The translations under genes were made by a program, and so were the position numbers. This document shows, piece by piece, positions 1 to 64,000 of a DNA stretch of 64,000 nucleotides. The stretch's first letter is position 1; the number at the start of each line of letters is the position of its first letter. The notes under the pieces are model-generated. The model was not told the DNA's origin. It did not search any database and saw only the letters and a program-made list of their open reading frames with translations. The stretch lies in the NCBI GenBank assembly GCA_949282385.1, contig CASDOP010000009.1, positions 1 to 64,000 of the forward strand, in the 5' to 3' direction. The DNA is from an uncultured Clostridia bacterium (GTDB lineage Bacteria > Bacillota > Clostridia > Christensenellales > Borkfalkiaceae).

Positions 1-162
1 TGCCGATTTAAACGCAATAGTGTTGTTTTGTTTTTCCTCCTTCCTTTCATTTGTTGCGGCTTCAGAGCCTTCCAGATAGCCGCAGAGCATGGCAAAGCCG
101 ATCTGCACAGAGCGTAAATCTGCGGCAATTCGTTCGGTTAAATTCTTTAGTGTTTCTTTCAT
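1..162 (-). CDS. Small hypothetical protein, partial (C-terminus off the window)
   Basis: An open frame starts with ATG at 162 and runs in frame off the left edge (54 codons visible). A strong ribosome binding site (AAGGGGGT) lies just upstream on the minus strand. The visible protein begins MKETLKNLTERIAADLRS and is charged and probably helical. I do not recognise the family. It is transcribed in the same direction as the XRE repressor at 206-574 and only about 44 bp downstream of it, so the two may form one lysogeny-side operon. Confidence 0.6.
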   Translation of the reverse strand, partial: MKETLKNLTERIAADLRSVQIGFAMLCGYLEGSEAATNERKEEKQNNTIAFKSA

Positions 163-205
163 GGTTACCCCCTTAAAAGTTAGTAGGGGTAATTATAACA
201 CTTAA

Positions 206-574
206 TTAGTATCCGAGAACTTTGCCCACGTTCACGCCCTCGCGCTCGAGGTACGCTACCACATACCCGAGTACATGCGCTTTTTGCAGCTCAGACATCA
301 CGCCGAACAGCTTTATTATGTTCTGAAGCGATTTATCTGTAACCTCATACGGCGGACGTCTGATTACTTCTTCTTTATGTCCGAAGTCATCTTCGAGCCC
401 AAGCAGGTAATCAACCGACACGTCAAAATAATTTGCGATTTTAGAAGCAAAAGAGGCATTAATTTCTATACCTGTTTCCCAATAGCTTATATTACGCTGT
501 GTTGCGCCCACAGCTTCGGCAAGCTCTTTTTGTGTAATACCAAACGTTTTACGTAATTCTTTTATCCTGTTCAT
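206..574 (-). CDS. XRE-family (Cro/cI-type) phage repressor
   Basis: The first 60 or so residues form a classical helix-turn-helix: ITQKELAEAVGATQ is followed by the recognition helix RNISYWETG and the DYLLGLED tail typical of XRE repressors. About 60 further residues may serve dimerisation. The frame is open upstream to 676, but I chose the ATG at 574 because family homology begins there; no good ribosome binding site precedes any of the candidate starts. A TATAAT at 582-587 (minus strand) would put transcription almost at the ATG, so the mRNA could be leaderless. Three repeat sites and a divergent consensus promoter lie directly upstream, so the likely role is maintenance of the prophage state. 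Confidence 0.85.
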   Translation of the reverse strand: MNRIKELRKTFGITQKELAEAVGATQRNISYWETGIEINASFASKIANYFDVSVDYLLGLEDDFGHKEEVIRRPPYEVTDKSLQNIIKLFGVMSELQKAHVLGYVVAYLEREGVNVGKVLGY

Positions 575-584
575 ATCTAAAATT

Positions 585-663
585 ATAGATAAATTTTTCT
601 GTGATACTTGACATAGATAAATATTTCTGCTAAAATCTTTCATAAGTAGAAATATATTTCTAC
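585..663. promoter_or_regulatory. Three operator-like repeats between repressor and early genes
   Basis: Three related 18-bp sites share the pattern NTAGANAAATNTTTCTNN: 585-602, 613-630 and 646-663. The first two differ at only two positions. The third sits in a perfect 20-bp palindrome, AGTAGAAATATATTTCTACT (645-664). Starts are 28 and 33 bp apart. The middle site fills the spacer of the rightward promoter exactly, and the first overlaps the possible leftward -10 element. They are probably the binding sites of the adjacent XRE repressor. Confidence 0.7.
608..636 (+). promoter_or_regulatory. Rightward early promoter of the prophage
   Basis: TTGACA (608-613), a 17-bp spacer and TAAAAT (631-636). 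Transcription would start near 643 and read the genes from 778 onward. The operator-like repeat 613-630 occupies the whole spacer, so bound repressor would block RNA polymerase. Confidence 0.8.
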
Positions 664-777
664 TAATAAACCTCATCTTGCGGCGCGTAACAGCTCCTTA
701 TCATATTAGTTATAGTTATTCGCTTTTAGTTATGCACCGCTCAGAGGTGAGGTAAATTAAAAAGATGAGGTATAAAA

Positions 778-1125
778 ATGGAAAGTAAGAACGAAGAAAA
801 GAGGTCGGTCGACTGGTCAAAATTCAGTAACGAGATTGAAAAAGCGTGCCAAGAACACCGCAATTTTATAAAGTCGGACTTTATACAACTTATCGCTAAT
901 GGTAATCCGCAGTATGGTGAAGAGTGGCTATTTGTATGTTGGCGCAATCCGTACACAGATAAACTTGAAATATATGACGCTGGCGACATTGAAGAAGCGC
1001 AACAGCTGATAGATTATTACAAATTTTCTAAGGCAAATACAAAGGTGGTTGTTCGAGCCACTGGCGAAGATTTTTCAAACCGTGTTGTGTTCAATCCTAA
1101 CTACCATGATACGTTTGTAATTTAA
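778..1125 (+). CDS. Hypothetical phage protein, first gene of the rightward operon
   Basis: This 115-residue protein has no signal peptide or membrane segment. It is acidic at the N-terminus, with a WLFVCWRNPYTDKLEIYDAGD segment in the middle that looks like a small mixed alpha/beta domain. The ATG at 778 follows a GAGG ribosome binding site. It is the first gene after the repressor-controlled promoter at 608-636, the usual place for replication or host-takeover functions, but nothing in the sequence identifies its role. Confidence 0.7.
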   Translation: MESKNEEKRSVDWSKFSNEIEKACQEHRNFIKSDFIQLIANGNPQYGEEWLFVCWRNPYTDKLEIYDAGDIEEAQQLIDYYKFSKANTKVVVRATGEDFSNRVVFNPNYHDTFVI

Positions 1126-1144
1126 GTGCGGTGAGGGACTAACT

Positions 1145-1516
1145 ATGAAATATCTTAATATAATCAACCCGCAGCCAAAGACCGCGGAAGAACTCATTGA
1201 AGAAATGAAAAGCGGCATTTGTAATGCTTCTCGCGCTCCTACTATTGTGGAAGTTTATGATTTGCCGAGGGGAAGGAAACTTCGCGAGCTTAGCAAAAAC
1301 TATTTTATCGTTAAAGATTTAAAATTTAAACATTTAAAAAACCATATCAATCTAAGGAATATCGCAGACTTTGTCGACTTGGCAAGAGCTTATCCGAAAC
1401 ACGAAAAATTATTTTTATATTATCTCTGCAATTATATTGCGGGTGAAGATTTTGACATCTGCTATGAAAAAGCGTGTGATCGTATCCTCGATTTTTACTT
1501 TAAAGGTGAAATATGA
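1145..1516 (+). CDS. Hypothetical phage protein
   Basis: This 123-residue soluble protein follows 778-1125 by 19 bp, with a GGTGAGGG ribosome binding site. Residues 1-60 are basic, and the C-terminal half is rich in tyrosine, phenylalanine and cysteine (YYLCNYIAGEDFDICYEKACDRI). Its stop overlaps the start of the next gene by 4 bp, indicating translational coupling. I do not recognise the family. Confidence 0.65.
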   Translation: MKYLNIINPQPKTAEELIEEMKSGICNASRAPTIVEVYDLPRGRKLRELSKNYFIVKDLKFKHLKNHINLRNIADFVDLARAYPKHEKLFLYYLCNYIAGEDFDICYEKACDRILDFYFKGEI

Positions 1517-1878
1517 TTAAACTTCGTTTATGGGGCGAGCCTTCGGAACTCGCGGAACTTACAAAGCACATTGAAAGCGACGAGCGCGTAAGCGTGTTAA
1601 GCGTATCAGACCAGTATCAGGACAGGGGCAAAAGCTATTCTGTGTGCGTTTACATTGACATTAAGCTAAAAGCCGCCACAGAAAAGCAAAGCGAAAAAAT
1701 GGTCTATGTTATGGAATTTCCTGAGTATGATTTTTGTTTAGCATGCTATGCAGAGGCGATAGACTTAGCACAGGACAAAATGTTTGAAATGCTTGAGAAA
1801 TTAGACCCGAAATCAAAATTAATTCCTGAAGGTGCTAATTTTGATATTTACGGTGTTAAACCAGCAGACGAATATTAA
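1513..1878 (+). CDS. DUF3970-like small protein
   Basis: The ATG overlaps the stop of the previous gene (ATGA). The N-terminal pattern, a short strand (IKLRLWG), a helix (EPSELAELTKHI) and then SVLSVSDQYQDRGKSYSVCVYIDI, resembles the short DUF3970 proteins common on Firmicutes plasmids and phages; this is recognition by eye. The function of that family is unknown to me. A C-terminal extension of about 60 residues carries no obvious motif. It closes a three-gene early cluster before the structural genes. Confidence 0.6.
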   Translation: MIKLRLWGEPSELAELTKHIESDERVSVLSVSDQYQDRGKSYSVCVYIDIKLKAATEKQSEKMVYVMEFPEYDFCLACYAEAIDLAQDKMFEMLEKLDPKSKLIPEGANFDIYGVKPADEY

Positions 1879-1928
1879 TATGTTTCGTACAAATTAAGCC
1901 ATACGGGACAGGACCTCCAATCACCCAA

Positions 1929-1964
1929 GCCGCCGCGTTTTTTAAGTTTTTTCGGCGCGGCGGC
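1929..1964. other. GC-rich hairpin in the 1878-2015 gap
   Basis: GCCGCCGCG (1929-1937) pairs with CGCGGCGGC (1956-1964) around an 18-base T-rich loop. No T-run follows, so it is not a typical terminator. It is one of several GCCGCC-type hairpins between the genes of this prophage, and may act as an mRNA processing or stability element or as an ssDNA structure. Confidence 0.5.
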
Positions 1965-2014
1965 ATTCGACCAAAATCACGGCGCACGCCGTAAAAAATA
2001 TAGGAGTAAATATT

Positions 2015-3073
2015 ATGAGCAAAACAAAAACAATGAGCAAAGGCACGGCAAAAGCAATTGTGGCAGCATGCCTCAGTGCGGCAATGCTTGTCGGCGGCGG
2101 TGTCGTCGGTTATGGAATGGCGACCGACTGGACGTATCAGAAGGGCACTCAGATTGAACAGCCTGACGAAAACCAGACAGCGGGAAATACGTTAATAAGC
2201 CCGTCTGAAGAGAACGGCATAAAAGTTATGTCAACGCGTATCGCGCCCGCAGACTTCGCGGCAAACGGCGTATCCACGTTCGCAGACAGCGCATACACGC
2301 TTACGGCAACGATTACGCCCGACAATACCACTTACAAAGCGGTTGACTACACAGCTGCATGGGCAAACCCCCAGTCAGAATGGGCGAAGGACAAAGACAT
2401 AAGCGACTATGTAACGATAGCCCAGAACGAAGACGGCAGTCTGTCCGCGAATTTAACCATATTGCAGCCGTTTTCTGAGCAGATACAAATAAAAGTAACG
2501 CTGCGCCGAAACCCTGAAATTAACGCAACCTGCACCGTTGATTATGTCGGTTGCGTAAATACGAAAGATTATAACGGTTATATCGATGTCGGTAGTATTG
2601 ACGAGATAATAAGCATTGAGGCAAACGGGCTGAAATACGGAACTATAACGCCAGATTTAACCGATGTTTTTACGGTTGAAGTGTCTTTCGGCGGCGTAGC
2701 TTCAAAGTTATCAGAGTATAACCCTACCACAGTTGAATATACGGTAACGGCGGAAAGCATAACCGATACAGTCAATATTGCTTCACTTCGCGATATGTTC
2801 TATAAAATTGTAGGGCTTGAGAACGCAGAAGCCGCCGAAAAAGAGGCTTACTGGGCAGATTTAAGCGCAGCGTTCCTCGGCTCTTCTACTCCCGAAGACT
2901 GTAGCGGTGACAGCGTTTTAGACTATAAAATTTATAGCAAGCGTTTATACGCAGATACCAACTATGAAGCAGAGCTTGTATCTCAAGGCGAAATTAGCCT
3001 TGCTAACTGGTCCTGCTTCGAAGTACCCGCAACAGGCATGGACATCAGCAATACGACAATAGTAACGGGCTAA
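2015..3073 (+). CDS. Membrane-anchored or secreted Ig-like protein, phage structural candidate
   Basis: This 352-residue protein starts after a perfect AGGAG site. A basic N-terminus is followed by one hydrophobic segment (about 13-36, AIVAACLSAAMLVGGGVVGYGM), a signal anchor or uncleaved signal peptide. The rest is beta-rich, with threonine/valine-rich Ig-like stretches at about 80-170 and 190-250. It lies where inoviruses carry coat and adsorption genes, ahead of the Zot gene. No very short coat-like gene with a single membrane helix is visible, so this or its neighbours may replace the usual virion proteins. No family assigned. Confidence 0.65.
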   Translation: MSKTKTMSKGTAKAIVAACLSAAMLVGGGVVGYGMATDWTYQKGTQIEQPDENQTAGNTLISPSEENGIKVMSTRIAPADFAANGVSTFADSAYTLTATITPDNTTYKAVDYTAAWANPQSEWAKDKDISDYVTIAQNEDGSLSANLTILQPFSEQIQIKVTLRRNPEINATCTVDYVGCVNTKDYNGYIDVGSIDEIISIEANGLKYGTITPDLTDVFTVEVSFGGVASKLSEYNPTTVEYTVTAESITDTVNIASLRDMFYKIVGLENAEAAEKEAYWADLSAAFLGSSTPEDCSGDSVLDYKIYSKRLYADTNYEAELVSQGEISLANWSCFEVPATGMDISNTTIVTG

Positions 3074-3080
3074 GCGCTTA

Positions 3081-3106
3081 GCGGCGGCGCAGGAACGCGC
3101 CGCCGC
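3081..3106. other. Perfect 10-bp GC hairpin between 2015-3073 and 3125-3673
   Basis: GCGGCGGCGC (3081-3090), loop AGGAAC, then GCGCCGCCGC (3097-3106), followed by CGTTTT. It could act as a weak or partial terminator that lowers expression of the downstream genes, or protect the upstream mRNA. Confidence 0.55.
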
Positions 3107-3124
3107 CGTTTTAAAAGGTGAAAT

Positions 3125-3673
3125 ATGAAAAAGGCAATAATATCACTTATAATCTGCGCCGTGGTCGCTCTGAGCGTCGTATGCTTTTCTGGGTGCGACG
3201 TGGGCGCTACGCTTAATGGCTGGGTAACATATATCACTAACGCTATAACGGGCAAGGGCGACAACCAGTCGGGCGGCAACCAGACTGAAGAGCCCGACGA
3301 CGGCAACCAGACTGAAGAGCCCGACGGCGGCAATCAGACTGAAGAGCCGCACCCTGACGACAATAATAACCCTGACGAAACAGGCGTATTAAGCGCGCCG
3401 TTTATCAATGTTGATACGCAATATGCAGGGGAAAATTATTGCAATTTGATAGTAAATATCACAGGCGGCGCGCATGCGGATATTTACTATGTTCATTTGA
3501 ATTATAACGGCATGGATATGCCAGTCCGTACGGCAAATTCAAACACATACAATCTGGGCGTAAGCTCGGCGAATGCTGGAACTTACAGCATATATGTAGT
3601 AGCTTCGGACAGTACGGGCAAATATCGCGATAGCGCGGCTTCGGAAACTATAACAGTAACGCTTTTCGAGTGA
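3125..3673 (+). CDS. Lipoprotein with acidic repeat linker and C-terminal beta domain
   Basis: A 182-residue lipoprotein: a basic start, a hydrophobic stretch and the lipobox FSGC with cysteine at residue 24. Residues about 51-76 are three tandem copies of GNQTEEPDD/G, an acidic, flexible linker; the rest (about 90-182) is a beta-rich Ig-like domain. The ribosome binding site is AGGTG. The layout of membrane anchor, low-complexity linker and folded head recalls filamentous phage adsorption proteins or superinfection/receptor-modifying lipoproteins, but this is inference from architecture and position only. Confidence 0.65.
   Translation: MKKAIISLIICAVVALSVVCFSGCDVGATLNGWVTYITNAITGKGDNQSGGNQTEEPDDGNQTEEPDGGNQTEEPHPDDNNNPDETGVLSAPFINVDTQYAGENYCNLIVNITGGAHADIYYVHLNYNGMDMPVRTANSNTYNLGVSSANAGTYSIYVVASDSTGKYRDSAASETITVTLFE
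3275..3352 (+). repeat. 27-bp tandem repeat, about three copies, in the lipoprotein gene
   Basis: Units begin at 3275, 3302 and 3329 and stay in frame, each encoding GNQTEEPD plus one residue. Units 1 and 2 are almost identical, so copy number could change by slippage and alter linker length. Confidence 0.8.
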
Positions 3674-3682
3674 GGCGCGATT

Positions 3683-5113
3683 ATGATGACAGCAATAAAA
3701 AAATACATACTCTGCGCCGCTGCTATGTTGTTTATTCTCCTTGGCTTCATGGCAGCGGCGCCCGTAACGGTGTTTGCGGCAACGTCAAGTTATTCCGATG
3801 TGTTAGACGACCTCAAGACTGACAGCGCGTTTGATGTTTCCGAATATCCTGAAGCGAATTCGCCTTTAAATAAAAACGATTATCGTGTTGAAGTAATTCA
3901 AATAGCAGAAAGCAATAATAAAGAGCTTTTTATTTATACATATCAACCATGCAATACCATTTACCCGATTATCGCAACGGATATTAATATGTCGCTCTCT
4001 GATGAAGTCGGGGGCATAGTGGTTGATGATAGCATTGTTGCGGGTTCTGAAACTTCGCAGCTTTATCAACTTTCGCTTGTAAGCACTAATGGTGTATTTT
4101 CCAAGTACAAGGTAGATAATTTTACTGTCAGCAATGATATAGTTCGTTATTATACGATTTCTGCCATATATCGCGATTTTATTGAAGGTGTTGATACAGG
4201 GTCTGGAAATGATAATATTGTTATATCTAAGTCTTTTGCGGTTGGCAAACAATATGCAGCCATGACAACGGAAAGCGGCGTTACATATGCATGTAAAATT
4301 ATTGATTATGTAGTTATTGAAAAGCCGTTTGTTGACTTTTTGGCATATGGTTCATATGACGGCTTCGACTTGATTTTTGGTAATGTCGATTATACAGATA
4401 TACATTATATCGCGTTTACGCCTGAAAGAAAGATTGACACGCTTAAAGAAGCAGATGTTACTTACACGACACAATCATATATAACAAATCCTGACGGTAA
4501 AAACACCGCTACATGGTACGGGGAAAAGTCTGAGCCGCAATTTATCACTTTGACTGGTGAAGAGCATGTCGGCATAGATGGTCAACCTGAATATACATGG
4601 AAGAGCATTTACACTTCTGAAGATTTTATGAAAACCTGTAATCTTACAGGCGAGGCAAAAACGCAAGTTGAGAATTCGCAGTTTGTGCTTGTCTTTTTAT
4701 CAACAAAATGTTCAGAACAAGAGTTAAGCGACTTTTGGCAAGGACACTATATGCGTGTGTCTGGCGTTAAAGTATCCGATGTAAGCATATTGCGCCTTAT
4801 GTTTGAAACTGACGGCGATATATATAACCTGGGTGTAGTTATGGATATTCAGGAAGGCGACGACATCGCAGGCAACAAACCTGAAGTGGAAGGCTTTGAC
4901 TTGTTGTGGTGGGTAATTTATTACCTTGTTTGGTTTGTCTTTGTAATAATCGCTATATTGCTTGTATTCGGTCTGATAATATGCCTAATAACCCTTGCAC
5001 CGTCTATATTTGCGGGCTTGTTAAAGCTTATGCTATGGCTTTGCAAGTGTATAGCGAAGTTTGTACTTTTACCGTTTAAAGCTATAGCAGCACTCTTCAG
5101 AAAAGAATGTTAA
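3683..5113 (+). CDS. Secreted protein with C-terminal membrane anchor, adsorption-protein (pIII-like) candidate
   Basis: This 476-residue protein has a cleavable signal peptide (hydrophobic residues 8-28, likely cut after VFA). A long extracellular beta-rich region (about 33-400) follows. At the C-terminus are long hydrophobic segments (WWVIYYLVWFVFVIIAILLVF and IICLITLAPSIFAGLLKLMLW), then a basic tail (KAIAALFRKEC). N-terminal export plus C-terminal anchoring, directly upstream of and overlapping a Zot gene, is the arrangement of inovirus pIII/pVI-region proteins. There is no sequence match I can name; function is inferred from topology and position. Confidence 0.7.
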   Translation: MMTAIKKYILCAAAMLFILLGFMAAAPVTVFAATSSYSDVLDDLKTDSAFDVSEYPEANSPLNKNDYRVEVIQIAESNNKELFIYTYQPCNTIYPIIATDINMSLSDEVGGIVVDDSIVAGSETSQLYQLSLVSTNGVFSKYKVDNFTVSNDIVRYYTISAIYRDFIEGVDTGSGNDNIVISKSFAVGKQYAAMTTESGVTYACKIIDYVVIEKPFVDFLAYGSYDGFDLIFGNVDYTDIHYIAFTPERKIDTLKEADVTYTTQSYITNPDGKNTATWYGEKSEPQFITLTGEEHVGIDGQPEYTWKSIYTSEDFMKTCNLTGEAKTQVENSQFVLVFLSTKCSEQELSDFWQGHYMRVSGVKVSDVSILRLMFETDGDIYNLGVVMDIQEGDDIAGNKPEVEGFDLLWWVIYYLVWFVFVIIAILLVFGLIICLITLAPSIFAGLLKLMLWLCKCIAKFVLLPFKAIAALFRKEC

Positions 5114-5898
5114 CGATAATATTCGGCGCGCCTGGCAGCGGTAAATCAACGCTTAATACGTCGCTTCTTAAACAAGAGTATATGCAGCAAGGGCGCACGC
5201 TTTACGCAAAGACATGCAAGCGCATAACAGAGCTTAACAAAGAACGCACGCAGCCGTTGACTTTGCCAGACCGCCCGCCCATTTATGCAGACTTTAAAAT
5301 GCAGCTTCAGACGGGCTATAAGAAGTATTTTAATCCGTTTTTTGTAGACGGTTATCATCTGGGACTTGATAACGCACATGTTCAGATAACGCAGATTGTC
5401 CCCGGCGCTAAAATTCACCTCAGCGAAGTACAGCGATATTACGACAGTCGTAAATCACAGACGTTCCCCGAGTGGGTATCGCGCTTCTTTGAAATGCACC
5501 GACATTATGGCGTTGATATTACTATGGACATACAACGCGCAAGCCTTGTTGATATAAATATCCGCGACTTGTGTCGCCACTTCATAGAAGTTCAATCAAT
5601 GAAGCATACGCTTGACGACATGGGCAGAATAATTCATACAAAGTTTGTCTGTCGCGAGTTTAAGAGCTATCCAGACGTTGAAGAGTACATCAACAACAAT
5701 GGCAAAAATTACGAAACGACCACATACACCAATGAGGGCAACATATACAGGTGTTTTGACAGCTGCGCGTATTTCAAAAACTTTGTCCCCGCAGACGATA
5801 AAGACTTTTCGTATATGGAATTCGGCAACAACTCAATAATTGAGCCGAAGGAGTTCAGACACCCTGAGAAAAAGAAGGCAAAGACAGAGGTCGCATAA
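5107..5898 (+). CDS. Zot/pI-family ATPase for filamentous phage assembly
   Basis: This 263-residue protein has a Walker A motif at residues 7-15 (GAPGSGKST), a Walker-B-like region around 100-113 (IHLSEVQRYYDSR), then HRHYG.DITMDIQRASLVDINIRDL, the conserved Zot core. The family powers extrusion of filamentous phage through the envelope. The start overlaps the previous gene by 7 bp. Family members usually have a transmembrane helix after the ATPase domain; none is visible here and the protein ends in a basic tail. The strongly hydrophobic C-terminus of the preceding protein may provide the membrane partner. Confidence 0.88.
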   Translation: MLTIIFGAPGSGKSTLNTSLLKQEYMQQGRTLYAKTCKRITELNKERTQPLTLPDRPPIYADFKMQLQTGYKKYFNPFFVDGYHLGLDNAHVQITQIVPGAKIHLSEVQRYYDSRKSQTFPEWVSRFFEMHRHYGVDITMDIQRASLVDINIRDLCRHFIEVQSMKHTLDDMGRIIHTKFVCREFKSYPDVEEYINNNGKNYETTTYTNEGNIYRCFDSCAYFKNFVPADDKDFSYMEFGNNSIIEPKEFRHPEKKKAKTEVA

Positions 5899-6413
5899 TG
5901 GACGATAAAAGCAGGACCGAAAAACTTGACGATTTTAAAAAGTTAAATACGAAGTTTTACGAGATATACGGCGATTTATTCGAAAATCGCGAGTTAATCG
6001 GCACAAAAGCGGCTTATGATTATATGGCTTTGAAGATATTCGAGCAGTACAAAACTGAGTATGAATACTTGAAGGTTACTTCGGAAATAGTCGAAAAGCC
6101 TGAGTTATACGCCGCTAAAGTGCGGCATAACGAGCTTGTGCCTCGGCGCAGATTTTTCTTTTTCAGAAATCGCGCAATGAAGTTGTCGGACGAGGAAATA
6201 TTAATTTCGCTTGAAAAGATTTTTGATGAGCGTAACGCAGCTCTTCTGAAAGAAATAGAGGCGCGGGAAAAGCTCGCGGAAGCTCTGGATAAGTCCGACG
6301 ATGTCTCAGCTCGTCCGATTGCGTTTGACCGTGAGGAAAAGCCGAAAGGCGAGAGCGGGCAATTGAAGGGACAAATCAGCATTGACGAAGTCAGCAAGGC
6401 TGAGCCGAAGTAA
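5898..6413 (+). CDS. Hypothetical phage protein, coupled to zot
   Basis: The start overlaps the zot stop (TAATG), so the two are translated together. The 171-residue product is highly charged and mostly helical, with a basic aromatic patch (VPRRRFFFFRNR) around residues 80-92 and a low-complexity acidic/basic C-terminus. There is no signal peptide or clear membrane helix. It may be a cytoplasmic partner of the Zot ATPase; the family is unknown to me. Confidence 0.65.
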   Translation: MDDKSRTEKLDDFKKLNTKFYEIYGDLFENRELIGTKAAYDYMALKIFEQYKTEYEYLKVTSEIVEKPELYAAKVRHNELVPRRRFFFFRNRAMKLSDEEILISLEKIFDERNAALLKEIEAREKLAEALDKSDDVSARPIAFDREEKPKGESGQLKGQISIDEVSKAEPK

Positions 6414-6432
6414 TCCTCTTTATTAGCTTATA

Positions 6433-6525
6433 GCCGCCGCGCGGGCTGTGATGGCGACGAGCTGGCAGAGGCGCACTTGCGGTACGCTGTGCGCCTCTGC
6501 CAGATAGGCGACAAAGCGCGGCGGC
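6433..6525. other. Nested inverted repeat, candidate replication origin or packaging signal
   Basis: Outer arms GCCGCCGCGC (6433-6442) and GCGCGGCGGC (6516-6525) enclose a perfect 15-bp inner stem: CTGGCAGAGGCGCAC (6462-6476) with GTGCGCCTCTGCCAG (6489-6503), 12-base loop. Two more small hairpins follow: CAGGGC/GCCCTG, and GGTTG/CAACC before the next ribosome binding site. No T-run follows. Such dense folding in the main intergenic region is typical of filamentous phage origins and packaging signals. Confidence 0.65.
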
Positions 6526-6619
6526 AAGAAGATATAAATTAATAATGGGGTCAGGGCGTAGCCCTGCCGCATTTTTAGAGAATGGTTGCGCTTGCCTCAA
6601 CCATAAAGGAGCAACAAAA

Positions 6620-6826
6620 ATGATAGGCAAAACAATCTATGCAGACGGGCGCAATTACCTTTGCGACGACTGCAACCGTTTAGAAAAGTTTCAGAGCATA
6701 GAAGCCGCCCGCGCTGCGGGCTGGGCGATTGCTCGAAATCGTAAAAACTGTTACTGCCCCGCATGCGCGCCCGCGCGTCGGAACGTCGGCAAGGCTTGGG
6801 GCGGCGTTAGAACTTTAGTTAAATAA
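6620..6826 (+). CDS. Small two-CxxC zinc-ribbon-like protein
   Basis: I start this 68-residue protein at the ATG at 6620 because a strong AAAGGAG lies 8 bp upstream; the longer open frame from 6545 runs through the structured region. The CDDC pair near residue 14 and the CPAC pair near residue 48 form a likely zinc site, with a basic tail after it (APARRNVGKAWGGVR). It precedes the replication-type gene, so a nucleic-acid-binding role is plausible but not shown. Confidence 0.7.
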   Translation: MIGKTIYADGRNYLCDDCNRLEKFQSIEAARAAGWAIARNRKNCYCPACAPARRNVGKAWGGVRTLVK

Positions 6827-6840
6827 GGAATTAAAAGCGC

Positions 6841-7848
6841 ATGAATAAATCACCCGCTTTAAAATTTAATATTCCAGACGACAGACGGTGTACGCGCGTT
6901 CCCGTGGAATGCTTTAAGCATACCACTTTAAGTGCTGCTTTGATTGCGGGCGAGGTGTTCAGCTATTCAAGCAGCGGCGCCGATGGGGCGCGCTCGACCT
7001 TCAGAACGTACAAAAAGTTTAATGATAAGTTGGGCGTTTCGTATGCGACAATAAGCCGAGGACTTAAGCGTTTGAAGTCTGACGGCGTGATTGAGCGTAT
7101 AAGTCAGAGCGAGTACCGCTCAAAGCTTCCGTCCACGCGGCAGTTTATCCGCATGCTCTATTGGGTCAACGGGTCCGAGTTCGATATAAACGGAAAAAAA
7201 CGTAAGCTCACGCCGTCTGAAAAAGCAGTCTTCGGATATATTTATACCATGTGCGACAACGGCAAGCGCGGCGGCAACAAATTGCGCGCGAGCAACAAAG
7301 ATATAGCCAGCGTTCTCGGGCTGCACAAAGACACTGTCAGCCGTTGCGTTGCGGTCCTTGCCCGTCTCGGTCTTATCATTAAGGACCGTCCAGAAGAAGA
7401 CCGTTTCGGCGTTCGTAAAAGTACATATCACATTAACAATAGACTTTTATCGTCGCGCAGCCGCGGTCATCAGCGCGACCCCGAAAGCGATACTATTGCA
7501 CGCGCAGATTGGTACGCAGAACGCCGTCAGCGCGCGGAAGCTATTGCAGATAGGAACAGAAAGAAAGCGACGTCAGACAGCGAGTATAAGCGCGTGATGA
7601 GCGAAATTACGCGCGCAGCCATAGAAGAAGGGCGCGCCGAAGACGGCGGGGACAAGCAAAAGATAGATAATTGCGCCGCACATCGCGAGAAACTCGAGCG
7701 GCAGCGCATAATCATACTAAATCGGTTAGGGCTAAAGCCAGAGGACCTCGAAGCGCATTATCATTGCACGAAGTGCAACGATACGGGCTTCGACCAACGA
7801 GGGCGGCTCTGTGATTGCTATGTAGGTGTAGGCGAACTGGATAAATAA
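6841..7848 (+). CDS. Replication protein with two winged helices and a zinc finger (initiator or helicase-loader type)
   Basis: A 335-residue protein. The first winged helix is around 50-85 (FNDKLGVSYATISRGLKRLKSDGVIER), the second around 105-185 (LTPSEKAVFGYIYTM ... NKDIASVLGLHKDTVSRCVAVLARLGLI). A charged linker leads to a C-terminal HCTKCNDTGFDQRGRLCDCY zinc motif, like the CxxCxDTG...CxC motif at the front of Firmicutes DnaC/DnaI helicase loaders. The combination suggests an initiator that recruits the host helicase to phage DNA. It lies next to the candidate origin at 6433-6525. A MarR-like regulator is less likely given the zinc tail. Confidence 0.7.
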   Translation: MNKSPALKFNIPDDRRCTRVPVECFKHTTLSAALIAGEVFSYSSSGADGARSTFRTYKKFNDKLGVSYATISRGLKRLKSDGVIERISQSEYRSKLPSTRQFIRMLYWVNGSEFDINGKKRKLTPSEKAVFGYIYTMCDNGKRGGNKLRASNKDIASVLGLHKDTVSRCVAVLARLGLIIKDRPEEDRFGVRKSTYHINNRLLSSRSRGHQRDPESDTIARADWYAERRQRAEAIADRNRKKATSDSEYKRVMSEITRAAIEEGRAEDGGDKQKIDNCAAHREKLERQRIIILNRLGLKPEDLEAHYHCTKCNDTGFDQRGRLCDCYVGVGELDK

Positions 7849-7852
7849 TTAA

Positions 7853-7924
7853 AGCGCAGATACGGTCTGCGCTTATAGTCGTGTTTTAAAACGCCCGCCG
7901 CGTAAATTTTTACGCGGCGGGCGT
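7853..7924 (+). terminator. Two hairpins ending the prophage operon
   Basis: First stem: AGCGCAGA (7853-7860) with TCTGCGCT (7866-7873). Second: ACGCCCGCCGCGTAAA (7891-7906) with TTTACGCGGCGGGCGT (7909-7924), 16 perfect pairs and a 2-base loop, followed by TCTTTGTT. It is placed right after the replication gene and is probably a terminator. Confidence 0.75.
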
Positions 7925-8429
7925 TCTTTGTTAAATGGGTATAGGTATTTTGATAATTTTGATGTATCAAAATGCCTGTCAAAAATGCTCAAAAAGTCGT
8001 TTTCGCGCTCTCGCGCGACATTATTATATAATGTAAAACATAAAGAATATTAAAAGCGCCGCGGCTGTTTGTGCGCCTTGGCGCGGGGTTTAAGCGGTTT
8101 ATTTTATGCGCTAAAGCGCGAAGCTATGTGGCGAAGAGTAGTTGTAAAAGCGGCGCATGCGCCGCAGGGCTTTAAAAGGTGAATATTTGTAAGCCGACTT
8201 TCGCTGCTTGTTTTGTTTCTGAGCGAAGCTCCTGGGCGGCGTTTCTGAGCGAGTTTCAGGGGTCAAAGACCGGCGTTAATCTTCGAGGCTATAAAACGTC
8301 GTCAACGAGCTGCCGTAACAAAAAAACCCCCGCCGCAGCTTGGGGACTGTGCGGGGACTATATATAAAAAATTGCGTTTAAATCGGTAAAAATATTAAAA
8401 AAATATCGTTTTTTAGGCTTTCCCTCTGT
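7925..8429. other. Non-coding, hairpin-rich right end of the prophage
   Basis: I see no convincing gene; the frame at 8179-8367 lacks a ribosome binding site and family features. The stretch contains ATTTTGAT/ATCAAAAT (7956-7963 and 7966-7973), the perfect palindrome GCGGCGCATGCGCCGC (8150-8165) after several GCGC-rich short stems, and a tandem GGGGACT pair at 8342-8359. It may include replication or packaging signals and the integrase-binding end. Confidence 0.5.
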
Positions 8430-8474
8430 CTCTGACTCCGTCATTCGGGTGTTCAAATCACTTCGCCCCAGCCA
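8430..8474 (+). repeat. tRNA-Gln(CTG) 3' fragment, attachment site between the two elements
   Basis: The sequence reads as a tRNA from the anticodon loop to CCA: CTCTGAC (anticodon CTG), 3' anticodon stem TCCGT, variable CATTC, T-arm GGGTG-TTCAAAT-CACTT, acceptor CGCCCCA, discriminator G and CCA. No 5' half lies upstream, so it is a 3' remnant left by integration. The first 37 bases recur at 32204-32240 with one difference. Confidence 0.85.
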
Positions 8475-8530
8475 AAAGCACTATATATTGTGGCTTGTTT
8501 AAATCCAGACACAATTGTAGTGCTTTTTTG
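8475..8530 (+). terminator. Terminator after the tRNA-Gln fragment
   Basis: AAAGCACTA...ATTGTG pairs with CACAAT..TAGTGCTTT (a 9-bp and a 6-bp stem with a small internal loop), followed by TTTTTTG. It resembles the native terminator of a tRNA gene carried over with the 3' fragment. Confidence 0.75.
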
Positions 8531-8600
8531 TTGTCATTTTTTGCCTTTTATGACTGATTTTTTGTCAATTTTGTAGTTAAATTTAGCTTATTTTACCCCG

Positions 8601-8666
8601 TTGGGAACTTTTGGGAACTTAAGGAAAGCTGCTTTTCAAGTCAATTTCAGCTTAAATTCAGTTCCC
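8601..8666. promoter_or_regulatory. Integrase arm-type sites, left end of the second element
   Basis: TTGGGAACTT occurs twice in tandem (8601-8610, 8611-8620), and an inverted GGGAAC lies at 8661-8666 within AGGGAACTGAATTT read on the minus strand. Related boxes appear inside the other end (GGGGAACTGAAAATTT near 32064 and TTGGGAACTT at 32168-32177). Confidence 0.6.
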
Positions 8667-8675
8667 TTTTTCGTC

Positions 8676-9929
8676 CTAAAATTCATAGTTCACCTTCTCG
8701 GCTTCGGAAAAGATATATTCCTCGGAATAGGTCGTATATCCCCTGTCCACGGCGGAAGTTTTAACATCCTTGTCGAAGGAATGTCCGTCCCAGAGCATTA
8801 CGACTTCCTGGTTGACCCCTGCCTCTTTGCAGCGGGTTATAAAGGTATATCTCAGCTCGTGCGGGTGATGATCGGGAAATAAACGCTTTAAAGTAGTCGC
8901 TACCGTTCGGGGATTGGTGTCCCTCGCCTTGTCGAAGTCGACGTAGGGCAGCACCCTCTTGAATACGGGTGTGAAGGGTATGCGTCTGAGCGTTACGTTT
9001 CTGCCCATGCGCTCTTTGCTCGTCGCGCATTCAAGCATATTGTCGCCTAAAATTTTAATCGATTGCAGCTCGCTCTGCCTCAGTCCGAAGTACAAAAGCA
9101 CGAGCATTGCCGAACTTGCGGCGTTATCCTGCTTTTGTATGCAGAAGTCCACAAGCTGCCTCTCTTCTGCTTTGGTGAACGCTCTGCCCTTCTTGGTTTC
9201 GCGGAAGGGAAGCACGATTTTCTTCATGGGCGAATCTATCTTGTAGTCCTCGACAGCCATATCGAAAATGCAGTTGAGCTGCAATTTGAGCTTTTCCGCC
9301 GTGCGGTGATGCCCCTCGTCGACAAAGGTAAACAGATAGTCCTGAACCATCGGTCTTGTAATCTCGCCAATCTTGCAATCGCCGAAGGTCGGCTTGAGAT
9401 TTACGTTGTACGAGCGGACATATTCCTTATATGTCGAGGGCTTTGTCGTGCGCTCCTTAATTTTAAGCCAGTTTTCGGCGCATACGGCAAACGTAACCGA
9501 ATTGGACGGCGAATATGGCAGAGTTTCCGCATATTTCGGGTCGGAAGAATACGCCTCGTTGAACTTTTCTATGAACTTTTCCTTCATAATCTCAAAGTCC
9601 ATCGAGGCAACTTCAATCCTCTTTCCGTCGCGGCGGTAACGCGCCTGAAACATACCCCTTATGTAGCGGTACTTTACATAAATATTGTTGTATTTGAAAT
9701 AATTTCTCATGATTGCAGGCATTTTTAAAATCTCCTTTTTAGTAAATTTTAAAATGCCCGATTTCTTTTCTCTTTCCGTCTTCTGACCTTTTTTATCAGA
9801 AGTTTTTTTGCTATCCCTCTCACCGCCGCTCGCCATTTTAAGAATGGTCGCAATGTGTTCGTCGGCGTTCGGGCGCGTAGAAACTTCCTTTATAAGTTGT
9901 GTCAATTCAAATATTTGCTGTTCTGTCAT
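8676..9929 (-). CDS. int: Tyrosine recombinase (site-specific integrase)
   Basis: A 417-residue integrase with an N-terminal arm-binding region and a SAM-like core-binding domain (about 145-235, FAVCAENWLKIKERTTKPSTYKEY). The catalytic domain shows Arg284 in FGLRQSEL, a candidate Lys305, His357-x-x-Arg360 in HPHELRYTF, His383 in WDGHS and a tyrosine near 401 in GYTTYSEEY. It would recombine the tRNA-Gln 3' core at 8430-8466 with its partner; the gene's 3' end faces that site. It is the last gene of a leftward unit Rep, sigma-like, Int. The long, lysine-rich N-terminus (35-70) is common in Firmicutes element integrases. Confidence 0.92.
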   Translation of the reverse strand: MTEQQIFELTQLIKEVSTRPNADEHIATILKMASGGERDSKKTSDKKGQKTEREKKSGILKFTKKEILKMPAIMRNYFKYNNIYVKYRYIRGMFQARYRRDGKRIEVASMDFEIMKEKFIEKFNEAYSSDPKYAETLPYSPSNSVTFAVCAENWLKIKERTTKPSTYKEYVRSYNVNLKPTFGDCKIGEITRPMVQDYLFTFVDEGHHRTAEKLKLQLNCIFDMAVEDYKIDSPMKKIVLPFRETKKGRAFTKAEERQLVDFCIQKQDNAASSAMLVLLYFGLRQSELQSIKILGDNMLECATSKERMGRNVTLRRIPFTPVFKRVLPYVDFDKARDTNPRTVATTLKRLFPDHHPHELRYTFITRCKEAGVNQEVVMLWDGHSFDKDVKTSAVDRGYTTYSEEYIFSEAEKVNYEF

Positions 9930-10182
9930 TTCCTCCTTGCTGCGGTTATTGCATAGTACAGCCGCGTATTTTAATCCCCTTAAAATTGTAATTCCGAAAG
10001 GCAGGTATCGCCCTGCCGCTTAAGCAATTTCAGTATAATTCTTAAATTTTCCAATTAAAAGGAACTAAAGCGGTATCTTCCCAAAACTTCAGCAACAAAA
10101 CCCAACTATACCCCAACAAACCCCAACTAAATGGAGGCAGGGCGGCGCTCGAATTGAGTTGTATGTATATTTTATATTCATA

Positions 10183-10806
10183 TCATTGCTTGCATAAATA
10201 TTTTTTGTAACGCCCCTGAATGGTGTAAATCACCGATTGTACAGTCCCTGCGCTGCGGTTGACAAGCTTGGCAATCTTTCTCAAAGTCATTCCTGCCATG
10301 CGGTAGTTCAATATCTCACGGTGGTAGGGCGTAAGCTTCATTTTATCCATCATCTGTTCGGCGACAATGTATTCTTCTTCGCTCGGCGTGTATGTTATCT
10401 GCTCTTTGTCGTTGAGTGCTTCAACCATACTCGCGCTCTTCGTAAAATCGCTGTATCTGCCACATATCATGCGGGTAATCAGTTTGTAACAGTAGTATTG
10501 AAGGCTTATATCTTTGCCTTTTCTGTCTGTCGTATAGGTATCTTCCAGATGCTCTCCGAAGTGCTCGCATAGGAAGAGTGCAACAGTCTGCACTATGTCG
10601 TAATTGTCCGAAAGTATGTATCCAGGCTCATTCTTGCGGTAAATGTCCTTGCAAATTTGAGTGTGTATTTCTGCCGCGAAACTGCCCGAAAAGCGAATAA
10701 GGTTCTTGGTCTCCTTGCATACGATAAGCTCCGCCATTTCCAGAACGTTTTCCGAAGAGATGACCTCCTTAAACAACCTGAAACTTCTTTTGTTTGTCTT
10801 TGTCAT
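10183..10806 (-). CDS. Sigma-70 region-4-like helix-turn-helix protein
   Basis: A 207-residue protein. The C-terminal 60 residues (LTPYHREILNYRMAGMTLRKIAKLVNRSAGTVQSVIYTIQGRYKKYL) match a sigma factor region 4 helix-turn-helix; the N-terminal part is helical with no clear region 2. It may act as an element-specific transcription factor, or be a sigma-like regulator of copy number or excision, as in other mobile elements that carry short sigma-like proteins. It lies between integrase and Rep in the same orientation, with gaps of about 250 and 230 bp. The target promoters are not identifiable. Confidence 0.75.
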   Translation of the reverse strand: MTKTNKRSFRLFKEVISSENVLEMAELIVCKETKNLIRFSGSFAAEIHTQICKDIYRKNEPGYILSDNYDIVQTVALFLCEHFGEHLEDTYTTDRKGKDISLQYYCYKLITRMICGRYSDFTKSASMVEALNDKEQITYTPSEEEYIVAEQMMDKMKLTPYHREILNYRMAGMTLRKIAKLVNRSAGTVQSVIYTIQGRYKKYLCKQ

Positions 10807-11039
10807 TTGTTTTTACCTCCGTCTTGAGTTTTTTTGTCTTTCGACGGGGTAAAAAGGGCATGGGCGATTTATTGATTGCAGAATTCTGATGTAACGGTGT
10901 CCCCTGTCAATAGAGAGAGGAAATTTTCTGCTGTCGGCAATTTATCGTCTTTATGAAATTTACGAGCGACATTGACTGGGGTAAACGGCTATGCCAAAAT
11001 ATCCCCTCGAAAGAGAAAACATACCCTTACCACAAAAAC

Positions 11040-11927
11040 TCAATTACTTTTCGGCATTTTCTCTATCACCTCGTAACTGACTTTTCCCATAATCTCGCCC
11101 TCGCTTATGCAGGTAAAATCGTCCGCAAGTATGTACTTAAAACCATGGTCTTCATCTCCCATTTGGCATAGGATATCCTCGTCCAAAACGTCCGACACGA
11201 AATAGGTTTTCATTCCGCGCGAGTAGACTACTTTCTCGTCGTTTTTGGTGATATATTTGAGCATATACTTAATGCTGTCCGCAACTTGCAGTTTATTTGT
11301 AATTGCGGAAAAGTCGCTCCTGCCGAAACGCTCGTTGAAATAGCTGTTTTGAATACTCTTTTCGCGACGGCGGCGCTTGGTGCTGTAATCTTCGTGTTCT
11401 TCTAATATACCGGGCATACTGTTTTCGGGAATATACGCGAGTGCGTGAAAGTGCATTCTTTCACCGAGTTCGCCCCTCTCCCACGCGCCTATATACCTCC
11501 AACCACGCCTTGATGAGAGGTGATACAGCGTATTCATAAGACTTGTTCTGAAACTCTCTTCCGTATGTTTCTCGGAATTGTAGGTAAATGTACAAAAGAA
11601 ATTCCAGCCATAGTTATATCCTCTCCGTATCATTCGCTTGTACCTTTCCCAACGGTTGCGACTTAATCTGTTAAAGTGCTTTTCCACAAATTCGTCCGCA
11701 TCCTCTTGATTTTCAAACAAGGGCGAACACTCTTGCAATACCTTAGCCTTTCGCGTTGAACGCTTGCCTTTGACCTTATTGAATTGCTCTTCTATAATTT
11801 CAACCTTTTTCTTTTCCTCGGCTGAAATAGGCATCTTTTCATTTCGCCTTTTACGCCGCCTTTCTGTATGAGGTATGGCAATATAATGTCCGCCGTCATA
11901 GTAAATCTTTGCCGCAAGAAGGTTCAT
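11040..11927 (-). CDS. rep: HUH rolling-circle replication initiator (Rep)
   Basis: A 295-residue protein with the three HUH endonuclease motifs: FFCTFTY (110-116), the metal site HFH (159-161, in ERMHFHALAYIP) and the catalytic segment KYMLKYITKN with tyrosines 221 and 225. The spacing and the KYxxKYI pattern recall Rep proteins of microviruses and small plasmids. It would nick an origin and remain covalently bound to the DNA 5' end. An excellent GGGAGGTGAG site lies 6 bp before the ATG, and the start overlaps the stop of a tiny upstream frame. A nested inverted repeat at 12571-12634 is a candidate origin. It implies the element can replicate after excision. Confidence 0.88.
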   Translation of the reverse strand: MNLLAAKIYYDGGHYIAIPHTERRRKRRNEKMPISAEEKKKVEIIEEQFNKVKGKRSTRKAKVLQECSPLFENQEDADEFVEKHFNRLSRNRWERYKRMIRRGYNYGWNFFCTFTYNSEKHTEESFRTSLMNTLYHLSSRRGWRYIGAWERGELGERMHFHALAYIPENSMPGILEEHEDYSTKRRRREKSIQNSYFNERFGRSDFSAITNKLQVADSIKYMLKYITKNDEKVVYSRGMKTYFVSDVLDEDILCQMGDEDHGFKYILADDFTCISEGEIMGKVSYEVIEKMPKSN

Positions 11928-12019
11928 TTGTTCTCACCTCCCCGCATATCCGAAATTGTTGTTCTGTGTACCTGCAAATTTCTGTCCTCCTGATAAAAAT
12001 TTGCACGAAAAAAGGGCAT
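11924..12019 (-). CDS. Possible 31-residue leader or HTH remnant ahead of rep
   Basis: ATG at 12019 to TGA at 11924, whose TGA overlaps the rep start. The C-terminal half (LQVHRTTISDMRGGENK) looks like the recognition helix of an XRE-type protein. No ribosome binding site precedes the ATG, but AGGAGG precedes an in-frame TTG (17 residues). It could be a translational coupler for rep, or the tail of a lost regulator. Confidence 0.3.
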   Translation of the reverse strand: MPFFRANFYQEDRNLQVHRTTISDMRGGENK

Positions 12020-12261
12020 AGCACAAAAAAGAGAAACTGTTTCATTTCACTTAATTTGTACTAAGCCCTTCAGGACTGCAACTTCTTCCAATTACTCCGC
12101 TTGGACAACGGGGCGGCCTTTTTTATTCGGCACAATCACTACAAAACTCGTCGACTATAAATCCTCGCCGTACTACCTATCTTACTTTATTTTTTACTTT
12201 TCTTTTACTTAACTTTGTTCTCCTATTAAATTGTGTATGCACTTTTCGCATGCTTGGACTT

Positions 12262-12290
12262 ATTTTACAACCTGTTGAAACAAAAGTCAA
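12262..12290 (-). promoter_or_regulatory. Promoter for the Rep/sigma-like/Int unit
   Basis: On the minus strand: TTGACT (12290-12285), a 17-bp spacer, TAAAAT (12267-12262). The start site would be near 12255, giving a leader of about 330 bases before rep, long enough for regulation in the leader. Confidence 0.75.
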
Positions 12291-12529
12291 ACATATGTTT
12301 GCAAAATTTTAAGAAAAATTTTAACTTATGCACAATGGTAAGCTGCAAAACGGGCGCCGAAGAAGACAAATGCAGATAAAAACCGTACGCCGCGGAGCGA
12401 AAAGGCGATCCGCAAGCGGGTTAGCGCGGACGCCTTTTTCTGCGACGGACTTTTGTTGCAGGTGTTTTTCTCATTGTCTATTGCTCAGACACAGCTGTTC
12501 GATTAGTCGGCTCATCCGATTAGCCATAC

Positions 12530-12727
12530 TGCCCCCACCGCTTTTTAAGTCGTTTTATCGATTATAATATAGGCGTGAGCTTGTCTGCGGCGGCGCGGAG
12601 CGCCGCCGCACTCGTCTATGACAAGCTCACGCCTAACTGCCAACGAATATTTTCTGTCGTATAATGTAAGGCAATAAGACGCTCTCTTCGATTACGAAAT
12701 TTTAATTGCCCCCATAATATGCCCCCA
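12530..12727. other. Candidate origin region: nested inverted repeat flanked by TGCCCCCA boxes
   Basis: Outer arms AGGCGTGAGCTTGTC (12571-12585) and GACAAGCTCACGCCT (12620-12634) are a perfect 15-bp match and enclose an inner stem GCGGCGGCGC/GCGCCGCCGC (12587-12596, 12600-12609, loop GGA). TGCCCCCA occurs at 12530-12537, 12707-12714 and 12720-12727, the last two 13 bp apart, like iterons. The stretch between 12290 and 12870 holds no convincing gene; another hairpin with T-runs lies at about 12400-12440. Confidence 0.55.
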
Positions 12728-12873
12728 CTAACGCAATTTTATAGCTGATTTTGCTTCTGAAATTGTTATAAATTACTTTATTAATCGGCATAATTACCAA
12801 ATCAGCAAGTTTAATTTAACAAAATAACTTGAAATTTCCTATATGCTTAAAGGGCTTTATATGGTGTATAATA

Positions 12874-12902
12874 TTGACAAATTACCTTGTACATACTATA
12901 AT
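12874..12902 (+). promoter_or_regulatory. Consensus promoter at the head of the polysaccharide locus
   Basis: TTGACA (12874-12879), 17-bp spacer, TATAAT (12897-12902), matching the consensus at all 12 positions. Start near 12909. It reads the membrane protein at 12940 and possibly the whole glycan operon. Confidence 0.88.
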
Positions 12903-12939
12903 ATGGTATAGATAATTTCTAAAAAAAGGAGGAAATGCT

Positions 12940-13431
12940 GTGACCGGCGTAACCGTTATTGCTTGTTTAGTCATAGTTATGCTCTGCCTTGTCGGCGTAC
13001 TTTATCCCATGCGCAGCAACCTCCGCGGAGAAAACTTATGCGGATTTATGTCGCGCGTCTGCGCTCGCATCTCCCGTTATTCCGGAATTGCTTTTGCCGT
13101 GATGCTGCTGGTCCTTTGCAACTACGGTCAGATTAAATATATAATTAATGCTGTTTTGCCCGAGCAGAGCGTAAAAAATATAAAGTTTTTATTAACATTT
13201 GTGTTCGGCTCTTCCTCTGTATTTTCAGCTGTTCAATCGATTTTGATTTATCTGCTCCTTGTAAGCTGTCTCACAGGGCTCAGTGCTTTTTTTGCCATTA
13301 AGTTAAAGACTTTTCTTGCAGATAAAGTCAGGTCTTTCTCCGACAATCAGGATACAAAAAATCCTGCACAGCGCGAATGCAGGCGTATATTATTAAGACC
13401 CTGCCTGGTTAACAGCAGGTGCAATTCATAA
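12940..13431 (+). CDS. Small membrane protein of unknown function
   Basis: This 163-residue protein is read from GTG at 12940, 7 bp after AGGAGG; the ATG inside that gap is followed at once by a stop. It has three likely membrane helices (about 3-24, 50-72 and 98-130) and a basic tail. It is the first gene behind the consensus promoter and about 180 bp ahead of the first glycosyltransferase. It is not a recognised Wzz or Wzc chain-length protein. An ACTCACG/CGTGAGT hairpin follows but lacks a T-run. Confidence 0.65.
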   Translation: MTGVTVIACLVIVMLCLVGVLYPMRSNLRGENLCGFMSRVCARISRYSGIAFAVMLLVLCNYGQIKYIINAVLPEQSVKNIKFLLTFVFGSSSVFSAVQSILIYLLLVSCLTGLSAFFAIKLKTFLADKVRSFSDNQDTKNPAQRECRRILLRPCLVNSRCNS

Positions 13432-13609
13432 AACTCAATATTAACTCACGGCACACGTCGTGAGTGTTCGGCGTATTTGTCTTTTTGCTATTACAGTTTT
13501 TACATGCTCTGCATCAACAAAGTTCGACAAAGTACGCTTTTTGTTTGTTAAAAGATAGATATCGCAAGTTATTAATTTTCTAATTAAATTCAGATTATTT
13601 AGGTTTTAT

Positions 13610-14719
13610 ATGAAAATTGTAATGATAGGTCACAAATACGTTCCGTCCCGAGAGGGCGGCGTAGAAATAGTGGTTGAAAACCTTGCGACGCGAATGGCGA
13701 CGCTGGGGCATGAAGTCACGCTTTTCAATCGCAAACGCAAAGAGTATGCTCCTATCACCGATTATAAAGGCTGCAAAGTAGAAAATATTTTTACAGTCAA
13801 CAAACGCTCGCTCGATGCTATCGTCTATGCCTTCTTTGCGACGCTTAAAGCCAGAAAAATGCTGAAAAAAGGCGAGGCGGATATAGTTCATTATCATGCC
13901 GAAGGTCCCTGCTTCTTCCTCAATCTTTTGCCAAAAAAGAAGAAACGCCCCGGTACCAAGATTGTTGTAACCATACATGGGCTTGACTGGCAAAGAGGCA
14001 AATGGGGCGGATTTGCAACTAAAATTTTGCTTTCGGGCGAAAAAAAAGCTGTTAAGTATGCTGACGAGATAATTGTGCTGTCCCATAATAATAAGTCCTA
14101 TTTTATGGATACTTATGGAAGAGAAACAAAATATATTCCCAATGGCATCCAGACGCCTCAGCTTCACGAGCCTGAAATTATAAAAGAGAAATACGGACTT
14201 TGTTTTAACGACTACATTCTTTTCCTTGCAAGAATTGTTCCCGAAAAAGGACTGCATTATCTGATTGAAGCTTGGAAAAAGGTTGTTGAACAGACAGGCA
14301 CAACCAAGAAGCTTGTTATTGCAGGCGGTTCTTCGCACAGCGACGAATACTTCGAAAGTATATGCAATATGTGCAAGGGCGATAATTCCATCATAATGAC
14401 GGGCTTTGTGCAGGGGCAGGAATTGCAGGAGCTGTATTCCAATGCCTATCTCTATGTGTTGCCTTCAGATATCGAAGGCATGCCCATGAGCCTTCTCGAA
14501 GCGCTTTCGTACGGCAATGTCTGCCTTGTTTCGGATATACCCGAAAATACCGAAGTTATCAATGAGAATTGCTATGTCTTCCGCCGCGGAGATGTGGACA
14601 GGTTGCGCCACCAGATTAAGAAGATAATAAACCTCAACCTTACAACTCACAGCAATATGGTAATCCCCTACACCTGGGACGAAGTCGTAGACAAGACAAT
14701 AGAAGTCTATAAGAGATAA
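13610..14719 (+). CDS. Glycosyltransferase family 4 (GT-B fold)
   Basis: A 369-residue protein. The N-terminal Rossmann domain starts with KIVMIGHKYVPSREGGVEIVVENLATRM, the GG-containing acceptor-side loop of GT4 enzymes. The C-terminal domain carries LFLARIVPEKGLHYLIEAW and the nucleotide-sugar motif near 290-310 (DIEGMPMSLLEALSYG), with the glutamates typical of the family. It would transfer a sugar from an NDP-sugar to the lipid-linked repeat unit at the inner membrane face. Donor and acceptor cannot be read from the sequence. The next gene starts 2 bp after its stop. Confidence 0.88.
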   Translation: MKIVMIGHKYVPSREGGVEIVVENLATRMATLGHEVTLFNRKRKEYAPITDYKGCKVENIFTVNKRSLDAIVYAFFATLKARKMLKKGEADIVHYHAEGPCFFLNLLPKKKKRPGTKIVVTIHGLDWQRGKWGGFATKILLSGEKKAVKYADEIIVLSHNNKSYFMDTYGRETKYIPNGIQTPQLHEPEIIKEKYGLCFNDYILFLARIVPEKGLHYLIEAWKKVVEQTGTTKKLVIAGGSSHSDEYFESICNMCKGDNSIIMTGFVQGQELQELYSNAYLYVLPSDIEGMPMSLLEALSYGNVCLVSDIPENTEVINENCYVFRRGDVDRLRHQIKKIINLNLTTHSNMVIPYTWDEVVDKTIEVYKR

Positions 14720-14720
14720 T

Positions 14721-15932
14721 ATGAAAGTTTTATTGGTTAATAAATTTCACTATATGAAGGGCGGTTCGGAAAGATATTATTTCACTCTTGCCGAAACATT
14801 CAAAAGCAAAGGACACGATGTGGTATTCTTTGCTATGGCTGACGAGAAAAATATTCCTTGTGAGCAGTCAAAGTATTTCGTGTCCAACTCTTCCGTAGGC
14901 GGCGGTATTAAGAGCAAGCTGAATATGGTGCTTCATATCGCTTATTCCAAGGAAGCTTATAAAAAAATGAAAGCTCTTCTTGCAGAGGAAAAGCCTGACC
15001 TTGTTATACTTAATCTTGTTCACAAACAGATAACGCTCTCGATTATTGACGCCATCAAAGAATATAACGCTAAACTTCCCATATTCTGGACTATGCACGA
15101 TTTGATTACCGTTTGTCCGTCATATACAATGTTGGACGGCGCGGGCAATATCTGCGAGGCTTGCATGGACGGAAACTTTGGACATTGCGTTGAAAAGAAA
15201 TGCATCAAAGGTTCAAAACTTATGAGTCTGCTCTCTAAATACGAAGCAGACTATATTCGTAAGAAAGGATGGTACAACAAGGTAGACCTGTATATATGCC
15301 CTTCCGAATTCTATAAAAAGAAATTGAAAGAAGGTAAATTTACCAAATCACCGATAGTCTGCATGCGCAATCCGCTTTCGGCAGATACTCAGTTCGGCGT
15401 TAACGACAACGATAAAGGCTATGCGCTTTACTTTGGAAGGCTATCTAAGGAAAAAGGCGTCAAAACCTTGATTGACGAAGCAGTAAAAGCTAATATCAAA
15501 CTTTATATCCTCGGAACGGGACCGATAGAAGAAGAACTCAAGGAATATGCCCAAAATTATAGCAATGTCGAGTTTAAAGGCTTCCAAACGGGACAGGCTT
15601 TGACTGATTATATCAAGAATGCGCGTTGCGTCGTTCTGCCTTCCGAGTGGTACGAAAACGGTCCTTACAGCGCAATGGAAGCAATGGCTCTCGGTAAACC
15701 ACTTGTCGTATCAGACAATGGCGGATTGCCGGAATTGGTCGACGACGGCATAAACGGATATATCTATTCCGATAAGGCACAGCTTTCAGAAAAGTTGACA
15801 AAAATATTTGCCCTTTCGCAGAGCGACTACTCGTCAATGTGTAAGCAATCGTATGAAAGAGCTAAAATGCTGTTCGATGCGAACAGTTATATAGACAATT
15901 TACTTGCTGAATACAGTAAAATAAAAAAATAA
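14721..15932 (+). CDS. Glycosyltransferase family 4 (GT-B fold)
   Basis: A 403-residue GT4 protein: an N-terminal FHYMKGGSERYYFTLAETFKSKGHDV motif, a Cys-rich mid-section (VCPSYTMLDGAGNICEACMDGNFGHCVEKKC) often seen in a subset of GT4 enzymes with a zinc-like knuckle, then LYFGRLSKEKGVKTLIDEA and the donor-site motif WYENGPYSAMEAMALGKPLVVSDNGGLPE. It is tightly coupled to the previous gene. It probably adds a second sugar of the repeat unit. Confidence 0.88.
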   Translation: MKVLLVNKFHYMKGGSERYYFTLAETFKSKGHDVVFFAMADEKNIPCEQSKYFVSNSSVGGGIKSKLNMVLHIAYSKEAYKKMKALLAEEKPDLVILNLVHKQITLSIIDAIKEYNAKLPIFWTMHDLITVCPSYTMLDGAGNICEACMDGNFGHCVEKKCIKGSKLMSLLSKYEADYIRKKGWYNKVDLYICPSEFYKKKLKEGKFTKSPIVCMRNPLSADTQFGVNDNDKGYALYFGRLSKEKGVKTLIDEAVKANIKLYILGTGPIEEELKEYAQNYSNVEFKGFQTGQALTDYIKNARCVVLPSEWYENGPYSAMEAMALGKPLVVSDNGGLPELVDDGINGYIYSDKAQLSEKLTKIFALSQSDYSSMCKQSYERAKMLFDANSYIDNLLAEYSKIKK

Positions 15933-15946
15933 TTTGGAGTTCTGAT

Positions 15947-17128
15947 ATGGCAGAGAAAAAATTAAACGGAACAGTAATCGTAACCTATCGTTGCAATGCT
16001 CGTTGCACGATGTGTAACAGATATAAGGCGCCTTCCCGCCCCGAAGAGGAGCTTTCGATTGAAACTATCAAAAAATTGCCTCGCATGTATTTCACAAATA
16101 TCACCGGCGGCGAGCCTTTTATTCGTCAGGATCTTAAAGATATAGTGCGCGAGCTCTATAAAAAGAGCGACCGCATCGTTATCTCGACTAACGGCTTCTT
16201 TACAGACAGAATTATCGACCTTTGCAAGGAGTTCCCCAACATCGGTATTCGTATCTCTATTGAAGGCTTAGAGCAGACTAACAATGAGATCCGCGGTTTG
16301 CAGGATGGTTTCAATCGCGGATATACTACATTGCAGAAGCTTGTTGAAATGGGCATGAAGGATGTCGGTTTCGGCATGACCGTTCAGGATAAGAACGCTC
16401 CCGACCTCGTCCCCCTCTACCTCCTCTCCAATCAGATGAATATGGAATTCGCAACGGCATCTCTGCACAATAGTTTTTACTTTGTTGAAGCGAAGAACAT
16501 TATTCACGACCGTCCTATGGTTGCGCAGAATTTTGAAAACCTCATAAACGAGCTTCTCAATTCCAACAGCCCCAAGAAGTGGTTCCGCGCATATTTCAAT
16601 CACGGCTTAATCAATTATATATACGGACAAAAGCGTCTTCTTCCCTGCGATATGAGTTTCGATACTTTCTTTATCGACCCTTACGGCGATGTAATGCCCT
16701 GCAACGGTACGAAAGATAAGGAAGTCATGGGCAACCTCAATACTCAGACGTGGGACGAGCTGTGGAACAGCGCCCAGGCAGAAGTCGTCCGCAAAAAGGT
16801 TCGTTGCTGCGACAGAAATTGCTGGATGATAGGTTCAGTTTCGCCTGCAATGCATAAATACATCTGGAAACCTTTATGGTGGGTATTCGTTCACAAGTTC
16901 CTCCGCTTCTTCAAGAAGAAAAAGTACAGCATGTATGAACTTAAAGTTGTTCGCGATTACCGCGACGGCAAGGTTACAAAGGAAGATTTGGATAAGCTTT
17001 CGACTTGTGATGTAAACGCAACAATCAACGATGGTTTGTCTGCAGCCAGCAAGGAACAGCTTGCAACCAAGTCCGGCGAAGAAATAGTCGACGCCGACAT
17101 CAAAGGTCAGATGAGTGAAGAAAAGTAA
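15947..17128 (+). CDS. Radical SAM enzyme with SPASM-like C-terminal cysteines
   Basis: A 393-residue protein. The [4Fe-4S] motif is Cys16-x3-Cys20-x2-Cys23 (CNARCTMC), then NITGGEPFIRQDL (SAM binding) and VISTNGFF. A second cysteine set (LLPCDMSFDTFFIDPYGDVMPCN ... RCCDRNC) resembles SPASM/twitch auxiliary clusters. The last 80 residues are basic and then acidic, without motifs. The locus encodes sugar transfer and export, so the enzyme may modify a sugar or lipid carrier, or a peptide linked to the glycan. It sits between GT4 and GT2 genes, with the downstream start overlapping its stop (TAATG). Confidence 0.85.
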   Translation: MAEKKLNGTVIVTYRCNARCTMCNRYKAPSRPEEELSIETIKKLPRMYFTNITGGEPFIRQDLKDIVRELYKKSDRIVISTNGFFTDRIIDLCKEFPNIGIRISIEGLEQTNNEIRGLQDGFNRGYTTLQKLVEMGMKDVGFGMTVQDKNAPDLVPLYLLSNQMNMEFATASLHNSFYFVEAKNIIHDRPMVAQNFENLINELLNSNSPKKWFRAYFNHGLINYIYGQKRLLPCDMSFDTFFIDPYGDVMPCNGTKDKEVMGNLNTQTWDELWNSAQAEVVRKKVRCCDRNCWMIGSVSPAMHKYIWKPLWWVFVHKFLRFFKKKKYSMYELKVVRDYRDGKVTKEDLDKLSTCDVNATINDGLSAASKEQLATKSGEEIVDADIKGQMSEEK

Positions 17129-18021
17129 TGTCAAACTTAAATAGTATAATAACTGTTGTTACGCCAACGTATAACAGAGCAAAGGAACTAAATAATTTAT
17201 ATAAGTCGCTTATTTTACAAGATTGTCAAGAATTTGTTTGGTTAATTATTGATGACGGCAGCGAAGATGATACACAAGATGTAGTATCAGGTTGGTTGAC
17301 TGAAAATAAAATTGATATTTTATATAAGAAAAAAATCAATGGTGGCAAACATACTGCACTTAATTTTTCTTATCAATTTGTTTCAACACCTTTGATATTT
17401 ATAGTTGATAGCGATGACCAACTGACGGCAAATGCAATTTCCACAATTGTATCGAAATACAATTTATATAAAGATGAAACGGATTTATGCGGTTTTAGTT
17501 TTTTGAGAGGGAAGCCTAATGGGGGATATTTAAGCACCAGTGGAGTTCCTAAAAATAATCTTAAAGAATCTTATGTCGAATGTCGTATAAACCGCAAAAT
17601 TGGCGGAGATATGGCTGAAGTATGGTTTACCCACTGTCTTAAAGAGTTTCCATTCCCTGAATTTGAGAGCGAAAAATTTTTAGGAGAAGACGTCGTCTGG
17701 ATAAGGATGTCTGAAAAATATAAATTGCGTTTTTACAACGATGTTATTTATATTTCTGACTATCTTGAAGCCGGATTAACAAATAATCGCCGTAAACATA
17801 ATATTGCATCACCTAAAGGATGTGTTATAAGAGCTGAAACGTTTCTTGATTCTGATGCGATTTTTTCGCAAAAGATAAAAGCAATGTTGCAATATATAAT
17901 TTATGGCAAATTTGCCGGATATCAACAAAAAGAATTACTAAAACAAACTTCAAAAAAGTTTTTGTTTATAATACTATATTTGCCTGCTTTATTAATTTAT
18001 TATAAGTGGAAAACCATTTAA
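17128..18021 (+). CDS. Glycosyltransferase family 2 (GT-A fold)
   Basis: A 297-residue protein with the GT2 start ITVVTPTYNRAKELNNLYKSL, the first aspartates in IIDDGSEDDT and the DXD-type motif FIVDSDDQLT (about 88-97), followed by LGEDVVWIRM in the acceptor-side region. No membrane helix except a hydrophobic C-terminus (FLFIILYLPALLIYY) that may tether it. From here the DNA turns markedly AT-rich compared with the preceding genes, indicating a different origin for this part of the cluster. Confidence 0.88.
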   Translation: MSNLNSIITVVTPTYNRAKELNNLYKSLILQDCQEFVWLIIDDGSEDDTQDVVSGWLTENKIDILYKKKINGGKHTALNFSYQFVSTPLIFIVDSDDQLTANAISTIVSKYNLYKDETDLCGFSFLRGKPNGGYLSTSGVPKNNLKESYVECRINRKIGGDMAEVWFTHCLKEFPFPEFESEKFLGEDVVWIRMSEKYKLRFYNDVIYISDYLEAGLTNNRRKHNIASPKGCVIRAETFLDSDAIFSQKIKAMLQYIIYGKFAGYQQKELLKQTSKKFLFIILYLPALLIYYKWKTI

Positions 18022-18037
18022 AAACTGATTGAAATTT

Positions 18038-18949
18038 ATGAAATCAATAGCATTTGTTATACCTTATTTTGTTGAAAAGGACAATAAATTACCAAATTAT
18101 TTTAAATTATGGCTAAAAACATGTTCATATAATTCATCAATAGACTTTTTATTTTTTACAAATGATAAATCACACTATGAATTCCCAAAAAATGTAAAAG
18201 TAACTTATTGTGATTTTGTGGATATCGTCAAACTTTGTCAAAAGCAATTTGACTTTAAGATTGAATTGACTAAACCTTATAAGTTATGTGATTTTAGACC
18301 AGCCTACGGCGAAATATTCCATGAATATTTAACCGGGTATGATTTTTGGGGATACTGTGATATCGATTTATTGTGGGGGGATATAAGAAATTTTATTACT
18401 GATGATATATTGATAAAATATGATAAAATTTATACACATGGGCATTGTTCATTATTTAGGAATACGTGCGAAGTGAATTCTTGGTATCGTACATTAAACA
18501 ACAATGGCTGGCAAAATTGGAGAGATGTTTTTATATCAAAAGATGCGTGTTGCTTCGATGAATGGGGGGGACACCATGGTGGAGGAATCTCATATATACT
18601 AAAAACAAATGGCATTTCTCAATATGATAATATTGATATGGCTGATATAAATGTTAAACATGGACGATTTGATTTAATAAGAATCCCTGGAAAGGATTGG
18701 TCATTTAAGTATAATCTTGGCAATTTGGAGGCGTTTAACAATAAATTCAGATGTAAATTGTTATATTGTCATTTTCAAAAAAGAATGATAAAGTTTGAAA
18801 ATGATAATGTTAAAGATGAGTTCTATCTGTTATCGCCAGGGTACGTTTCAAACAAATATAAAAAATATTATATAGGGAGAATGAATTATAGGTTAAAATT
18901 TTTATTTAACCGACTTAAATATTTAGTCAATAAGTTCTTTCATTTATAA
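18038..18949 (+). CDS. DUF6625-type putative glycosyltransferase
   Basis: I start at the ATG at 18038 (MKSIAFVIPYF); an in-frame TTG lies 9 bp upstream. The roughly 300-residue protein shows the hallmarks I associate with DUF6625: IPYFVEKDNKLPNYFKLWLKTC, KPYKLCDFRPAYGEIFHEYLTGYDFWGYCDIDLLWGDIRNF and EWGGHHGGGISY. The CDIDLLWGD segment resembles the DXD site of GT-A sugar transferases. Members occur in Gram-positive polysaccharide loci, so it is probably another transferase of the repeat unit. AT-rich like its neighbours. Confidence 0.75.
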   Translation: MKSIAFVIPYFVEKDNKLPNYFKLWLKTCSYNSSIDFLFFTNDKSHYEFPKNVKVTYCDFVDIVKLCQKQFDFKIELTKPYKLCDFRPAYGEIFHEYLTGYDFWGYCDIDLLWGDIRNFITDDILIKYDKIYTHGHCSLFRNTCEVNSWYRTLNNNGWQNWRDVFISKDACCFDEWGGHHGGGISYILKTNGISQYDNIDMADINVKHGRFDLIRIPGKDWSFKYNLGNLEAFNNKFRCKLLYCHFQKRMIKFENDNVKDEFYLLSPGYVSNKYKKYYIGRMNYRLKFLFNRLKYLVNKFFHL

Positions 18950-18998
18950 ATATTAAATTATAATTGATGATTGTAATAATATATAAAATAAGTAATTT

Positions 18999-19919
18999 AT
19001 GTTATCTTTATTAATGTCTACCTACAATGGTGAAAAATTTATTGAACAACAATTAAATTCTATTTTGAATCAATCATTACCTTTGGATGAGGTTATTATA
19101 ATTGATGATTGTTCTACTGATAAGACTGTACAAATAATTAATGACTTTATTAAACGTAACAATTTAATTAATTCATGGATTGTTATTAAAAATAATATTA
19201 ATCGTGGGTGGAAATTTAATTTTTTCTATGGTATTGAAAAAACACGAGGCGATATAATTTTCTTTTCTGATCAAGATGACATTTGGCATCCTGATAAAGT
19301 AAAATATTTTAATAATATATTTATCGATAATGAATTTATAGATGTTGTTGCGTCTAAAGAAGAATTGTACTTTGGTGGAGAATACAAATTTAAAAAATTA
19401 TCAAATTCATTTGTTAAAATTGGACTTGATGATAGATGCGTGCATTATAGAATGGAAGTTTCTGGATGTGCAATGGCAATAAGAAAATCTTTTTATAATA
19501 AGGTTAAGTCTTATTATACTCAAGGTCAAGCTCATGATGAATTTTTTTGGCAAATGGGACAGGCTTTTGATTCTCTTGCTTTGATAAGCGATCGTACAAT
19601 TTTACATAGAATTCATGGTGGAAATGAATCGAGGAAAAAATCTTTTAAATTAGACAGAATTTCATGGTGTATTGGTAATATTAATTCAATAGATAACACG
19701 CTAAGGTGTTTGGAATATTATAAAAATGAAATAAATGATTATAAAATTAAAATTTTAGCTCTAAATGGTAGAAAAGAATTGTTTAGGGCAAGATTATTAT
19801 TGTTAACTGAAAGAAAAATAAATATGATATTTAAATTATTTTTTGACAAATATCATATTTACGCCAGGAAACGGCAATTGTTTAAAGATATAATGTGTGC
19901 TTTTGGATTTTTAAAATGA
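18999..19919 (+). CDS. Glycosyltransferase family 2, rhamnosyltransferase-like
   Basis: A 306-residue protein: LSLLMSTYNGEKFIEQQLNSILNQSL, IIDDCSTDKT, the DXD motif FFSDQDDIWHPDKV (about 88-101), then MEVSGCAMAIRKSFYN and HDEFFWQMG. The SDQDDIW motif is typical of WbbL/RfbF-like rhamnosyl and related transferases. With dTDP-rhamnose made by rmlABDC nearby, this is a good candidate for rhamnose transfer. The next gene starts inside its stop (ATGA). Confidence 0.85.
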   Translation: MLSLLMSTYNGEKFIEQQLNSILNQSLPLDEVIIIDDCSTDKTVQIINDFIKRNNLINSWIVIKNNINRGWKFNFFYGIEKTRGDIIFFSDQDDIWHPDKVKYFNNIFIDNEFIDVVASKEELYFGGEYKFKKLSNSFVKIGLDDRCVHYRMEVSGCAMAIRKSFYNKVKSYYTQGQAHDEFFWQMGQAFDSLALISDRTILHRIHGGNESRKKSFKLDRISWCIGNINSIDNTLRCLEYYKNEINDYKIKILALNGRKELFRARLLLLTERKINMIFKLFFDKYHIYARKRQLFKDIMCAFGFLK

Positions 19920-21268
19920 TTTTTATTGTAATTGGTATTTTTATAATATTTTATAGTTTTATTAATTATAAAAAAGGCTTCAGCTTATATTTGTGTTATA
20001 AATTAATACTGGTAACAAATATTACTGTTATCTCATCACCTGGATTGCCGTTACTTACTCTTGAGATGGCAATGACATTAATTTATATTATTTTGTTTAT
20101 CTTTAATGGCGCAAAATACCAAAGAGCGCATATGAAATTTCAGTTTACATTGCCTATATGGCTTTATGTTGCTTCTTTATTTATTTCTTCTCTACTGTCT
20201 GTTGCTGGTTTGGGAACTGAAATATCTAATCTAATAAAGCAATTGTCCGAAAATGTTGTTTTAATTTGGATAGCTTGGCAAATTATAGAGTTTAAAGAAG
20301 ATTTTTATTATATTTTTAAAATAATAACGGCAATTATTTTGTTTTCATGTGTTTATGGCTTTGTAGAATATTTTTTACAAAAGAATCCTTTGACAGAATT
20401 TGAAGCTACACTAAATAATGATCCTAATAGAACAATAGATTATTCGTATGATTCTGATTTTAGAGGATACAGAGTTAATTCTATTTTTGAACACGCGATT
20501 GGTGCTGGAATTATATGGGGGTTATATGCGTCAGTAGTTTTTATTGCCGTTAAAGAAAAGCAATTAAAAGGCGATAAAGCTATTGTTCCTTTAGTTACAG
20601 CATTTTTATGTATTATTTGTGTTTTCTTGACAAAAATGCGAAGCACATATTTATTTTTATTTATTTGTATTTTATCTTTAATTAATTTAAAAAGTCCAAA
20701 ATTTTATTTGTTATTATTTATAATTTTAATAGTTGGTGCTATTTGTGTTCCATTTATATCTCCGGATATAATTAACGTTTTAACAAGCTTCTTTAATAGT
20801 GATAGTGCTAATGCTGTGTCGGGCAGCAGTCTTGAAATGAGGTTGGATCAATTCAAAGCCGCATTCCAATTGATGTCTATCTCACCTATATTTGGACTTG
20901 GTCCAAGCTTTACTGATGTAATGGAAGGTACTTTAATAGATCGCTTATTGGGAAGTGAAAGCATTTGGCTTGGAGTGATTACGCAGTTGGGTGTTATAGG
21001 TATTATTGCTTATATTATTCAAGTATTTTATTTTATTTATAAGGTGCCTAAAAATTTTAAAAATAAGTATTTGTTTATTGTTTCTTTAGCTTATTGGATA
21101 ACTGCAACTGTCACTTCAATGCCAGGGTTTAAAATTATTTATTTGTATTTATTTTTATTTTATATTATAAAAAATACAGAATATTATAAATTACAGATAA
21201 CTAGAGGTAGAATATATACGTTTAACTTTAACAGTGGTGCTTTTAAAGTTAGAAAAATAAAAATATAA
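19916..21268 (+). CDS. wzy: Wzy-type O-antigen/capsule polymerase
   Basis: I chose the ATG at 19916, which overlaps the preceding stop (ATGA); a longer frame begins at 19895. The roughly 450-residue protein has about ten hydrophobic segments and the large extracytoplasmic loop with [26 protein letters not shown] and [22 protein letters not shown], characteristic of Wzy/ligase proteins (PF04932-like). It would join flipped repeat units into a chain on the outer face of the membrane. Strongly AT-rich. Confidence 0.82.
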
Positions 21269-21288
21269 GAATTAATAGGAAATTTATT

Positions 21289-22173
21289 ATGAAAGGTATT
21301 ATACTTGCAGGCGGTGCGGGGACAAGATTGTATCCGCTCACTATGGTAACAAGTAAGCAGCTTTTGCCTGTTTATGACAAACCAATGATTTACTATCCGC
21401 TTTCGACGCTTATGTTGGCAGGGATACGCGAGATATTGATTATCTCTACCCCTGTCGATTTGCCTAATTTTGAGAAATTGTTGGGAGATGGCAGCCAATA
21501 CGGCGTCAAACTTTCCTATAAAGTTCAACCATCCCCCGATGGGCTTGCACAGGCTTTTATTTTAGGTAAAGAATTCATAGGAAACGATGCCTGCGCCATG
21601 ATACTTGGCGATAATATATTCTATGGCGGTGGTTTCAGTAAAATTTTAAAAGCCGCAAAAAATGACGCAGAAAGCGGCAGAGCGACTGTTTTTGGATACT
21701 ATGTCCCCGATCCCGAACGCTTTGGCGTTGTCGAATTCGATAATAACGGCAAAGCTATATCCATTGAAGAAAAACCGCAAAATCCTAAGAGCAACTATGC
21801 AGTTACCGGACTGTATTTCTATCCTGCAGGCGTTGCAAAGAAGGCTGAACAAGTCAAGCCTTCTGCTCGCGGTGAGCTCGAGATTACCACGCTCAACGAA
21901 ATGTATCTTAAAGAAGAATTGCTTGACGTCCAGGTTTTAAGCCGCGGTTATGCATGGCTTGATACCGGCACAATGGACAGCCTTGCAGAAGCAACCGACT
22001 ATGTCAGGATTGTGCAGAATCGTCAAGGCGTAGAAATATCTGCCCCGGAAGAGATTGCATATATCAACGGATGGACTACAAAGGCAGAATTGCTTATTGC
22101 GGCAGAGAGATACGGGAAATCCCCCTATGGCAAGCATTTAAAGAATGTTGCAGAAGGCAAATTACAATACTAA
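21289..22173 (+). CDS. rmlA: Glucose-1-phosphate thymidylyltransferase RmlA
   Basis: A 294-residue protein, the usual family length. It has the nucleotidyltransferase signature [37 protein letters not shown] and [11 protein letters not shown], with [21 protein letters not shown]. It makes dTDP-glucose from dTTP and glucose-1-phosphate, the first step to dTDP-L-rhamnose. The four rml genes are less AT-rich than the glycosyltransferases around them, suggesting a separate module in a mosaic locus. Confidence 0.96.
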
Positions 22174-22188
22174 GGAGAGAATAACTAC

Positions 22189-23211
22189 ATGACAATAATA
22201 GTTACCGGCGGAGCCGGATTTATAGGCAGCAACTTTATATTCCACATGCTTGGAAAGTACCCCAATTACCGCATAGTATGCCTCGATAAACTAACCTACG
22301 CCGGCAATCTTTCGACGCTTGCAAGCGTAATGGACAACCCCCACTTCCGCTTTGTAAAGCTAGACATATGCGATCGCGAGGGTGTATATAAGCTCTTCGA
22401 AGAGGAACACCCCGATATAGTTGTCAACTTCGCGGCTGAAAGCCATGTTGACAGAAGCATTGAAGATCCGACAATCTTCCTTCAGACAAATATAATCGGC
22501 ACATCTGTTCTAATGGACGCCTGCCGTAAATACGGCATTAAGAGGTATCACCAGGTATCCACGGACGAGGTCTATGGCGATTTGCCGCTCGACCGTCCTG
22601 ACCTGTTCTTTACTGAGACCACCCCTCTTCATACGTCTAGCCCCTATTCAAGCTCAAAGGCATCGGCAGACCTCTTGGTTCTGGCGTATTACCGCACGTA
22701 CGGATTGCCCGTCAGCATATCGAGGTGCTCGAATAACTACGGCCCCTACCACTTCCCCGAAAAGCTCATACCCCTTATGATAGCCAACGCGCTTACAGAC
22801 AAGCCCCTTCCCGTGTACGGTAAGGGCGAAAACGTGCGCGACTGGCTGTATGTTGAAGATCACTGCAAAGCAATCGACCTTATAATTCACAATGGCAGAG
22901 TCGGCGAGGTCTACAATGTCGGCGGTCACAACGAAATGAAGAATATCGATATCGTCAAGCTGATATGTAAGGAACTTGGCAAGCCTGAAAGCCTTATAAC
23001 TTACGTTGCCGACCGTAAGGGGCATGATATGCGCTATGCAATCGACCCCACGAAGATACACGAAGAGCTCGGCTGGCTGCCCGAAACAAAATTTGCGGAC
23101 GGCATAAAGAAGACGATAAAGTGGTATCTCGACAACAAGGAATGGTGGCAGACCATAATTTCCGGCGAGTATCAGAATTATTACGAAAAGATGTACGGTA
23201 ACAGACAATGA
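22189..23211 (+). CDS. rmlB: dTDP-glucose 4,6-dehydratase RmlB
   Basis: A 340-residue extended short-chain dehydrogenase. NAD-binding GGAGFIGSNF at the N-terminus, AAESHVDRSI, STDEVYG and the catalytic YSSSKASADLLV (Tyr-x3-Lys), then RCSNNYGPYHFPEKLIPLMI, all conserved in RmlB. It converts dTDP-glucose to dTDP-4-keto-6-deoxyglucose. It starts 15 bp after rmlA with an AAGGAGAG site; its stop overlaps rmlD. Confidence 0.96.
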   Translation: MTIIVTGGAGFIGSNFIFHMLGKYPNYRIVCLDKLTYAGNLSTLASVMDNPHFRFVKLDICDREGVYKLFEEEHPDIVVNFAAESHVDRSIEDPTIFLQTNIIGTSVLMDACRKYGIKRYHQVSTDEVYGDLPLDRPDLFFTETTPLHTSSPYSSSKASADLLVLAYYRTYGLPVSISRCSNNYGPYHFPEKLIPLMIANALTDKPLPVYGKGENVRDWLYVEDHCKAIDLIIHNGRVGEVYNVGGHNEMKNIDIVKLICKELGKPESLITYVADRKGHDMRYAIDPTKIHEELGWLPETKFADGIKKTIKWYLDNKEWWQTIISGEYQNYYEKMYGNRQ

Positions 23212-24098
23212 AGATATTTGTAACAGGCGTCGGCGGTCAGCTCGGCTACAACGTCATGAACGAACTTAAAAAGCGGGACATTGAAGCTGTCGGTAGCGAC
23301 ATTTTGCCAGAGTGCGATAAATACGAGCACTATATCCCAATGGATATAACCAATGCCAAACAGGTCAAAGAAGTAATTTCATCTGTCAAACCCGATGCGG
23401 TAATTCACTGCGCCGCGTGGACGGCTGTCGATGCCGCTGAAGATGAGGAAAACATTCCCAAGGTCAGAGCAATAAATGCAGACGGCACTAAAAATATTGC
23501 CGAAGTCTGCAAACAGACAGACGCCAAGATGATGTATATCTCGACGGACTATGTCTTTGACGGACAGGGAGACAAGCCCTGGCTGCCCGATTGCAAGGAC
23601 TATAAACCGCTCAATGTCTATGGTCAAACCAAACTTGAAGGCGAACTTGCGGTATCAGCTTTGCTTGAAAAATATTTTATCGTCCGCATAGCGTGGGTAT
23701 TCGGTCTGAACGGCAAGAACTTCATAAAGACAATGCTCAATGTCGGCAAAAAGTACGATACCGTCAGGGTGGTAAACGACCAGATTGGCACCCCCACCTA
23801 CACTTATGATCTTGCCAGACTGCTTGTCGATATGATAGTTACGGATAAATATGGCTATTACCATGCAACTAACGAAGGCGGATATATCAGCTGGTATGAC
23901 TTCACAAAGGAAATTTTCCGCCAAGCTGGTTATACCACAAACGTCCTTCCCGTCACAACTGCGGAATACGGGCTCTCTAAGGCGGCAAGACCTTTCAATA
24001 GTCGTTTGGATAAGGCAAAATTGCGTACAAGAGGATTTGAACCTCTTCCCGACTGGAAAGATGCACTTAAAAGATATCTCAAGGAGATTGAACACTGA
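23208..24098 (+). CDS. rmlD: dTDP-4-dehydrorhamnose reductase RmlD
   Basis: A 296-residue protein; the ATGA overlap with rmlB couples translation. NAD(P)-binding GVGGQLGYNV, CAAWTAVDAAEDE, STDYVFDG and YGQTKLEGE (catalytic Tyr-x3-Lys) are all RmlD motifs. It carries out the last step to dTDP-L-rhamnose. It precedes rmlC in the pathway only after the 3,5-epimerase, whose gene lies one gene downstream. Confidence 0.95.
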   Translation: MKIFVTGVGGQLGYNVMNELKKRDIEAVGSDILPECDKYEHYIPMDITNAKQVKEVISSVKPDAVIHCAAWTAVDAAEDEENIPKVRAINADGTKNIAEVCKQTDAKMMYISTDYVFDGQGDKPWLPDCKDYKPLNVYGQTKLEGELAVSALLEKYFIVRIAWVFGLNGKNFIKTMLNVGKKYDTVRVVNDQIGTPTYTYDLARLLVDMIVTDKYGYYHATNEGGYISWYDFTKEIFRQAGYTTNVLPVTTAEYGLSKAARPFNSRLDKAKLRTRGFEPLPDWKDALKRYLKEIEH

Positions 24099-24706
24099 TG
24101 AATCTCAAATATATAATTCGCCTTTTAGCATTTAAGCGCAATTGGCGTAAAACTAATACGCATAACTACACTTGGGTAAATGGGGTTTTTGATGATAAAT
24201 ATGTTCATGTTGCTAATTATACTTATGGCGGATTAAATATAAGACAATCAAATGTTGGACCTCATCTATACATCGGTAATTTTTGTTCTATTGCCGGCGA
24301 TGTAGTGTTTATGTTAAGTAGCGAACACTACATTAATCATATTTCTACTTTTCCGTTTCGCGCTAAATTATTAGATGGACATGCGGAAGCTTTTGGTAAA
24401 GGCGATATAGTTGTTAATGATGATGTATGGATAGGCGAACGGGCAATTATTATGTCAGGTGTATCGATTGGTCAGGGGGCGGTAATTGCAGCAGGAGCCA
24501 TTGTAACAAACGATGTTCCCCCTTATGCATTAGTCGGTGGCGTTCCCGCAAAAGTCATTAAATATAGATTTAATAAAGAATTAATTGATGAATTAATCAA
24601 AATTGATTATTCGAAACTAACAAAAGAAATGATCAGCTTACACAAGAATGAATTATATAAATCTTTAACAGAAATCAATCAATTAGATTGGTTACCTAAA
24701 AAATAA
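24098..24706 (+). CDS. Hexapeptide-repeat O-acetyltransferase (CatB/XAT type)
   Basis: A 202-residue left-handed beta-helix acyltransferase: IGNFCSIAGDVVFMLSSEHYINHISTFPF (catalytic His in the SSEHYINHIS loop), DDVWIGERAIIMSGVSIGQGAVIAAGAIVTNDVPPYALVGGVPAKVIKYRF. It probably acetylates a sugar of the repeat unit using acetyl-CoA. It starts inside the rmlD stop and splits rmlC from rmlABD. Its DNA is AT-rich, unlike the rml genes on both sides, so it was probably inserted. Confidence 0.9.
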   Translation: MNLKYIIRLLAFKRNWRKTNTHNYTWVNGVFDDKYVHVANYTYGGLNIRQSNVGPHLYIGNFCSIAGDVVFMLSSEHYINHISTFPFRAKLLDGHAEAFGKGDIVVNDDVWIGERAIIMSGVSIGQGAVIAAGAIVTNDVPPYALVGGVPAKVIKYRFNKELIDELIKIDYSKLTKEMISLHKNELYKSLTEINQLDWLPKK

Positions 24707-24720
24707 GCTATGAGGAATCT

Positions 24721-25323
24721 ATGGGACAGATAAAAGTTGAAAAGAATGTCGGCGGGATTGAAGGTCTTTGCGTAATTACCCCCGCTGTTCACGGCGATAA
24801 TCGCGGCTACTTTATGGAAACATACAGTCAGCGCGATATGGAAGAAGCGGGTTTTAATATCACTTTCGTGCAGGACAATCAGTCTATGAGCACAAAGGGC
24901 GTATTGAGGGGACTGCATTTCCAAATAAATTATCCTCAGACCAAACTTGTCCGCGTTATAAAGGGTGCGGTGTTCGATGTCGCTGTTGACCTTCGCAAAA
25001 ACAGCAAAACTTATGGCAAATGGTACGGCGTTGAACTGACCGAAGAAAATAAAAAACAGTTTTTAATTCCCAAGGGTTTTGCGCACGGCTTTTTAGTAAA
25101 ATCTGATGTCGCTGAGTTCTGCTATAAGTGCGACGACTTCTACCACCCCAACGACGAGGGCGGACTTGCATGGAACGAGCCCTCCATCGGCATTTATTGG
25201 GGCGTTTGCGGCGAATACCGTGGTTCCGCTTCCGCTGAAGGTTATACCCTTCCCGATGGCACGCCGTTAAATCTTTCCGCAAAAGATCAAAAATTGGGTT
25301 TATTTACAGATATACAAAACTAA
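24721..25323 (+). CDS. rmlC: dTDP-4-dehydrorhamnose 3,5-epimerase RmlC
   Basis: A 200-residue cupin: EGLCVITPAVHGDNRGYFMETY, FVQDNQSMSTKGVLRGLHFQINYPQTKLVRVIKGAVFDVAVDLR (catalytic His in RGLHFQ), IPKGFAHGFLV and CDDFYHPNDEGGLAWN. It epimerises C3 and C5 of the keto sugar before RmlD acts. It completes the dTDP-L-rhamnose set. Confidence 0.95.
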   Translation: MGQIKVEKNVGGIEGLCVITPAVHGDNRGYFMETYSQRDMEEAGFNITFVQDNQSMSTKGVLRGLHFQINYPQTKLVRVIKGAVFDVAVDLRKNSKTYGKWYGVELTEENKKQFLIPKGFAHGFLVKSDVAEFCYKCDDFYHPNDEGGLAWNEPSIGIYWGVCGEYRGSASAEGYTLPDGTPLNLSAKDQKLGLFTDIQN

Positions 25324-25335
25324 TTGGAATTAAAT

Positions 25336-26274
25336 ATGAAAATCTTACTTTTAGGTGCTGCAGGTTTTATAGGCACTAATTTAGCTCTTGCGCTTTCAAA
25401 AGACAAGAATAATATAATAACGGCTGTAGATTCTAATATAAATTTTTTTGCACCGATTTTACACAATATAGATAATATAAAGCTTACAGAGACATCAATT
25501 TGTAATGATTGTGACTTTGACAATATTTTGAATGGTCAAGATGTAATTTATCATTTATTAAGTACAAATATACCTAGCACCTCTAATCAGCATATCCCTC
25601 AAGAACTTGTTGCAAATGTGATATTCTCCGCAAAGCTATTCGAATCTTGCGTTAAAAATTGTATAAAAAAAATAATATTTATTTCATCTGGTGGTGCAGT
25701 ATACGGAAAAGAGTCAGCTTGTCCGTTAAGTGAAAAGACCTCTACTAACCCAATTTCTTCCTATGGCATTCAAAAAATAACGATTGAAAAATTATTATAT
25801 TTATATAGATATTTATACGGGATTGATTATCGTATAATTCGTTTGGCAAATCCTTATGGTCCCTACCAAAGACCTAATGGGGTTTTAGGTGCCGTAACTA
25901 CATTTACTTATAAGGCGTTGAAAAAAGAAGACATTATTGTTTACGGCGATGGATCTGTAATCAGAGATTTTATTTATATAGATGATGCTATTCGTGGGAT
26001 TTTACAAATTTCTGAAGGTAATTCAGATTATAGAACTTTTAATCTAGGTTGCGGATATGGCACTAGCATAAAAGCTTTGCTTAATATAATTTCTCAAGCA
26101 CTTAAAATGAAGTTAAATGTGGTTTATAAAGATGGAAGGAAATCAGATGTTCCAGTAAACTATTTAGATATAAGTAGGTTCGAAAGCTGCTATGGAAAAC
26201 TAAATCCGATTTCATTGGAAGACGGGATTAAAAACACGGCTAATTTTTTAATAAAAAATTATAAGTTAAAGTAG
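25336..26274 (+). CDS. NAD-dependent sugar epimerase/dehydratase
   Basis: I start at the ATG at 25336 (MKILLLGAAGFIGTNL); a TTG lies 12 bp upstream. The roughly 312-residue extended SDR has GAAGFIGTN for NAD, FISSGGAVYGKE, the catalytic pattern SSYGIQKITIEKL (Tyr-x3-Lys) and RLANPYGPYQRPNG, then VYGDGSVIRDFIYIDD. It resembles UDP-glucose/UDP-GlcNAc 4-epimerases and GDP/NDP-sugar modifying enzymes, so it may supply galactose or a galactosamine derivative. The exact substrate cannot be set by eye. Confidence 0.85.
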   Translation: MKILLLGAAGFIGTNLALALSKDKNNIITAVDSNINFFAPILHNIDNIKLTETSICNDCDFDNILNGQDVIYHLLSTNIPSTSNQHIPQELVANVIFSAKLFESCVKNCIKKIIFISSGGAVYGKESACPLSEKTSTNPISSYGIQKITIEKLLYLYRYLYGIDYRIIRLANPYGPYQRPNGVLGAVTTFTYKALKKEDIIVYGDGSVIRDFIYIDDAIRGILQISEGNSDYRTFNLGCGYGTSIKALLNIISQALKMKLNVVYKDGRKSDVPVNYLDISRFESCYGKLNPISLEDGIKNTANFLIKNYKLK

Positions 26275-26282
26275 AGAATTTT

Positions 26283-27209
26283 ATGGAAAATTTCTTATTG
26301 TCTTTATGCATACCAACAAATGGTGTGCCTGAGTGGGTTATACCTGTATTGAATAGCATATATTCTCAAGGAGAAAACGAAAATTTATATCAAATTGTCA
26401 TCACAGATAATGGTGATAATGAAGCTTTTTTTCAGAGAATGAAAGAATTCACAGATAAGCATTCTAATCTAAAGTATTTAAAAACCAATTCACCTGGATT
26501 TTTAAATCAAATTGATTGCTTTAAAAATGCAGATGGTCAATTTATCAAATTTATCAATCATAGATTTACTCTTAATAGTGGTGCATTGAATTATTATATA
26601 AATTTTGTTAAAAATAATATAAGGAATAAACCAATAGTATATTTTACTAATGGCGTCTTAAATGGTGGCAAAACAATCTTAAGATTAAATACCTTTGATG
26701 AATTTATAAATCAGCTTTCATATTGGTCATCATGGTCTGCAGGAATTGGCTTATGGAAAGATGATTTATATAAACTTGATGAGCTTAATGAATACAATGA
26801 ACTGTTCCCACACACTGAAATCTTGTTCATGGAAACAAATTCCAATAATTATATTATCGATAATACAAATTTATTGACACAACTTCCAGTACAAGCCATT
26901 GCCAAAGGTAAATATAACCTATTTAAAGCATTTGCTGTAGAGTATCCTTCTATATTATGTAATTTATTCAGAAAAAATCATATTACTTTACAAACGTTTC
27001 TAAAAATAAAAAAAGAGAATTTTAACTTTATTAAAGGGCAATATTTTGAGTATATTGTAAGAAAAAAAGATTGCTCATATGACTTGACAAATGCTGATTT
27101 ATACCTAGACATATACTATTCGAAGAGACAAGTTAAGGCTTCAATGCCTTTTATATGTTTAAAGCGATTTTTGCGTAAAGTATTGAATATATTCATTTGT
27201 AAGAGTTAA
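26283..27209 (+). CDS. Divergent GT2-like glycosyltransferase
   Basis: A 308-residue protein. The N-terminus (LLSLCIPTNGVPEWVIPVLNSIYSQG ... QIVITDNGDNEAF) follows the GT2 pattern, and the aspartates of TDNGDNE take the place of the first nucleotide-binding motif. The usual DXD after 80-100 residues is degenerate (FIKFINHRF), so activity or metal use may differ. It lies 8 bp after the epimerase and 25 bp before the flippase and probably takes part in the repeat unit. Confidence 0.7.
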   Translation: MENFLLSLCIPTNGVPEWVIPVLNSIYSQGENENLYQIVITDNGDNEAFFQRMKEFTDKHSNLKYLKTNSPGFLNQIDCFKNADGQFIKFINHRFTLNSGALNYYINFVKNNIRNKPIVYFTNGVLNGGKTILRLNTFDEFINQLSYWSSWSAGIGLWKDDLYKLDELNEYNELFPHTEILFMETNSNNYIIDNTNLLTQLPVQAIAKGKYNLFKAFAVEYPSILCNLFRKNHITLQTFLKIKKENFNFIKGQYFEYIVRKKDCSYDLTNADLYLDIYYSKRQVKASMPFICLKRFLRKVLNIFICKS

Positions 27210-27234
27210 TTTTATTTTATATAGGAGCTTTATT

Positions 27235-28782
27235 TTGGATAAAAAGAAAGGCTTAATAAATGTAATAGTCTCTATTGCATTCAAGATTTTATTGCTAGTC
27301 GGCGCATTATTGGTACGACGCTTCTTAATTCAATATATTGGTAATGAAGCTAATGGATTATATTCTTTATACACAAGTATAATAGGATTTCTTGCTGTCG
27401 CAGAACTAGGCGTTGGAAGTGCAATCACATTTTGTATGTACAGACCAATAGTTAATGGCGAGACGCAAAAGGTATCAGCATTATATAATCTATTTACTAA
27501 ACTTTATTTAATTATTGGTGGCATAATTTTAGTCGGTGGATTAGTAGTAATGCCTTTTTTACCGTATTTTGCTAAAGATTATCAATCACTTGATGTTAAT
27601 TTATATCTAACATTTGGGATAATGCTTGCTGCGACATTTATTTCCTATTTGTTTAGTTCAAAAACTTCATTAATAAATGCATATAAAAATAATTATATCA
27701 CAACAACAATTAATTCTGTAGGTATGATTATTCAATACGCTTTGCAAATTGTTGTAATTATATATACTAAATCATTTTTTTGGTATCTCATATGTCAAGT
27801 ATTGGCTATAGCTGTTCAATGGGTGGCTACTGAAATTGTAGCCAGAATAAAGTATGCTGACATTTTGAAAGATAAAAGCAAAGTTGATGATGAAACAAAA
27901 CATTCTGTAGTTAAAAATGTTAAAGCTTTGTTTATGCATAGGATAGGCGGCGTATTAGTAAATACAACTGATAGTATAATAATTTCCGCTTTCATAGGTG
28001 TTGTGATTTTGGGTAAATACTCAAACTATACGACAATTATGGTTTCTATGACAGGTGTTATTTCTTTATTTTTTACTCCATTAACTTCTATAATAGGACA
28101 TTTATGTGCTAAAGGCGATATAAATGAAATTAATAAATATTATAATTTCTTCTACGCTTTTAATTTTGCTGTTGGCACTTTATTTTTCTTAGGTTACTAT
28201 GGAATTATCGATAATTTGATTACTTTACTTTTTGGTGATGGATTAGAGATGTCAAAAATGGTATCTTCAGTTATTACGGTCAATTATTTTGTTCAATTTA
28301 TGCGTCAAGCGACTTTATTATTCCGTGATGCGACGGGGACTTTTTATTATGACCGCTGGAAACCTATTTTTGAAGGTATTTTAAATATTGTTCTCTCTAT
28401 TGGTTTTGTTTATTTGGGCTCGTGGATATTCGGAGCGGAAAACGCTGTAATAGGTGTAATTTTAGCAACTATAGTTGTAAATCTTACGATTTGCTATATA
28501 ATTGAACCTCATGTACTGTATAAATATGCTTTACATAGATCTGCTAAAAATTTCTATATAAAGAACTATATTTGTGTTATTCTATTTATTTTAGCTTTAG
28601 GGCTTTTGAATGTTTGTTTGATATCATGCGATAATCAAGTTTCAGAGTTGTTTATTAATGGGTGTATTTCGATTTGTATATCTGTAATTCCAATCTTTGT
28701 ACTAATCTTATTTGATAAAGACTTTAGATATTATTTATATATTTTTATAACAAAGATAAAAAATAAAATAACCAAAGCTTAA
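27235..28782 (+). CDS. wzx: Wzx-type polysaccharide flippase
   Basis: A 515-residue protein read from TTG at 27235 behind AGGAG. It has 12 or more hydrophobic segments and the polysaccharide-exporter start (VSIAFKILLLVGALLVRRFLIQYIGNEANGLYSLYTSIIGFLAVAELGVGSAI), matching the MATE-like Wzx/PST family. It would flip undecaprenyl-linked repeat units to the outer face for Wzy. It is the last gene of the main rightward glycan operon; a terminator follows at 28963-28998. Confidence 0.88.
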   Translation: MDKKKGLINVIVSIAFKILLLVGALLVRRFLIQYIGNEANGLYSLYTSIIGFLAVAELGVGSAITFCMYRPIVNGETQKVSALYNLFTKLYLIIGGIILVGGLVVMPFLPYFAKDYQSLDVNLYLTFGIMLAATFISYLFSSKTSLINAYKNNYITTTINSVGMIIQYALQIVVIIYTKSFFWYLICQVLAIAVQWVATEIVARIKYADILKDKSKVDDETKHSVVKNVKALFMHRIGGVLVNTTDSIIISAFIGVVILGKYSNYTTIMVSMTGVISLFFTPLTSIIGHLCAKGDINEINKYYNFFYAFNFAVGTLFFLGYYGIIDNLITLLFGDGLEMSKMVSSVITVNYFVQFMRQATLLFRDATGTFYYDRWKPIFEGILNIVLSIGFVYLGSWIFGAENAVIGVILATIVVNLTICYIIEPHVLYKYALHRSAKNFYIKNYICVILFILALGLLNVCLISCDNQVSELFINGCISICISVIPIFVLILFDKDFRYYLYIFITKIKNKITKA

Positions 28783-28962
28783 TTTTGGTGTATGTTTTAT
28801 ATAAATTTTATTATTATCAAAGAATTGGTGCGGATTCGAAATGAACTCCAAAGTATGAATATAAATTACAATTAGATCGCTTGGGTGCAAGTTGGTATCG
28901 TACAAAATTCGTGCTTATTAGTTTGAGAGGAAATCTATTATAGATCTAAAAGGTAAACAACA

Positions 28963-28998
28963 AATTAAGCGGTGTACAAGTTCGCACACTGCTTAATT
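28963..28998. terminator. Terminator at the end of the main glycan operon
   Basis: AATTAAGCGGTGT (28963-28975) pairs with ACACTGCTTAATT (28986-28998; one G-T pair), followed by TTTTGG. The rest of the roughly 317-bp gap 28783-29099 shows no gene. The opposite strand is A/T-rich enough for use by the convergent gene at 29100. Confidence 0.75.
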
Positions 28999-29099
28999 TT
29001 TTGGAAAATATTTTAATTTTTTCAACTAACTATACCCTAAAGATGTTGCACTTAATCGACTTGATATTCTTTAAGTTGAGTTTCATATCTGCCTCCTTT

Positions 29100-29483
29100 T
29101 CAGGTCGCAAGTTCGCGCTGTTCTGATAACTTCTTGAACCAGATGAAGTAAGAGATTTCGATTTTGCGCGTTTCGTATCCGTTGCACATATCCGTTGCGG
29201 ACTGGCTGTCGGGATTGATTTTGCGAGTGCCGAACGAATTCTGGTCGTGTCTGTCGTATACGGGAATTTCGACTTCGCGGATTTCCGAATAGTTGCCCTT
29301 GAATTCGTCGGGACGGTTGACGATGCTGTGGCAATAGCTTATGCAGGGGAACACGCGGATATAGGGATTACCCTTTTGACTGAGTGCGGGTATATACAGG
29401 TTTTCATCGTCGATGTAGCCGATGCCTGTCGACTTTGAGGGGAACTTACCCGATTTTGAAACAGAGAAGATAACTTTTTGCAT
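29100..29483 (-). CDS. Hypothetical protein, convergent to the glycan operon
   Basis: A 127-residue protein with a clear GGAGGT site 7 bp upstream of the ATG. It starts MQKVIFSVSKSGKFPSKSTGIGYIDDENLYIPAL and is beta-rich, with no signal peptide. I do not know the family; the early FSVSKSGKFPSKSTG stretch could be a small single-domain fold. It is the only leftward gene inside the glycan part of the element and is isolated by terminators. Confidence 0.6.
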   Translation of the reverse strand: MQKVIFSVSKSGKFPSKSTGIGYIDDENLYIPALSQKGNPYIRVFPCISYCHSIVNRPDEFKGNYSEIREVEIPVYDRHDQNSFGTRKINPDSQSATDMCNGYETRKIEISYFIWFKKLSEQRELAT

Positions 29484-30045
29484 ATGGAATACCTCCGAAA
29501 ATTTTTTTGTGTCCCTAAGGACAGTTGGGAAAAGACCATCGCAGGTTGAATATTCGGGTTCACAAATAATTTTTCAAATTGCAAGGGAAAGCGTAGCGAC
29601 AAACAAAAAGTTATCTCAGAGCATAAAAAAGGCCGAGGTTATCTAACCTCGGTTTAAGCATAGTTCGATAAGTTTTTGCGCCTTGCAATTGACACCTGCC
29701 ATCGTAAAATCCCAACAGCCGAGGGACAAAAAAGTTGAGCGGGGTTTGCCGAAATGCGAAAGTGAGCTTCGCCGTGAAAAAAGCGGTAAGCCCACTTAAC
29801 TCGTTCGCTGAAATAAGGCTATGGGTAACGGCAGCGGCAAAAGAGCTGAAGGAAAATTTTGTAGTCACAAAGTATTTGATTTGCGCCATTTGGATAGCTT
29901 GCCTGCAAGTGTTTAATATAGTCATTGTCGTTCAGTTGACATAAAACATATTGATTTGTAAAATAATCCTATATAGAAATTGAAAACAGACAAATAATAT
30001 GTTATAATCGTCTTTATAAACCATTAAAAATCAGGTTTTTACCCA
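29484..30045. other. Non-coding stretch with a leftward terminator and a rightward promoter
   Basis: CCGAGGTTA/TAACCTCGG (29633-29641, 29644-29652) with a T-run on the minus strand is a clear leftward terminator, although no convincing leftward gene ends there; the open frame 29611-29925 runs through it. This could mark a small RNA read from about 29930, or the remains of a gene. At 29980-30008 a strong promoter faces right. Confidence 0.5.
29980..30008 (+). promoter_or_regulatory. Promoter of the second Wzy/ligase-like gene
   Basis: TTGAAA (29980-29985), 17-bp spacer, TATAAT (30003-30008), about 40 bp ahead of the ATG at 30046. Confidence 0.82.
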
Positions 30046-31476
30046 ATGCAAAACATAATAGAAAAATTTGAAAGTTCAATAGTTATAGAAAAGATTTCCT
30101 GGTTCATCGGGTCAAAAATTTATCCCGTTGTAATGGGGGCATATATTCTTTTATGTTATTATCTCGGATGGGATATGGCTATGATATGGTTCATGGCACT
30201 CTCTGCAATAGCAATGCTTCTTACCTGCAAGGATATGACACCGGTATTTGCCATGTTCCTCTTTATGAATATCATCATCTCCTTGCAAAACTCTCCTTCA
30301 AAACTTGGAAACCAGTCAAATTATTTTGTTGAGCCCGTCATATATATTCAGATTATAATAGCTATTTCTGCATGTATCATAGTACTGTTGGCAAGGCTTG
30401 GGTATAATATATATTCAAAGACGTTCAGACCATCGCCTATGTTCTTCGGAATATGCGTACTAAGTGTAACATTCCTATTTAATGGGGCATTCGGACCTGA
30501 GTATACTCCGCGCAATATTGTGTACGGTTTGTTTCTTTCGGCAATTTACATCGGGCTGTTTATGCTAGTCTCCTGCAACGTTCCCGCTACTAAAAAGACA
30601 TTTGAATCCGTGGCATATTACTGCTGTGTGTTTTCCGTAGTGCTTGCAATAGAGCTTATCGTAGCGTACGCTACCTATGACGGACTGATAGTCAATGGGA
30701 TGGTTAACAGGACTAAACTGTTTTTCGGATGGGGTATGTATAATACAATCGGCATGCTTTTGTGCATATGCATACCTGGCTGGTTCTATCTCGCCCTAAC
30801 AAAGAAATATGGTTTTTTGTTTACGGTTGGCGGATTTTTAAATGCCGCGATAATTTATTTTACCTTTTCACGACAGAGCATGCTTGGCGCGGCGATAATA
30901 ACTGTTGCGTGCGTTATATGGCTTTTAATAAGTATTGATAGAAAAGAACGTTTTAAGCATCTGTTGATTGTAGTGTTTGTAACTGCCGCTGTTGTTGTCG
31001 TAGTCAGTCTTAATTTCGAGTTAATAATAGGCTATCTTAATCCTATGATTGAGAATATCGAAAACGGCGGAAACAGAATTGGATTGTGGCAACGAGCCGT
31101 CGAAAATTTTCTTAAAGCACCAGTATTCGGTGTAGGCTTCTACTATCTTAAAGATCTTGACGCCGGCTTTGTCGGGCTGGATATAATACCCCTAATGTAT
31201 CACAATACGGTATTACAGATGCTCGGAGCTTGCGGAATAGTTGGATTGATTGCGTATGCTGTTCACAGAGTACAGACGATAATATCTTGTTTCAAGAATA
31301 TCTCCGTGGGCAGGATATATGTCGCGATAACGCTGGGCGGTCTATTATTCATAAGTCTGTTTGACAACCACATGTTCTATATTTTCCCGACAATCGTCTA
31401 CATAGCGTTTGTAGGACTGTTACAGGCATCGGAAAGCAAAATAGAAAAGACAGATAAAACGGAAAAAACGAATTGA
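30046..31476 (+). CDS. O-antigen ligase/Wzy-family membrane protein
   Basis: A 476-residue protein with about ten to twelve membrane helices and the PF04932-type loop: GGNRIGLWQRAVENFLKAPVFGVGFYYLKDL ... YHNTVLQMLGACGIVGLIAY. The tail is lysine/threonine-rich (SKIEKTDKTEKTN). It is a second polymerase/ligase-type protein besides 19916-21268, has its own promoter, and is set apart from the main operon by 1.2 kb. It may attach the finished polymer to a cell-wall acceptor, or polymerise a different glycan. Its base composition is closer to the rml genes than to the AT-rich transferases. Confidence 0.82.
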   Translation: MQNIIEKFESSIVIEKISWFIGSKIYPVVMGAYILLCYYLGWDMAMIWFMALSAIAMLLTCKDMTPVFAMFLFMNIIISLQNSPSKLGNQSNYFVEPVIYIQIIIAISACIIVLLARLGYNIYSKTFRPSPMFFGICVLSVTFLFNGAFGPEYTPRNIVYGLFLSAIYIGLFMLVSCNVPATKKTFESVAYYCCVFSVVLAIELIVAYATYDGLIVNGMVNRTKLFFGWGMYNTIGMLLCICIPGWFYLALTKKYGFLFTVGGFLNAAIIYFTFSRQSMLGAAIITVACVIWLLISIDRKERFKHLLIVVFVTAAVVVVVSLNFELIIGYLNPMIENIENGGNRIGLWQRAVENFLKAPVFGVGFYYLKDLDAGFVGLDIIPLMYHNTVLQMLGACGIVGLIAYAVHRVQTIISCFKNISVGRIYVAITLGGLLFISLFDNHMFYIFPTIVYIAFVGLLQASESKIEKTDKTEKTN

Positions 31477-31585
31477 TAATTTTTTAAAAGCAGCTATTAA
31501 ATACAAATACATTTACTACAGTTTTGCATAATCGAAACGCTTATAATTTAGATAAAACATAATAAATCTGCATCGCACAAAAAAA

Positions 31586-31613
31586 GGGAGTATCGTGGGT
31601 TTACGATACTCCC
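31586..31613. terminator. Terminator between the ligase-like gene and the DUF6809-like gene
   Basis: GGGAGTATCGT (31586-31596) pairs with ACGATACTCCC (31603-31613), loop GGGTTT; TATGCTTTTG follows on the plus strand, and A-runs on the other side make it usable for the convergent gene too. Confidence 0.85.
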
Positions 31614-31683
31614 TATGCTTTTGTCTTGTATGTTTTTATATTAACCTACTTTTCTTCGATATTTGCACACCTTTTTTATAGGA

Positions 31684-31974
31684 CTACTCCTCTTTGATTA
31701 TGTCGGAAAAGTCGAGGCACTCCATTGCAAGGCGGAGACCAAACTTGAAACAGCGTATGTAATAGTTCTCCTCTTCCAGCGCGTGGCGTTCGCCGTACAG
31801 GTCGACAAATTCGTCGAAGAGTTTGAGCTGCTCGCCCGAAAGTTGGGGGCGCAATTTATCGTACAACGCGGTCTCGCGGCGGTCGATGTCTTTGTATTCC
31901 TGCGACCTTGGCGAACGGATTATTTCGTCCGAAAGAGTACCGCGAAAGAAGGCTTTTATCAGTTTGCTTTGCAT
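31684..31974 (-). CDS. DUF6809-like small protein
   Basis: This 96-residue protein has a GGAG site before the ATG. The pattern of two helices (KDIDRRETALYDKLRPQLSGEQLKLFDEFVDLYGERHALEEENYYIRCFKFGLRLAMECL), with FxxGxRL near the C-terminus, matches what I know of the DUF6809 family, small coiled-coil proteins common on Clostridia mobile elements. The function is unknown. It is the last gene before the right attachment core. Confidence 0.65.
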   Translation of the reverse strand: MQSKLIKAFFRGTLSDEIIRSPRSQEYKDIDRRETALYDKLRPQLSGEQLKLFDEFVDLYGERHALEEENYYIRCFKFGLRLAMECLDFSDIIKEE

Positions 31975-32063
31975 AATTTACTCCGTAATTCAAATTTCAC
32001 ATTTTTTTTAAAAAACGCTGTTTTGCCATGAAAATTTGTTAAATTTTAACATTGGGAATATGA

Positions 32064-32177
32064 GGGGAACTGAAAATTTGAATGACGGATTGAGAAGAGA
32101 GAAATCGGGCATGTATGAATGTTTTTTATTGATTTTGGCTGAAATTCGCTGTTTTTTGGCACTCGGATTGGGAACTT
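32064..32177 (+). promoter_or_regulatory. Integrase arm-type sites, right end of the second element
   Basis: GGGGAACTGAAAATTT begins near 32064 and TTGGGAACTT lies at 32168-32177, matching the boxes at 8601-8666. The stretch 31975-32203 has no gene. Confidence 0.55.
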
Positions 32178-32203
32178 GAAGAGCTTGAAAAGGCTGAAAT
32201 CTC

Positions 32204-32247
32204 CTCTGACTCCGTCATTCGGGGGTTCAAATCACTTCGCTCCGCCA
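32204..32247 (+). repeat. Second tRNA-Gln 3' fragment, right attachment site
   Basis: Positions 32204-32240 match 8430-8466 in 36 of 37 bases (G for T at 32224). The acceptor end has diverged (TCCGCCA for CCCAGCCA) and lacks one base, so it cannot form a normal tRNA end. There is no 5' half. A terminator follows (32253-32288). Confidence 0.82.
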
Positions 32248-32252
32248 TTTTT

Positions 32253-32294
32253 GAGCAAATTATAGCTTTTTTCAACTTAAATTTGCTCATTTTT
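32253..32294 (+). terminator. Terminator after the right tRNA fragment
   Basis: GAGCAAATT (32253-32261) pairs with AATTTGCTC (32280-32288), followed by ATTTTTTATA. Confidence 0.75.
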
Positions 32295-32342
32295 TATACT
32301 CAGAAATTGACTTGTTTACAATTTGGTGAAAAAAACCGAGAA

Positions 32343-32389
32343 AAAACTGCGGGAAAACAGTAGCCCCCCCACTGTTTCCCCGCAGTTTT
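32343..32389. terminator. Strong bidirectional terminator outside the element
   Basis: A 19-base arm at 32343-32361 (AAAACTGCGGGAAAACAGT) pairs with 32371-32389 except at one position; a C7 run is in the loop. The rest of 32248-32679 shows no gene. Confidence 0.75.
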
Positions 32390-32568
32390 ATGATTGAAAG
32401 CATGTTTAAAAACATTAACGTAGCAATAAATGCAGCTATGAAATTTTTTTATCCTGGTCATTTAATTCCTACGTTATTTTATATTACAACTATAAATTGA
32501 TTGACCTGAATTTCCATGCGCGAGCAAAAATGTCGGAAAAATGCGGCAACAATACAGATTAACAAAGC

Positions 32569-32603
32569 GAAAGAGCCGCAGGCGCTAAGCCTGCGGCTCT
32601 TTC
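32569..32603. terminator. Terminator downstream of the PL9-like gene
   Basis: GAAAGAGCCGCAGGC (32569-32583) pairs with GCCTGCGGCTCTTTC (32589-32603), a perfect 15-bp stem with loop GCTAA; AAGTTTTT follows on the plus strand. Confidence 0.82.
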
Positions 32604-32679
32604 AAGTTTTTGCGGAATTTTCCGCATTGGAGGACACTCTGCTTATAAAGCCGAAAACCCGCAGCTTTATGAGCGTTTA

Positions 32680-35600
32680 TTATCTGAGCTTAATACCGCC
32701 GTTTACATCGTCCAGAACCCATACGTTTTCGAGGTCGAAACCGAGAGCCGTGAACGTTTCTGCCAGCCTGATGTTATCGGCATTGACCGAATTATCCGTG
32801 CTGTTGTAAGTTACGTTGCCGTTGCTCATGGAAGTAACTATGCCCGCACAGCCGTTTATGCTGTGGTAGCCCGTTCCCCTGTATCCGCCGAGAATGTAAT
32901 TGCCCCAACCGGAAAGAACGCAATCGGTATAGCAGTTTGTAATTTCGAGATTGTCGAGCACGTTTCTGTCGTCGTAGTTGCCCGCTATGCCGCCTATGCT
33001 GTTGCCCGCCTGAACTATTGCTTTGACATAGCAATCGTGAATTATTACGTCCATATGCCTGTCGGCAGAGCCCGTCTGCACGTATCCGACAAGTCCGCCT
33101 ACTCTCTGCGAAGCCTGAGGTCCGCCTATCTGTGCGATATACGAACCGTCCTCTTCCGCCGTGGTATCGTTGACTATGGATACGTTGTAAATTCTTACAG
33201 GAAGGTTATCGCTTGTGATAGCGCCCGTAAGTCCGCCCACGCGTGCGCAGCTTCCCGTAGCTATCGCGGTTATGTTTGTAAGCTCTACGTCGAATACGTT
33301 GCCGTAATAGATAGTGCCGAATATCGCACCGATTTTTTCCTGCTCGCCCGTAACGTTGATGTTATCGAACTTGACATTTGTAACCGTACCGCCTCCGAGC
33401 GAACGGAACACGCCCGTATACTGTATGCCCGTCGAGTTGATGGTTATGTTCCTTATGGTGTGTCCGTTGCCGTTGAAGAACGCTTTGAAGCCGTGTACGA
33501 GAGGATCAAATCCCGCAGGATTGTAAATCTGGTAATCGAAATCTGCAAAATCGAGGTCCTGCGTGAGCGCGTAGATGGTCTTTGCCGCCTGTTCGTCGGT
33601 GATGTCCATCGGGTGCTGAGCAAGCTGATAGAATGCCTCGGGCGTGCTTATTTCTACCACGTTTACTCCCGATTCGTAGATTGGCGAAGTAACTTCGCCG
33701 TTGCCGTTGGTGAATACGAGATAGATGTTGTACGCGCCGAGATTTGCGTTTGCAAAGTCGAACGAAATTCTCGTTGCTCTGAACGCCTTGCTCTGACCGT
33801 TTTCCATGATGTATGCAGCCGTCTTATTCTCTTCGGAAAGAGGTTCGCTCGAAGCGTAAGCATAGATTGTACCTATGGCGCTGGTGAGGTCGCCCGATAC
33901 GTTGAAGCCGCCCGAGTTGACGGATATGTCGAACTTGTCGTCGAGGAAGCCTATATCCGCCGTGTTGGAAGCGACGAGGACGTAATATACGAACTCTGCG
34001 CTCTGTCCCGCATTTGCGCCGAGTTTTATGGTTACCTTTGTGGTAATCTTGAACGCGCCGTCCTGCGCGGTGGTGAAGCCGCTGACCTTATCCGAATTGC
34101 CGCTGTTGAGGGCGGCAATATCTTTGCCGAATTCGTAAGTCGTTTCAAAATCCGCTTCCTTTTCGGTTATAACTTTTCCGCTGTAATCCGCGGCGTTGAG
34201 AACGGTCATCTGAGGTTCGGTGAGCGCGGTGTACTTATCGACGATTATCGAGTCGCCGTTGGTAATTTCCGCTCCGTTCGGTCCTATTACCGTTATATCG
34301 CCTATTGCGGGGTCGTCGCCCTTTACTGTAAGCGTGAACTGTTTGGTAAGCGAATGTCCGTAATACCATATTGTCGCCGTGAGAGTTACGTCCGTATCAG
34401 CTTCGGGTCTGTAGACCTCCACGGGGATATATTCGCTCTCGGAAACGGAAGTATTATACGACTTGCCCACCTTTATTATATCTTCGTTATCCGACGCCCA
34501 AGTTACGACGCAACCGTAAATTTTTGATACAGCCTCGAAGTCCTGATATACCGCGTTTCCGTCCGTCTGGACGTAGAGCATATCCTTCGCCGCCTGCAGT
34601 CTTACCTGAATTTCGCTCTCGAAATCGGTGAAGTCGGTCATGTCGTAATGCTTATACTCGTCGTAGGAAGTCTTGTCGAGCGTAGCGCCTATGGGATTGT
34701 CTTCGCCTAAAAGCGCCGTCTGGTTTTTAATCCTGAAGTACTCGCCCATATTTATCGAGCCGTCTGCGTTGCGCAGGGCTTCGTTTATGTTGCGCGTGCC
34801 GCCCACGCCGCTCTCTCTGCCCTCGCAGCCCGTTATGTTGTGGATATAAGTCGTAACCTGCGCGCCCGTGCCGTCGTCAGACGTTACGGTCGTCTTGTAC
34901 GCATTTACCGCCTCAAACACTTCATCTGCCGAAAGAAGCGCGATTTCTTCGCCCGTTATGCCGTTTCTTACGTCGGCGTCCATGCTGCCTTCAATCTTTA
35001 TGCTCTTGGCTTCCGTGCCGCTTGCGCCGCCCGCGTCGGTGAAGAGTATGCTGTCCTGAACCGAGCCTTTTATGTAGTCCATGTCCAAGCCCTGCCTCAT
35101 ATCCGTCATGACGGACAGGCAATGGTCGAGATGGTTATAGCTTGCGTCCGAACGCGCAAGGTCGAAGTTGGACTGTATTGCCGACACGCCCGATACAACC
35201 TTGCCGTAATCGGGGCTGGAAGGGTCGTCGTCTATCGCGGCGTTGTTGTTGAAGGACGTGCAGTAGCTTACCGAAAGGAACCCGGGGTTGGAGTTATCGG
35301 TAAAGCCGTGCATTCTGTTGGCGAACGAAAGGCAGTTGTAAACGAACACGTCGCCTTCCATCGCTTCGCCGCCCAGCTTGAAGCCGTTGCCGTCGCCGTC
35401 GGCAGTCGTATATGAATTCTGCTTTCCGGGTTCTGCATAATCGGGGCTTCCGCCCTTGTACCTCATAATATTTTCTTCCTGAGTATATTCGAGGTAACCG
35501 TTTTCAAACGCTACGCAGTTATAGATATAAACCGCGCCTATGTTGCCCTGGCTCTGCCTTGCGTACAGATCCCAGCCGTCGTCCGAGTTGCGGTATGCTA

Positions 35601-36366
35601 TGCAGCCGTCGAAGACGTTGCCGTAGCCCAGCGTGAGTTTTGCCGCAAAGCCGTCTGCATTTTCGCCCCTGACGTTGTAGTCGTAATTGTTGTGGGACGT
35701 GCAGTTTTTGATGAGGTTGTAACCCGGCCAGCTGTCGATGGTACTGCCGCCGCTGCGCGTTATCTGAATGCCCGTGTCGCGGTTGTCGAAACTTTCGCAA
35801 TTCTCCACGAGGTTATAATTTCCGCGCACCCTTATGCCGTTAGAGCCTGCACCGCATTCCTTTATGCCGATAAGGTTGATGAAATCGGCGTCGATTGAAA
35901 GACCGGTACCGCCTCCCATTTCGTAGAACGACAGCGTCGCCATGCCGGTATTTTCAGCCTTTATGGTTATAGGTTTGTCGTATGTGCCGCTCTTGTTTAT
36001 AGTAAAGGTGTTGGAGAATTTATATTCGCCGTCTTTGAGAATTACCACATCGCCCGGCTGAACCGCAGCCGCCGAGCCGCCGAGCGCGGCGGTTATACCC
36101 ATGGGATTTTCCTCAGTGCCGTCGCCCGTTCCGTCAGGCGAAACGTAGAGCGTTCTGAGCGCCACAACCTCCTTCGCGCCGAAAACCGAGCTTACGGTAT
36201 AGGTCTTTCCCTCCTCTATCTGCGTTACGTCCGTAGTGCCGGAATTTGAACCGAACATCTCGTTTTTATCCGAACACGACGCCAATGACAACGCACCGAA
36301 CGAAGCCGTGGCGAATATTGCGAGAGTGCTCAAAAGTGAAAATATCTTTCTTTTAGTCTTTTTCAT
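32680..36366 (-). CDS. PL9-like pectate lyase lipoprotein with Ig-like and GLUG-type domains
   Basis: A 1228-residue lipoprotein (lipobox LASC, Cys31). Residues about 70-450 form a right-handed beta-helix: LYVSPDGTGDGTEENP, SNGIRVRGNYNLVENCESFDNRDTGIQI and ENADGFAAKLTLGYGNVFDGCIAYRNSDDGWDLY, the last being the PL9 (PelL/PelX) signature with its calcium-binding aspartates. Ig-like modules follow (about 590-930), then GLUG-like repeats (VGGLTGAI, VGGLVGYV, about 1010-1190). It should cut polygalacturonate by beta-elimination at the cell surface. It lies 3 bp downstream of the InlB-repeat lipoprotein, forming an operon. Confidence 0.85.
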   Translation of the reverse strand: MKKTKRKIFSLLSTLAIFATASFGALSLASCSDKNEMFGSNSGTTDVTQIEEGKTYTVSSVFGAKEVVALRTLYVSPDGTGDGTEENPMGITAALGGSAAAVQPGDVVILKDGEYKFSNTFTINKSGTYDKPITIKAENTGMATLSFYEMGGGTGLSIDADFINLIGIKECGAGSNGIRVRGNYNLVENCESFDNRDTGIQITRSGGSTIDSWPGYNLIKNCTSHNNYDYNVRGENADGFAAKLTLGYGNVFDGCIAYRNSDDGWDLYARQSQGNIGAVYIYNCVAFENGYLEYTQEENIMRYKGGSPDYAEPGKQNSYTTADGDGNGFKLGGEAMEGDVFVYNCLSFANRMHGFTDNSNPGFLSVSYCTSFNNNAAIDDDPSSPDYGKVVSGVSAIQSNFDLARSDASYNHLDHCLSVMTDMRQGLDMDYIKGSVQDSILFTDAGGASGTEAKSIKIEGSMDADVRNGITGEEIALLSADEVFEAVNAYKTTVTSDDGTGAQVTTYIHNITGCEGRESGVGGTRNINEALRNADGSINMGEYFRIKNQTALLGEDNPIGATLDKTSYDEYKHYDMTDFTDFESEIQVRLQAAKDMLYVQTDGNAVYQDFEAVSKIYGCVVTWASDNEDIIKVGKSYNTSVSESEYIPVEVYRPEADTDVTLTATIWYYGHSLTKQFTLTVKGDDPAIGDITVIGPNGAEITNGDSIIVDKYTALTEPQMTVLNAADYSGKVITEKEADFETTYEFGKDIAALNSGNSDKVSGFTTAQDGAFKITTKVTIKLGANAGQSAEFVYYVLVASNTADIGFLDDKFDISVNSGGFNVSGDLTSAIGTIYAYASSEPLSEENKTAAYIMENGQSKAFRATRISFDFANANLGAYNIYLVFTNGNGEVTSPIYESGVNVVEISTPEAFYQLAQHPMDITDEQAAKTIYALTQDLDFADFDYQIYNPAGFDPLVHGFKAFFNGNGHTIRNITINSTGIQYTGVFRSLGGGTVTNVKFDNINVTGEQEKIGAIFGTIYYGNVFDVELTNITAIATGSCARVGGLTGAITSDNLPVRIYNVSIVNDTTAEEDGSYIAQIGGPQASQRVGGLVGYVQTGSADRHMDVIIHDCYVKAIVQAGNSIGGIAGNYDDRNVLDNLEITNCYTDCVLSGWGNYILGGYRGTGYHSINGCAGIVTSMSNGNVTYNSTDNSVNADNIRLAETFTALGFDLENVWVLDDVNGGIKLR

Positions 36367-36369
36367 TTT

Positions 36370-39309
36370 TTACACCTCCCCTTGCGCCGTCTGGTAGCTT
36401 AGTACGAGTTTGTAAAGAACTATGCCGCTTCCCGCCGAACCGAGGTAATATGTGCCTGCGGCGTCTATTACCATCGTTCCGACCGTTCCTGCGCCGTCCA
36501 CGGGCATGCTGTAAACAAATTTTCCGCTGCCCGACTGCCCGTCAGCGTATGCGCCGAGCGTGCGTATCGTTCCCGCGCCGCCGCCGTGATTTGCATAGAC
36601 GGTGAGGTAAACCTTGCCGCCCGCGAGCATTTCTTCGGTAACGGTGAACTTTATCGAACGGGCGTTGCCGCTGCCCTTCTTGCTGCCGCCGAGATTTATG
36701 TTCTTTGTGAACTCTATTCCGCCGACGGTTGCAGGCTCTGCCGACTTATCTTCTATCTTGACAGACGCGCCCGAAGCCGCAACTATCGTAAATGTATCTC
36801 CGAGAGCTTTTTCCGCGGTATATTCGGCTATATCTTCCGCCGCAAAGTCGTTCGCGTTGACGATTGCCTGTGCGGGAATGATGTCGCCCGATATTTCTAT
36901 GCGGAACGTATTGAGCGAGCCGCTGGACGCAAACAGAGTGTAAACGCCTGCGTAAGGCACTTCGACGGTAACAATCTGGTATGCGCTGCCGTTGGAAATT
37001 TCGGCAGACTGAGCCACAATGTTGTATGCCGTATCCTGAAGAACGTAATACGAGCTTCCGCCGCCCGACGAGCCGTAACGCGCGTAGAGCGTTATGGTTG
37101 CAGGACCTGCCATATAGAGCGTCAAGCCCTTGGTTGTGCCGAACTGCACTCTGCCGTACAGCTTGCCTTCGCCGTTTGCTCCCGCCTTGTTTTCGGAATT
37201 GACGCCCGAAATACCGTTGGAAACAACCATGTTTTCGACCATAGTATCGCCGTTGGCAACTGCCGTTATTACGTGAGTAGCTGCAGGCAATTCAGCCTGG
37301 TCGGCAGTACCCGCGCTTATGTCTATTATTGCGCCGAACTGCGCCGCTTGGGTCGCTTCGGTTATCGTGTAGTTAACTTCGCAAGAGAAACTTACCGTTT
37401 CTTCGCCGAGTGCGTAATAGTAAGTTACTATCGCCGTGCCGCCTCCCGCAACCGCGGTGTTGATGCCCGTAACGGTGTACTGACCGGGCTGTGTGCCGAC
37501 GGTCGCCGCAGAAAGGTCAATTTCATGCGCGCCCGTGAGGGTATATGTTGCGCTGAACTTCCAGTCCGACGTCATAGTCTGGGCATATCCCTGAGGCTGC
37601 GAAGTCGTTCCGCTCGCAAGCGACATTTCGTAAATTTCGTCGCCGACTACTGTTACGAGAACGAAGTCAGACATGGTGTACGTTTCGCTTCCCTCGGTGT
37701 AATCGACATAAGCCCATATCTGGAAGGTTCTTACGTTCGCGTTAGTCATTTCTTCGGGCGCTATTTCTGTGCCCTCGAAGAAGTATTTGTAGGTTATGCC
37801 CTCTGTTATAACTTCGCCGAGAGTGCCGTCCGCTTCAACGGCGTTGACCGTGAGGTCGTCGATATTTATAACCTCGGGTTGCGTTCCTACGGCTACGTCG
37901 TATTCGACTTTGGTCTTGGAAAGCTCTATGCCGTGTACGCCCGAAATTACCGACGTTACGGTTACTTCATAGCTTGCCCAACGGGTTATATCGTCGAACG
38001 TGTAGCCGACATAGATAGTATATGTGCCTGTCTGTGCGGAATTGAAACCGCTGTCATCTATTGTGAGAGCGGGATCGTCCGAAAGCACTTCCTGCGAGCT
38101 TTCGCTGCCGCTCTGCTTGTCTCTGAATACGGCGTTTACGGTAATTCCGTCAGATGTGAACGCGTCGCCTATGAAGTATTCTTTCTTGACCGAAGTCGTG
38201 CCTATGTTCAGTCCGACGAGCATTTCTTCTATCTCCGTCCACTGCGCCGTGAGCGTTATATTGGAGGTTACGGGGGTGTCGAAGTTATAAGCGCCCGAAG
38301 CGTCGTTCCAGCCCGCAAAGCGGTATCCCGCGCGGTGAGGCTCTTCGGGAAGAGTTGCCTTTTCGCCGTCCTTGACCGTCTGCGCGGCAACGTCCGTTCC
38401 GCCCGCGCTGTCGAACGTAACCGTGAACAGCTGCTTCCATGCCGCAACTATGGTTATGTCCGCATTGACGGGGGTATTGACATCGTATGCCTGACCGTTT
38501 ACCGTCCAGCCCTCGAACGAATATCCGGGGCGGTCGGGTTGAGCCAGCTGACCGACTGCCTCGCCCTCGTCTACCGTGTATGTAGCGGGCGCACTGCCGT
38601 CCGCCTTGTCTACCGTTACGGTATAGACTTTAACCCATTTTGCCGTAAGCGTTATGTTTGTCGTTACGGGCGTTGAGAAATCATAAGGCTGACCTTCGAG
38701 CAGCCAACAGTCAAACCTGTAGCCTGAGCGTTCGGGTTGTTCGGGCAACTGCGCGCTCTCACCCTTTTCTATCGTCTGCTGAGGCACAGCCGAACCTTCC
38801 GCCGCGTCGAAAGTTATTGTTACTTTCTCCGTCCAGTGCGCAACGAGCGTTATGTTAGCCGTTACGGGAGTTGAGAAATTATATAAAGTATTGCCGAGAT
38901 ACCAGCCTTCAAATGTATTTATTCCGTAAGTGGGCTGCTGAGGAGCTGTTGCCCTTTCACCCTCCCTTACCGTCTGGCTTTTGACGGATGAACCGCCAGC
39001 CGAGTCGAAAGTTACGGTGAAGAGCTTTGTCCACTTTGCAGTGAGCGTTATATTGCCGTTTACGGGGGAAGAAAAATCGTATTTCTCGCCGTCGAGATAC
39101 CATCCGTCGAATTCATAGCCGCCGTAGGTCGGCTCTTCGGGCTCGGAAACAGCACTGCCCTTTTCGACTTCAACGCTCGCCACTGCGGAACCGCCTGCGG
39201 AGTCGAAAGTTACCGTAAACTTTTCCGCGGCGCAAGCCGAAACGAAAGCGAGAACGATAACGACAATCAACGCCATCAATGCAGGCAAAAACCGTTTATG
39301 CGTTTTCAT
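36370..39309 (-). CDS. InlB-repeat surface lipoprotein of the pectin group
   Basis: A 979-residue lipoprotein (lipobox VSAC, Cys26). Five InlB B-type (Listeria-Bacteroides) repeats of about 65 residues (VTFDSAGGS ... GYEFDGWYLDGEKYDFSSPVNGNITLTAKW) run from about 30 to 355; Ig-like modules follow (about 365-650, with GLNIGTTSVKKEYFIGDAFTSDG), then two similar C-terminal jelly-roll-like halves (about 690-970) rich in GSGNARSIKFTV-type strands, possibly carbohydrate-binding. It has no catalytic motif I recognise and may bind pectin or hold the lyase encoded next. A consensus promoter and structured leader precede it. Confidence 0.78.
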   Translation of the reverse strand: MKTHKRFLPALMALIVVIVLAFVSACAAEKFTVTFDSAGGSAVASVEVEKGSAVSEPEEPTYGGYEFDGWYLDGEKYDFSSPVNGNITLTAKWTKLFTVTFDSAGGSSVKSQTVREGERATAPQQPTYGINTFEGWYLGNTLYNFSTPVTANITLVAHWTEKVTITFDAAEGSAVPQQTIEKGESAQLPEQPERSGYRFDCWLLEGQPYDFSTPVTTNITLTAKWVKVYTVTVDKADGSAPATYTVDEGEAVGQLAQPDRPGYSFEGWTVNGQAYDVNTPVNADITIVAAWKQLFTVTFDSAGGTDVAAQTVKDGEKATLPEEPHRAGYRFAGWNDASGAYNFDTPVTSNITLTAQWTEIEEMLVGLNIGTTSVKKEYFIGDAFTSDGITVNAVFRDKQSGSESSQEVLSDDPALTIDDSGFNSAQTGTYTIYVGYTFDDITRWASYEVTVTSVISGVHGIELSKTKVEYDVAVGTQPEVINIDDLTVNAVEADGTLGEVITEGITYKYFFEGTEIAPEEMTNANVRTFQIWAYVDYTEGSETYTMSDFVLVTVVGDEIYEMSLASGTTSQPQGYAQTMTSDWKFSATYTLTGAHEIDLSAATVGTQPGQYTVTGINTAVAGGGTAIVTYYYALGEETVSFSCEVNYTITEATQAAQFGAIIDISAGTADQAELPAATHVITAVANGDTMVENMVVSNGISGVNSENKAGANGEGKLYGRVQFGTTKGLTLYMAGPATITLYARYGSSGGGSSYYVLQDTAYNIVAQSAEISNGSAYQIVTVEVPYAGVYTLFASSGSLNTFRIEISGDIIPAQAIVNANDFAAEDIAEYTAEKALGDTFTIVAASGASVKIEDKSAEPATVGGIEFTKNINLGGSKKGSGNARSIKFTVTEEMLAGGKVYLTVYANHGGGAGTIRTLGAYADGQSGSGKFVYSMPVDGAGTVGTMVIDAAGTYYLGSAGSGIVLYKLVLSYQTAQGEV

Positions 39310-39458
39310 TGTTTCCTCCTTTTAAACTTTGTAAGGTAATTCGCCGAACAAAATCATGACGGTTTTACCGCCGTCCGATTAAACAAACGGGCGCATTTTT
39401 CTTTGGCTCGCGCATGCTTGCAACGCCTTTGCCCGTCGGCGAATTGACCTTCCTTTGC
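39310..39458 (-). promoter_or_regulatory. Structured mRNA leader of the InlB/PL9 operon
   Basis: GGTCAATTCGCCGA near the 5' end can pair with TCGGCGAATTACC near the ribosome binding site, closing a domain of about 100 bases with inner stems CGGGC/GCCCG, GGC/GCC and GACGG/CCGTC. This three-way-junction layout suggests a regulatory leader. I compared it with c-di-GMP-I, SAM and cobalamin riboswitches and saw no convincing match. Confidence 0.45.
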
Positions 39459-39464
39459 CCTCAC

Positions 39465-39493
39465 AGTATAACACCGCATATTAGCCTCGTCAA
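39465..39493 (-). promoter_or_regulatory. Promoter of the InlB/PL9 operon
   Basis: Minus strand TTGACG (39493-39488), 17-bp spacer, TATACT (39470-39465); the start would be near 39458, 150 bases before the ATG. Confidence 0.8.
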
Positions 39494-39669
39494 TAGATTA
39501 TGTAAAAATATTTCAATAATTGGTATTGTTTACCATAAAATACAGCTATATTGCTTTAATTTAACATTTTGCATAAATATACGCGCTTTGTCAAATAAAT
39601 TTTATGTTAATTTTTGACATTTTATTGCATTAATCTCATTCGCTTCGTCAAAAAAATACGCAAAAAAAT

Positions 39670-39704
39670 GCAGCCGCCCGCGACCTGAAGTCGCGGGCGG
39701 CTGC
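39670..39704. terminator. Hairpin terminator in the 39494-39999 gap
   Basis: GCAGCCGCCCGCGAC (39670-39684) pairs with GTCGCGGGCGGCTGC (39690-39704), a 15-bp perfect stem flanked by A/T runs. No gene is seen in 39500-39930. Confidence 0.75.
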
Positions 39705-39935
39705 GTAAAAAAATGAATTATTATGCCGCCGCTCGGCATAGTTATAAGTTATTTACAAAGCCCTGCGGCGTGCGGGCAAGTAAAATAATGTTTGTCAAAA
39801 ATAAAAAGCAGCACTAAATATAAGTTAAATGCCGTTAAAAAAACGGGCGCGTTTAATGTGTTTTGATTTTAAATAGGCATATAGATAAAACCGGCGGCTG
39901 AATGAGGTTAAATATAAAATCGCATTAAATCAAAT

Positions 39936-39963
39936 GGCGCGGCGGAAAAATTTCCGCCGCGCC
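39936..39963. terminator. Terminator of the 40000-40857 gene
   Basis: GGCGCGGCGGAAA (39936-39948) pairs with TTTCCGCCGCGCC (39951-39963), just downstream of the leftward gene. Confidence 0.75.
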
Positions 39964-39999
39964 GCTGTACGCTGAAATTGCCGCATGCTTAAAATGCTT

Positions 40000-40857
40000 T
40001 CAGTTTTTGAGTTCGCGCCAGGTGCGGATATGGTGAACGGCTATGCCGAAGTCGGAAGGAATAAGCCCCTGCAGCTCGTTGAGCTGCTTATTCATATACT
40101 GCGCGCCTTCCTCGTAAAAGGTAACCGAGCTTCCCTCTCCGCTTGCGCCGGTTTCAACGCCCAGATTGAGCTTTTTGCCCACGCTCTCCGCATAGCGTAT
40201 TTCGTCCTCGGCGCAGGAATAAATTTGCTCGCAGCTGTCGCGGTAGCTCATAAGCGTTACGCGCGAAGAATTGTCTATAATATGCGCGTAGGCGGGTTTT
40301 ACTGCGCCGTATAAAGCTATTTCATCGTCCAGCCAGAAGGGCAAGTCGTATTCTATAAACTCGTCGGGATAAGACGCGCGAAGTTCGGCGGTCAGACGCA
40401 CGAAGGAGGTTAACAGCTCTTGCCTGCGTTCTTCGAACTGCGGGTGCTGGTGCGGCTCTATGTCAAAGTGAATGCCGCAGAATGTGTATTCGCTCTGCCG
40501 CTGAAAGGCAAAATATTCGTCCAAAAGCGCGGTTAACCCCGACATATCCTCAATCCATTGATATTCGCCAGTCAACCAATATACTCTTATGCCCCGCTCC
40601 GCGGAGGAGGAAATAAAGTCGGTCGTCTTTCGGTTAAAGGACGAAGCATAGTAATAGATTTCGTTGACGCCATTTTCTTCGGCGAAGTCGAGATATGTAT
40701 CGTCCAGCCTGTTATCCCACCACCACACGCCGAAAGGACGCGCCTCAGCCTCTTCGTCTTCAGGGAGAAAAGTTACCATGACTAAAACGATTATAGCCGA
40801 GAGCGCGATTGCCCAGACGGCGATTAAAATTTTTGCCCACTTAGAAAGTTTATCCAT
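40000..40857 (-). CDS. Membrane-anchored putative glycosidase-like TIM-barrel protein
   Basis: A 285-residue protein from the ATG at 40857, chosen because a GGTGA site precedes it; a longer frame begins at 40920. An N-terminal membrane anchor (about 5-27) is followed by a globular domain with PFGVWWWDNRLDDTYLDFAEENGVNEIYYYA, YTFCGIHFDIEPHQHPQF and VTLMSYRDS, spaced as the strands of a TIM barrel. The DIEPH segment resembles catalytic-carboxylate strands of glycoside hydrolases. The family is not identified. It sits between two pectin-related surface genes, so a carbohydrate role is likely. Confidence 0.6.
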   Translation of the reverse strand: MDKLSKWAKILIAVWAIALSAIIVLVMVTFLPEDEEAEARPFGVWWWDNRLDDTYLDFAEENGVNEIYYYASSFNRKTTDFISSSAERGIRVYWLTGEYQWIEDMSGLTALLDEYFAFQRQSEYTFCGIHFDIEPHQHPQFEERRQELLTSFVRLTAELRASYPDEFIEYDLPFWLDDEIALYGAVKPAYAHIIDNSSRVTLMSYRDSCEQIYSCAEDEIRYAESVGKKLNLGVETGASGEGSSVTFYEEGAQYMNKQLNELQGLIPSDFGIAVHHIRTWRELKN

Positions 40858-41045
40858 TGTAGTCACCGCATTAATTATAATATATTTTTGCCGACAATGC
40901 AACGGCAACCTTAAATTCAACCCGCCTTAACGCCGCAATTAGAGTAATTTAATAAAATTCTGATATATAAAGTGAGAAAAGAGCAACAAAAGTATGTTGT
41001 TTGATAAAGAAATTTACAATAACGCAAATAATAAAGCAAAAAAGA

Positions 41046-41071
41046 GCGGCGTCCGCATTCGCGGACGCCGC
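41046..41071. terminator. Terminator of the pectin methylesterase gene
   Basis: GCGGCGTCCGC (41046-41056) pairs with GCGGACGCCGC (41061-41071), loop ATTC, followed by ATTTTC. Confidence 0.78.
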
Positions 41072-41097
41072 ATTTTCAAATTATTTATATATTATAA

Positions 41098-44000
41098 TTA
41101 TGCCTGAGGAGCAGCTACATCATAACCGAAGAACCACAACTTTGCAGTACTTGATGCGTGATCATTGGTTGCATATAATGTCATCGTGTCACCCGCATTA
41201 AGTTCAACTGTTATTGCTACCATAGTATCTCTCTTAGGAGCCGATACAGTAGTATCTGCACCTCCTGTAACCTGATAATGGAATGTTGCAGGTCTGTCAG
41301 AGTTATAGCTGTTATTGCAAAGCGTGAAGTATACAGTAAGCGTCATGCTTGACTTTGCTTCGAACGTATATGTGCCGGTATTGGTTCCGGCAGCAGCCTC
41401 TCCAGAATCTTTATAACCCGCAGTAACAGCCGTACCGTTTATAGTAGGTATTTTGCTTGATAACGAGCTATCATATTTAACATCACCAGATGTGGTGATC
41501 TTAAGGTCTGTCGTTTCACGGAGCACGCCTGCCGGGTTTTCAGTTTCATCAGCCAAAGCCAACGAAGAAACGAGGAAGCTTTCGGGAGTAACCGTACCAG
41601 CCTGCACAACTTCAAGTACAGCATACAGAGTATCGTCTGCCGTCAGCTTATATGTGTCAAGGTCTATAGCCGTACCGTCGCTTGTTTCAGCAAAACCTGT
41701 TATAGTGTATCCGGAAGGTTTAAGAGAAGCAGCTGCTGCATTAAGCGCATCCTGGTCAATAGGTGCACCCTTGTAACCATAAATTACAGCGCTTTCCTCG
41801 CCAACCTGTACCGTAATAGCTACCGTTGTAACGGGAGTGCCGTCCCATGCGTCTGCATAGGTCATATTGCCGTTGGTTGCGCCGAAGATGGTTGCAAGAG
41901 TGGTGTATTCGGTTGCCTGAGCCTGGGTCATAACCGTGCAAAGGTTTGCAATTACGCCCGTAGTCGCGTCTGCCGTTGCAATCATTTCAGCCGTGAGCGC
42001 GCCGTCGCCCGTGTTGCCGTATTCAAACAGCTTAGTTGCATCGGGATCCGCATTCATCTTGGTATAACGGTCGTTCTTTACGCTCGTCGTATCGCCGTAT
42101 GCTTCAAGAGAATATGCGCCAGAGATATTGCACTCTATGAATGCAACCGTCATGTATACATCCCATCCGCGCGCGAGGGATACTGTGCCTGCAACAACGT
42201 TTTCGTCTGCCGTCAGCGTGCAGTTATCGAAGATATAGCCGTACTCGATCGCATCAGAGCCATCCTTTTCTGTTGCGCCCTTAGTAGCTACAATGTAACC
42301 GCCGTTCTTTTCATCGTTCGCACCAAGGGTTTTGAGCGTGCAGCCCGTGAAGTAGCAGGTTGCGTTGTAACCGAAGATATAGTCCGTTCTGCCTTCGATG
42401 TAGCAGTTTTCATATACCTGACGACCGGTCATTGCATAAAGCGTGTCGTGATAGGACGTGAAGTTGCAGTTCTTGAAGTAGGACTTGTCAGCCTGTACGA
42501 GGCATGCAACTGCCTGAGTATCTTTTGTTATCGTAAGAGATTCCTGATAAAGCTCATTGGTATTGTAGTAGTTCTTGAAGGTTATGCCCTCTGCATAGAA
42601 GCCTTCTGCGCTTTCGCGTACGGAAACGGTTGCAGAACCGTCGGTCGAATATACCATAGAACCGCTGGGATCGAGCAGACCATTGAGAGCGTCAAATACG
42701 ATGACCGTCTTGGAAGCGTCTGCAGTATCTGCGCCGACGAGCTTGACATTGGGAATATCAATTTCGACCTTTTCTTTGTATGTGCCTGCGGCAACGTTGA
42801 TGGTCTTGGTAAGTCCGTCAGCCGTACCCATGAGCTTGAACGCCTGAATTGCATCGTTGATGCTCGTTACGGTAAGAACGCCCTCGGTTATGCCTACGGT
42901 GCCGTTTACGCCTACGTTTACGGTAACTTTGCTTGCCGTTGAAAGGTCAACTACGTTTACGGTATAAGTTGCAACTTTGCCGCATGCGTTGACAGTTACA
43001 GTCTTGGCGCCTGCGGAAGTCAGATCTGCCGAAGATACCTGGAATTCGGTTGCGTCGAGGATAAACACCTCTTCTTTGCCGCCTTCGCCGTTGCAGATTG
43101 CCTGAACTGCAAGGTTATCGGAATTGAACGTGCCGTTGAGAGCAAAAAGTTTCTGAACGGGAAGGGTTACTCTGCCTGTGCCGAGCGAGAAGTCGGAAAG
43201 TTCAAGGTGATCTGCCTCATAAACGACTACCTGGTAAGATGTAGTAAAAGGAGCTGTTGCGTTGTCCGGAGTATAATTAACCGTAACGGTGTAAGTGCCT
43301 GCCGCATTCATATCTACGGCGCTGCTGTCAACGCTGAAACCGGAAGTTATCGCGTCCTGTCTGCCGTTCTGATAGTTGAGCGTTACGTTAAGTCCTGTGC
43401 TGTTGAAAGCTCTGCCCTTAAGGAACTTTGTGGTTGCGCCGCTTACGGTAATGCCCGTCGCTTCAGATTTTTCAAGTTCTTCAGTAATTTTAAGATTGGC
43501 AATTCTGCCCGAACCGTCGTTGGAAACGAGATAGTACGTGCCAGCTTCAATTGTTTCGCCTTCCGCCGTGCCGTAGGTCATGCCCGTAACGGTGGTGCTG
43601 TTAGCAACAGTTGCCCATGTCTTGACGACCGTGCCGTCTTCCTTGCAGAGCGTCATCGTGCAGCCGCTACCGGAAGCGCCCTTTACGTCGAAAGAAATCG
43701 AGTTTGTTCTGCCGCCGAATACAATAGTTATTTTCTTTTTCTGGTTATTTACGCAGGGACCTTCAAGACCGGAAGCAGAACTTTCAAAATATGCGCCCGC
43801 TTCTATGCTGAATTTGCCCACGGTTTCTGTCTTGGTGGTCTTGAAACCACTGCCCGAACCGCCCGTAATTTCAATGAATTTATTGAAATCCATAGCGGTG
43901 GTTACGAACTCGTATTCAACTTCTGCGCTCTTGGTGTTCCACTTTGCATACAGCGTGATATTTCCCGTGATTACCGTATTGAAATCAAACGCCTGCGTGC

Positions 44001-44499
44001 ATTCTGCGTCCGTATACCAGCCGCCGAACGTCTTTGTGGTATCGGTATTGGTGGGGTCTGAAGGCTTGGTTACCTTTCCGCCTTCATCGACCGTTGCCGC
44101 CTGAACCGCAGAACCGCCCATTGAGTTGAACGTTACGGTGTACTGCTCAACCTGCGCGCTCTTGGTTGTCCACTTTGCGTACAGCGTTATGTTTGCATTG
44201 ATAGGCGTGTTGAAGTCGAACGCCTGAGTGCATGCCTGGTCGGTGTACCAACCGCCGAACTCCAGAGTTGCGTCATCGTTGGTGGGGGCTGCAGGTTTAG
44301 CAACCTTGCCGCCCTCGTCAACCGTCTTTGACTGCACAGCAGAGCCGCCCATTGAGTTGAACGTTACGGTATACGTAACGGGCGTTGTCTGCTCGGTTCC
44401 ATCGTCATTTGTAGAGCAGCCCGCAATTACTCCTGCCGATGCGACGGTGAGCGTAGACACCGCTGCAAGCAAAAAGATAAGTAAAGTTCTTTTCTTCAT
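41098..44499 (-). CDS. CE8-like pectin methylesterase lipoprotein with InlB repeats
   Basis: An 1133-residue lipoprotein (lipobox IAGC, Cys28). Two InlB repeats (about 42-195) and Ig-like modules lead to a pectinesterase beta-helix (about 570-880) with the family motifs in order: GTYKEKVEI, SYHDTLYA (for QDTL), GRTDYIFGYNATCYF (catalytic aspartate, for GxxDFIFG) and LARGW (for LGRPW). A C-terminal carbohydrate-module-like region ends the protein. It would remove methyl groups from pectin at the surface, preparing substrate for the PL9-like lyase 5 kb away. The DNA shows many repeat-based long antisense frames, which are shadows. Confidence 0.88.
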   Translation of the reverse strand: MKKRTLLIFLLAAVSTLTVASAGVIAGCSTNDDGTEQTTPVTYTVTFNSMGGSAVQSKTVDEGGKVAKPAAPTNDDATLEFGGWYTDQACTQAFDFNTPINANITLYAKWTTKSAQVEQYTVTFNSMGGSAVQAATVDEGGKVTKPSDPTNTDTTKTFGGWYTDAECTQAFDFNTVITGNITLYAKWNTKSAEVEYEFVTTAMDFNKFIEITGGSGSGFKTTKTETVGKFSIEAGAYFESSASGLEGPCVNNQKKKITIVFGGRTNSISFDVKGASGSGCTMTLCKEDGTVVKTWATVANSTTVTGMTYGTAEGETIEAGTYYLVSNDGSGRIANLKITEELEKSEATGITVSGATTKFLKGRAFNSTGLNVTLNYQNGRQDAITSGFSVDSSAVDMNAAGTYTVTVNYTPDNATAPFTTSYQVVVYEADHLELSDFSLGTGRVTLPVQKLFALNGTFNSDNLAVQAICNGEGGKEEVFILDATEFQVSSADLTSAGAKTVTVNACGKVATYTVNVVDLSTASKVTVNVGVNGTVGITEGVLTVTSINDAIQAFKLMGTADGLTKTINVAAGTYKEKVEIDIPNVKLVGADTADASKTVIVFDALNGLLDPSGSMVYSTDGSATVSVRESAEGFYAEGITFKNYYNTNELYQESLTITKDTQAVACLVQADKSYFKNCNFTSYHDTLYAMTGRQVYENCYIEGRTDYIFGYNATCYFTGCTLKTLGANDEKNGGYIVATKGATEKDGSDAIEYGYIFDNCTLTADENVVAGTVSLARGWDVYMTVAFIECNISGAYSLEAYGDTTSVKNDRYTKMNADPDATKLFEYGNTGDGALTAEMIATADATTGVIANLCTVMTQAQATEYTTLATIFGATNGNMTYADAWDGTPVTTVAITVQVGEESAVIYGYKGAPIDQDALNAAAASLKPSGYTITGFAETSDGTAIDLDTYKLTADDTLYAVLEVVQAGTVTPESFLVSSLALADETENPAGVLRETTDLKITTSGDVKYDSSLSSKIPTINGTAVTAGYKDSGEAAAGTNTGTYTFEAKSSMTLTVYFTLCNNSYNSDRPATFHYQVTGGADTTVSAPKRDTMVAITVELNAGDTMTLYATNDHASSTAKLWFFGYDVAAPQA

Positions 44500-44590
44500 T
44501 AATTTGTCTCCCTAAAAGTTTTATATTCGGGCAGCGATTATCCGCTGTGCCTTTACTGAATAAACAGATGTGCGACCGCAAAAAATTATG

Positions 44591-44630
44591 TTTGACGCAC
44601 AGCAATTTTTCTGTCTTTTTTTGACGCACA
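44591..44630. promoter_or_regulatory. Two direct TTTGACGCACA repeats in the methylesterase leader
   Basis: TTTGACGCACA at 44591-44601 and 44620-44630 (same orientation, starts 29 bp apart) lies in the leader between promoter and start codon. A possible operator for a local regulator; no second copy was noticed before the InlB/PL9 operon. Confidence 0.45.
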
Positions 44631-44688
44631 AGCGGCTTTGAGAACACTGCTTGTTAGTCAATAAAATTTTTTGAAAAATTATAACAGT

Positions 44689-44717
44689 ATAATAACATAA
44701 ACTTGTGCGTTTGTAAA
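44689..44717 (-). promoter_or_regulatory. Promoter of the pectin methylesterase gene
   Basis: Minus strand TTTACA (44717-44712), 17-bp spacer, TATTAT (44694-44689), leader about 180 bases. The rest of 44500-44900 contains no gene that I can support. Confidence 0.7.
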
Positions 44718-44903
44718 GTATTTTGAATAATTTTAAAAAATAAAAAATTACAACCCCCGACGCGTTTCGTCATTTTTCGCAAAAGGCGCATAACTGCCAA
44801 TCGTTACGAAAATGCACCGCCTCAAGCGGACGGACGGGCAGAAAATTTCAGCGCGCAATGCCTGTCGCCCGGAAGACAGCTGAGTTGCAAGAAAATAATG
44901 AAA

Positions 44904-44938
44904 GGCGCGAGCCGCCCGAAAATCGGGCGGCTCGCGCC
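44904..44938. terminator. Terminator of the nadB-nadC-niaR operon
   Basis: GGCGCGAGCCGCCCGA (44904-44919) pairs with TCGGGCGGCTCGCGCC (44923-44938), loop AAA, 35 bp after the niaR stop. Confidence 0.82.
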
Positions 44939-44972
44939 TTGATGAAAAAGTATATAATTTGCGCAAACAATA

Positions 44973-45482
44973 TCAGATTTCTATAAGAAAACCCTTTTCG
45001 CGCAGAGCGCGCTCTATCTTGTCGAGCGCCTCTTCGCTGTCGGCGGACACGGTGTGATAGTGATAGCCGTCGGTTACGCTCATGAGCGGTTTGGACGCGC
45101 CCGAAACGAGCGAGCGATACAGTTCCTCCGCATGCGTGTGCGTTACGAGGTCGAGCCTGGCGGCAATTCTGCCGTAAACGCGGTGGTTGACGAAGATGTC
45201 TTCCACTCTGCCGCCGTTGGAGATAATGAGTTCCGCCTCCTCGACGAGCTGACCCAAAGTGTGCCTGCATTTGAATACGCGTTCGGAGCGCAATCCGCTG
45301 CCTATCACATAGCCGCGGTTTGTGGAAATGACGTCGTAGCCGTTGGCACGGAGAATGGCGATATCCTGCACGATTACCTGGCGGGAAACGCCGAACTTAT
45401 CCGACAGCACGCCCGCGGGTATGGCGGACGAAGTGTTGCCTAAAAGACTTAAAATTTCGTTGCGCCTCTCTGCCGCTTTCAT
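44973..45482 (-). CDS. niaR: NAD biosynthesis repressor NiaR
   Basis: A 169-residue protein. An N-terminal DeoR-like winged helix (AERRNEILSLLGNTSSAIPAGVLSDKFGVSRQVIVQDIAILRANGYDVISTNRGYVI) precedes the 3H domain with three histidines (FKCRHTLGQ, VNHRVYG, VTHTHAEEL; also YHYHTV). NiaR binds nicotinic acid through this metal domain and then represses NAD genes. It is cotranscribed with nadB and nadC and likely controls its own operon through the site overlapping the promoter. Its ATG lies directly after the nadC stop. TGA ends this gene, which shows TGA is a stop codon here. Confidence 0.92.
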   Translation of the reverse strand: MKAAERRNEILSLLGNTSSAIPAGVLSDKFGVSRQVIVQDIAILRANGYDVISTNRGYVIGSGLRSERVFKCRHTLGQLVEEAELIISNGGRVEDIFVNHRVYGRIAARLDLVTHTHAEELYRSLVSGASKPLMSVTDGYHYHTVSADSEEALDKIERALREKGFLIEI

Positions 45483-46343
45483 TTAACCCTCCAGCGGGCG
45501 GAGATTTTTGAGCGACAAATCGAGTATGGGCGCCGAATGCGTGAGCGCGCCCGATGACACGAAGTCTACGCCCGTATCCAATATATCTTTTATATTGTCT
45601 TTGGTAACGTTGCCGCTGCACTCGGTCTGCGCCCTGCCGCCTATCATCTTTACCGCCTCTTTCATCTGCGCGGGCGTCATGTTGTCGAGCATGATTATGT
45701 CCGCGCCCGCTTCCAGCGCTTCGCGGCACATGTCGAGGTTTTCCACCTCAACCTCAATCTTTCTGACGAAGGGCGCGTACTCTTTTGCAAGCTCTACCGC
45801 CCTCTTCACGCTGCCCGCAGCGCCTATGTGGTTGTCCTTAAGAAGAATGCCGTCCGAAAGGTTGTAGCGGTGATTGCAGCCCCCGCCCACTTTGACGGCG
45901 TACTTTTCGAAAATGCGCATGTTGGGCGTCGTCTTGCGCGTATCTAAAAGTTTTGTCTTGCTGCCTGCGAGCAGGTCGACCATCTTTCTGGTATATGTGG
46001 CAATGCCGCTCATTCTCTGGAGGTAATTGAGCGCCGTTCTCTCGCCCGAAAGCAGAACGCGTATGTCGCCCGTTACCTTGCCGAGGAGCTGACCTTTTCT
46101 GACGGCGTCGCCCTCCTTGACGAAGAACTCGCACTTTGTAGCGGCGTCCAATAGTTCAAATGTGCGCGAAAAGACGTAAAGACCGCATATTATGCCGTCC
46201 TGCTTGCATATGAGCTGTACTTCGCCCTGCACCGCTTCGCGCATTACGGCGTTTGTGGTTACGTCCTCGCTGGTTATGTCCTCTGCGAGGGCTGATTTTA
46301 TGAGCGCGTCGCTGTTGACGGCGTTGGTTATGGGATTGTTCAT
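45483..46343 (-). CDS. nadC: Nicotinate-nucleotide pyrophosphorylase (quinolinate phosphoribosyltransferase)
   Basis: Started at the ATG at 46343, behind AAGGAG and overlapping the nadB stop (ATGA). A 286-residue protein: EDITSEDVTT at the N-terminus, GERTALNYLQRMSGIATYTRKMVDL, DTRKTTPNMRIFEKYAVKVGGGCNHRYNLSDGILLKDNHI, and ADIIMLDNMTPAQMKEAV, all classical NadC motifs. It decarboxylates and ribosylates quinolinate to nicotinate mononucleotide. Confidence 0.95.
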   Translation of the reverse strand: MNNPITNAVNSDALIKSALAEDITSEDVTTNAVMREAVQGEVQLICKQDGIICGLYVFSRTFELLDAATKCEFFVKEGDAVRKGQLLGKVTGDIRVLLSGERTALNYLQRMSGIATYTRKMVDLLAGSKTKLLDTRKTTPNMRIFEKYAVKVGGGCNHRYNLSDGILLKDNHIGAAGSVKRAVELAKEYAPFVRKIEVEVENLDMCREALEAGADIIMLDNMTPAQMKEAVKMIGGRAQTECSGNVTKDNIKDILDTGVDFVSSGALTHSAPILDLSLKNLRPLEG

Positions 46344-47689
46344 CTTTTTTCTCCTTGCTGCTGCGCCTGAGCCTCGGCGCACCTGATGTTTTCCTGCCCG
46401 ATGGCGTCGAGTACCATCTGTTTGTAGCTCTTTAAAAGTTTTGCCGAATTGCTGTACTCGGCGAGGTTGAGCGCGTTCTTGGCGGCAATCGCCTTTTCGC
46501 GGTCGATGGGCGAATAGTTGACGTCTATGTCCTGCGCGGCGCGCTTGGCAAAGAGCAGGCTCTCAAGAAGCGAGTTGGACGCGAGACGGTTTTTGCCGTG
46601 TACGCCGTTGCAGCACGTTTCGCCCACGGCGTACAGCCTGGGCATGGTGGTTGCACCCTTCGTATCGCTGCGTATGCCGCCCATGAAATAGTGCTGCGAA
46701 GGAACTACGGGTATGCACTCGCGGAAGACGTCGTAGCCCTCGTTGAGGCAGTGCTGAACTATACCGGGGAAGTGACTGATTACCTCCTCCCTCGGAATGG
46801 GGCGCATATCCAGCCAGACGTGGTCGGTGCCGTCCTTTTGCATCTGTTTGCGTATTTCGGCGGTAACTATGTCGCGCGGTTTAAGCTCGTCCGTAAACCT
46901 TTGAAAATTTTTGTCGAGCAGCACCGCGCCCTCGCCGCGCACGCTCTCTGAAATTAAAAATCTTCTGCCCTTCTTCTTTGAATAGAGCGTGGTGGGGTGT
47001 ATCTGAATGTAGTTTATGTGGTCCACGGCTATGCCGTGCTTTAAGCATATGGCGAGCGCGTCGCCCGTGAGTATGCGGAAGTTTGTCGAATTTTCGAACA
47101 CGCCGCCTATGCCGCCGCTGGCAAGCACGGTGTAGTCGGCGAACAGTTTGTACAGTCTGCCGTTTTTGCCGTCCCTCACCACAATGCCGTAGCACTGCTC
47201 GTCGTCGCAGATTATGTCGAGCATGGTTATATACGGCACAATGAGAATGTTCCTGCGCGAGCGCGCGACCTTCATAAGCTTGGAGGTTATTTCCCTGCCC
47301 GTCGTGTCCTCGTGGAAGCATATTCTGGGGCGGGAATGTCCGCCCTCCTTGGTATATGCGAGCGAGCCGTCCTCCTCGCGGGCGAAATCCACGCCGTAGC
47401 AGATAAGGTCGTTTATTACCTCCTGCGAGCCGCGTATCATAGCCTCTACCGCCTCGGGATTGTTTTCGTAATGTCCCGCGCGCATGGTGTCCTCATAGTA
47501 GCTGTCGTAATCGCTCTCTTCGGGCAACCTGCATATGCCGCCCTGCGCGAGGTAGCTGTCCGATTTGTCGGGCGTTTCCTTGCAGATGACGAGCACGCTC
47601 TTGTCGGGCGTGATGTTGAGGGCGCAGTTAAGCCCCGCAACTCCCGTGCCGACGATTATCACATCATATTTTTTAGCTAACTTTATCAT
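46340..47689 (-). CDS. nadB: L-aspartate oxidase
   Basis: A 449-residue flavoprotein: FAD-binding DVIIVGTGVAGLNCAL, SYLAQGGIC, GGHSRPRICFHEDTTGREIT (active-site region), LASGGIGGVFENSTN, and GVHGKNRLASNSLLESLLFAKRAA near the C-terminus. It oxidises aspartate to iminosuccinate, which quinolinate synthase NadA turns into quinolinate. No nadA is present in the window, though it is commonly adjacent. It starts the nadB-nadC-niaR operon. Confidence 0.93.
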   Translation of the reverse strand: MIKLAKKYDVIIVGTGVAGLNCALNITPDKSVLVICKETPDKSDSYLAQGGICRLPEESDYDSYYEDTMRAGHYENNPEAVEAMIRGSQEVINDLICYGVDFAREEDGSLAYTKEGGHSRPRICFHEDTTGREITSKLMKVARSRRNILIVPYITMLDIICDDEQCYGIVVRDGKNGRLYKLFADYTVLASGGIGGVFENSTNFRILTGDALAICLKHGIAVDHINYIQIHPTTLYSKKKGRRFLISESVRGEGAVLLDKNFQRFTDELKPRDIVTAEIRKQMQKDGTDHVWLDMRPIPREEVISHFPGIVQHCLNEGYDVFRECIPVVPSQHYFMGGIRSDTKGATTMPRLYAVGETCCNGVHGKNRLASNSLLESLLFAKRAAQDIDVNYSPIDREKAIAAKNALNLAEYSNSAKLLKSYKQMVLDAIGQENIRCAEAQAQQQGEKR

Positions 47690-47728
47690 TAATTTTGTCC
47701 TCTGCCCCGCAGGGCTTTCGTTGTAATA

Positions 47729-47769
47729 ATTTTACAGTAAAACTTTACACCTGTCAAGTCAACTGTAAA
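47729..47769 (-). promoter_or_regulatory. nad operon promoter with a probable NiaR site
   Basis: Minus strand TTGACA (47757-47752), 17-bp spacer, TAAAAT (47734-47729). The -35 lies in TTGACAGGTGTAAA, whose ACAGGTGT half resembles known NiaR half-sites; TTTACAG (47731-47737) and CTGTAAA (47763-47769) flank it symmetrically. NiaR bound here would block initiation. Confidence 0.7.
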
Positions 47770-47780
47770 CAAATTTAATG

Positions 47781-47806
47781 CGCGCGGCAAATTTTTTTGC
47801 CGCGCG
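47781..47806. terminator. Hairpin upstream of the nad promoter
   Basis: CGCGCGGCAAA (47781-47791) pairs with TTTGCCGCGCG (47796-47806). It may end leftward transcription from the 47983-48909 gene. Confidence 0.6.
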
Positions 47807-47868
47807 CGGGTTAAAAAACAGCAAAAATGCGGTAAAACGCGCAACTTATCCGGTTTTAGCAAAATAAC

Positions 47869-47900
47869 GGGCGCGCCCGCCACAGGAGGCGGGCGCGCCC
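47869..47900. terminator. Strong hairpin after the 47983-48909 gene
   Basis: GGGCGCGCCCGCC (47869-47881) pairs with GGCGGGCGCGCCC (47888-47900), loop ACAGGA. Together with 47781-47806 it insulates the nad promoter. Confidence 0.7.
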
Positions 47901-47982
47901 TCGCTATGCAGCGTTAAATTACCTTATATTTAACGCGGCTGTTCGGCATTATTTTAAGCTGTTCCATACTCAGTCAAGCGGC

Positions 47983-48909
47983 TCAACCGTAGTGTATATC
48001 GCGGATATTGACGATTTTTCCGCCCTCGACATCCGCGGCATAGAACCTGACGGAAAACAGGTTGCCGCCCGAGGGATATACAAGCCCCGCGGCGCGCTCT
48101 TCGCCGCAGGCGTCGTAAAACTTGCGGGGCGGGACGAGAACGCCGACGAACCCGCCGAGGTATCCCGTAACTTTGTCCGCTTGGGGAACAAGCTCGTCGC
48201 AGAGGTATTTTTTGTAGTCGCCGCGCGCGAGCACGCTTTCAAAAAAAGCGAAATGAATTATCTCCTCCCCTACGGGGCGCGTTTCGCGCGTATGACCGGA
48301 AATGAGCTTCATCTCTTCGCCGTCGAAGGAGAAATCGCACTCGCTCTCGCAGCCCGCGCAGGTATCGAAATTTATCGTTACCCGCAGCATATCCCCGCAC
48401 GAATAGCTTTTTGCTCTGTTTCTGAAAACCATTTTCCCCCGCGCGGAAAAGACGGCGAGAGCGCCCTCGCAAAACAGGCACATTACAGGCTGCCCGCCTA
48501 TGCTCTGCTCAATAAAGCGCGCCGAGCTGAAGGCAAAACCCATTTCTTTCAATGAAAAGTCTTCGCCGTCGCAGCTGACGAATATTCCGCCCTGAGAATA
48601 CAGCGTGAAAAGGCACGCGCCCAGCCGCGCCTGACAAAGAACGCGCAGAGCCGCGTCCGAAGAGCGGTATCCGCGCAACTTTATGAGCGCGTCGCTGCCT
48701 ATGAGGTACACTTCGGCAAATTCGGGCGGCTTGGCGAAAAAGTCGCCGTTTATCATAAAGCAGAGGGGCAGACCGTTGTCCGAGGGCGTTATTTCCGCCA
48801 GCAGGTCGCCCTGCGCCTCCACTCTGCGCTCGAAACAATCTATGACGCCGACATACTGTCCGTTGAGCCTGAGCGCGGCGGGGACGGGGCTTAAAAAATA
48901 TAAAGTCAT
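47983..48909 (-). CDS. Hypothetical protein conserved-looking, unknown function
   Basis: A 308-residue beta-rich protein without signal peptide or membrane helix, beginning MTLYFLSPVPAALRLNGQYVGVID. It contains a cysteine cluster (FDTCAGCESECDF) near residue 185 and an SGHTRETRPVGEEIIHFAFFES stretch. No ribosome binding site is visible. It is divergent from 48973, with only about 60 bp between the two starts. I do not recognise the family. Confidence 0.65.
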   Translation of the reverse strand: MTLYFLSPVPAALRLNGQYVGVIDCFERRVEAQGDLLAEITPSDNGLPLCFMINGDFFAKPPEFAEVYLIGSDALIKLRGYRSSDAALRVLCQARLGACLFTLYSQGGIFVSCDGEDFSLKEMGFAFSSARFIEQSIGGQPVMCLFCEGALAVFSARGKMVFRNRAKSYSCGDMLRVTINFDTCAGCESECDFSFDGEEMKLISGHTRETRPVGEEIIHFAFFESVLARGDYKKYLCDELVPQADKVTGYLGGFVGVLVPPRKFYDACGEERAAGLVYPSGGNLFSVRFYAADVEGGKIVNIRDIHYG

Positions 48910-48972
48910 ACTATTATAAAATGTATAAGTGCAAAATTTTATGTCAATAACATGCCCTGCAAGGAGGTTGCC

Positions 48973-49569
48973 ATGAACAAAATAAACGGTTACACCAAGG
49001 AAGAAGCGGGAAGTCTGGTAAAATATGTATGTGAGGGAAAGATTAAGGGCAAGACGCTGACGCGCATTTTCGAGGAATACGCCAACGATACAGGCAGGGC
49101 GAAAGGCAGTGTGCGCAACTATTATTATGCGCTTTTAAAGCGCTCGGACGATGAAGAAGTTAAAAAACTGCTCGACGGAACAGAGCTTAAAGCCGAAAGC
49201 ATTACGCCCTTTTCCGAGGAAGAAACGGACAAAATTCTGCGCGCCATTCTGCGCGAAAAGAGCAAGGGCGTTTCGGTGAGGAGAGCCGTTTTAAACCTCG
49301 CGGGAGGGGACGACAAGCTCATGCTGAGGTATCAGAACAAGTACCGCAACGTGCTTGCCAAGCAGCCCGAGAGGATTAAAAGAATTATGAAGGAGTGCGG
49401 CATGGAGTACACTCCCGAAGGGCAGAAGCGCATAGAGGACAAGATTAACGACCTCTACGACAAGCTGACGCAGTCGCTCAGGGCGGAAAACGAGCGCCTT
49501 ACAGCAATAGTGAGAAAGCTGAGCGACGAAAACAGACTTTTAAGACTGCAAGTCAAAAATTTACAGTAA
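48973..49569 (+). CDS. Hypothetical protein with HTH-like N-terminus and C-terminal coiled coil
   Basis: Started at the ATG at 48973 behind AAGGAGG; a longer frame begins at 48952. The 198-residue protein has a helical N-terminal half with patterns like LTRIFEEYANDTGRAKGSVRNYYYALLKR, resembling a DNA-binding helix-turn-helix of the Myb/RsfA sort, a second similar unit (about 75-115, KGVSVRRAVLNLAGGDDKLMLRYQNKYRNV), and a leucine-rich coiled coil at the end (LTAIVRKLSDENRLLRLQVKNL). It may be a DNA-binding regulator. No family name can be assigned with confidence. Confidence 0.7.
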   Translation: MNKINGYTKEEAGSLVKYVCEGKIKGKTLTRIFEEYANDTGRAKGSVRNYYYALLKRSDDEEVKKLLDGTELKAESITPFSEEETDKILRAILREKSKGVSVRRAVLNLAGGDDKLMLRYQNKYRNVLAKQPERIKRIMKECGMEYTPEGQKRIEDKINDLYDKLTQSLRAENERLTAIVRKLSDENRLLRLQVKNLQ

Positions 49570-49626
49570 TACTACCCCCTTTCTCCGCCCATACTTATTA
49601 CGGGCGCATATGCCCGAAGGAGTACT

Positions 49627-49788
49627 ATGGAAAAATTTATTTTGGGGCTGGCGTTAGGCATGGCAGGCGGAGCTTTGCTCGTTGCCAACAACTGCAAGCT
49701 GCGCTACCTGGTAAAGAAAAATCAGGAAGAACTCATGCAGAAAGCCGAACAGTATATAGACAGCAAGCTCGAAGACAAAAAAGAATGA
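49627..49788 (+). CDS. Small membrane protein, YtxH-like layout
   Basis: 53 residues, ATG at 49627 with AAGGAG 6 bp upstream. One N-terminal membrane helix (FILGLALGMAGGALLVANN) is followed by a charged helical tail (KKNQEELMQKAEQYIDSKLEDKKE). It follows 48973-49569 by 57 bp, so the two are probably cotranscribed. A perfect terminator follows at once. Confidence 0.75.
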   Translation: MEKFILGLALGMAGGALLVANNCKLRYLVKKNQEELMQKAEQYIDSKLEDKKE

Positions 49789-49793
49789 AAAAA

Positions 49794-49827
49794 GGCGCGC
49801 CGCGGAAATTATTTTCCGCGGCGCGCC
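49794..49827. terminator. Terminator after the small membrane protein
   Basis: GGCGCGCCGCGGAAA (49794-49808) pairs with TTTCCGCGGCGCGCC (49813-49827), a 15-bp perfect stem. Confidence 0.82.
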
Positions 49828-49848
49828 CGCATTTTCGCACTATTTTAA

Positions 49849-49988
49849 CCGTCCGTAGCCGCGCCCGCGCGTTTTAATGCCCTCCGCAGCCGCTCTCTTT
49901 GTCGCAATAATTTTACGCCGCCTGTAGCCGCACTATACGCGTTTTAATGCCCTCCGTCGCCGCTCTTTGGCGCAATATTTTTACACAG
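49849..49988. repeat. Two tandem imperfect repeats of about 70 bp
   Basis: CGCGTTTTAATGCCCTCCG occurs at about 49868 and 49938, and the flanks (GTAGCCGC before; CCGCTCTTTGNCGCAATANTTTTAC after) also match, giving two units about 70 bp apart. No coding potential is apparent in 49830-50075. Confidence 0.65.
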
Positions 49989-50078
49989 CATGCCGCCGTG
50001 CTTTACCCGTTTAAATCGCGACTTAGACCGCTTATATTAAATTCCCTATATAGCCTGCTCATACAGAAAATAAAAAAC

Positions 50079-50108
50079 CCCCGCGCAACTTTGCGCGGGG
50101 ATTTTTAT
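50079..50108. terminator. Terminator of the cyclophilin-like gene
   Basis: CCCCGCGCAA (50079-50088) pairs with TTGCGCGGGG (50091-50100), with A-runs on one side and ATTTTTATTTT on the other. Confidence 0.82.
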
Positions 50109-50115
50109 TTTATAA

Positions 50116-51021
50116 TCAATATTTTGTGATTTTTACGGAAACTATCTTTAAAGGCATGCTCGTTACGACGTAATCGTCGACGTTGGTGTATCTGTCGCCT
50201 ATTATCTGGTCGTACAGGTCAATTTCGACATCCTCAACCTTAATCGTAAAGTTGGAATGCGACGAAGTGTAGCTTGTTATAGCCGACTGCAGATCGGAAA
50301 GGGGCGTCGTATCGGTAAGCTGAGCGAACACGCAATATTTGCTGTCCGCGTCCGTGCTGCTGCCTACCTGAATGGAAAACATGCTTGTAGCGCTGTGCTG
50401 ACCGTATTCGGCGAGAATGGGCATGTCGTTGCCGTTCTTGTTGAGATAGATGATGTCGCTCTTTTCGAGGTCCTTGGACGAATAGAACATTCTGAGCGCG
50501 CCGTATGAGCCGGTAAGCGCACCGTTTTCGATGACGTGCGTTTCGCCCGCCTCGCATATGAGGGTGGGAAGCGCGTCGCGGTACTGTCCGTCGAGGTAAT
50601 CGCGGTATACGGAAGGCGTGAGTCTGCCTGCGGTAAACAGGTCGTAGTACTGCTTTTCCTTGGAGTTAGCCTCGAAGTAAGCCTTCATGGTGCTTTCGCC
50701 GTCTTCGAAGTCGGCTTCGTAGGTGCTTTCGTAGTTTGCGCCGTTATAGGAATATCCGCCGCCGTACCAATAGTCGGACGCGTAGTCGTGAATTATGGTA
50801 TCGTTATAAAATCCCGCGTCGGCAAGCTCGATGAAGTGCTGAACGGTCTGGGGATACATGTTGCGGTACATCTTATATTTGAGTTCGTAAGTCGTACCGT
50901 TGAATTCTATTGTAATTACTGCTTCGGGGTGGTCGGAGGTGCAGCCCGACATGAGGGGAACCGACACGGCAACCGCCGCAAGCGCAGCCAATGCTGCAGC
51001 GCGCTTTATAAACTTTTTCAT
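50116..51021 (-). CDS. Cyclophilin-type peptidyl-prolyl isomerase-like lipoprotein
   Basis: A 301-residue lipoprotein (lipobox MSGC, Cys27). The mature start (EAVITIEFNGTTYELKYKMYRNMYPQTVQHFIELADAGFYNDTIIHDYASDYWYGGGY) follows the cyclophilin pattern of acidic strand, P-x-TVxxFxxLxxxGFY and H. The core of a cyclophilin is interrupted by a long insert (about 90-180), with the closing part (FSIQVGSSTDADSKYCVFAQLTD) further on. It may help fold exported proteins. Insertions and several changed active-site residues make catalysis uncertain. It lies downstream of rplL, but a strong terminator separates them. Confidence 0.75.
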   Translation of the reverse strand: MKKFIKRAAALAALAAVAVSVPLMSGCTSDHPEAVITIEFNGTTYELKYKMYRNMYPQTVQHFIELADAGFYNDTIIHDYASDYWYGGGYSYNGANYESTYEADFEDGESTMKAYFEANSKEKQYYDLFTAGRLTPSVYRDYLDGQYRDALPTLICEAGETHVIENGALTGSYGALRMFYSSKDLEKSDIIYLNKNGNDMPILAEYGQHSATSMFSIQVGSSTDADSKYCVFAQLTDTTPLSDLQSAITSYTSSHSNFTIKVEDVEIDLYDQIIGDRYTNVDDYVVTSMPLKIVSVKITKY

Positions 51022-51169
51022 ACAATAATCCTTTTAAAAGTTTGCCTTTTAATTTTACAAGTTTACACATTAACAGTCAAGCGTTTTTGTGCGGCATTGG
51101 ATATTTATCATGCGCTTTTCACAGCAAAACGTGGCAATATGCAGCAAAAATGAGAAAAAAGTGCAATAA

Positions 51170-51197
51170 AATACGCGCAGCGTGCGCTGCGCGTATT
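51170..51197. terminator. Terminator of the rplJ-rplL operon
   Basis: AATACGCGCAGCG (51170-51182) pairs with CGCTGCGCGTATT (51185-51197), loop TG; the minus-strand continuation is TTTATTGC. Confidence 0.82.
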
Positions 51198-51219
51198 GTA
51201 AACGGGTTTTATAAATAAA

Positions 51220-51600
51220 TTATTCAGCAACTGCGGTTGCGCCTGCAGCCTTGAGGTCAGCAACGATCTTGTCTGCTTCTTCCTTAGCAACATTCTCTTT
51301 GAGAACGCCGCCCTTTTCAACTGCCTGCTTAGCTTCAACGAGGCCGAGACCGGTGAATGCGCGAACGACTTTGATAACGTCGATCTTCTTAGCGCCTGCG
51401 TCCTTGAGAACGATGTTGAATTCGGTCTTTTCTTCAGCTGCGGGAGCTGCTGCTGCAGCGCCTGCTGCGGGTGCAGCTGCTACTGCTACGGGAGCTGCTG
51501 CGCTTACGCCGAATTCTTCTTCAAGTGCTTTTACGAGTTCGTTGAGTTCGAGAACGGTCATGGATTTGATTTCTTCGATAAATTTCTGTACGTCTGCCAT
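51220..51600 (-). CDS. rplL: 50S ribosomal protein L7/L12
   Basis: A 126-residue protein: an N-terminal dimerisation helix ([29 protein letters not shown]), an alanine-rich hinge (about 35-55), and the globular C-terminal domain ([42 protein letters not shown]). It forms the ribosomal stalk that recruits translation factors. It follows rplJ by 90 bp. rpoB, often next in Clostridia, is not here. Confidence 0.97.
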
Positions 51601-51689
51601 TTTTATAATCTCCTGAAAATTTTTTTTAATTTATTGTGCGTATCCTGTTTGCGGCCGGACGCCCGCCGATACCCTGCTTAAAATTGAAT

Positions 51690-52214
51690 TTAAGCTTCTT
51701 TGCTCTGTGCAATACCGTTGAGTACGCGAACAATTCCAGACACGAGGTTGGAAAGTACACCCGCGAAGTTTGACACAGGAGCCTGCATCGAGCCGAGCAT
51801 CTTTGCGATGAGTTCTTCTTTCGAAGGCATCGTTGCAAGTGCTTTTACGCCCGCTTTGTCTACATACGCGTTATCCACGAAAGCGCTCTTTAATACGACT
51901 TTGTTTTCGTAATCTTTCGCAGCGGCTACCATAGCCTTTGCCGCGCCGGTTTCGTCTGCGCCGAATGCGATTGCCGTGGGACCGTTGAGGTCTGCATCGA
52001 ACATATCGTAGCCGAGTTCGTTGAATGCCTTGCGGACAAGGGTGTTTTTGTAAACCTTGTATTCGCAGTTAGCCTTCTTGCACTTGTTGCGCAGTTCGGA
52101 AACTTCTGCAACGGTCAGACCGTTGTAATCTACGAAAACTACAGACTTGGAAGCCTTAATCTTTTCGACGATTTCCTGAACAACTACTTTTTTTGCTTCA
52201 AAGTTAGCTGACAA
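51690..52214 (-). CDS. rplJ: 50S ribosomal protein L10
   Basis: I start at the TTG at 52214, which sits 7 bp after GGGAGGT and gives the usual L10 beginning (SANFEAKKVVVQEIVEKIKASKSVVFVDYNGLTVAEVSELRNKCK). The longer frame to 52259 would run into the leader. About 174 residues, normal length. L10 binds 23S rRNA and L12 dimers, and represses its own mRNA through the leader upstream. Confidence 0.95.
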   Translation of the reverse strand: MSANFEAKKVVVQEIVEKIKASKSVVFVDYNGLTVAEVSELRNKCKKANCEYKVYKNTLVRKAFNELGYDMFDADLNGPTAIAFGADETGAAKAMVAAAKDYENKVVLKSAFVDNAYVDKAGVKALATMPSKEELIAKMLGSMQAPVSNFAGVLSNLVSGIVRVLNGIAQSKEA

Positions 52215-52227
52215 ATTATTTACCTCC

Positions 52228-52374
52228 CGTTTTATTTTGCAATTAAAAAATCCTTGCACCGCACGGGTACAAGGACAAAATATCGCTTTAACACTTTGTT
52301 CTTACTACCTCGGCAAGAAATTAAGGAAAAATTTCCACTTGCTGTCTGCGGCGTAAATCAATTTTTACTCGAAT
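52228..52374 (-). ncRNA. Ribosomal L10 leader
   Basis: The transcript before rplJ contains the conserved CTTGCCGAGGTAGTAAGAACAAAG stretch of L10 leaders (given here only in part: TTGCCGAGGTAGTAAG), followed by a hairpin CCTTG...CAAGG and a run of T, near 52240-52275, that acts as a terminator/attenuator. L10 binding to the leader controls rplJL expression. Confidence 0.85.
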
Positions 52375-52403
52375 ATTATATAAATTATGCGCGCGCTTGT
52401 CAA
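52375..52403 (-). promoter_or_regulatory. rplJL promoter
   Basis: Minus strand TTGACA (52403-52398), 17-bp spacer, TATAAT (52380-52375), a perfect consensus. Confidence 0.9.
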
Positions 52404-52471
52404 CTCGTTTGCGGGCGCTTGCGACGCATTTTTTTATAATTTTTTAAAATTGCGCAACATTTTGCGCCTTT

Positions 52472-52903
52472 TTACTTGAGAAGTTCGGGCAGAACGGACA
52501 AATCGAGCTTCCAAGCGGGTATTTTGTTCCTGCGGCGGTGAGCTTCGTTCGCCTCGCCGAGCGCCTTGCGGTATTCGGCATAGGTACAGCCGTTGACCTT
52601 CATGAAGTGCGCCTCCGCCTCCCTCTCCCCGCCCGTAAGCTGCGTTCTGCCGATGTGAATGACGGCGTGGCACCTGCGGCAGACGGCTATGACGCCCTCA
52701 AGTTTCTGAACGGCGTTTTCTTCGTCGTAAGACCACACTTCGTGCGCTTCGAGCCGCTTTTCAGGCGAAAGACAAATCATGCACCGTCCGCCCGCGCGGG
52801 CGTACGCCTTTTTTCTTATTATGTCCCAGCCGCTGGGCGGCAGAAGGGAACGCAGGTTGGAATACCAGCAGCTGTCGGGAACGAGTTCGAACTTAAGCTT
52901 CAT
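52472..52903 (-). CDS. HNH-type putative endonuclease
   Basis: Started at the ATG at 52903 (MKLKFELVPDSCWYSNLRSLL), where a normal domain begins; the frame is open to 52984. The 143-residue protein has a zinc-ribbon HNH layout: GGRCMICLSPEKRLEAHEVWSYDEENAVQKLEGVIAVCRRCHAVIHIGRT, with CxxC...CxxC and EAHEVW as the histidine motif. Standalone HNH proteins of this type occur in Firmicutes, and their substrate is unknown. It lies alone between the L10 promoter and a divergent SPFH gene. Confidence 0.78.
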   Translation of the reverse strand: MKLKFELVPDSCWYSNLRSLLPPSGWDIIRKKAYARAGGRCMICLSPEKRLEAHEVWSYDEENAVQKLEGVIAVCRRCHAVIHIGRTQLTGGEREAEAHFMKVNGCTYAEYRKALGEANEAHRRRNKIPAWKLDLSVLPELLK

Positions 52904-53023
52904 GCCTTTATTATACCACGCCCTGCGCCCGCGCGCAAACGCGATTGCAGAATTTTTGCATATTGACAATACATGCCGCGTCAATTATAATGATTGCAGT
53001 ATAACAACATGAGGTGAAAATTC

Positions 53024-53962
53024 ATGAACGATAATGTAACCGAAAAGCAGATTAAGGGCGTAAACGGCTGGCTTGCGCTCGCAATTATCATATTATCATT
53101 CGCCGCGTCCGTCGCAGTAGCAATAATCGGCATATCTATGCTTACAACGACGGAAAACACGGGTTTTATAGGCGTGGTGCTGCTGGGCATAATAATGTTT
53201 GTCATCTGCGCCATATGCGCGAACGGATTTAAAATAATATCGCCCAACGAAGCGATAGTTCTCACATTTTTCGGAAAGTATCACGGCACGCTGAAAAGGG
53301 ACGGATTTTTCTTTGTGAACCCCCTCTGTACCGCCGTAAGCCCCGTAAATACGCTCGCGGGCGGACTTATCGGAAGAAAAAAGCTCAGCCTTAAGGCAAT
53401 GACTTTGAACAACGAAAAACAGAAAGTCAACGACGAAGAGGGCAACCCCATAGAGATAGGCGTAGTCGTCATCTGGCGCATAGTCGACACCGCAAAGGCG
53501 GTTTTTGCGGTGGAAAATTACTCCACTTACATCTCCACCCAGACGGACAGCGCGATAAGACAGGTTGCGAGGCAGTACCCCTACGACGTGTCCGACAACG
53601 GCGACGAAAAGTCGCTACGCGGCTCTTCGCAGGAAATTGCAAACATATTGAAAGCCGAACTTCAGGAACGCGTGAACATGGCGGGACTGGAAATACTGGA
53701 AGCGCGCATTTCCAACCTCGCTTACGCGCCCGAAATCGCCGCGGCTATGCTGCAGAGACAGCAGGCGGCGGCAATCATTGCGGCAAGGCAGAAGATTGTG
53801 GACGGCGCCGTTTCGATGGTGGATATGGCGCTGAAAAAGCTGTCCGATAACAAAGTATGCGAGCTTGACGACGAGAGAAAGGCGGCTATGGTGTCCAATC
53901 TTTTAGTTGTGCTGTGCGGCAACAAGGACGCCCAGCCCATAGTCAACAGCGGTTCTGTATGA
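53024..53962 (+). CDS. SPFH/Band 7 family membrane protein
   Basis: A 312-residue protein: two N-terminal membrane helices (about 15-38, 47-68), then the SPFH core (ISPNEAIVLTFFGKYHGTLKRDGFFFVNPL, EIGVVVIWRIVDTAKAVFAVENYSTYISTQTDSAIRQVARQYPYDVS) and an alanine-rich coiled C-terminus (LQRQQAAAIIAARQKIVDGAVSMVDMALKKL). Such proteins form rings or scaffolds in membrane microdomains. In many Firmicutes a small gene follows directly; here there is none on this strand. A GAGGTG site precedes the ATG. Confidence 0.9.
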   Translation: MNDNVTEKQIKGVNGWLALAIIILSFAASVAVAIIGISMLTTTENTGFIGVVLLGIIMFVICAICANGFKIISPNEAIVLTFFGKYHGTLKRDGFFFVNPLCTAVSPVNTLAGGLIGRKKLSLKAMTLNNEKQKVNDEEGNPIEIGVVVIWRIVDTAKAVFAVENYSTYISTQTDSAIRQVARQYPYDVSDNGDEKSLRGSSQEIANILKAELQERVNMAGLEILEARISNLAYAPEIAAAMLQRQQAAAIIAARQKIVDGAVSMVDMALKKLSDNKVCELDDERKAAMVSNLLVVLCGNKDAQPIVNSGSV

Positions 53963-54015
53963 TTAGAGCCTGACGGGCATGCCACGTCCGCGCCGATACT
54001 CTTAAAGCTAATTGT

Positions 54016-54090
54016 CGCGGCGCTTGCGCCGCGGCATTTTCACGCTGAATATACCAAAAAAGGAGCGGCTGAGGCAAATGCCTCAGCCGC
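54016..54090. terminator. Two hairpins after the SPFH gene
   Basis: GCGGCGC/GCGCCGC near 54016-54034 and GCGGCTGAGGCA (54065-54076) with TGCCTCAGCCGC (54079-54090). They end the SPFH gene and, on the other strand, the small gene at 54134-54274. Confidence 0.7.
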
Positions 54091-54133
54091 CGCAATGTTA
54101 TTTGGTTGTTTCGCTTTACAGCCCGCTTAATTT

Positions 54134-54274
54134 TCAGTCCCTGTTGTACTGCGCGTGAAAGCGCTTTATTTCCTCTTCGTCTGTGGAAATGTGCTGCAGC
54201 GCACCCGTAAATTCGTTTGCGCTTACAGTCTCTTCGGCTATATCCGTAAATTTATTTTTGTGCTTGTTCTTCAT
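54134..54274 (-). CDS. Hypothetical small protein
   Basis: 46 residues: MKNKHKNKFTDIAEETVSAN then EFTGALQHISTDEEEIKRFHAQYNRD, charged and probably helical with no membrane segment. There is no good ribosome binding site, but the frame is clean, ends in a bona fide stop and is followed by a terminator hairpin. The family is unknown. Confidence 0.5.
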   Translation of the reverse strand: MKNKHKNKFTDIAEETVSANEFTGALQHISTDEEEIKRFHAQYNRD

Positions 54275-54311
54275 GCAATTATTATCGGAAATTTTTTACG
54301 TTTTTATTCGC

Positions 54312-54347
54312 GCCCTCCGCATGATTGCGCGCAATCATGCGGAGGGC
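54312..54347. repeat. Perfect 36-bp palindrome
   Basis: GCCCTCCGCATGATTGCG (54312-54329) is followed at once by its exact reverse complement (54330-54347). It has no T-run and no adjacent gene start. It could be a strong bidirectional terminator-like stem or a binding site for a dimeric protein. Confidence 0.65.
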
Positions 54348-54456
54348 ATGCGCTGAAAAACACACCATTTTATAAATAAATGAGGGTTGCGCAGGACATA
54401 TTAAAGCTTCTGGCGCAAAAGGGTGCGATACTATGTGTCTGAAAAGCATTAAAAAA

Positions 54457-54486
54457 TGCCGCCTCGGGCGAATTGCCCGAAGCGGC
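54457..54486. terminator. Terminator downstream of the 54499-55650 gene
   Basis: TGCCGCCTCGGGC (54457-54469) pairs with GCCCGAAGCGGCA (to 54486), followed on the minus strand by TTTTTTAATG. Confidence 0.82.
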
Positions 54487-54498
54487 ACCTCTTTAAAA

Positions 54499-55650
54499 TC
54501 AATTGTTTGAAAGCGAATATATAATGTTAATTTCAATATTGGCATTGCCTACAATATCCTGTTGAGCCTGACTGATTGTGTCGGAGGTGAGAATAAATTC
54601 TTCGGTACTTCCGTTTATAGTTACATAAAGTATGCTTCCTTCAATACTGTACACTCCGTACATAGTATATCCCTGAATAGTATATGAGCAGGAAGTATCG
54701 TTTGTGAAAGTAAAATACGAACCTTCACCTATCATATTGTTCATGCTTATCACTTCGTCAATTTCCGCCTGCGTTAAATCGCCCGACAAAACCTCCACTT
54801 CCGTGCCGTAGAATGAAAAGACTTTTCCCGACAGTGTGGTAGAGGGAATTTCCGGCATTGACCCGTTTTCTTCAAGGGTATATTCCATGGTAAGATAAAT
54901 GCCAGTTACGTCGCCCATAAGAATTTCGTCCGACTTGATGATTTTGTTTCCTTCGAGGATAAAATCTTCGTTATCGTTCTCTAATGTTATGGTGATTGTA
55001 TTTGCCGCAAAGGCATAATTGCCCGTCATTATGTTGCCGCCAAGACTGACGACGCAGACGCTTTCGTCGTAAAACGCAAGGTATGCGCCTTCAACCATGA
55101 CGCTGAACTGGCTTTCCAGATCGGCGATCTCTGCCTGCGACAAATTGCCCGTCATATCTTCGATTTTTACATCGCTCACATAGAAAATTTTGTTCGCGAG
55201 AGAGGTAATTTGTCCGTCGGGGTTATCTGGTCCGTCGGGATTTTCGGGCGTTACGCTCTGCTCTGTCTGCTTAAATTTAACCGTCGCGACAAAACTTTCT
55301 TTTTGCATTTTGTACTCAATGGCATTTCCGTTGACGGTAAACTCGTTTTTAAGACCGCTTAAATCGATATTGATTTTGTTGCCATCCTGGGTGTATGTGC
55401 CTTTGGTAACGTTGCTGCCCTGGCTTACTGTAACGCTGCCGTCTGTATCGAAAGAAATCTGCATGCCTGCGTACATCCCTTCCAGATTTTCAGACACATC
55501 GGCGTTCTCCTGTTCGGTGCCGCCCGTTACGGTTATGCTTTCAAACACATATGTATTGCCCTCTACGCTCGTCGTGCCTCAACCTGAAAAGGCTCATGCC
55601 GCAAAAATCATGCACAGCGCAAGAACGATACAGGAAATAACTTTTTTCAT
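54499..55650 (-). pseudogene. Lipocalin-like lipoprotein gene with two in-frame TGA codons in the signal peptide
   Basis: ATG at 55650 follows AAGGAGC and a consensus-type promoter. The frame reads MKKVISCIVLALCMIFAA, TGA (55594-55596), AFSG, TGA (55579-55581), GTTSVEGNTYVFES and then on without further stops to 54499. The second TGA falls exactly where the lipobox cysteine (SG-C) should be. Downstream are three similar beta-rich lipocalin-like modules with NKIFYVSDVKIEDMTGNLSQAEIADLES and related repeats. Either the gene is inactivated or TGA is read through. TGA is a normal stop elsewhere in the window. A GTG at 55548 has no ribosome binding site. Confidence 0.75.
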
Positions 55651-55690
55651 CTCAATGCTCCTTTATAATAAATTGGTTTTATTGAATACA

Positions 55691-55719
55691 TTAATAATAT
55701 CGCGGACAATATTTGTCAA
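55691..55719 (-). promoter_or_regulatory. Promoter of the TGA-interrupted lipoprotein gene
   Basis: Minus strand TTGACA (55719-55714), 17-bp spacer, TATTAA (55696-55691), about 40 bp before the ATG at 55650. Confidence 0.6.
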
Positions 55720-56085
55720 TACCGACGAGAAGCAATTAACTTTTTCCGACGCGCGGTCGCATTATCTCACACGCAAAACCCTGACGGGGCAAAAAATTAA
55801 TTGCCCCGCACATATGCCGCGGCGAAATAAACTGCGCCTTATGTCCGCACAAACTATACCCGCGCGGAAACTTCTGCGCGGAATATAATTTGCAGGCATT
55901 TTTAAGACGGCAATCGTTGAGGCGCGCATTGTCTGTTTATGGCAAAATCAAGCGCCGCGCCAATCCTTTTACATTTATTTTAAGCGCACCCCCCTAATCT
56001 CTTTACGCACATATAGCCCTCATTGTGTTTACAGGCATACATTTTAAGCGCACCCCCCCCCCAATGCGTTTACGGGCATAATTAT
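55720..56085. repeat. Gene-free stretch with two 64-bp repeats and a C10 run
   Basis: ATTTTAAGCGCACCCCC occurs at 55977 and 56041 with similar following sequence (TTTACNNNCATA), giving two units 64 bp apart. The second holds ten C in a row (56053-56062). Several small GC hairpins occur upstream. No coding sequence is supported. Confidence 0.6.
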
Positions 56086-56119
56086 AGCGCCCCGCGCGGA
56101 AACTTCCGCGCGGGGCGCT
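56086..56119. terminator. Terminator of the ribosomal alpha operon
   Basis: AGCGCCCCGCGCGGAA (56086-56101) pairs with TTCCGCGCGGGGCGCT (56104-56119), a 16-bp perfect stem about 20 bp after the rplQ stop. Confidence 0.88.
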
Positions 56120-56136
56120 TTTGAATGCCTTATCGA

Positions 56137-56643
56137 TTAAACAAGCTCAATGATTGCTTCTTCGGCACCGTCGCCGCGGCGCTGACCGAGCAGGTAGATG
56201 CGGGTGTAACCGCCGCCCTGACCTACTTCTTCCTTGCGCTGAGCGTACTTGGGAGCAATTTCATTGAACAGCTTTTCCATGAGGGGATGCTTTACGTCCT
56301 GGGTGCGAGCCTTGAACTCGGACTTCTTTTCGTTGAAGCCCTTAACCTCCTGAAGGTCGCGAAGCTTTGCCATGATGGCGCGGCGCGCCGCGAGCTTTTT
56401 GGGGCTGTCCTTGATAACCTTTACCGTAACTTCCTTACCCTTGCTGTCCGTCTTTACGACTTCCTTTTCCTCGTTGAGGTCATAGGTATTGATTGCTTTG
56501 GTGATTATCTTTTCAACGTAGGGCTGAAGCTCTTTTGCTTTTGCCTGCGTGGTTGTTATTTTGCCGTACCACAGAAGCTCGGAAGCCTGGTTCCTGAGCA
56601 TTGCGTTTCTCTGTTCTGACGTTCTTCCTAATTTACCGGGCAT
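56137..56643 (-). CDS. rplQ: 50S ribosomal protein L17
   Basis: A 168-residue protein: KLGRTSEQRNAMLRNQASELLWYGKITTTQAKAKELQPYVEKIITKA at the N-terminus and KLFNEIAPKYAQRKEEVGQGGGYTRIYLLGQRRGDGAEEAIIEL at the C-terminus are standard L17. A roughly 50-residue insert (about 53-105, rich in lysine and glutamate) lies between them, making it longer than the usual 110-130. Last gene of the operon. Confidence 0.95.
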   Translation of the reverse strand: MPGKLGRTSEQRNAMLRNQASELLWYGKITTTQAKAKELQPYVEKIITKAINTYDLNEEKEVVKTDSKGKEVTVKVIKDSPKKLAARRAIMAKLRDLQEVKGFNEKKSEFKARTQDVKHPLMEKLFNEIAPKYAQRKEEVGQGGGYTRIYLLGQRRGDGAEEAIIELV

Positions 56644-56649
56644 GATATT

Positions 56650-57603
56650 TTAGTCCTCCTTGTTTGATAATGAAAGACCATAGGACTGCAACTTCAATAT
56701 AACTTCGTCCAAAGACTTTCTGCCGAGGTTTCTTACCTTGAGCATTTCGTCTTCCGTCTTTCTGGTTAAATCTTCCACCGTGTGAATGTTGGCGCGTTTC
56801 AGGCAGTTGTACGAACGAACGGATAAATCCATATCCTCGATTGCCATGGCAAGTATCTTCTGCTGGCGGTCGTCTTCGTTCTTTACGAGTATGTCCATAT
56901 CCTTTATCGTATCCGAAAGGTCTACGAAGAGCGATATGTGGTCCTGCATGATTTTAGCCGCGAGCGAAACGATTTCCTTTGCGGAGAACGCTCCGTTCGT
57001 CCATACCTCCAGCGTGAGCTTGTCGTAGTCGGTGTTCTGTCCCACGCGGGTATTTTCCACGTTGTAGTTGACCTTCTTGACGGGCGTATATATGGAGTCG
57101 ATGGGAATATAGTCGATGAGTTCGGTGCGGGTATGATCCGCGCCCTTGTAGCCGCGTCCGCGACCGATGGTAATTTCCATGTCGATCTTGCCGCCCGCGT
57201 CTACTGTGCATATGTGCTGGTCGCCGTTGATTATTTCAATCTCGGCGTCCTGCGATATATCGCTCGCCTTGACTTCGCAGGGACCTTCCTTGTAGAGGTG
57301 AACAACCTTTACATAGTCCTTGTCGAGTATCTTGGTCTTGATTGCAAGCGATTTTAAGTTAAGGATAATCTCGGTTACGTCCTCCTTAACACCCGCAACT
57401 GCCGAAAACTCGTGCTTTACGGAACCATCTAAAAATCTGATGCCCTGTGCGGCTGCGCCGGGGAGCGCAGACAGGAGTATTCTTCTTAAGCAGTTGCCTA
57501 TTGTGAGACCGAAGCCCTTTTCGAGAGGTTCGACGACTATCCTGGAATAGGACTGGTCCTCGCTTTCTTCCACTTCGATTTTGGGCATATCCATTTCGAT
57601 CAT
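56650..57603 (-). CDS. rpoA: RNA polymerase alpha subunit
   Basis: A 317-residue protein: the N-terminal assembly domain ([64 protein letters not shown]) and C-terminal domain ([59 protein letters not shown]). It nucleates the RNA polymerase core and contacts activators and UP elements. Placed in the usual order after rpsD. Confidence 0.97.
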
Positions 57604-57630
57604 AAACTACCTCCTTAACTTAAATTGTGA

Positions 57631-58254
57631 TTACTTGGAGTACAATTCGACAATCATATGCTCGGCAATCTGGCTGTCGATGTCCTCTCTTACAGGAAGC
57701 GCTACAACTTTACCTTCGAGCTTTTCGGGGTTGAATTCCAGCCACTTGGGAAGGTTTGCAACCTTGGAAGCCTTTACTTCTTCAAAGTACTTGTTGGAAG
57801 CCTTGCTTTCCTTTACTGCAACTACGTCGCCTGCTTTGACGATGTAAGAGGGAATGTTGACCTTTTTGCCGTTGACGGTGAAATGCCCGTGGTTGACGAG
57901 CTGACGCGCCTGTGCGCGGCTTACGCATATACCCATTCTGTAGACTACGTTGTCCAGCCTTCTTTCGAGGAGGGAGAGCATATTTTCACCGGTTATGCCC
58001 TTCATGCGGTCTGCTTTTTCGTAATATGTTCTGAACTGTCCTTCCTGAACGCCGTAGATACGCTTAACCTTCTGCTTTTCGCGAAGCTGCTGGCCGTATT
58101 CGGAAACCTTCTTTCTGCCTGCACCGTGCGTGCCGGGAGCTACGGGACGTTTTTCGAAAGGGCATTTGCCGTTATAACATTTATCGCCCTTCAAAAAGAG
58201 CTTTGCGCCTTCTCTTCTGCAAAGGCGGCATTTTGCTTCTCTATAAGTTGCCAT
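57631..58254 (-). CDS. rpsD: 30S ribosomal protein S4
   Basis: A 207-residue protein of the zinc-binding type: [29 protein letters not shown], with four cysteines in the first 32 residues, then [48 protein letters not shown], the S4 RNA-binding domain. S4 starts 30S assembly at the 5' domain of 16S rRNA. Confidence 0.97.
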
Positions 58255-58272
58255 ATTCTGTTTCTCCTCCGA

Positions 58273-58674
58273 TTATACTCTTCTGCGCTTGGGGGGTCTG
58301 CAACCGTTGTGAGGAATGGGAGATACGTCGCTGATGAGCGAAATTTCTACTTCGCAAGCCGCGATTGCGCGGATTGCGGACTCTCTGCCCGCTCCGGGAC
58401 CCTTTACATATACTTCGACAGAGCGAAGTCCGTGTTCTTTTGCCGCTTTGACAGCCGTTTCGCATGCCATCTGTGCTGCGAAGGGCGTGCCCTTTCTGGA
58501 ACCCTTGAAGCCGAGTGCGCCCGCGCTCGACTGTGCGAGTGCGTTGCCCTGCATATCGGTTACGGTTACCAAAGTATTGTTGAAGGATGACTGAATGTGA
58601 ACCTGACCTTTGTCAACCTTTTTAAGCTCTTTGCGCTTTCTGGAAACTGTAGTTCTTTTAGTTGCTGCTGCCAT
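58273..58674 (-). CDS. rpsK: 30S ribosomal protein S11
   Basis: A 133-residue protein: [82 protein letters not shown] and the tail [19 protein letters not shown] platform protein of the 30S subunit near the decoding centre. Confidence 0.97.
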
Positions 58675-58689
58675 TTTAAGTCCTCCCTA

Positions 58690-59064
58690 TTACTTTGCGC
58701 CCTTCTTCTTGGCTACCGTGCGGCGGGGACCCTTGCGGGTTCTCGCGTTTCTCTTGGTGGACTGGCCGCGTACGGGCAGACCCTTTCTGTGGCGGATGCC
58801 GCGGTACGAACCTATTTCCATGAGGCGCTTGATATTGAGCGATACTTCGCTGCGGAGTTCGCCCTCTACTCTGTAATTGTGGTCAATATATTCACGGAGC
58901 TTGGATACTGCTGTTTCGTCGAGATCCTTAACTCTCGTGTCGGGGTTGATACCGGTTGCGGCGAGTATCTTTTTGCTCGTCGTAAGACCGATACCGTAAA
59001 TGTAGGTTAAACCTATTTCTATTCTCTTTTCTCTGGGTAAATCTACACCGGCAATACGTGCCAT
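58690..59064 (-). CDS. rpsM: 30S ribosomal protein S13
   Basis: A 124-residue protein: [60 protein letters not shown], then [37 protein letters not shown]. It lies in the 30S head and bridges the subunits. It is separated from rpmJ by an unusually long gap of about 220 bp. Confidence 0.97.
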
Positions 59065-59288
59065 AACGATTTATTTCCTCCGTTTGATTTTAAAAAAATA
59101 TTACTTATGTCAACCGCGCGGCTCGTCGTTGCGGAAAAATTGTGGAATGCACCGCTCCTTTCGCCGCCGAAATTATTTTTATAATTAAGAGTTCCGTCGC
59201 ACAAAGTACGGCACCATCCCGCTTTTAAAGCGAAATCAGCTCTGTCATTATAAACGTGAAAAAACTTATCATGCCCGAAGGCATTCAA
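59065..59288 (-). other. Unusually long gap between rpmJ and rpsM
   Basis: The gap is 224 bp, whereas these two genes are usually separated by a few tens of bases. It holds a TTGACA on the minus strand near 59106 with a suboptimal 15-bp spacer to TAAAAT, so a weak internal promoter is possible. I found no coding sequence and no recognisable leader motif. Confidence 0.5.
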
Positions 59289-59405
59289 TTAACCCTGGCG
59301 CTGTTTGTGGCTCTTGTTCTTGGAACAGATAACCATTACTTTGCCGTTTCTTTTGATGACTTTGCACTTGTCGCACATAGGCTTTACTGAAGGTCTAACT
59401 TTCAT
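59289..59405 (-). CDS. rpmJ: 50S ribosomal protein L36
   Basis: 38 residues: [20 protein letters not shown], then [18 protein letters not shown]. It has the three cysteines and one histidine of the zinc-binding form. Normal position after infA. Confidence 0.96.
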
Positions 59406-59442
59406 AATTAATCTCCTGTTTTGTGATTTCCGGCGGGAAGGA

Positions 59443-59664
59443 TTAACCCTTGCTGCGCCAGGTGATTCTGCCTTTGGTCAGATCGTAAGGACTCATTTCG
59501 AGCTTGACTGTGTCGCCTTCTATAATTCTGATATAGTTCATGCGAAGTTTGCCTGAAATGTATGCCGTGATTACGTAACCGTTAGAAAGCTGTACTTTGA
59601 AGTTGGCGTTGGGAAGGCACTCTATTACCTTTCCTTCCGCTTCAATTACATCGTCCTTAGACAA
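59443..59664 (-). CDS. infA: Translation initiation factor IF-1
   Basis: A 73-residue S1-like OB-fold protein: [70 protein letters not shown]. It binds the 30S A site during initiation. Confidence 0.97.
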
Positions 59665-59681
59665 ATTGTTTTCCTCCGACT

Positions 59682-59960
59682 TTATTTTTTACTCTGCAGA
59701 TATTGCTTTATGGCGTAAGCCAGCCTGCAATCGTCCGCACTGCCGTTTGAAATATCCGCACCGTACTCCGCCGCGTTTGACGGCGTGAGGCGAAGGTGCT
59801 TTAAATTTTTCCGTTTGGGACAACTCAGCTTTTTGCGGTTGCCGTCCGCTACGAGCACGAACTGCGGCGAAACGACGCTGACTACCGCATACGTCACGCC
59901 TTCGTCCCTGCCCTGAGCGCTCACGCAAATCGTGCCCTCTCGGGGAGTCTTAACTTTCAT
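59682..59960 (-). CDS. KOW-domain RNA-binding protein (L14e-like)
   Basis: A 92-residue protein with a KOW-type start ([52 protein letters not shown]) and a charged helical tail. Firmicutes often carry such an L14e/KOW protein between map and infA; its role in ribosome function is not well known. It starts 10 bp after the map stop. Confidence 0.85.
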
Positions 59961-59969
59961 TTTGCACCC

Positions 59970-60713
59970 TTACAGGGTAAGAATTTCTACTCCGTCCTCT
60001 GTTATGAGCACGGTGTTTTCGTAGTGCGCCGAAGGCTTGCCGTCCATAGTCGTAACCGTCCAGCCGTCGTCGTGGAACACTACCTTGTACGTTCCCGCAT
60101 TTATCATCGGTTCGATGCATATCGTCATGCCCGCCTTGAGTCGCATGCCCGTGCCCTTCTTCCCGAAATTGGGAACGGAGGGGTCTTCGTGCATGTCTTT
60201 GCCGATGCCGTGTCCGACCAGCGCGCGCACGACGCCGTAGCCGTGGCTTTCGGCGTGCGTCTGCACCGCATAACCTATGTCGTAGAGCGGCGTACCCGCC
60301 TTGAGCCCTTCGATTGCCTTGAAAAAGCATTCTTCGGTAACTTTTACGAGCTGCCTTTTTTCTTCGGAGACGTCGCCTATCATGAAGGTACGCGCCGCGT
60401 CGCCGTTATAGCCGTTCTTTTCGGCGGTTATGTCTACGCTGACGATGTCGCCGTTTTCGATTATTCTGTCGGAAGGAATGCCGTGAACGACAACTTCGTT
60501 GACAGATACGCACGCGCTTGCGGGGAAACCGCCGTAACCGAGCGACGAAGGATATGCTCCGCACGAAGTTATGTAGCGGTAAACCATATCGTCCACGTCC
60601 TTGGTGGTCATCCCTGCGCGTATGTTTCTGCCCACGAAATCGAGCGTCTCTTTGACAATCCTGCACGATTCGCGCATGAGCGCGATTTCTTCGGGACTTT
60701 TTGCTTTAATCAT
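59970..60713 (-). CDS. map: Methionine aminopeptidase, type I
   Basis: A 247-residue protein with metal ligands in order: VSVDITAEKNGYNGDAART (two Asp), VGHGIGKDMHEDPSVPN (His) and MTICIEPMI (Glu), plus a final Glu near the end (ITEDGVEILT). It removes the initiator methionine. It overlaps the adk stop by ATGA. Confidence 0.96.
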   Translation of the reverse strand: MIKAKSPEEIALMRESCRIVKETLDFVGRNIRAGMTTKDVDDMVYRYITSCGAYPSSLGYGGFPASACVSVNEVVVHGIPSDRIIENGDIVSVDITAEKNGYNGDAARTFMIGDVSEEKRQLVKVTEECFFKAIEGLKAGTPLYDIGYAVQTHAESHGYGVVRALVGHGIGKDMHEDPSVPNFGKKGTGMRLKAGMTICIEPMINAGTYKVVFHDDGWTVTTMDGKPSAHYENTVLITEDGVEILTL

Positions 60714-61342
60714 TTTATGTATTTATCCAGCTCTCTTTCTATGACGGCGAATACCTCTTCGGGCGTACCCGCGCCGCCGTCTACCGTGAAGAGCTTTCCC
60801 TGCGCCCTGTAATATTCGGTAAGGGGCGCCGTCTGGGTGGCGTAAGTGTTGAGCCTTGCTTCTACCGTTTCGGGGTTGTCGTCCTCGCGCCTGTACAGTT
60901 CCCTGCCGCACTTCGCGCACTTGGTCGCGCCGTTGAGCATGGATACGTGATAGCTCGCTCCGCACGAACACATTCTTCTGCCGCAAATTCTGTCCATGAG
61001 AAGGGACTTGTCTACATCGATGTTTATGCACAAATCTATTTGCGCAAAGCCGTCGAGCTGTTCAGCCTGGTATATGTTGCGGGGAAAGCCGTCGAGCATG
61101 AAACCTTTGCCCGTTTCGCCGTTTACAAGCCTGTCTTTTACGAGTTCGCAGGTTACTTCGTCGGGAACGAGCTCGCCGCGGTCGATATAGCCTTTGGCTA
61201 TAACGCCTATCGGCGTGCCGCCCTTGATGTTAGCCCTGAATATATCGCCCGTCGAAACGTGCGAAAGGGAATATTTTTCCTCGATGAATTTTGCCTGCGT
61301 ACCCTTGCCGGCGCCGGGAGCGCCGAGTAAAACTATGTTCAT
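60710..61342 (-). CDS. adk: Adenylate kinase
   Basis: A 210-residue long-type enzyme: P-loop GAPGAGKGTQ, STGDIFR, FMLDGFPRN, and a lid with four cysteines (RRMCSCGASYHVSMLNGATKCAKCGREL) that binds zinc. It equilibrates AMP, ADP and ATP. Conserved position between secY and map. Confidence 0.97.
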   Translation of the reverse strand: MNIVLLGAPGAGKGTQAKFIEEKYSLSHVSTGDIFRANIKGGTPIGVIAKGYIDRGELVPDEVTCELVKDRLVNGETGKGFMLDGFPRNIYQAEQLDGFAQIDLCINIDVDKSLLMDRICGRRMCSCGASYHVSMLNGATKCAKCGRELYRREDDNPETVEARLNTYATQTAPLTEYYRAQGKLFTVDGGAGTPEEVFAVIERELDKYIK

Positions 61343-61364
61343 TTTACGCCGCCTTTTGTGTTTA

Positions 61365-62711
61365 TTATTTGAGGAAGCCTTTATAATTCTTCATCATCAG
61401 CTGCGACTGCATCTGTTTGTCGAGTTCGAGCGCAACCGATACGACGATGAGTATACCCGTCGTGGAGAAGACGCTTATGAGGTCCGTTCCCCAGCTGAGC
61501 GCTGTTGCGACCATGCCGAGAATGGAAGGTATGAACGCGACGAGCGACAGATATATCGCGCCGAACAGTGTTATTCTGTTGTTGATTTTCTTGAGGTACA
61601 CTGCCGTGGGCTTGCCGGGGCGGATGCCCTGGATGAAGCCGCCGTTCTGCTGTATCGTCTTGGATACGTCCTCTGCATTGAACTGCATCGAGGAATACAG
61701 GAACGCACAAGCGAATATGAGCAGGCACAGAACAACCATGTAGATGAGCTGACCGTACCAGTAAGGCGATGAACCCGAGAACCACTGAGCAACGCCCACT
61801 TCGAACGCGCTGCCCGGCCAGAAGAGGCTGGCGAGCATTGCGGGAACGCTGATGAATGCGAATGCGAAGATGAGAGGCATTACGCCGCCGCCTGCAATTC
61901 TTAAGGGAATTACCGACGACTGACCGCCGTACATCTTTCTGCCCTTGACCTGCTTTGCGTACTGAACGGGTATTCTTCTTTCCGAAAGGTCGACCGCGAC
62001 GATTGCCGTGAATTCGACGATGGTGAGGATGATAAATCCGAGTACTTCCCAAAGAACGGAAGGATTACCCGTGAACGCTTCGCTGAATTTGCCTACGAGC
62101 TGGCTGCCCGCCGTGGAAATGATGCCCACGAAGATGATGAGCGATATGCCGTTGGACACGCCGTATTCGGTAATTCTTTCGCCCAGCCACATTACGAGCA
62201 TTGCGCCCGCGGTGTAAACAACGGTCAGGAATATGCCTGCAACCCAGCTTGCGCCCGTAGTGCCTATCGCCTGTTCGCCGAACAGGTGAAGCTCTATCGA
62301 ATCGCCCTGAATACCGAAGTTTACGATGATGCCGACTGCCTGAAGCACTGCGAGAATTATCGTAACGTATCTGGTAATCTGAGCTATCTTCTTCCTGCCC
62401 TCTTCGCCCTGTTTGGAGAGGTTTTCGAGGTAAGGAATGCCTACGGTTAAAAGCTGAATTATAATGGAGGCGTTAATATAGGGGCTGATGCCCAGCGCGA
62501 ACAGCGTTGCGTTTGCGAGCGAGCCGCCGGTTATCGACGACATGATTTCGAGGAACGAAACGTCGCTTATCTGTCCGGCAAAGCTCTCGGCGTTCATGCC
62601 GGGAACGGGAATGTAGCAGCCCAGACGGAATACGAGCAGAATGAGGAGGGTTATCCAGATTTTCTTGCGTATTTCCTTGTTTTTAAAACAATTTTTTATT
62701 GTTTCAAACAT
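61365..62711 (-). CDS. secY: Protein translocase subunit SecY
   Basis: A 448-residue protein with ten membrane helices; the N-terminal helix (IWITLLILLVFRLGCYIPVPGM), the plug region (FLEIMSSITGGSLANATLFALGISPYINASIIIQLL), EQAIGTTG..., the cytoplasmic ribosome-binding loop (RRIPVQYAKQVKGRKMYGGQSSVIPLRI) and QNGGFIQGIRPGKPTAVYL are typical. It forms the protein-conducting channel. Confidence 0.97.
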   Translation of the reverse strand: MFETIKNCFKNKEIRKKIWITLLILLVFRLGCYIPVPGMNAESFAGQISDVSFLEIMSSITGGSLANATLFALGISPYINASIIIQLLTVGIPYLENLSKQGEEGRKKIAQITRYVTIILAVLQAVGIIVNFGIQGDSIELHLFGEQAIGTTGASWVAGIFLTVVYTAGAMLVMWLGERITEYGVSNGISLIIFVGIISTAGSQLVGKFSEAFTGNPSVLWEVLGFIILTIVEFTAIVAVDLSERRIPVQYAKQVKGRKMYGGQSSVIPLRIAGGGVMPLIFAFAFISVPAMLASLFWPGSAFEVGVAQWFSGSSPYWYGQLIYMVVLCLLIFACAFLYSSMQFNAEDVSKTIQQNGGFIQGIRPGKPTAVYLKKINNRITLFGAIYLSLVAFIPSILGMVATALSWGTDLISVFSTTGILIVVSVALELDKQMQSQLMMKNYKGFLK

Positions 62712-62755
62712 TTATTGGCTCTCCTTCGGCGCCATCGGGCGCCTGCGTCTATTAA

Positions 62756-63202
62756 TTAAACAATCTCGGCTGTGCCGCCGGCTTTTTCGATTGCTTCCTT
62801 TGCGGATGCAGAGAATGCCGATGCTTTTACCGTGAGAGCGACGGTTACTTCGCCGCTGCCGAGAACTTTAAGTCCGCCGTTGTTCTTGACGTTCTTTGCA
62901 AGCGAGTTTGCAACTACGTAATCGTAGTCGACAACCGTGCCTGCGGGAACGGAAGAAAGCTGCGACAGATTGATAATAAGATAAGACGTTGCCCACTTGT
63001 TGTGGAAACCTCTCTTGGGGATTCTTCTGTGGAGGGGCATCTGACCGCCTTCGAAACCGGGACGTACGCCGCCGCCCGAACGCGCCCACTGACCTTTGTG
63101 ACCCTTGCCGGACGTCTTGCCCTTGCCCGAGCCTATGCCTCTGCCTAATCTCTTGGGAGAAGTCGTTGCGCCCTCTGCGGGCTGTAATGTATCAATTCTC
63201 AT
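62756..63202 (-). CDS. rplO: 50S ribosomal protein L15
   Basis: A 148-residue protein: [69 protein letters not shown], the glycine/lysine-rich N-terminus of L15, followed by the small globular C-terminal domain. It is a late-assembly protein of the large subunit. Confidence 0.97.
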
Positions 63203-63216
63203 TTTTGCTCTTCTCC

Positions 63217-63390
63217 TTAAACTTCTTCAACCTTAAGAAGGTATGCAACCTTCTTTATCTGACCCATGTTTGCGGGGGTCGCTTCGAGGGTCTTGGTCGA
63301 ACGGATTTTTTTAAGTCCCAACGCCTCGACAGTAGCTTTTATGCTCTTGTTTTCGTTGGATACGCTTTTTATCAACGTAATCTTTACCAT
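63217..63390 (-). CDS. rpmD: 50S ribosomal protein L30
   Basis: 57 residues: [19 protein letters not shown], then [37 protein letters not shown], the standard L30 fold and position between rpsE and rplO. Confidence 0.96.
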
Positions 63391-63402
63391 AACGTCCTCC
63401 GT

Positions 63403-63942
63403 TTAGCCTATAATTTCCTCTAACGTCTTGCCGCGTGCGGCTGCAACGTCTTCGGGAGCCTTGAGCGAAACCAGTCCCGCTACGGCTGCCTTTACGCAGT
63501 TGATGGGGTTGTTGGTTCCGTGGGATTTTGTACGAATATCCTTAACGCCTGCTGCTTCCATCACGGCACGCACGGGACCGCCAGCGATAACGCCGGTACC
63601 TTGTGCGGCGGGCATCATAAGCACGGAGCCTCTGCCGTATACGCCGATGACGGTGTGAGGAATGGATGTATCCTTTAAGTTGCACTTGGTGAGGTTGCGC
63701 TTAGCCTGCGCGGTAGCCTTTTCGATTGCTTCGGGAACTTCCTTGCTCTTTCCCATGCCGTAGCCTACCGAACCCTTGCCGTCGCCGACAACTACGAGCG
63801 CTGCAAAGCGCATGTTGCGTCCGCCCTTGACGGTCTTGGTTACCCTGTTGACCTGGATGAGCTTTTTGATGAAGCCGTCATCCTCGTCTCTTCTTCTGGG
63901 TCTTGAATCTCTTCTCTGCGTCCTTTCTTTCTTTTCTTCCAT
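63403..63942 (-). CDS. rpsE: 30S ribosomal protein S5
   Basis: A 179-residue protein: the N-terminal double-stranded-RNA-binding-like domain ([60 protein letters not shown]) and the C-terminal half ([46 protein letters not shown]). A charged extension precedes the core. It acts in decoding accuracy and helicase function of the 30S. Confidence 0.97.
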
Positions 63943-63953
63943 ACCTGTGCTCC

Positions 63954-64000
63954 TTAGAAATTAAGTCCGGCTTCTCTTGCGCCGTCGGCTACTGCCTGTA
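63954..64000 (-). CDS. rplR: 50S ribosomal protein L18, C-terminal end (partial)
   Basis: The frame ending at the TAA 63954-63956 reads [14 protein letters not shown], the conserved L18 C-terminus. It is in the expected place just upstream of rpsE; the rest is beyond the window. Confidence 0.92.

Follow-up and report, generated by a model that had tools for sequence, protein, structure and literature searches.

A radical SAM enzyme coupled to two GT4 glycosyltransferases, with a probable role in modifying a lipid-linked surface glycan

Gene neighborhood of the radical SAM gene

The DNA that we analyzed, a 64,000-nucleotide stretch of contig CASDOP010000009.1 from an uncultured Clostridia bacterium (here called the window), carries a Wzx/Wzy-type polysaccharide locus that includes an intact gene for a 393-aa radical SAM enzyme (Table 1). 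Its ATG start is preceded by a GGAG box 7 nt upstream, a gap of 14 nt separates it from the end of the GT4b gene, and its TAA stop overlaps the ATG of the following GT2 gene by 1 nt (TAATG). The original prediction, made from the sequence, had placed a radical SAM enzyme between GT4 and GT2 genes with an overlapping start, and both the open reading frame and the Pfam assignments of the neighbors agree with it. The product scored 59.8 bits with Pfam Radical_SAM (PF04055; cut-off, 29.5), which puts it in the superfamily, and 39.1 bits with Pfam SPASM (cut-off, 21.5).

Table 1. Features of the polysaccharide locus in the window
Feature	Position	Strand	Basis
GT4a: GT4 glycosyltransferase, DUF1972/Cps2T-like	13610-14719	+	Pfam, NCBIfam, co-occurrence
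GT4b: second GT4 glycosyltransferase	14721-15932	+	Pfam; homologues fused N-terminally to the radical enzyme
Radical SAM/twitch enzyme	15947-17128	+	393 aa, intact ORF; Pfam, alignment, model
GT2 glycosyltransferase, locus-specific	17128-18021	+	Pfam
DUF6625 protein, probably glycan-related, locus-specific	18029-18949	+	Pfam, 264 bits
GT2 glycosyltransferase, locus-specific	18999-19919	+	Pfam
Wzy-type polymerase/O-antigen ligase family (Wzy_C)	19895-21268	+	Pfam
rmlA	21289-22173	+	Name by reading translation
rmlB	22189-23211	+	Name by reading translation
rmlD	23208-24098	+	Name by reading translation
Putative acetyltransferase	24098-24706	+	Translation
rmlC	24721-25323	+	Name by reading translation
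Wzx-like flippase	27235-28782	+	Polysacc_synt, 27.8 bits, just below cut-off of 28.2

The genes for GT4a, GT4b, and the radical enzyme have a G+C content of 40 to 45%, against 25 to 31% for the following four genes, and therefore look like one module set beside locus-specific genes. The DUF6625 gene stands between the two GT2 genes of the glycan locus. The rmlA, rmlB, rmlD, and rmlC genes, which were named by reading their translations, presumably supply dTDP-L-rhamnose, and homologues of the genes of this region (21289 to 25323) occur in other loci, by a tally that includes the window's own copy (L001). No initiating sugar-phosphate transferase was found within the window, and the genome has two elsewhere (PF02397 matches), in its other polysaccharide locus; there, no radical SAM relative was found and the GT4 scores were generic (62 to 74 bits). 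Adjoining the locus is an element (2015 to 11927) with genes for a Zot-domain ATPase (5107 to 5898), a phage-type integrase (8676 to 9929), and a G2P-type replication protein (11040 to 11927), which appears to be an inovirus-like prophage or a relative of one.

Family distribution and glycosyltransferase partners

A scan of one genome for each of 84,980 species confirmed at least 590 relatives of the enzyme. The best 80 of these, a set that covers close relatives only and is thus biased to high identity, were 83 to 92% identical to it and came from Lachnospiraceae, Oscillospiraceae, Acetivibrio, and bins named Bacilli and Spirochaetales; plasmid-borne copies were also found in Pseudobutyrivibrio xylanivorans MA3014 (pNP95; 86%) and, in Bacteroidota, Segatella copri DSM 18205 (84%). 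The distribution is patchy. In the window's own family, a relative (E 1e-15) is present in 4 of 201 genomes; a relative of more than 80% identity is carried by 3 of 398 genomes of the phylum, and the radical enzyme by 35 of 299 Lachnospiraceae genomes. The genus of Butyrivibrio sp. YAB3001 has it in 31 of 79 genomes, a figure that includes two genomes matched only in part, in one case to the paralogue. Near-identical copies (98.5 to 99.5%) were found in different families (Blautia, Faecalibacterium, Coprococcus), suggesting recent transfer. On the other hand, the median protein identity of 86% is accompanied by only 31% identity at four-fold degenerate sites (3486 pairs; third-position G+C of 0.11 to 0.80), which points to an old divergence under strong constraint.

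When the neighboring genes in the fetched loci were clustered, GT4a and GT4b stood out as the two recurring companions. Among the 56 well-flanked loci (at least 8 kb on either side), GT4b was present in 49, GT4a in 44, and both in 38, so that GT4b was unrecognized in 7 and GT4a in 12; the gaps to the neighbors are short (medians of 22 and 23.5 nt). The commonest other genes in these loci encode acyltransferases (28), initiating transferases (25), and FrhB-type proteins (13).

The coupling was also found at the genome level. Among the 299 Lachnospiraceae genomes, GT4a was present in 34 of the 35 with the radical enzyme and 9 of the 264 without it (43 in total; Fisher P, 3e-35, phylogeny ignored), and GT4b in 32 and 8, respectively (40 in total; Fisher P, 4e-32, phylogeny again ignored), with both in 31 of the 35. 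The GT4a and GT4b HMMs derive from the neighbor clusters of the fetched loci themselves. In each genome only the top candidates, usually no more than four to six, received a score, so that absences of GT4a or GT4b are slightly uncertain. In the sole enzyme-bearing genome missing GT4a (G921), a fusion stands next to a GT4a gene split by a frame change, and the co-occurrence persists with the enzyme and GT4a on separate contigs, e.g., in genomes G604 and G915. GT4a and GT4b occur together in four genomes that lack the radical enzyme, where other genes follow GT4b, and the enzyme therefore looks like an add-on acting on the lipid-linked product of the two. The distances of the enzyme correlate with those of GT4a (Mantel rho, 0.57; 0 of 2000 permutations); for GT4b, the correlation is weak (rho, 0.20; 18 of 2000 permutations).

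We found GT4b and the radical enzyme fused in one open reading frame of 809 to 907 aa in 7 of the 80 scan loci, two of which (L051 and L056) are identical DNA, and an eighth fusion in G921. The GT4b part is 34 to 37% identical to the window's GT4b and is followed by a radical enzyme part of 85 to 87% identity. The linkers differ between two groups of radical enzyme sequences that are 83 to 85% identical, which places the fusion in at least two lineages. Such a fusion is also a single polypeptide for expression and assay.

The association of the enzyme with GT4a and GT4b crosses phyla. On the S. copri plasmid, GT4b lies just 5′ and GT4a just 3′ of the enzyme, and the same order was found in three Bacteroidales-type capsule contigs (L117 to L119; 36 to 52% identity), with an acyltransferase-like gene (L119) or a small DUF6169 gene (L117) between GT4b and the enzyme. 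The records of these three fecal contigs (MT836080, MT836979, and MT836413) bear the name 'Bacteriophage sp.', but they read as capsule/polysaccharide loci, not as phages. An apparent sharp gap in identity among the 398 phylum genomes (>80% versus <31%) was refuted by eight Lachnospiraceae sequences at 67 to 76% (clade II), which have the same partners in seven of their eight fetched loci; the other one, L231, has neither inside its 11 kb. The rarity originally ascribed to radical SAM enzymes in such loci thus holds per genome, whereas some of these loci have this enzyme as a recurring, dedicated component, and a view of it as an oddity finds no support.

Both clade II proteins of this kind that were scanned combine GT4a with a WecG/TagA/CpsF (GT26) domain. 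GT4a-GT26 fusions are seen at L227:951-2900, L230:16754-18751, and L224:6944-9373, the last being also fused to another GT4, and by their domains such chains are putative multi-step glycosyltransferases. This fusion, together with the known roles of GT26 enzymes, suggests GT4a may act early on a lipid-linked glycan.

Some further radical SAM genes and neighbors were observed. No close relatives of the enzyme were found in viral contigs; one IMG/VR contig encodes, amid phage-type genes, a 335-aa radical SAM protein (L120:7983-8990) of about 29% identity over residues 12 to 319, which may be a modifier of surface glycans carried by a phage. Even a second radical SAM paralogue of Butyrivibrio (about 41%; L207 to L211) lies in polysaccharide loci without GT4a or GT4b, near an initiating sugar-phosphate transferase in both of the annotated loci (two of the five). 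FrhB/FdhB-type (coenzyme F420 hydrogenase beta) proteins recur downstream, often with polysaccharide pyruvyl transferases (L115:21214-33130); a role as the dedicated reductase was rejected on their presence in only 13 of 56 loci.

Conserved cysteines and predicted fold

The 393-aa enzyme has a CX3CX2C motif at residues 16 to 23 and a GGEP motif at residues 54 to 57. We aligned 100 sequences: 84 of clade I, the 8 of clade II, 3 of the Bacteroidales type (clade III), and the 5 Butyrivibrio paralogues. The clade I set comprises the window's sequence and L003 to L085, with L001 and L002 dropped, and is redundant in part (L003 and L074 represent a single locus, the L051 and L056 copies do not differ, and identity is above 97% in many pairs). 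C16, C20, and C23 are invariant along with G54, G55, and E56, and the only other cysteines invariant in all 100 are C234, C252, C288, and C292. This pattern fits three ligands for the radical cluster and four for one auxiliary cluster, i.e., a twitch-like arrangement. A SPASM domain holds two auxiliary clusters and has the seven-cysteine pattern CX9-15GX4C-CX2CX5CX3C-C, of which only these four cysteines are common to the family, although the Pfam SPASM score exceeds its cut-off. The BtrN-like twitch, a C-terminal module with four cysteines and one auxiliary cluster, agrees better, with the four invariant cysteines and a profile match of residues 227 to 290 to the BtrN auxiliary module (E 8e-5). 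The SPASM-like cysteines of the original prediction are accordingly present, but those common to the family fit one auxiliary cluster rather than several.

Besides the seven cluster cysteines, we failed to find a candidate hydrogen-donor cysteine, as in epimerases of the NeoN, HygY, and EpeE type, common to all 100 sequences. Some invariant cysteines are specific to one clade: C354 to clade I (84/84), C151 to clade II (8/8), and C328 to the three clade III sequences; C354, being absent from clades II to IV, was rejected as a hydrogen donor common to the family. Other conserved residues are N175-S176, R214, and N253, which might line the substrate. An aromatic and basic C-terminal helix (approximately residues 307 to 321) precedes a tail containing C354. 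W312 is invariant in all 100 sequences, and the conserved C-terminal segment is rich in Trp and Lys, which suggests contact with the membrane.

An AlphaFold2 model of the enzyme (pLDDT, 87.8; pTM, 0.87) matched radical SAM enzymes along its length. VIA-align ranked BlsE first (Z, 22.7; 283 residues, 3.0 Å), followed by SkfB (21.3), SuiB (20.3), anSME (18.9), MoaA (18.8), DesII (17.1), EpeE (14.4), and BtrN (13.7), whereas Foldseek ranked SkfB first and BlsE second. SpeY and BtrN were both in the structure-match lists. In the sequence comparisons, HpnH and Tes were weak matches, and the best PDB match by profile was SkfB (E 1.8e-16). The aligned part starts at residue 1 to 4 of the enzyme, compared with 93 to 105 in SkfB and SuiB. 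The radical domain thus begins directly at the N terminus, without the extension of SkfB and SuiB, which in SkfB is a recognition domain. The predicted fold does not settle the substrate.

Proposed role, alternatives, and relation to known systems

We consider it fairly probable that GT4a, GT4b, and the radical enzyme form a glycan module of three genes in which the radical enzyme carries out the modifying step, and that it acts on the lipid-linked product; it would then probably alter a sugar of the growing surface coat. The lipid-linked substrate, the order of the steps, and the membrane contact are what we infer. In this scheme, GT4a and GT4b would extend a sugar linked to undecaprenyl diphosphate on the inner side of the membrane. 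The radical enzyme, kept at the membrane by its aromatic and basic C-terminal helix or covalently through the GT4b fusion, would bind their product, split SAM at its [4Fe-4S] cluster, and abstract a ring hydrogen from one of the sugars, most probably the residue that GT4b had attached. The auxiliary cluster may help in substrate binding or electron transfer. The outcome could be a redox-neutral change that gives a stable residue, i.e., an epimerization of the D- to L-hexose type, and it would precede flipping and polymerization.

A peptide substrate would have to be explained by a RiPP or other peptide or protein maturase lying in glycan loci by chance, its precursor being encoded elsewhere. 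SkfB, SuiB, and others are among the best structural matches, but no conserved precursor was found within 5 kb in 84 loci (537 small open reading frames), no family of such frames occurred in more than eight loci, and the largest group (8/84 loci) was acyltransferase debris. No N-terminal recognition (RRE) domain was found by Pfam, which gave only Radical_SAM and SPASM, and no family or RiPP maturase cut-off was reached among the best 25 of the 51 NCBIfam families matched, nor did we see clear membership of a peptide-modifying family. By any test run, the protein does not look like a peptide maturase, and, with its fusion to and coupling with glycosyltransferases, this explanation is distinctly improbable. 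The earlier observation that no precursor lies nearby is thus borne out, as is the doubt about a peptide substrate; an unusual modification of a sugar or carrier, proposed instead, gains support from the specific GT4 partners, the GT4b fusions, the genome-level coupling, and the absent precursor. For the polyprenyl carrier itself as the substrate, one may cite the conserved C-terminal helix and the existence of lipid-acting radical SAM enzymes (HpnH, Tes), weak matches here. Undecaprenyl phosphate, however, serves all envelope pathways, yet the gene tracks two specific glycosyltransferases, and we regard this reading as very remote.

Two alternatives lie closer to sugar chemistry. The enzyme could act, as DesII does, on a free nucleotide sugar, making a rare donor for GT4b. 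DesII and BlsE, with their small sugar substrates, are structural matches, and a dedicated donor would explain the coupling to GT4b and, by channeling, the fusion. The radical enzyme is nevertheless about 86% conserved and GT4b about 39%, though GT4b would have to bind the same donor; GT4b occurs without the enzyme in eight genomes; and the conserved aromatic helix suggests a membrane-side substrate. We therefore judge this route quite unlikely. The other, a twitch dehydrogenase resembling BtrN and SpeY that would oxidize a sugar hydroxyl of the lipid-linked glycan to a ketone, with later, variable reduction or amination, is a sub-case of our favored explanation by substrate and a rival by reaction. 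The auxiliary cysteine pattern shared with BtrN, the profile match, the presence of both enzymes in the fold lists, and the missing universal extra cysteine speak for it. Its constant partners in the 56 loci are GT4a and GT4b only, with no constant aminotransferase or reductase, and we hold it unlikely.

Granted a lipid-linked substrate, epimerization is our leading, if tentative, guess for the reaction. Dehydrogenation appears more doubtful, dehydration/deoxygenation and any other reaction have a small chance each, and decarboxylation a smaller one. The guess arises because Butyrivibrio, with the enzyme in the genus-level share given above, includes makers of L-altrose, and rare L-sugars have long been known from its exopolysaccharide; this is a genus-level correlation, the known structures and the checked loci being from different strains. 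It is weakened because no extra cysteine is universally conserved, and for the same reason we keep the general statement at fairly probable and put the specific one much lower: that this is an epimerase family dedicated to surface polysaccharides, inverting a ring carbon of a residue already on the undecaprenyl carrier, is a rather unlikely proposal. One might guess at C5, with D-galactosyl converted to L-altrosyl or D-glucosyl to L-idosyl.

Radical SAM chemistry on sugars is known from antibiotic pathways. Among open-licence papers, we found none on this family and none with a radical SAM enzyme shown to modify a glycan in such loci; for a Campylobacter capsule locus, one report lists radical SAM genes nearby, without a function (PMC8743553). 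In the present family, such chemistry appears to contribute, widely and under strong constraint, to the building of surface glycans by gut and rumen anaerobes from two phyla or more. If the proposed role is true, predicting sugars in such loci from nucleotide-sugar genes alone would overlook a residue formed on the lipid carrier, and there would be a testable gene for the rare L-sugars in the exopolysaccharide of Butyrivibrio. The epimerase reading, if true, would explain the origin of L-altrose-type residues in rumen and gut bacterial exopolysaccharides and would couple anaerobic radical chemistry to a glycosyltransferase, sometimes by fusion.

Several known systems resemble parts of this module. 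The best NCBIfam match of GT4a is the beta-1,4-rhamnosyltransferase WchF/Cps2T (NF046071), and rml genes are in the window's locus; however, GT4a reaches 107.2 bits, far under the cut-off of 500 for membership, so that rhamnosylation, though hinted at, was rejected as its role. The rmlA cluster occurs in only 5 of the 56 well-flanked loci. SkfB and other SPASM RiPP maturases share the best PDB sequence match and a high structural score, but they have an N-terminal extension and a precursor gene, neither of which was found here. BtrN and SpeY, twitch dehydrogenases of antibiotic aminocyclitols, share the single auxiliary cluster predicted here, which in BtrN has a four-cysteine pattern of ligands; they differ in acting on small, free substrates from antibiotic clusters, and BtrN is about 20% identical. 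BlsE, a cytosylglucuronate decarboxylase (PDB 7vob), has 16% identity, a nucleoside uronic acid of an antibiotic as its substrate, and, to our knowledge, no glycosyltransferase partner. It shares the whole core fold and the CX3CXMC and GGEP motifs, and it acts at C5 of a sugar ring (PMC3715490). The radical SAM sugar epimerases NeoN and HygY act on aminoglycosides, and Cys249, given as the donor of NeoN in PMC10991966, has no universal counterpart in the window's family; they would be the model for a small radical SAM enzyme that epimerizes a glycoside after its assembly.

Follow-up and report, generated by a model that had tools for sequence, protein, structure and literature searches.

Two in-frame TGA codons in the signal peptide of a lipocalin-like lipoprotein gene of a Clostridia bacterium probably mark its recent inactivation

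A minus-strand gene in the genome of an uncultured Clostridia bacterium reads as a complete lipoprotein gene except for two TGA codons inside its signal peptide, one of them at the position of the lipidated cysteine. Is the gene dead, is UGA read as an amino acid here, or is the sequence in error at both sites? The window analyzed is a 64,000-nt stretch of one contig, and the first-pass annotation had offered three options for this locus: recent inactivation, read-through as a regulated switch, and base-calling error.

The broken gene occupies 54499-55650 of the window (minus strand, ATG at 55650) and translates as MKKVISCIVLALCMIFAA-stop-AFSG-stop-GTTSVEGNTYVFES..., so the two in-frame TGA codons described initially were found at codon 19 (55596-55594) and codon 24 (55581-55579), both inside the signal peptide. 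Beyond codon 24, the frame is open until its own terminal TGA at 54501-54499. With a dicodon model built from the long frames of this genome, the 358 codons 3' of the second TGA scored +295 bits, every 40-codon slice being positive, so the downstream frame is truly gene-like; the stop-free run of about 360 codons reported earlier was thus borne out. In alignments with intact homologues, codon 24 (AFSG-stop) falls on their lipobox cysteine, as had been proposed; the lipobox cysteine codon is missing from this gene, with TGA in its place where the homologues carry Cys. Codon 19 may formerly have been Cys too. It lies in a lipobox-like context (IFAA-stop), which is in keeping with the earlier suggestion, but other codons that are one step from TGA could also have stood there.

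The mature part (54499-55578, minus strand) consists of three homologous lipocalin-like repeats resembling DUF4923, DUF5640, and Lipocalin_4. In a self-comparison, repeats 2 and 3 matched with an E-value of 6e-15 and repeats 1 and 2 with 6e-8, and the first repeat exceeded the curated Pfam cut-offs of DUF4923 (25.9 versus 22.8 bits) and Lipocalin_4 (23.8 versus 22.4 bits). The single-sequence AlphaFold model of the protein was poor (pLDDT of 46). The gene is single-copy in its own genome. Distant homologues were found in the genus, family, and order at 25-40% identity, mostly covering one or two repeats, and in the inspected ones the signal peptide is that of an ordinary lipoprotein and contains Cys (e.g., ...FALAGC-SKDVKGNTYVFD and ...FAFTGC-NVEGNTYIYD). 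The homologues in the genus and family, which belong to the lipocalin-like lipoproteins (DUF4923, PF16270; DUF5640, PF18692; Lipocalin_4, PF13648), share the signal peptide, a GNTYVF-like motif, and the repeat with the broken copy, whereas the latter has three repeats and no lipobox Cys codon. The first in-frame stop removes most of a frame that is conserved in these relatives.

A ribosome binding site (AAAGGAG, 55658-55664, minus strand), read directly from the sequence, lies 7 nt 5' of the ATG, and a strong intrinsic terminator was predicted 3' of the gene (54451-54493, minus strand). The promoter-like element TTGACA-17-TATTAA (55691-55719, minus strand) has a perfect -35 hexamer, but its -10-like hexamer TATTAA is imperfect, for which reason it received no score in the consensus scan. 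The initial description of intact signals therefore stood for the ribosome binding site, start, frame, and terminator, while the promoter is weaker than it implied. Further upstream, in the intergenic region at 55972-56058, we noted two 23-nt direct copies ending in C runs, the longer of which could be length-variable or error-prone.

The persistence of the start signals and of the signal-peptide coding pattern could also mean that the truncated frame is itself the functional unit, a free signal-peptide gene whose 18-residue hydrophobic product would be processed into a pheromone- or inhibitor-like signal. There is a precedent in enterococci, whose pheromones correspond to the final residues of lipoprotein signal peptides and whose plasmids encode competing inhibitor peptides of similar size (PMC7117660), and a stop exactly at a lipobox-like context would suit such a peptide. 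However, the long downstream frame would then be needless and should decay, and the gene is absent from relatives; we regard this analogy with the enterococcal plasmid precursors as highly improbable here.

The possibility that UGA is decoded was evaluated across the draft assembly, which comprises 21 contigs. About 1.77 Mb of the genome was read, all but C7:60001-60592 and the final 141 bases of C16, and about 4.9 kb of the assembly is N. TGA ends 636 of the 1698 long frames (37% of stops), and prfB, encoding the UGA release factor, is present (505 bits; cut-off, 370). In the coding-score scan of the genome, no other mid-gene stop or TGA was found, and the listed cases look like gene boundaries. 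On these three results, a reassignment of UGA in the genetic code was rejected. Selenocysteine decoding was rejected as well, as the assembly yielded no tRNA-Sec (the best matches were tRNA-Ser, below the cut-off) and no SelB (best match of 168 bits against a cut-off of 242). tRNA-Cys species with a UCA anticodon occur in some anaerobic bacteria (PMC7609411), which makes a search for this anticodon a fair test. None was found among 51 tRNAs, where tRNA-Cys was seen only with GCA and tRNA-Trp only with CCA, and UGA-Cys decoding by tRNA-Cys(UCA) is unlikely on this census, which is incomplete in that it misses tRNA-Ala and tRNA-Ile. The missing tRNAs are probably explained by rRNA operons that failed to assemble. 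A recoding element from Rfam near the two stops was also rejected, as only sub-threshold chance matches were obtained. The locus resembles selenocysteine or selC* tRNA-Cys(UCA) recoding in having in-frame UGA where relatives carry Cys; in contrast to those systems, none of the decoding parts sought turned up in the assembly.

The lipoproteins of the genome were used as a further comparison. A genome-wide lipobox scan, which recovered the broken gene as a positive control, found 42 other lipoproteins, with the lipobox cysteine encoded by TGC in 34, by TGT in 8, and by TGA in none; TGA thus stands at the lipobox in just one of 43 lipoprotein signal peptides. Double lipobox-like contexts are present in 4 of the 42 normal lipoproteins. 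Taken with the normal stop use, prfB, and the absent decoding parts, the Cys codons of the other lipoproteins make a special decoding system unlikely.

A switch in which UGA is decoded as Cys, Sec, or Trp, yielding the full-length lipoprotein under some condition, is accordingly very hard to sustain. It would account for two TGA codons that are both one step from Cys codons and both in lipobox-like contexts, as well as for the intact downstream frame, and the missing tRNA-Ala and tRNA-Ile genes leave room for a hidden tRNA. It has to contend, however, with the lack of tRNA-Sec, SelB, and a UCA-anticodon tRNA, the presence of prfB, the isolation of this case among the 43 signal peptides, the lack of an Rfam recoding element, and two stops in series. 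Trp is the usual near-cognate insertion at UGA, and it would restore no lipidation site. Regulated read-through, as put forward initially, was not upheld, since neither UGA-decoding machinery nor another lipobox TGA was found, the homologues have Cys, and two successive stops would have to be read. We give a similarly slim chance to the reading that an unrecognised or near-cognate tRNA reads the lipobox UGA at a low level, with lipidated protein appearing only in a subset of cells, or that the cut-off signal peptide itself now serves as a secreted signal. If true, UGA decoding at the lipobox cysteine would be a new way of switching lipidation.

The arrangement of the two stops bears on how they arose. 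They are separated by 15 nt, and the 384 codons show neither a frameshift nor a further stop, which counts against recent inactivation. A stop would arise from about 4% of the single substitutions possible in the gene (135 of 381 x 9), so two independent neutral hits should come with roughly 50 substitutions in all and probably with indels. Of the pairs among the 111 codons that a single change can turn into a stop, only 2.5% fall within 5 codons of each other. Both figures were computed after the fact on a feature picked for its oddness. The clustering is better explained by a single multi-base or local event, or by an artefact, than by two independent hits or slow decay. The stops sit in two imperfect 15-nt units (FAA-stop-A and FSG-stop-G, 55576-55605, minus strand) that are alike at 10 of 15 bases, a likeness that hints at slippage or local conversion. 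Gene conversion was rejected because no other copy of the 25-mer that could act as donor was found, the nearest having 6 mismatches. A tandem duplication carrying one TGA to both sites is no more than suggested by the likeness of the units, as 3 of the 10 matches are the TGA itself.

The clustering would also fit an error at both sites from assembly, base calling, or the collapse of strains, in which case some or all of the population would carry an intact gene. Two lesions in the same local context, in a frame otherwise unbroken and in a draft assembly of this kind, are what such an error might leave. It would, however, have required two substitutions rather than indels, and no similar error was found breaking other genes, the coding-score scan being free of other mid-gene TGA. 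We consider an error, or a mixture of strains, less likely than inactivation but a serious rival to it.

The genomic setting was compared with that of the nearest species available (G085), which shares 96% DNA identity across the neighboring rplQ-rpoA. A segment of the window bearing the gene (54348-56087) is absent from G085, which has 127 bp instead. No orthologue was shown in other genus members (93 genomes), and no close orthologue was found among these or the 398 family and 396 order genomes. A pattern kept neutral at both TGA sites had no match in genome or viral contigs, and a protein scan for close strains returned no relative; records very near the genome of the window were possibly excluded from both searches. 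As the nearest species lacks the gene, it is dispensable at the genus level.

Other differences and features were noted in the same region. G085 carries an extra frame resembling a membrane protein (201 aa; L171 6832-7437) after the SPFH-type gene, which the window lacks at 53963-54117. The region from rplQ to the SPFH gene is thus variable in both directions. An unlisted small frame of about 45 codons at 54138-54275 (minus strand; MKNKHKNKFTDIAEETVSANEF...), which has 87% DNA identity in G085, is probably a real small gene. Perfect inverted repeats of 18 bp and 16 bp flank the gene-bearing segment (54312-54347 and 56086-56119) and are probably terminators of the neighbor genes. The broken gene is a lineage-specific accessory lipoprotein gene in this variable spot, which fits easy loss.

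We conclude, with a probability of about 0.72, that nonsense changes in the signal peptide recently inactivated this accessory lipoprotein gene, which encodes three lipocalin-like repeats. Among the three original options, this one is best supported, as the homologues have Cys, the nearest species lacks the gene, and TGA is a normal stop in this genome. Because the transcription and initiation signals remain, the mRNA would probably still be made. Ribosomes would stop at codon 19 and release at most an 18-residue hydrophobic peptide, and the second stop at codon 24 would block the remainder. The downstream frame would be intact because the lesion is young, and the clustering makes one local mutational event, rather than two, a possible origin of both stops. 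The gene resembles nonsense-inactivated bacterial lipoprotein pseudogenes in its intact regulatory signals and frame, its early stops, and its dispensability in relatives; it differs in having two close stops in the signal peptide and is otherwise in no way unusual. For other draft genomes, the case is a caution that clustered stops at striking positions need a check of the reads ahead of any recoding proposal. For this bacterium, it points to the routine loss of an accessory surface protein.
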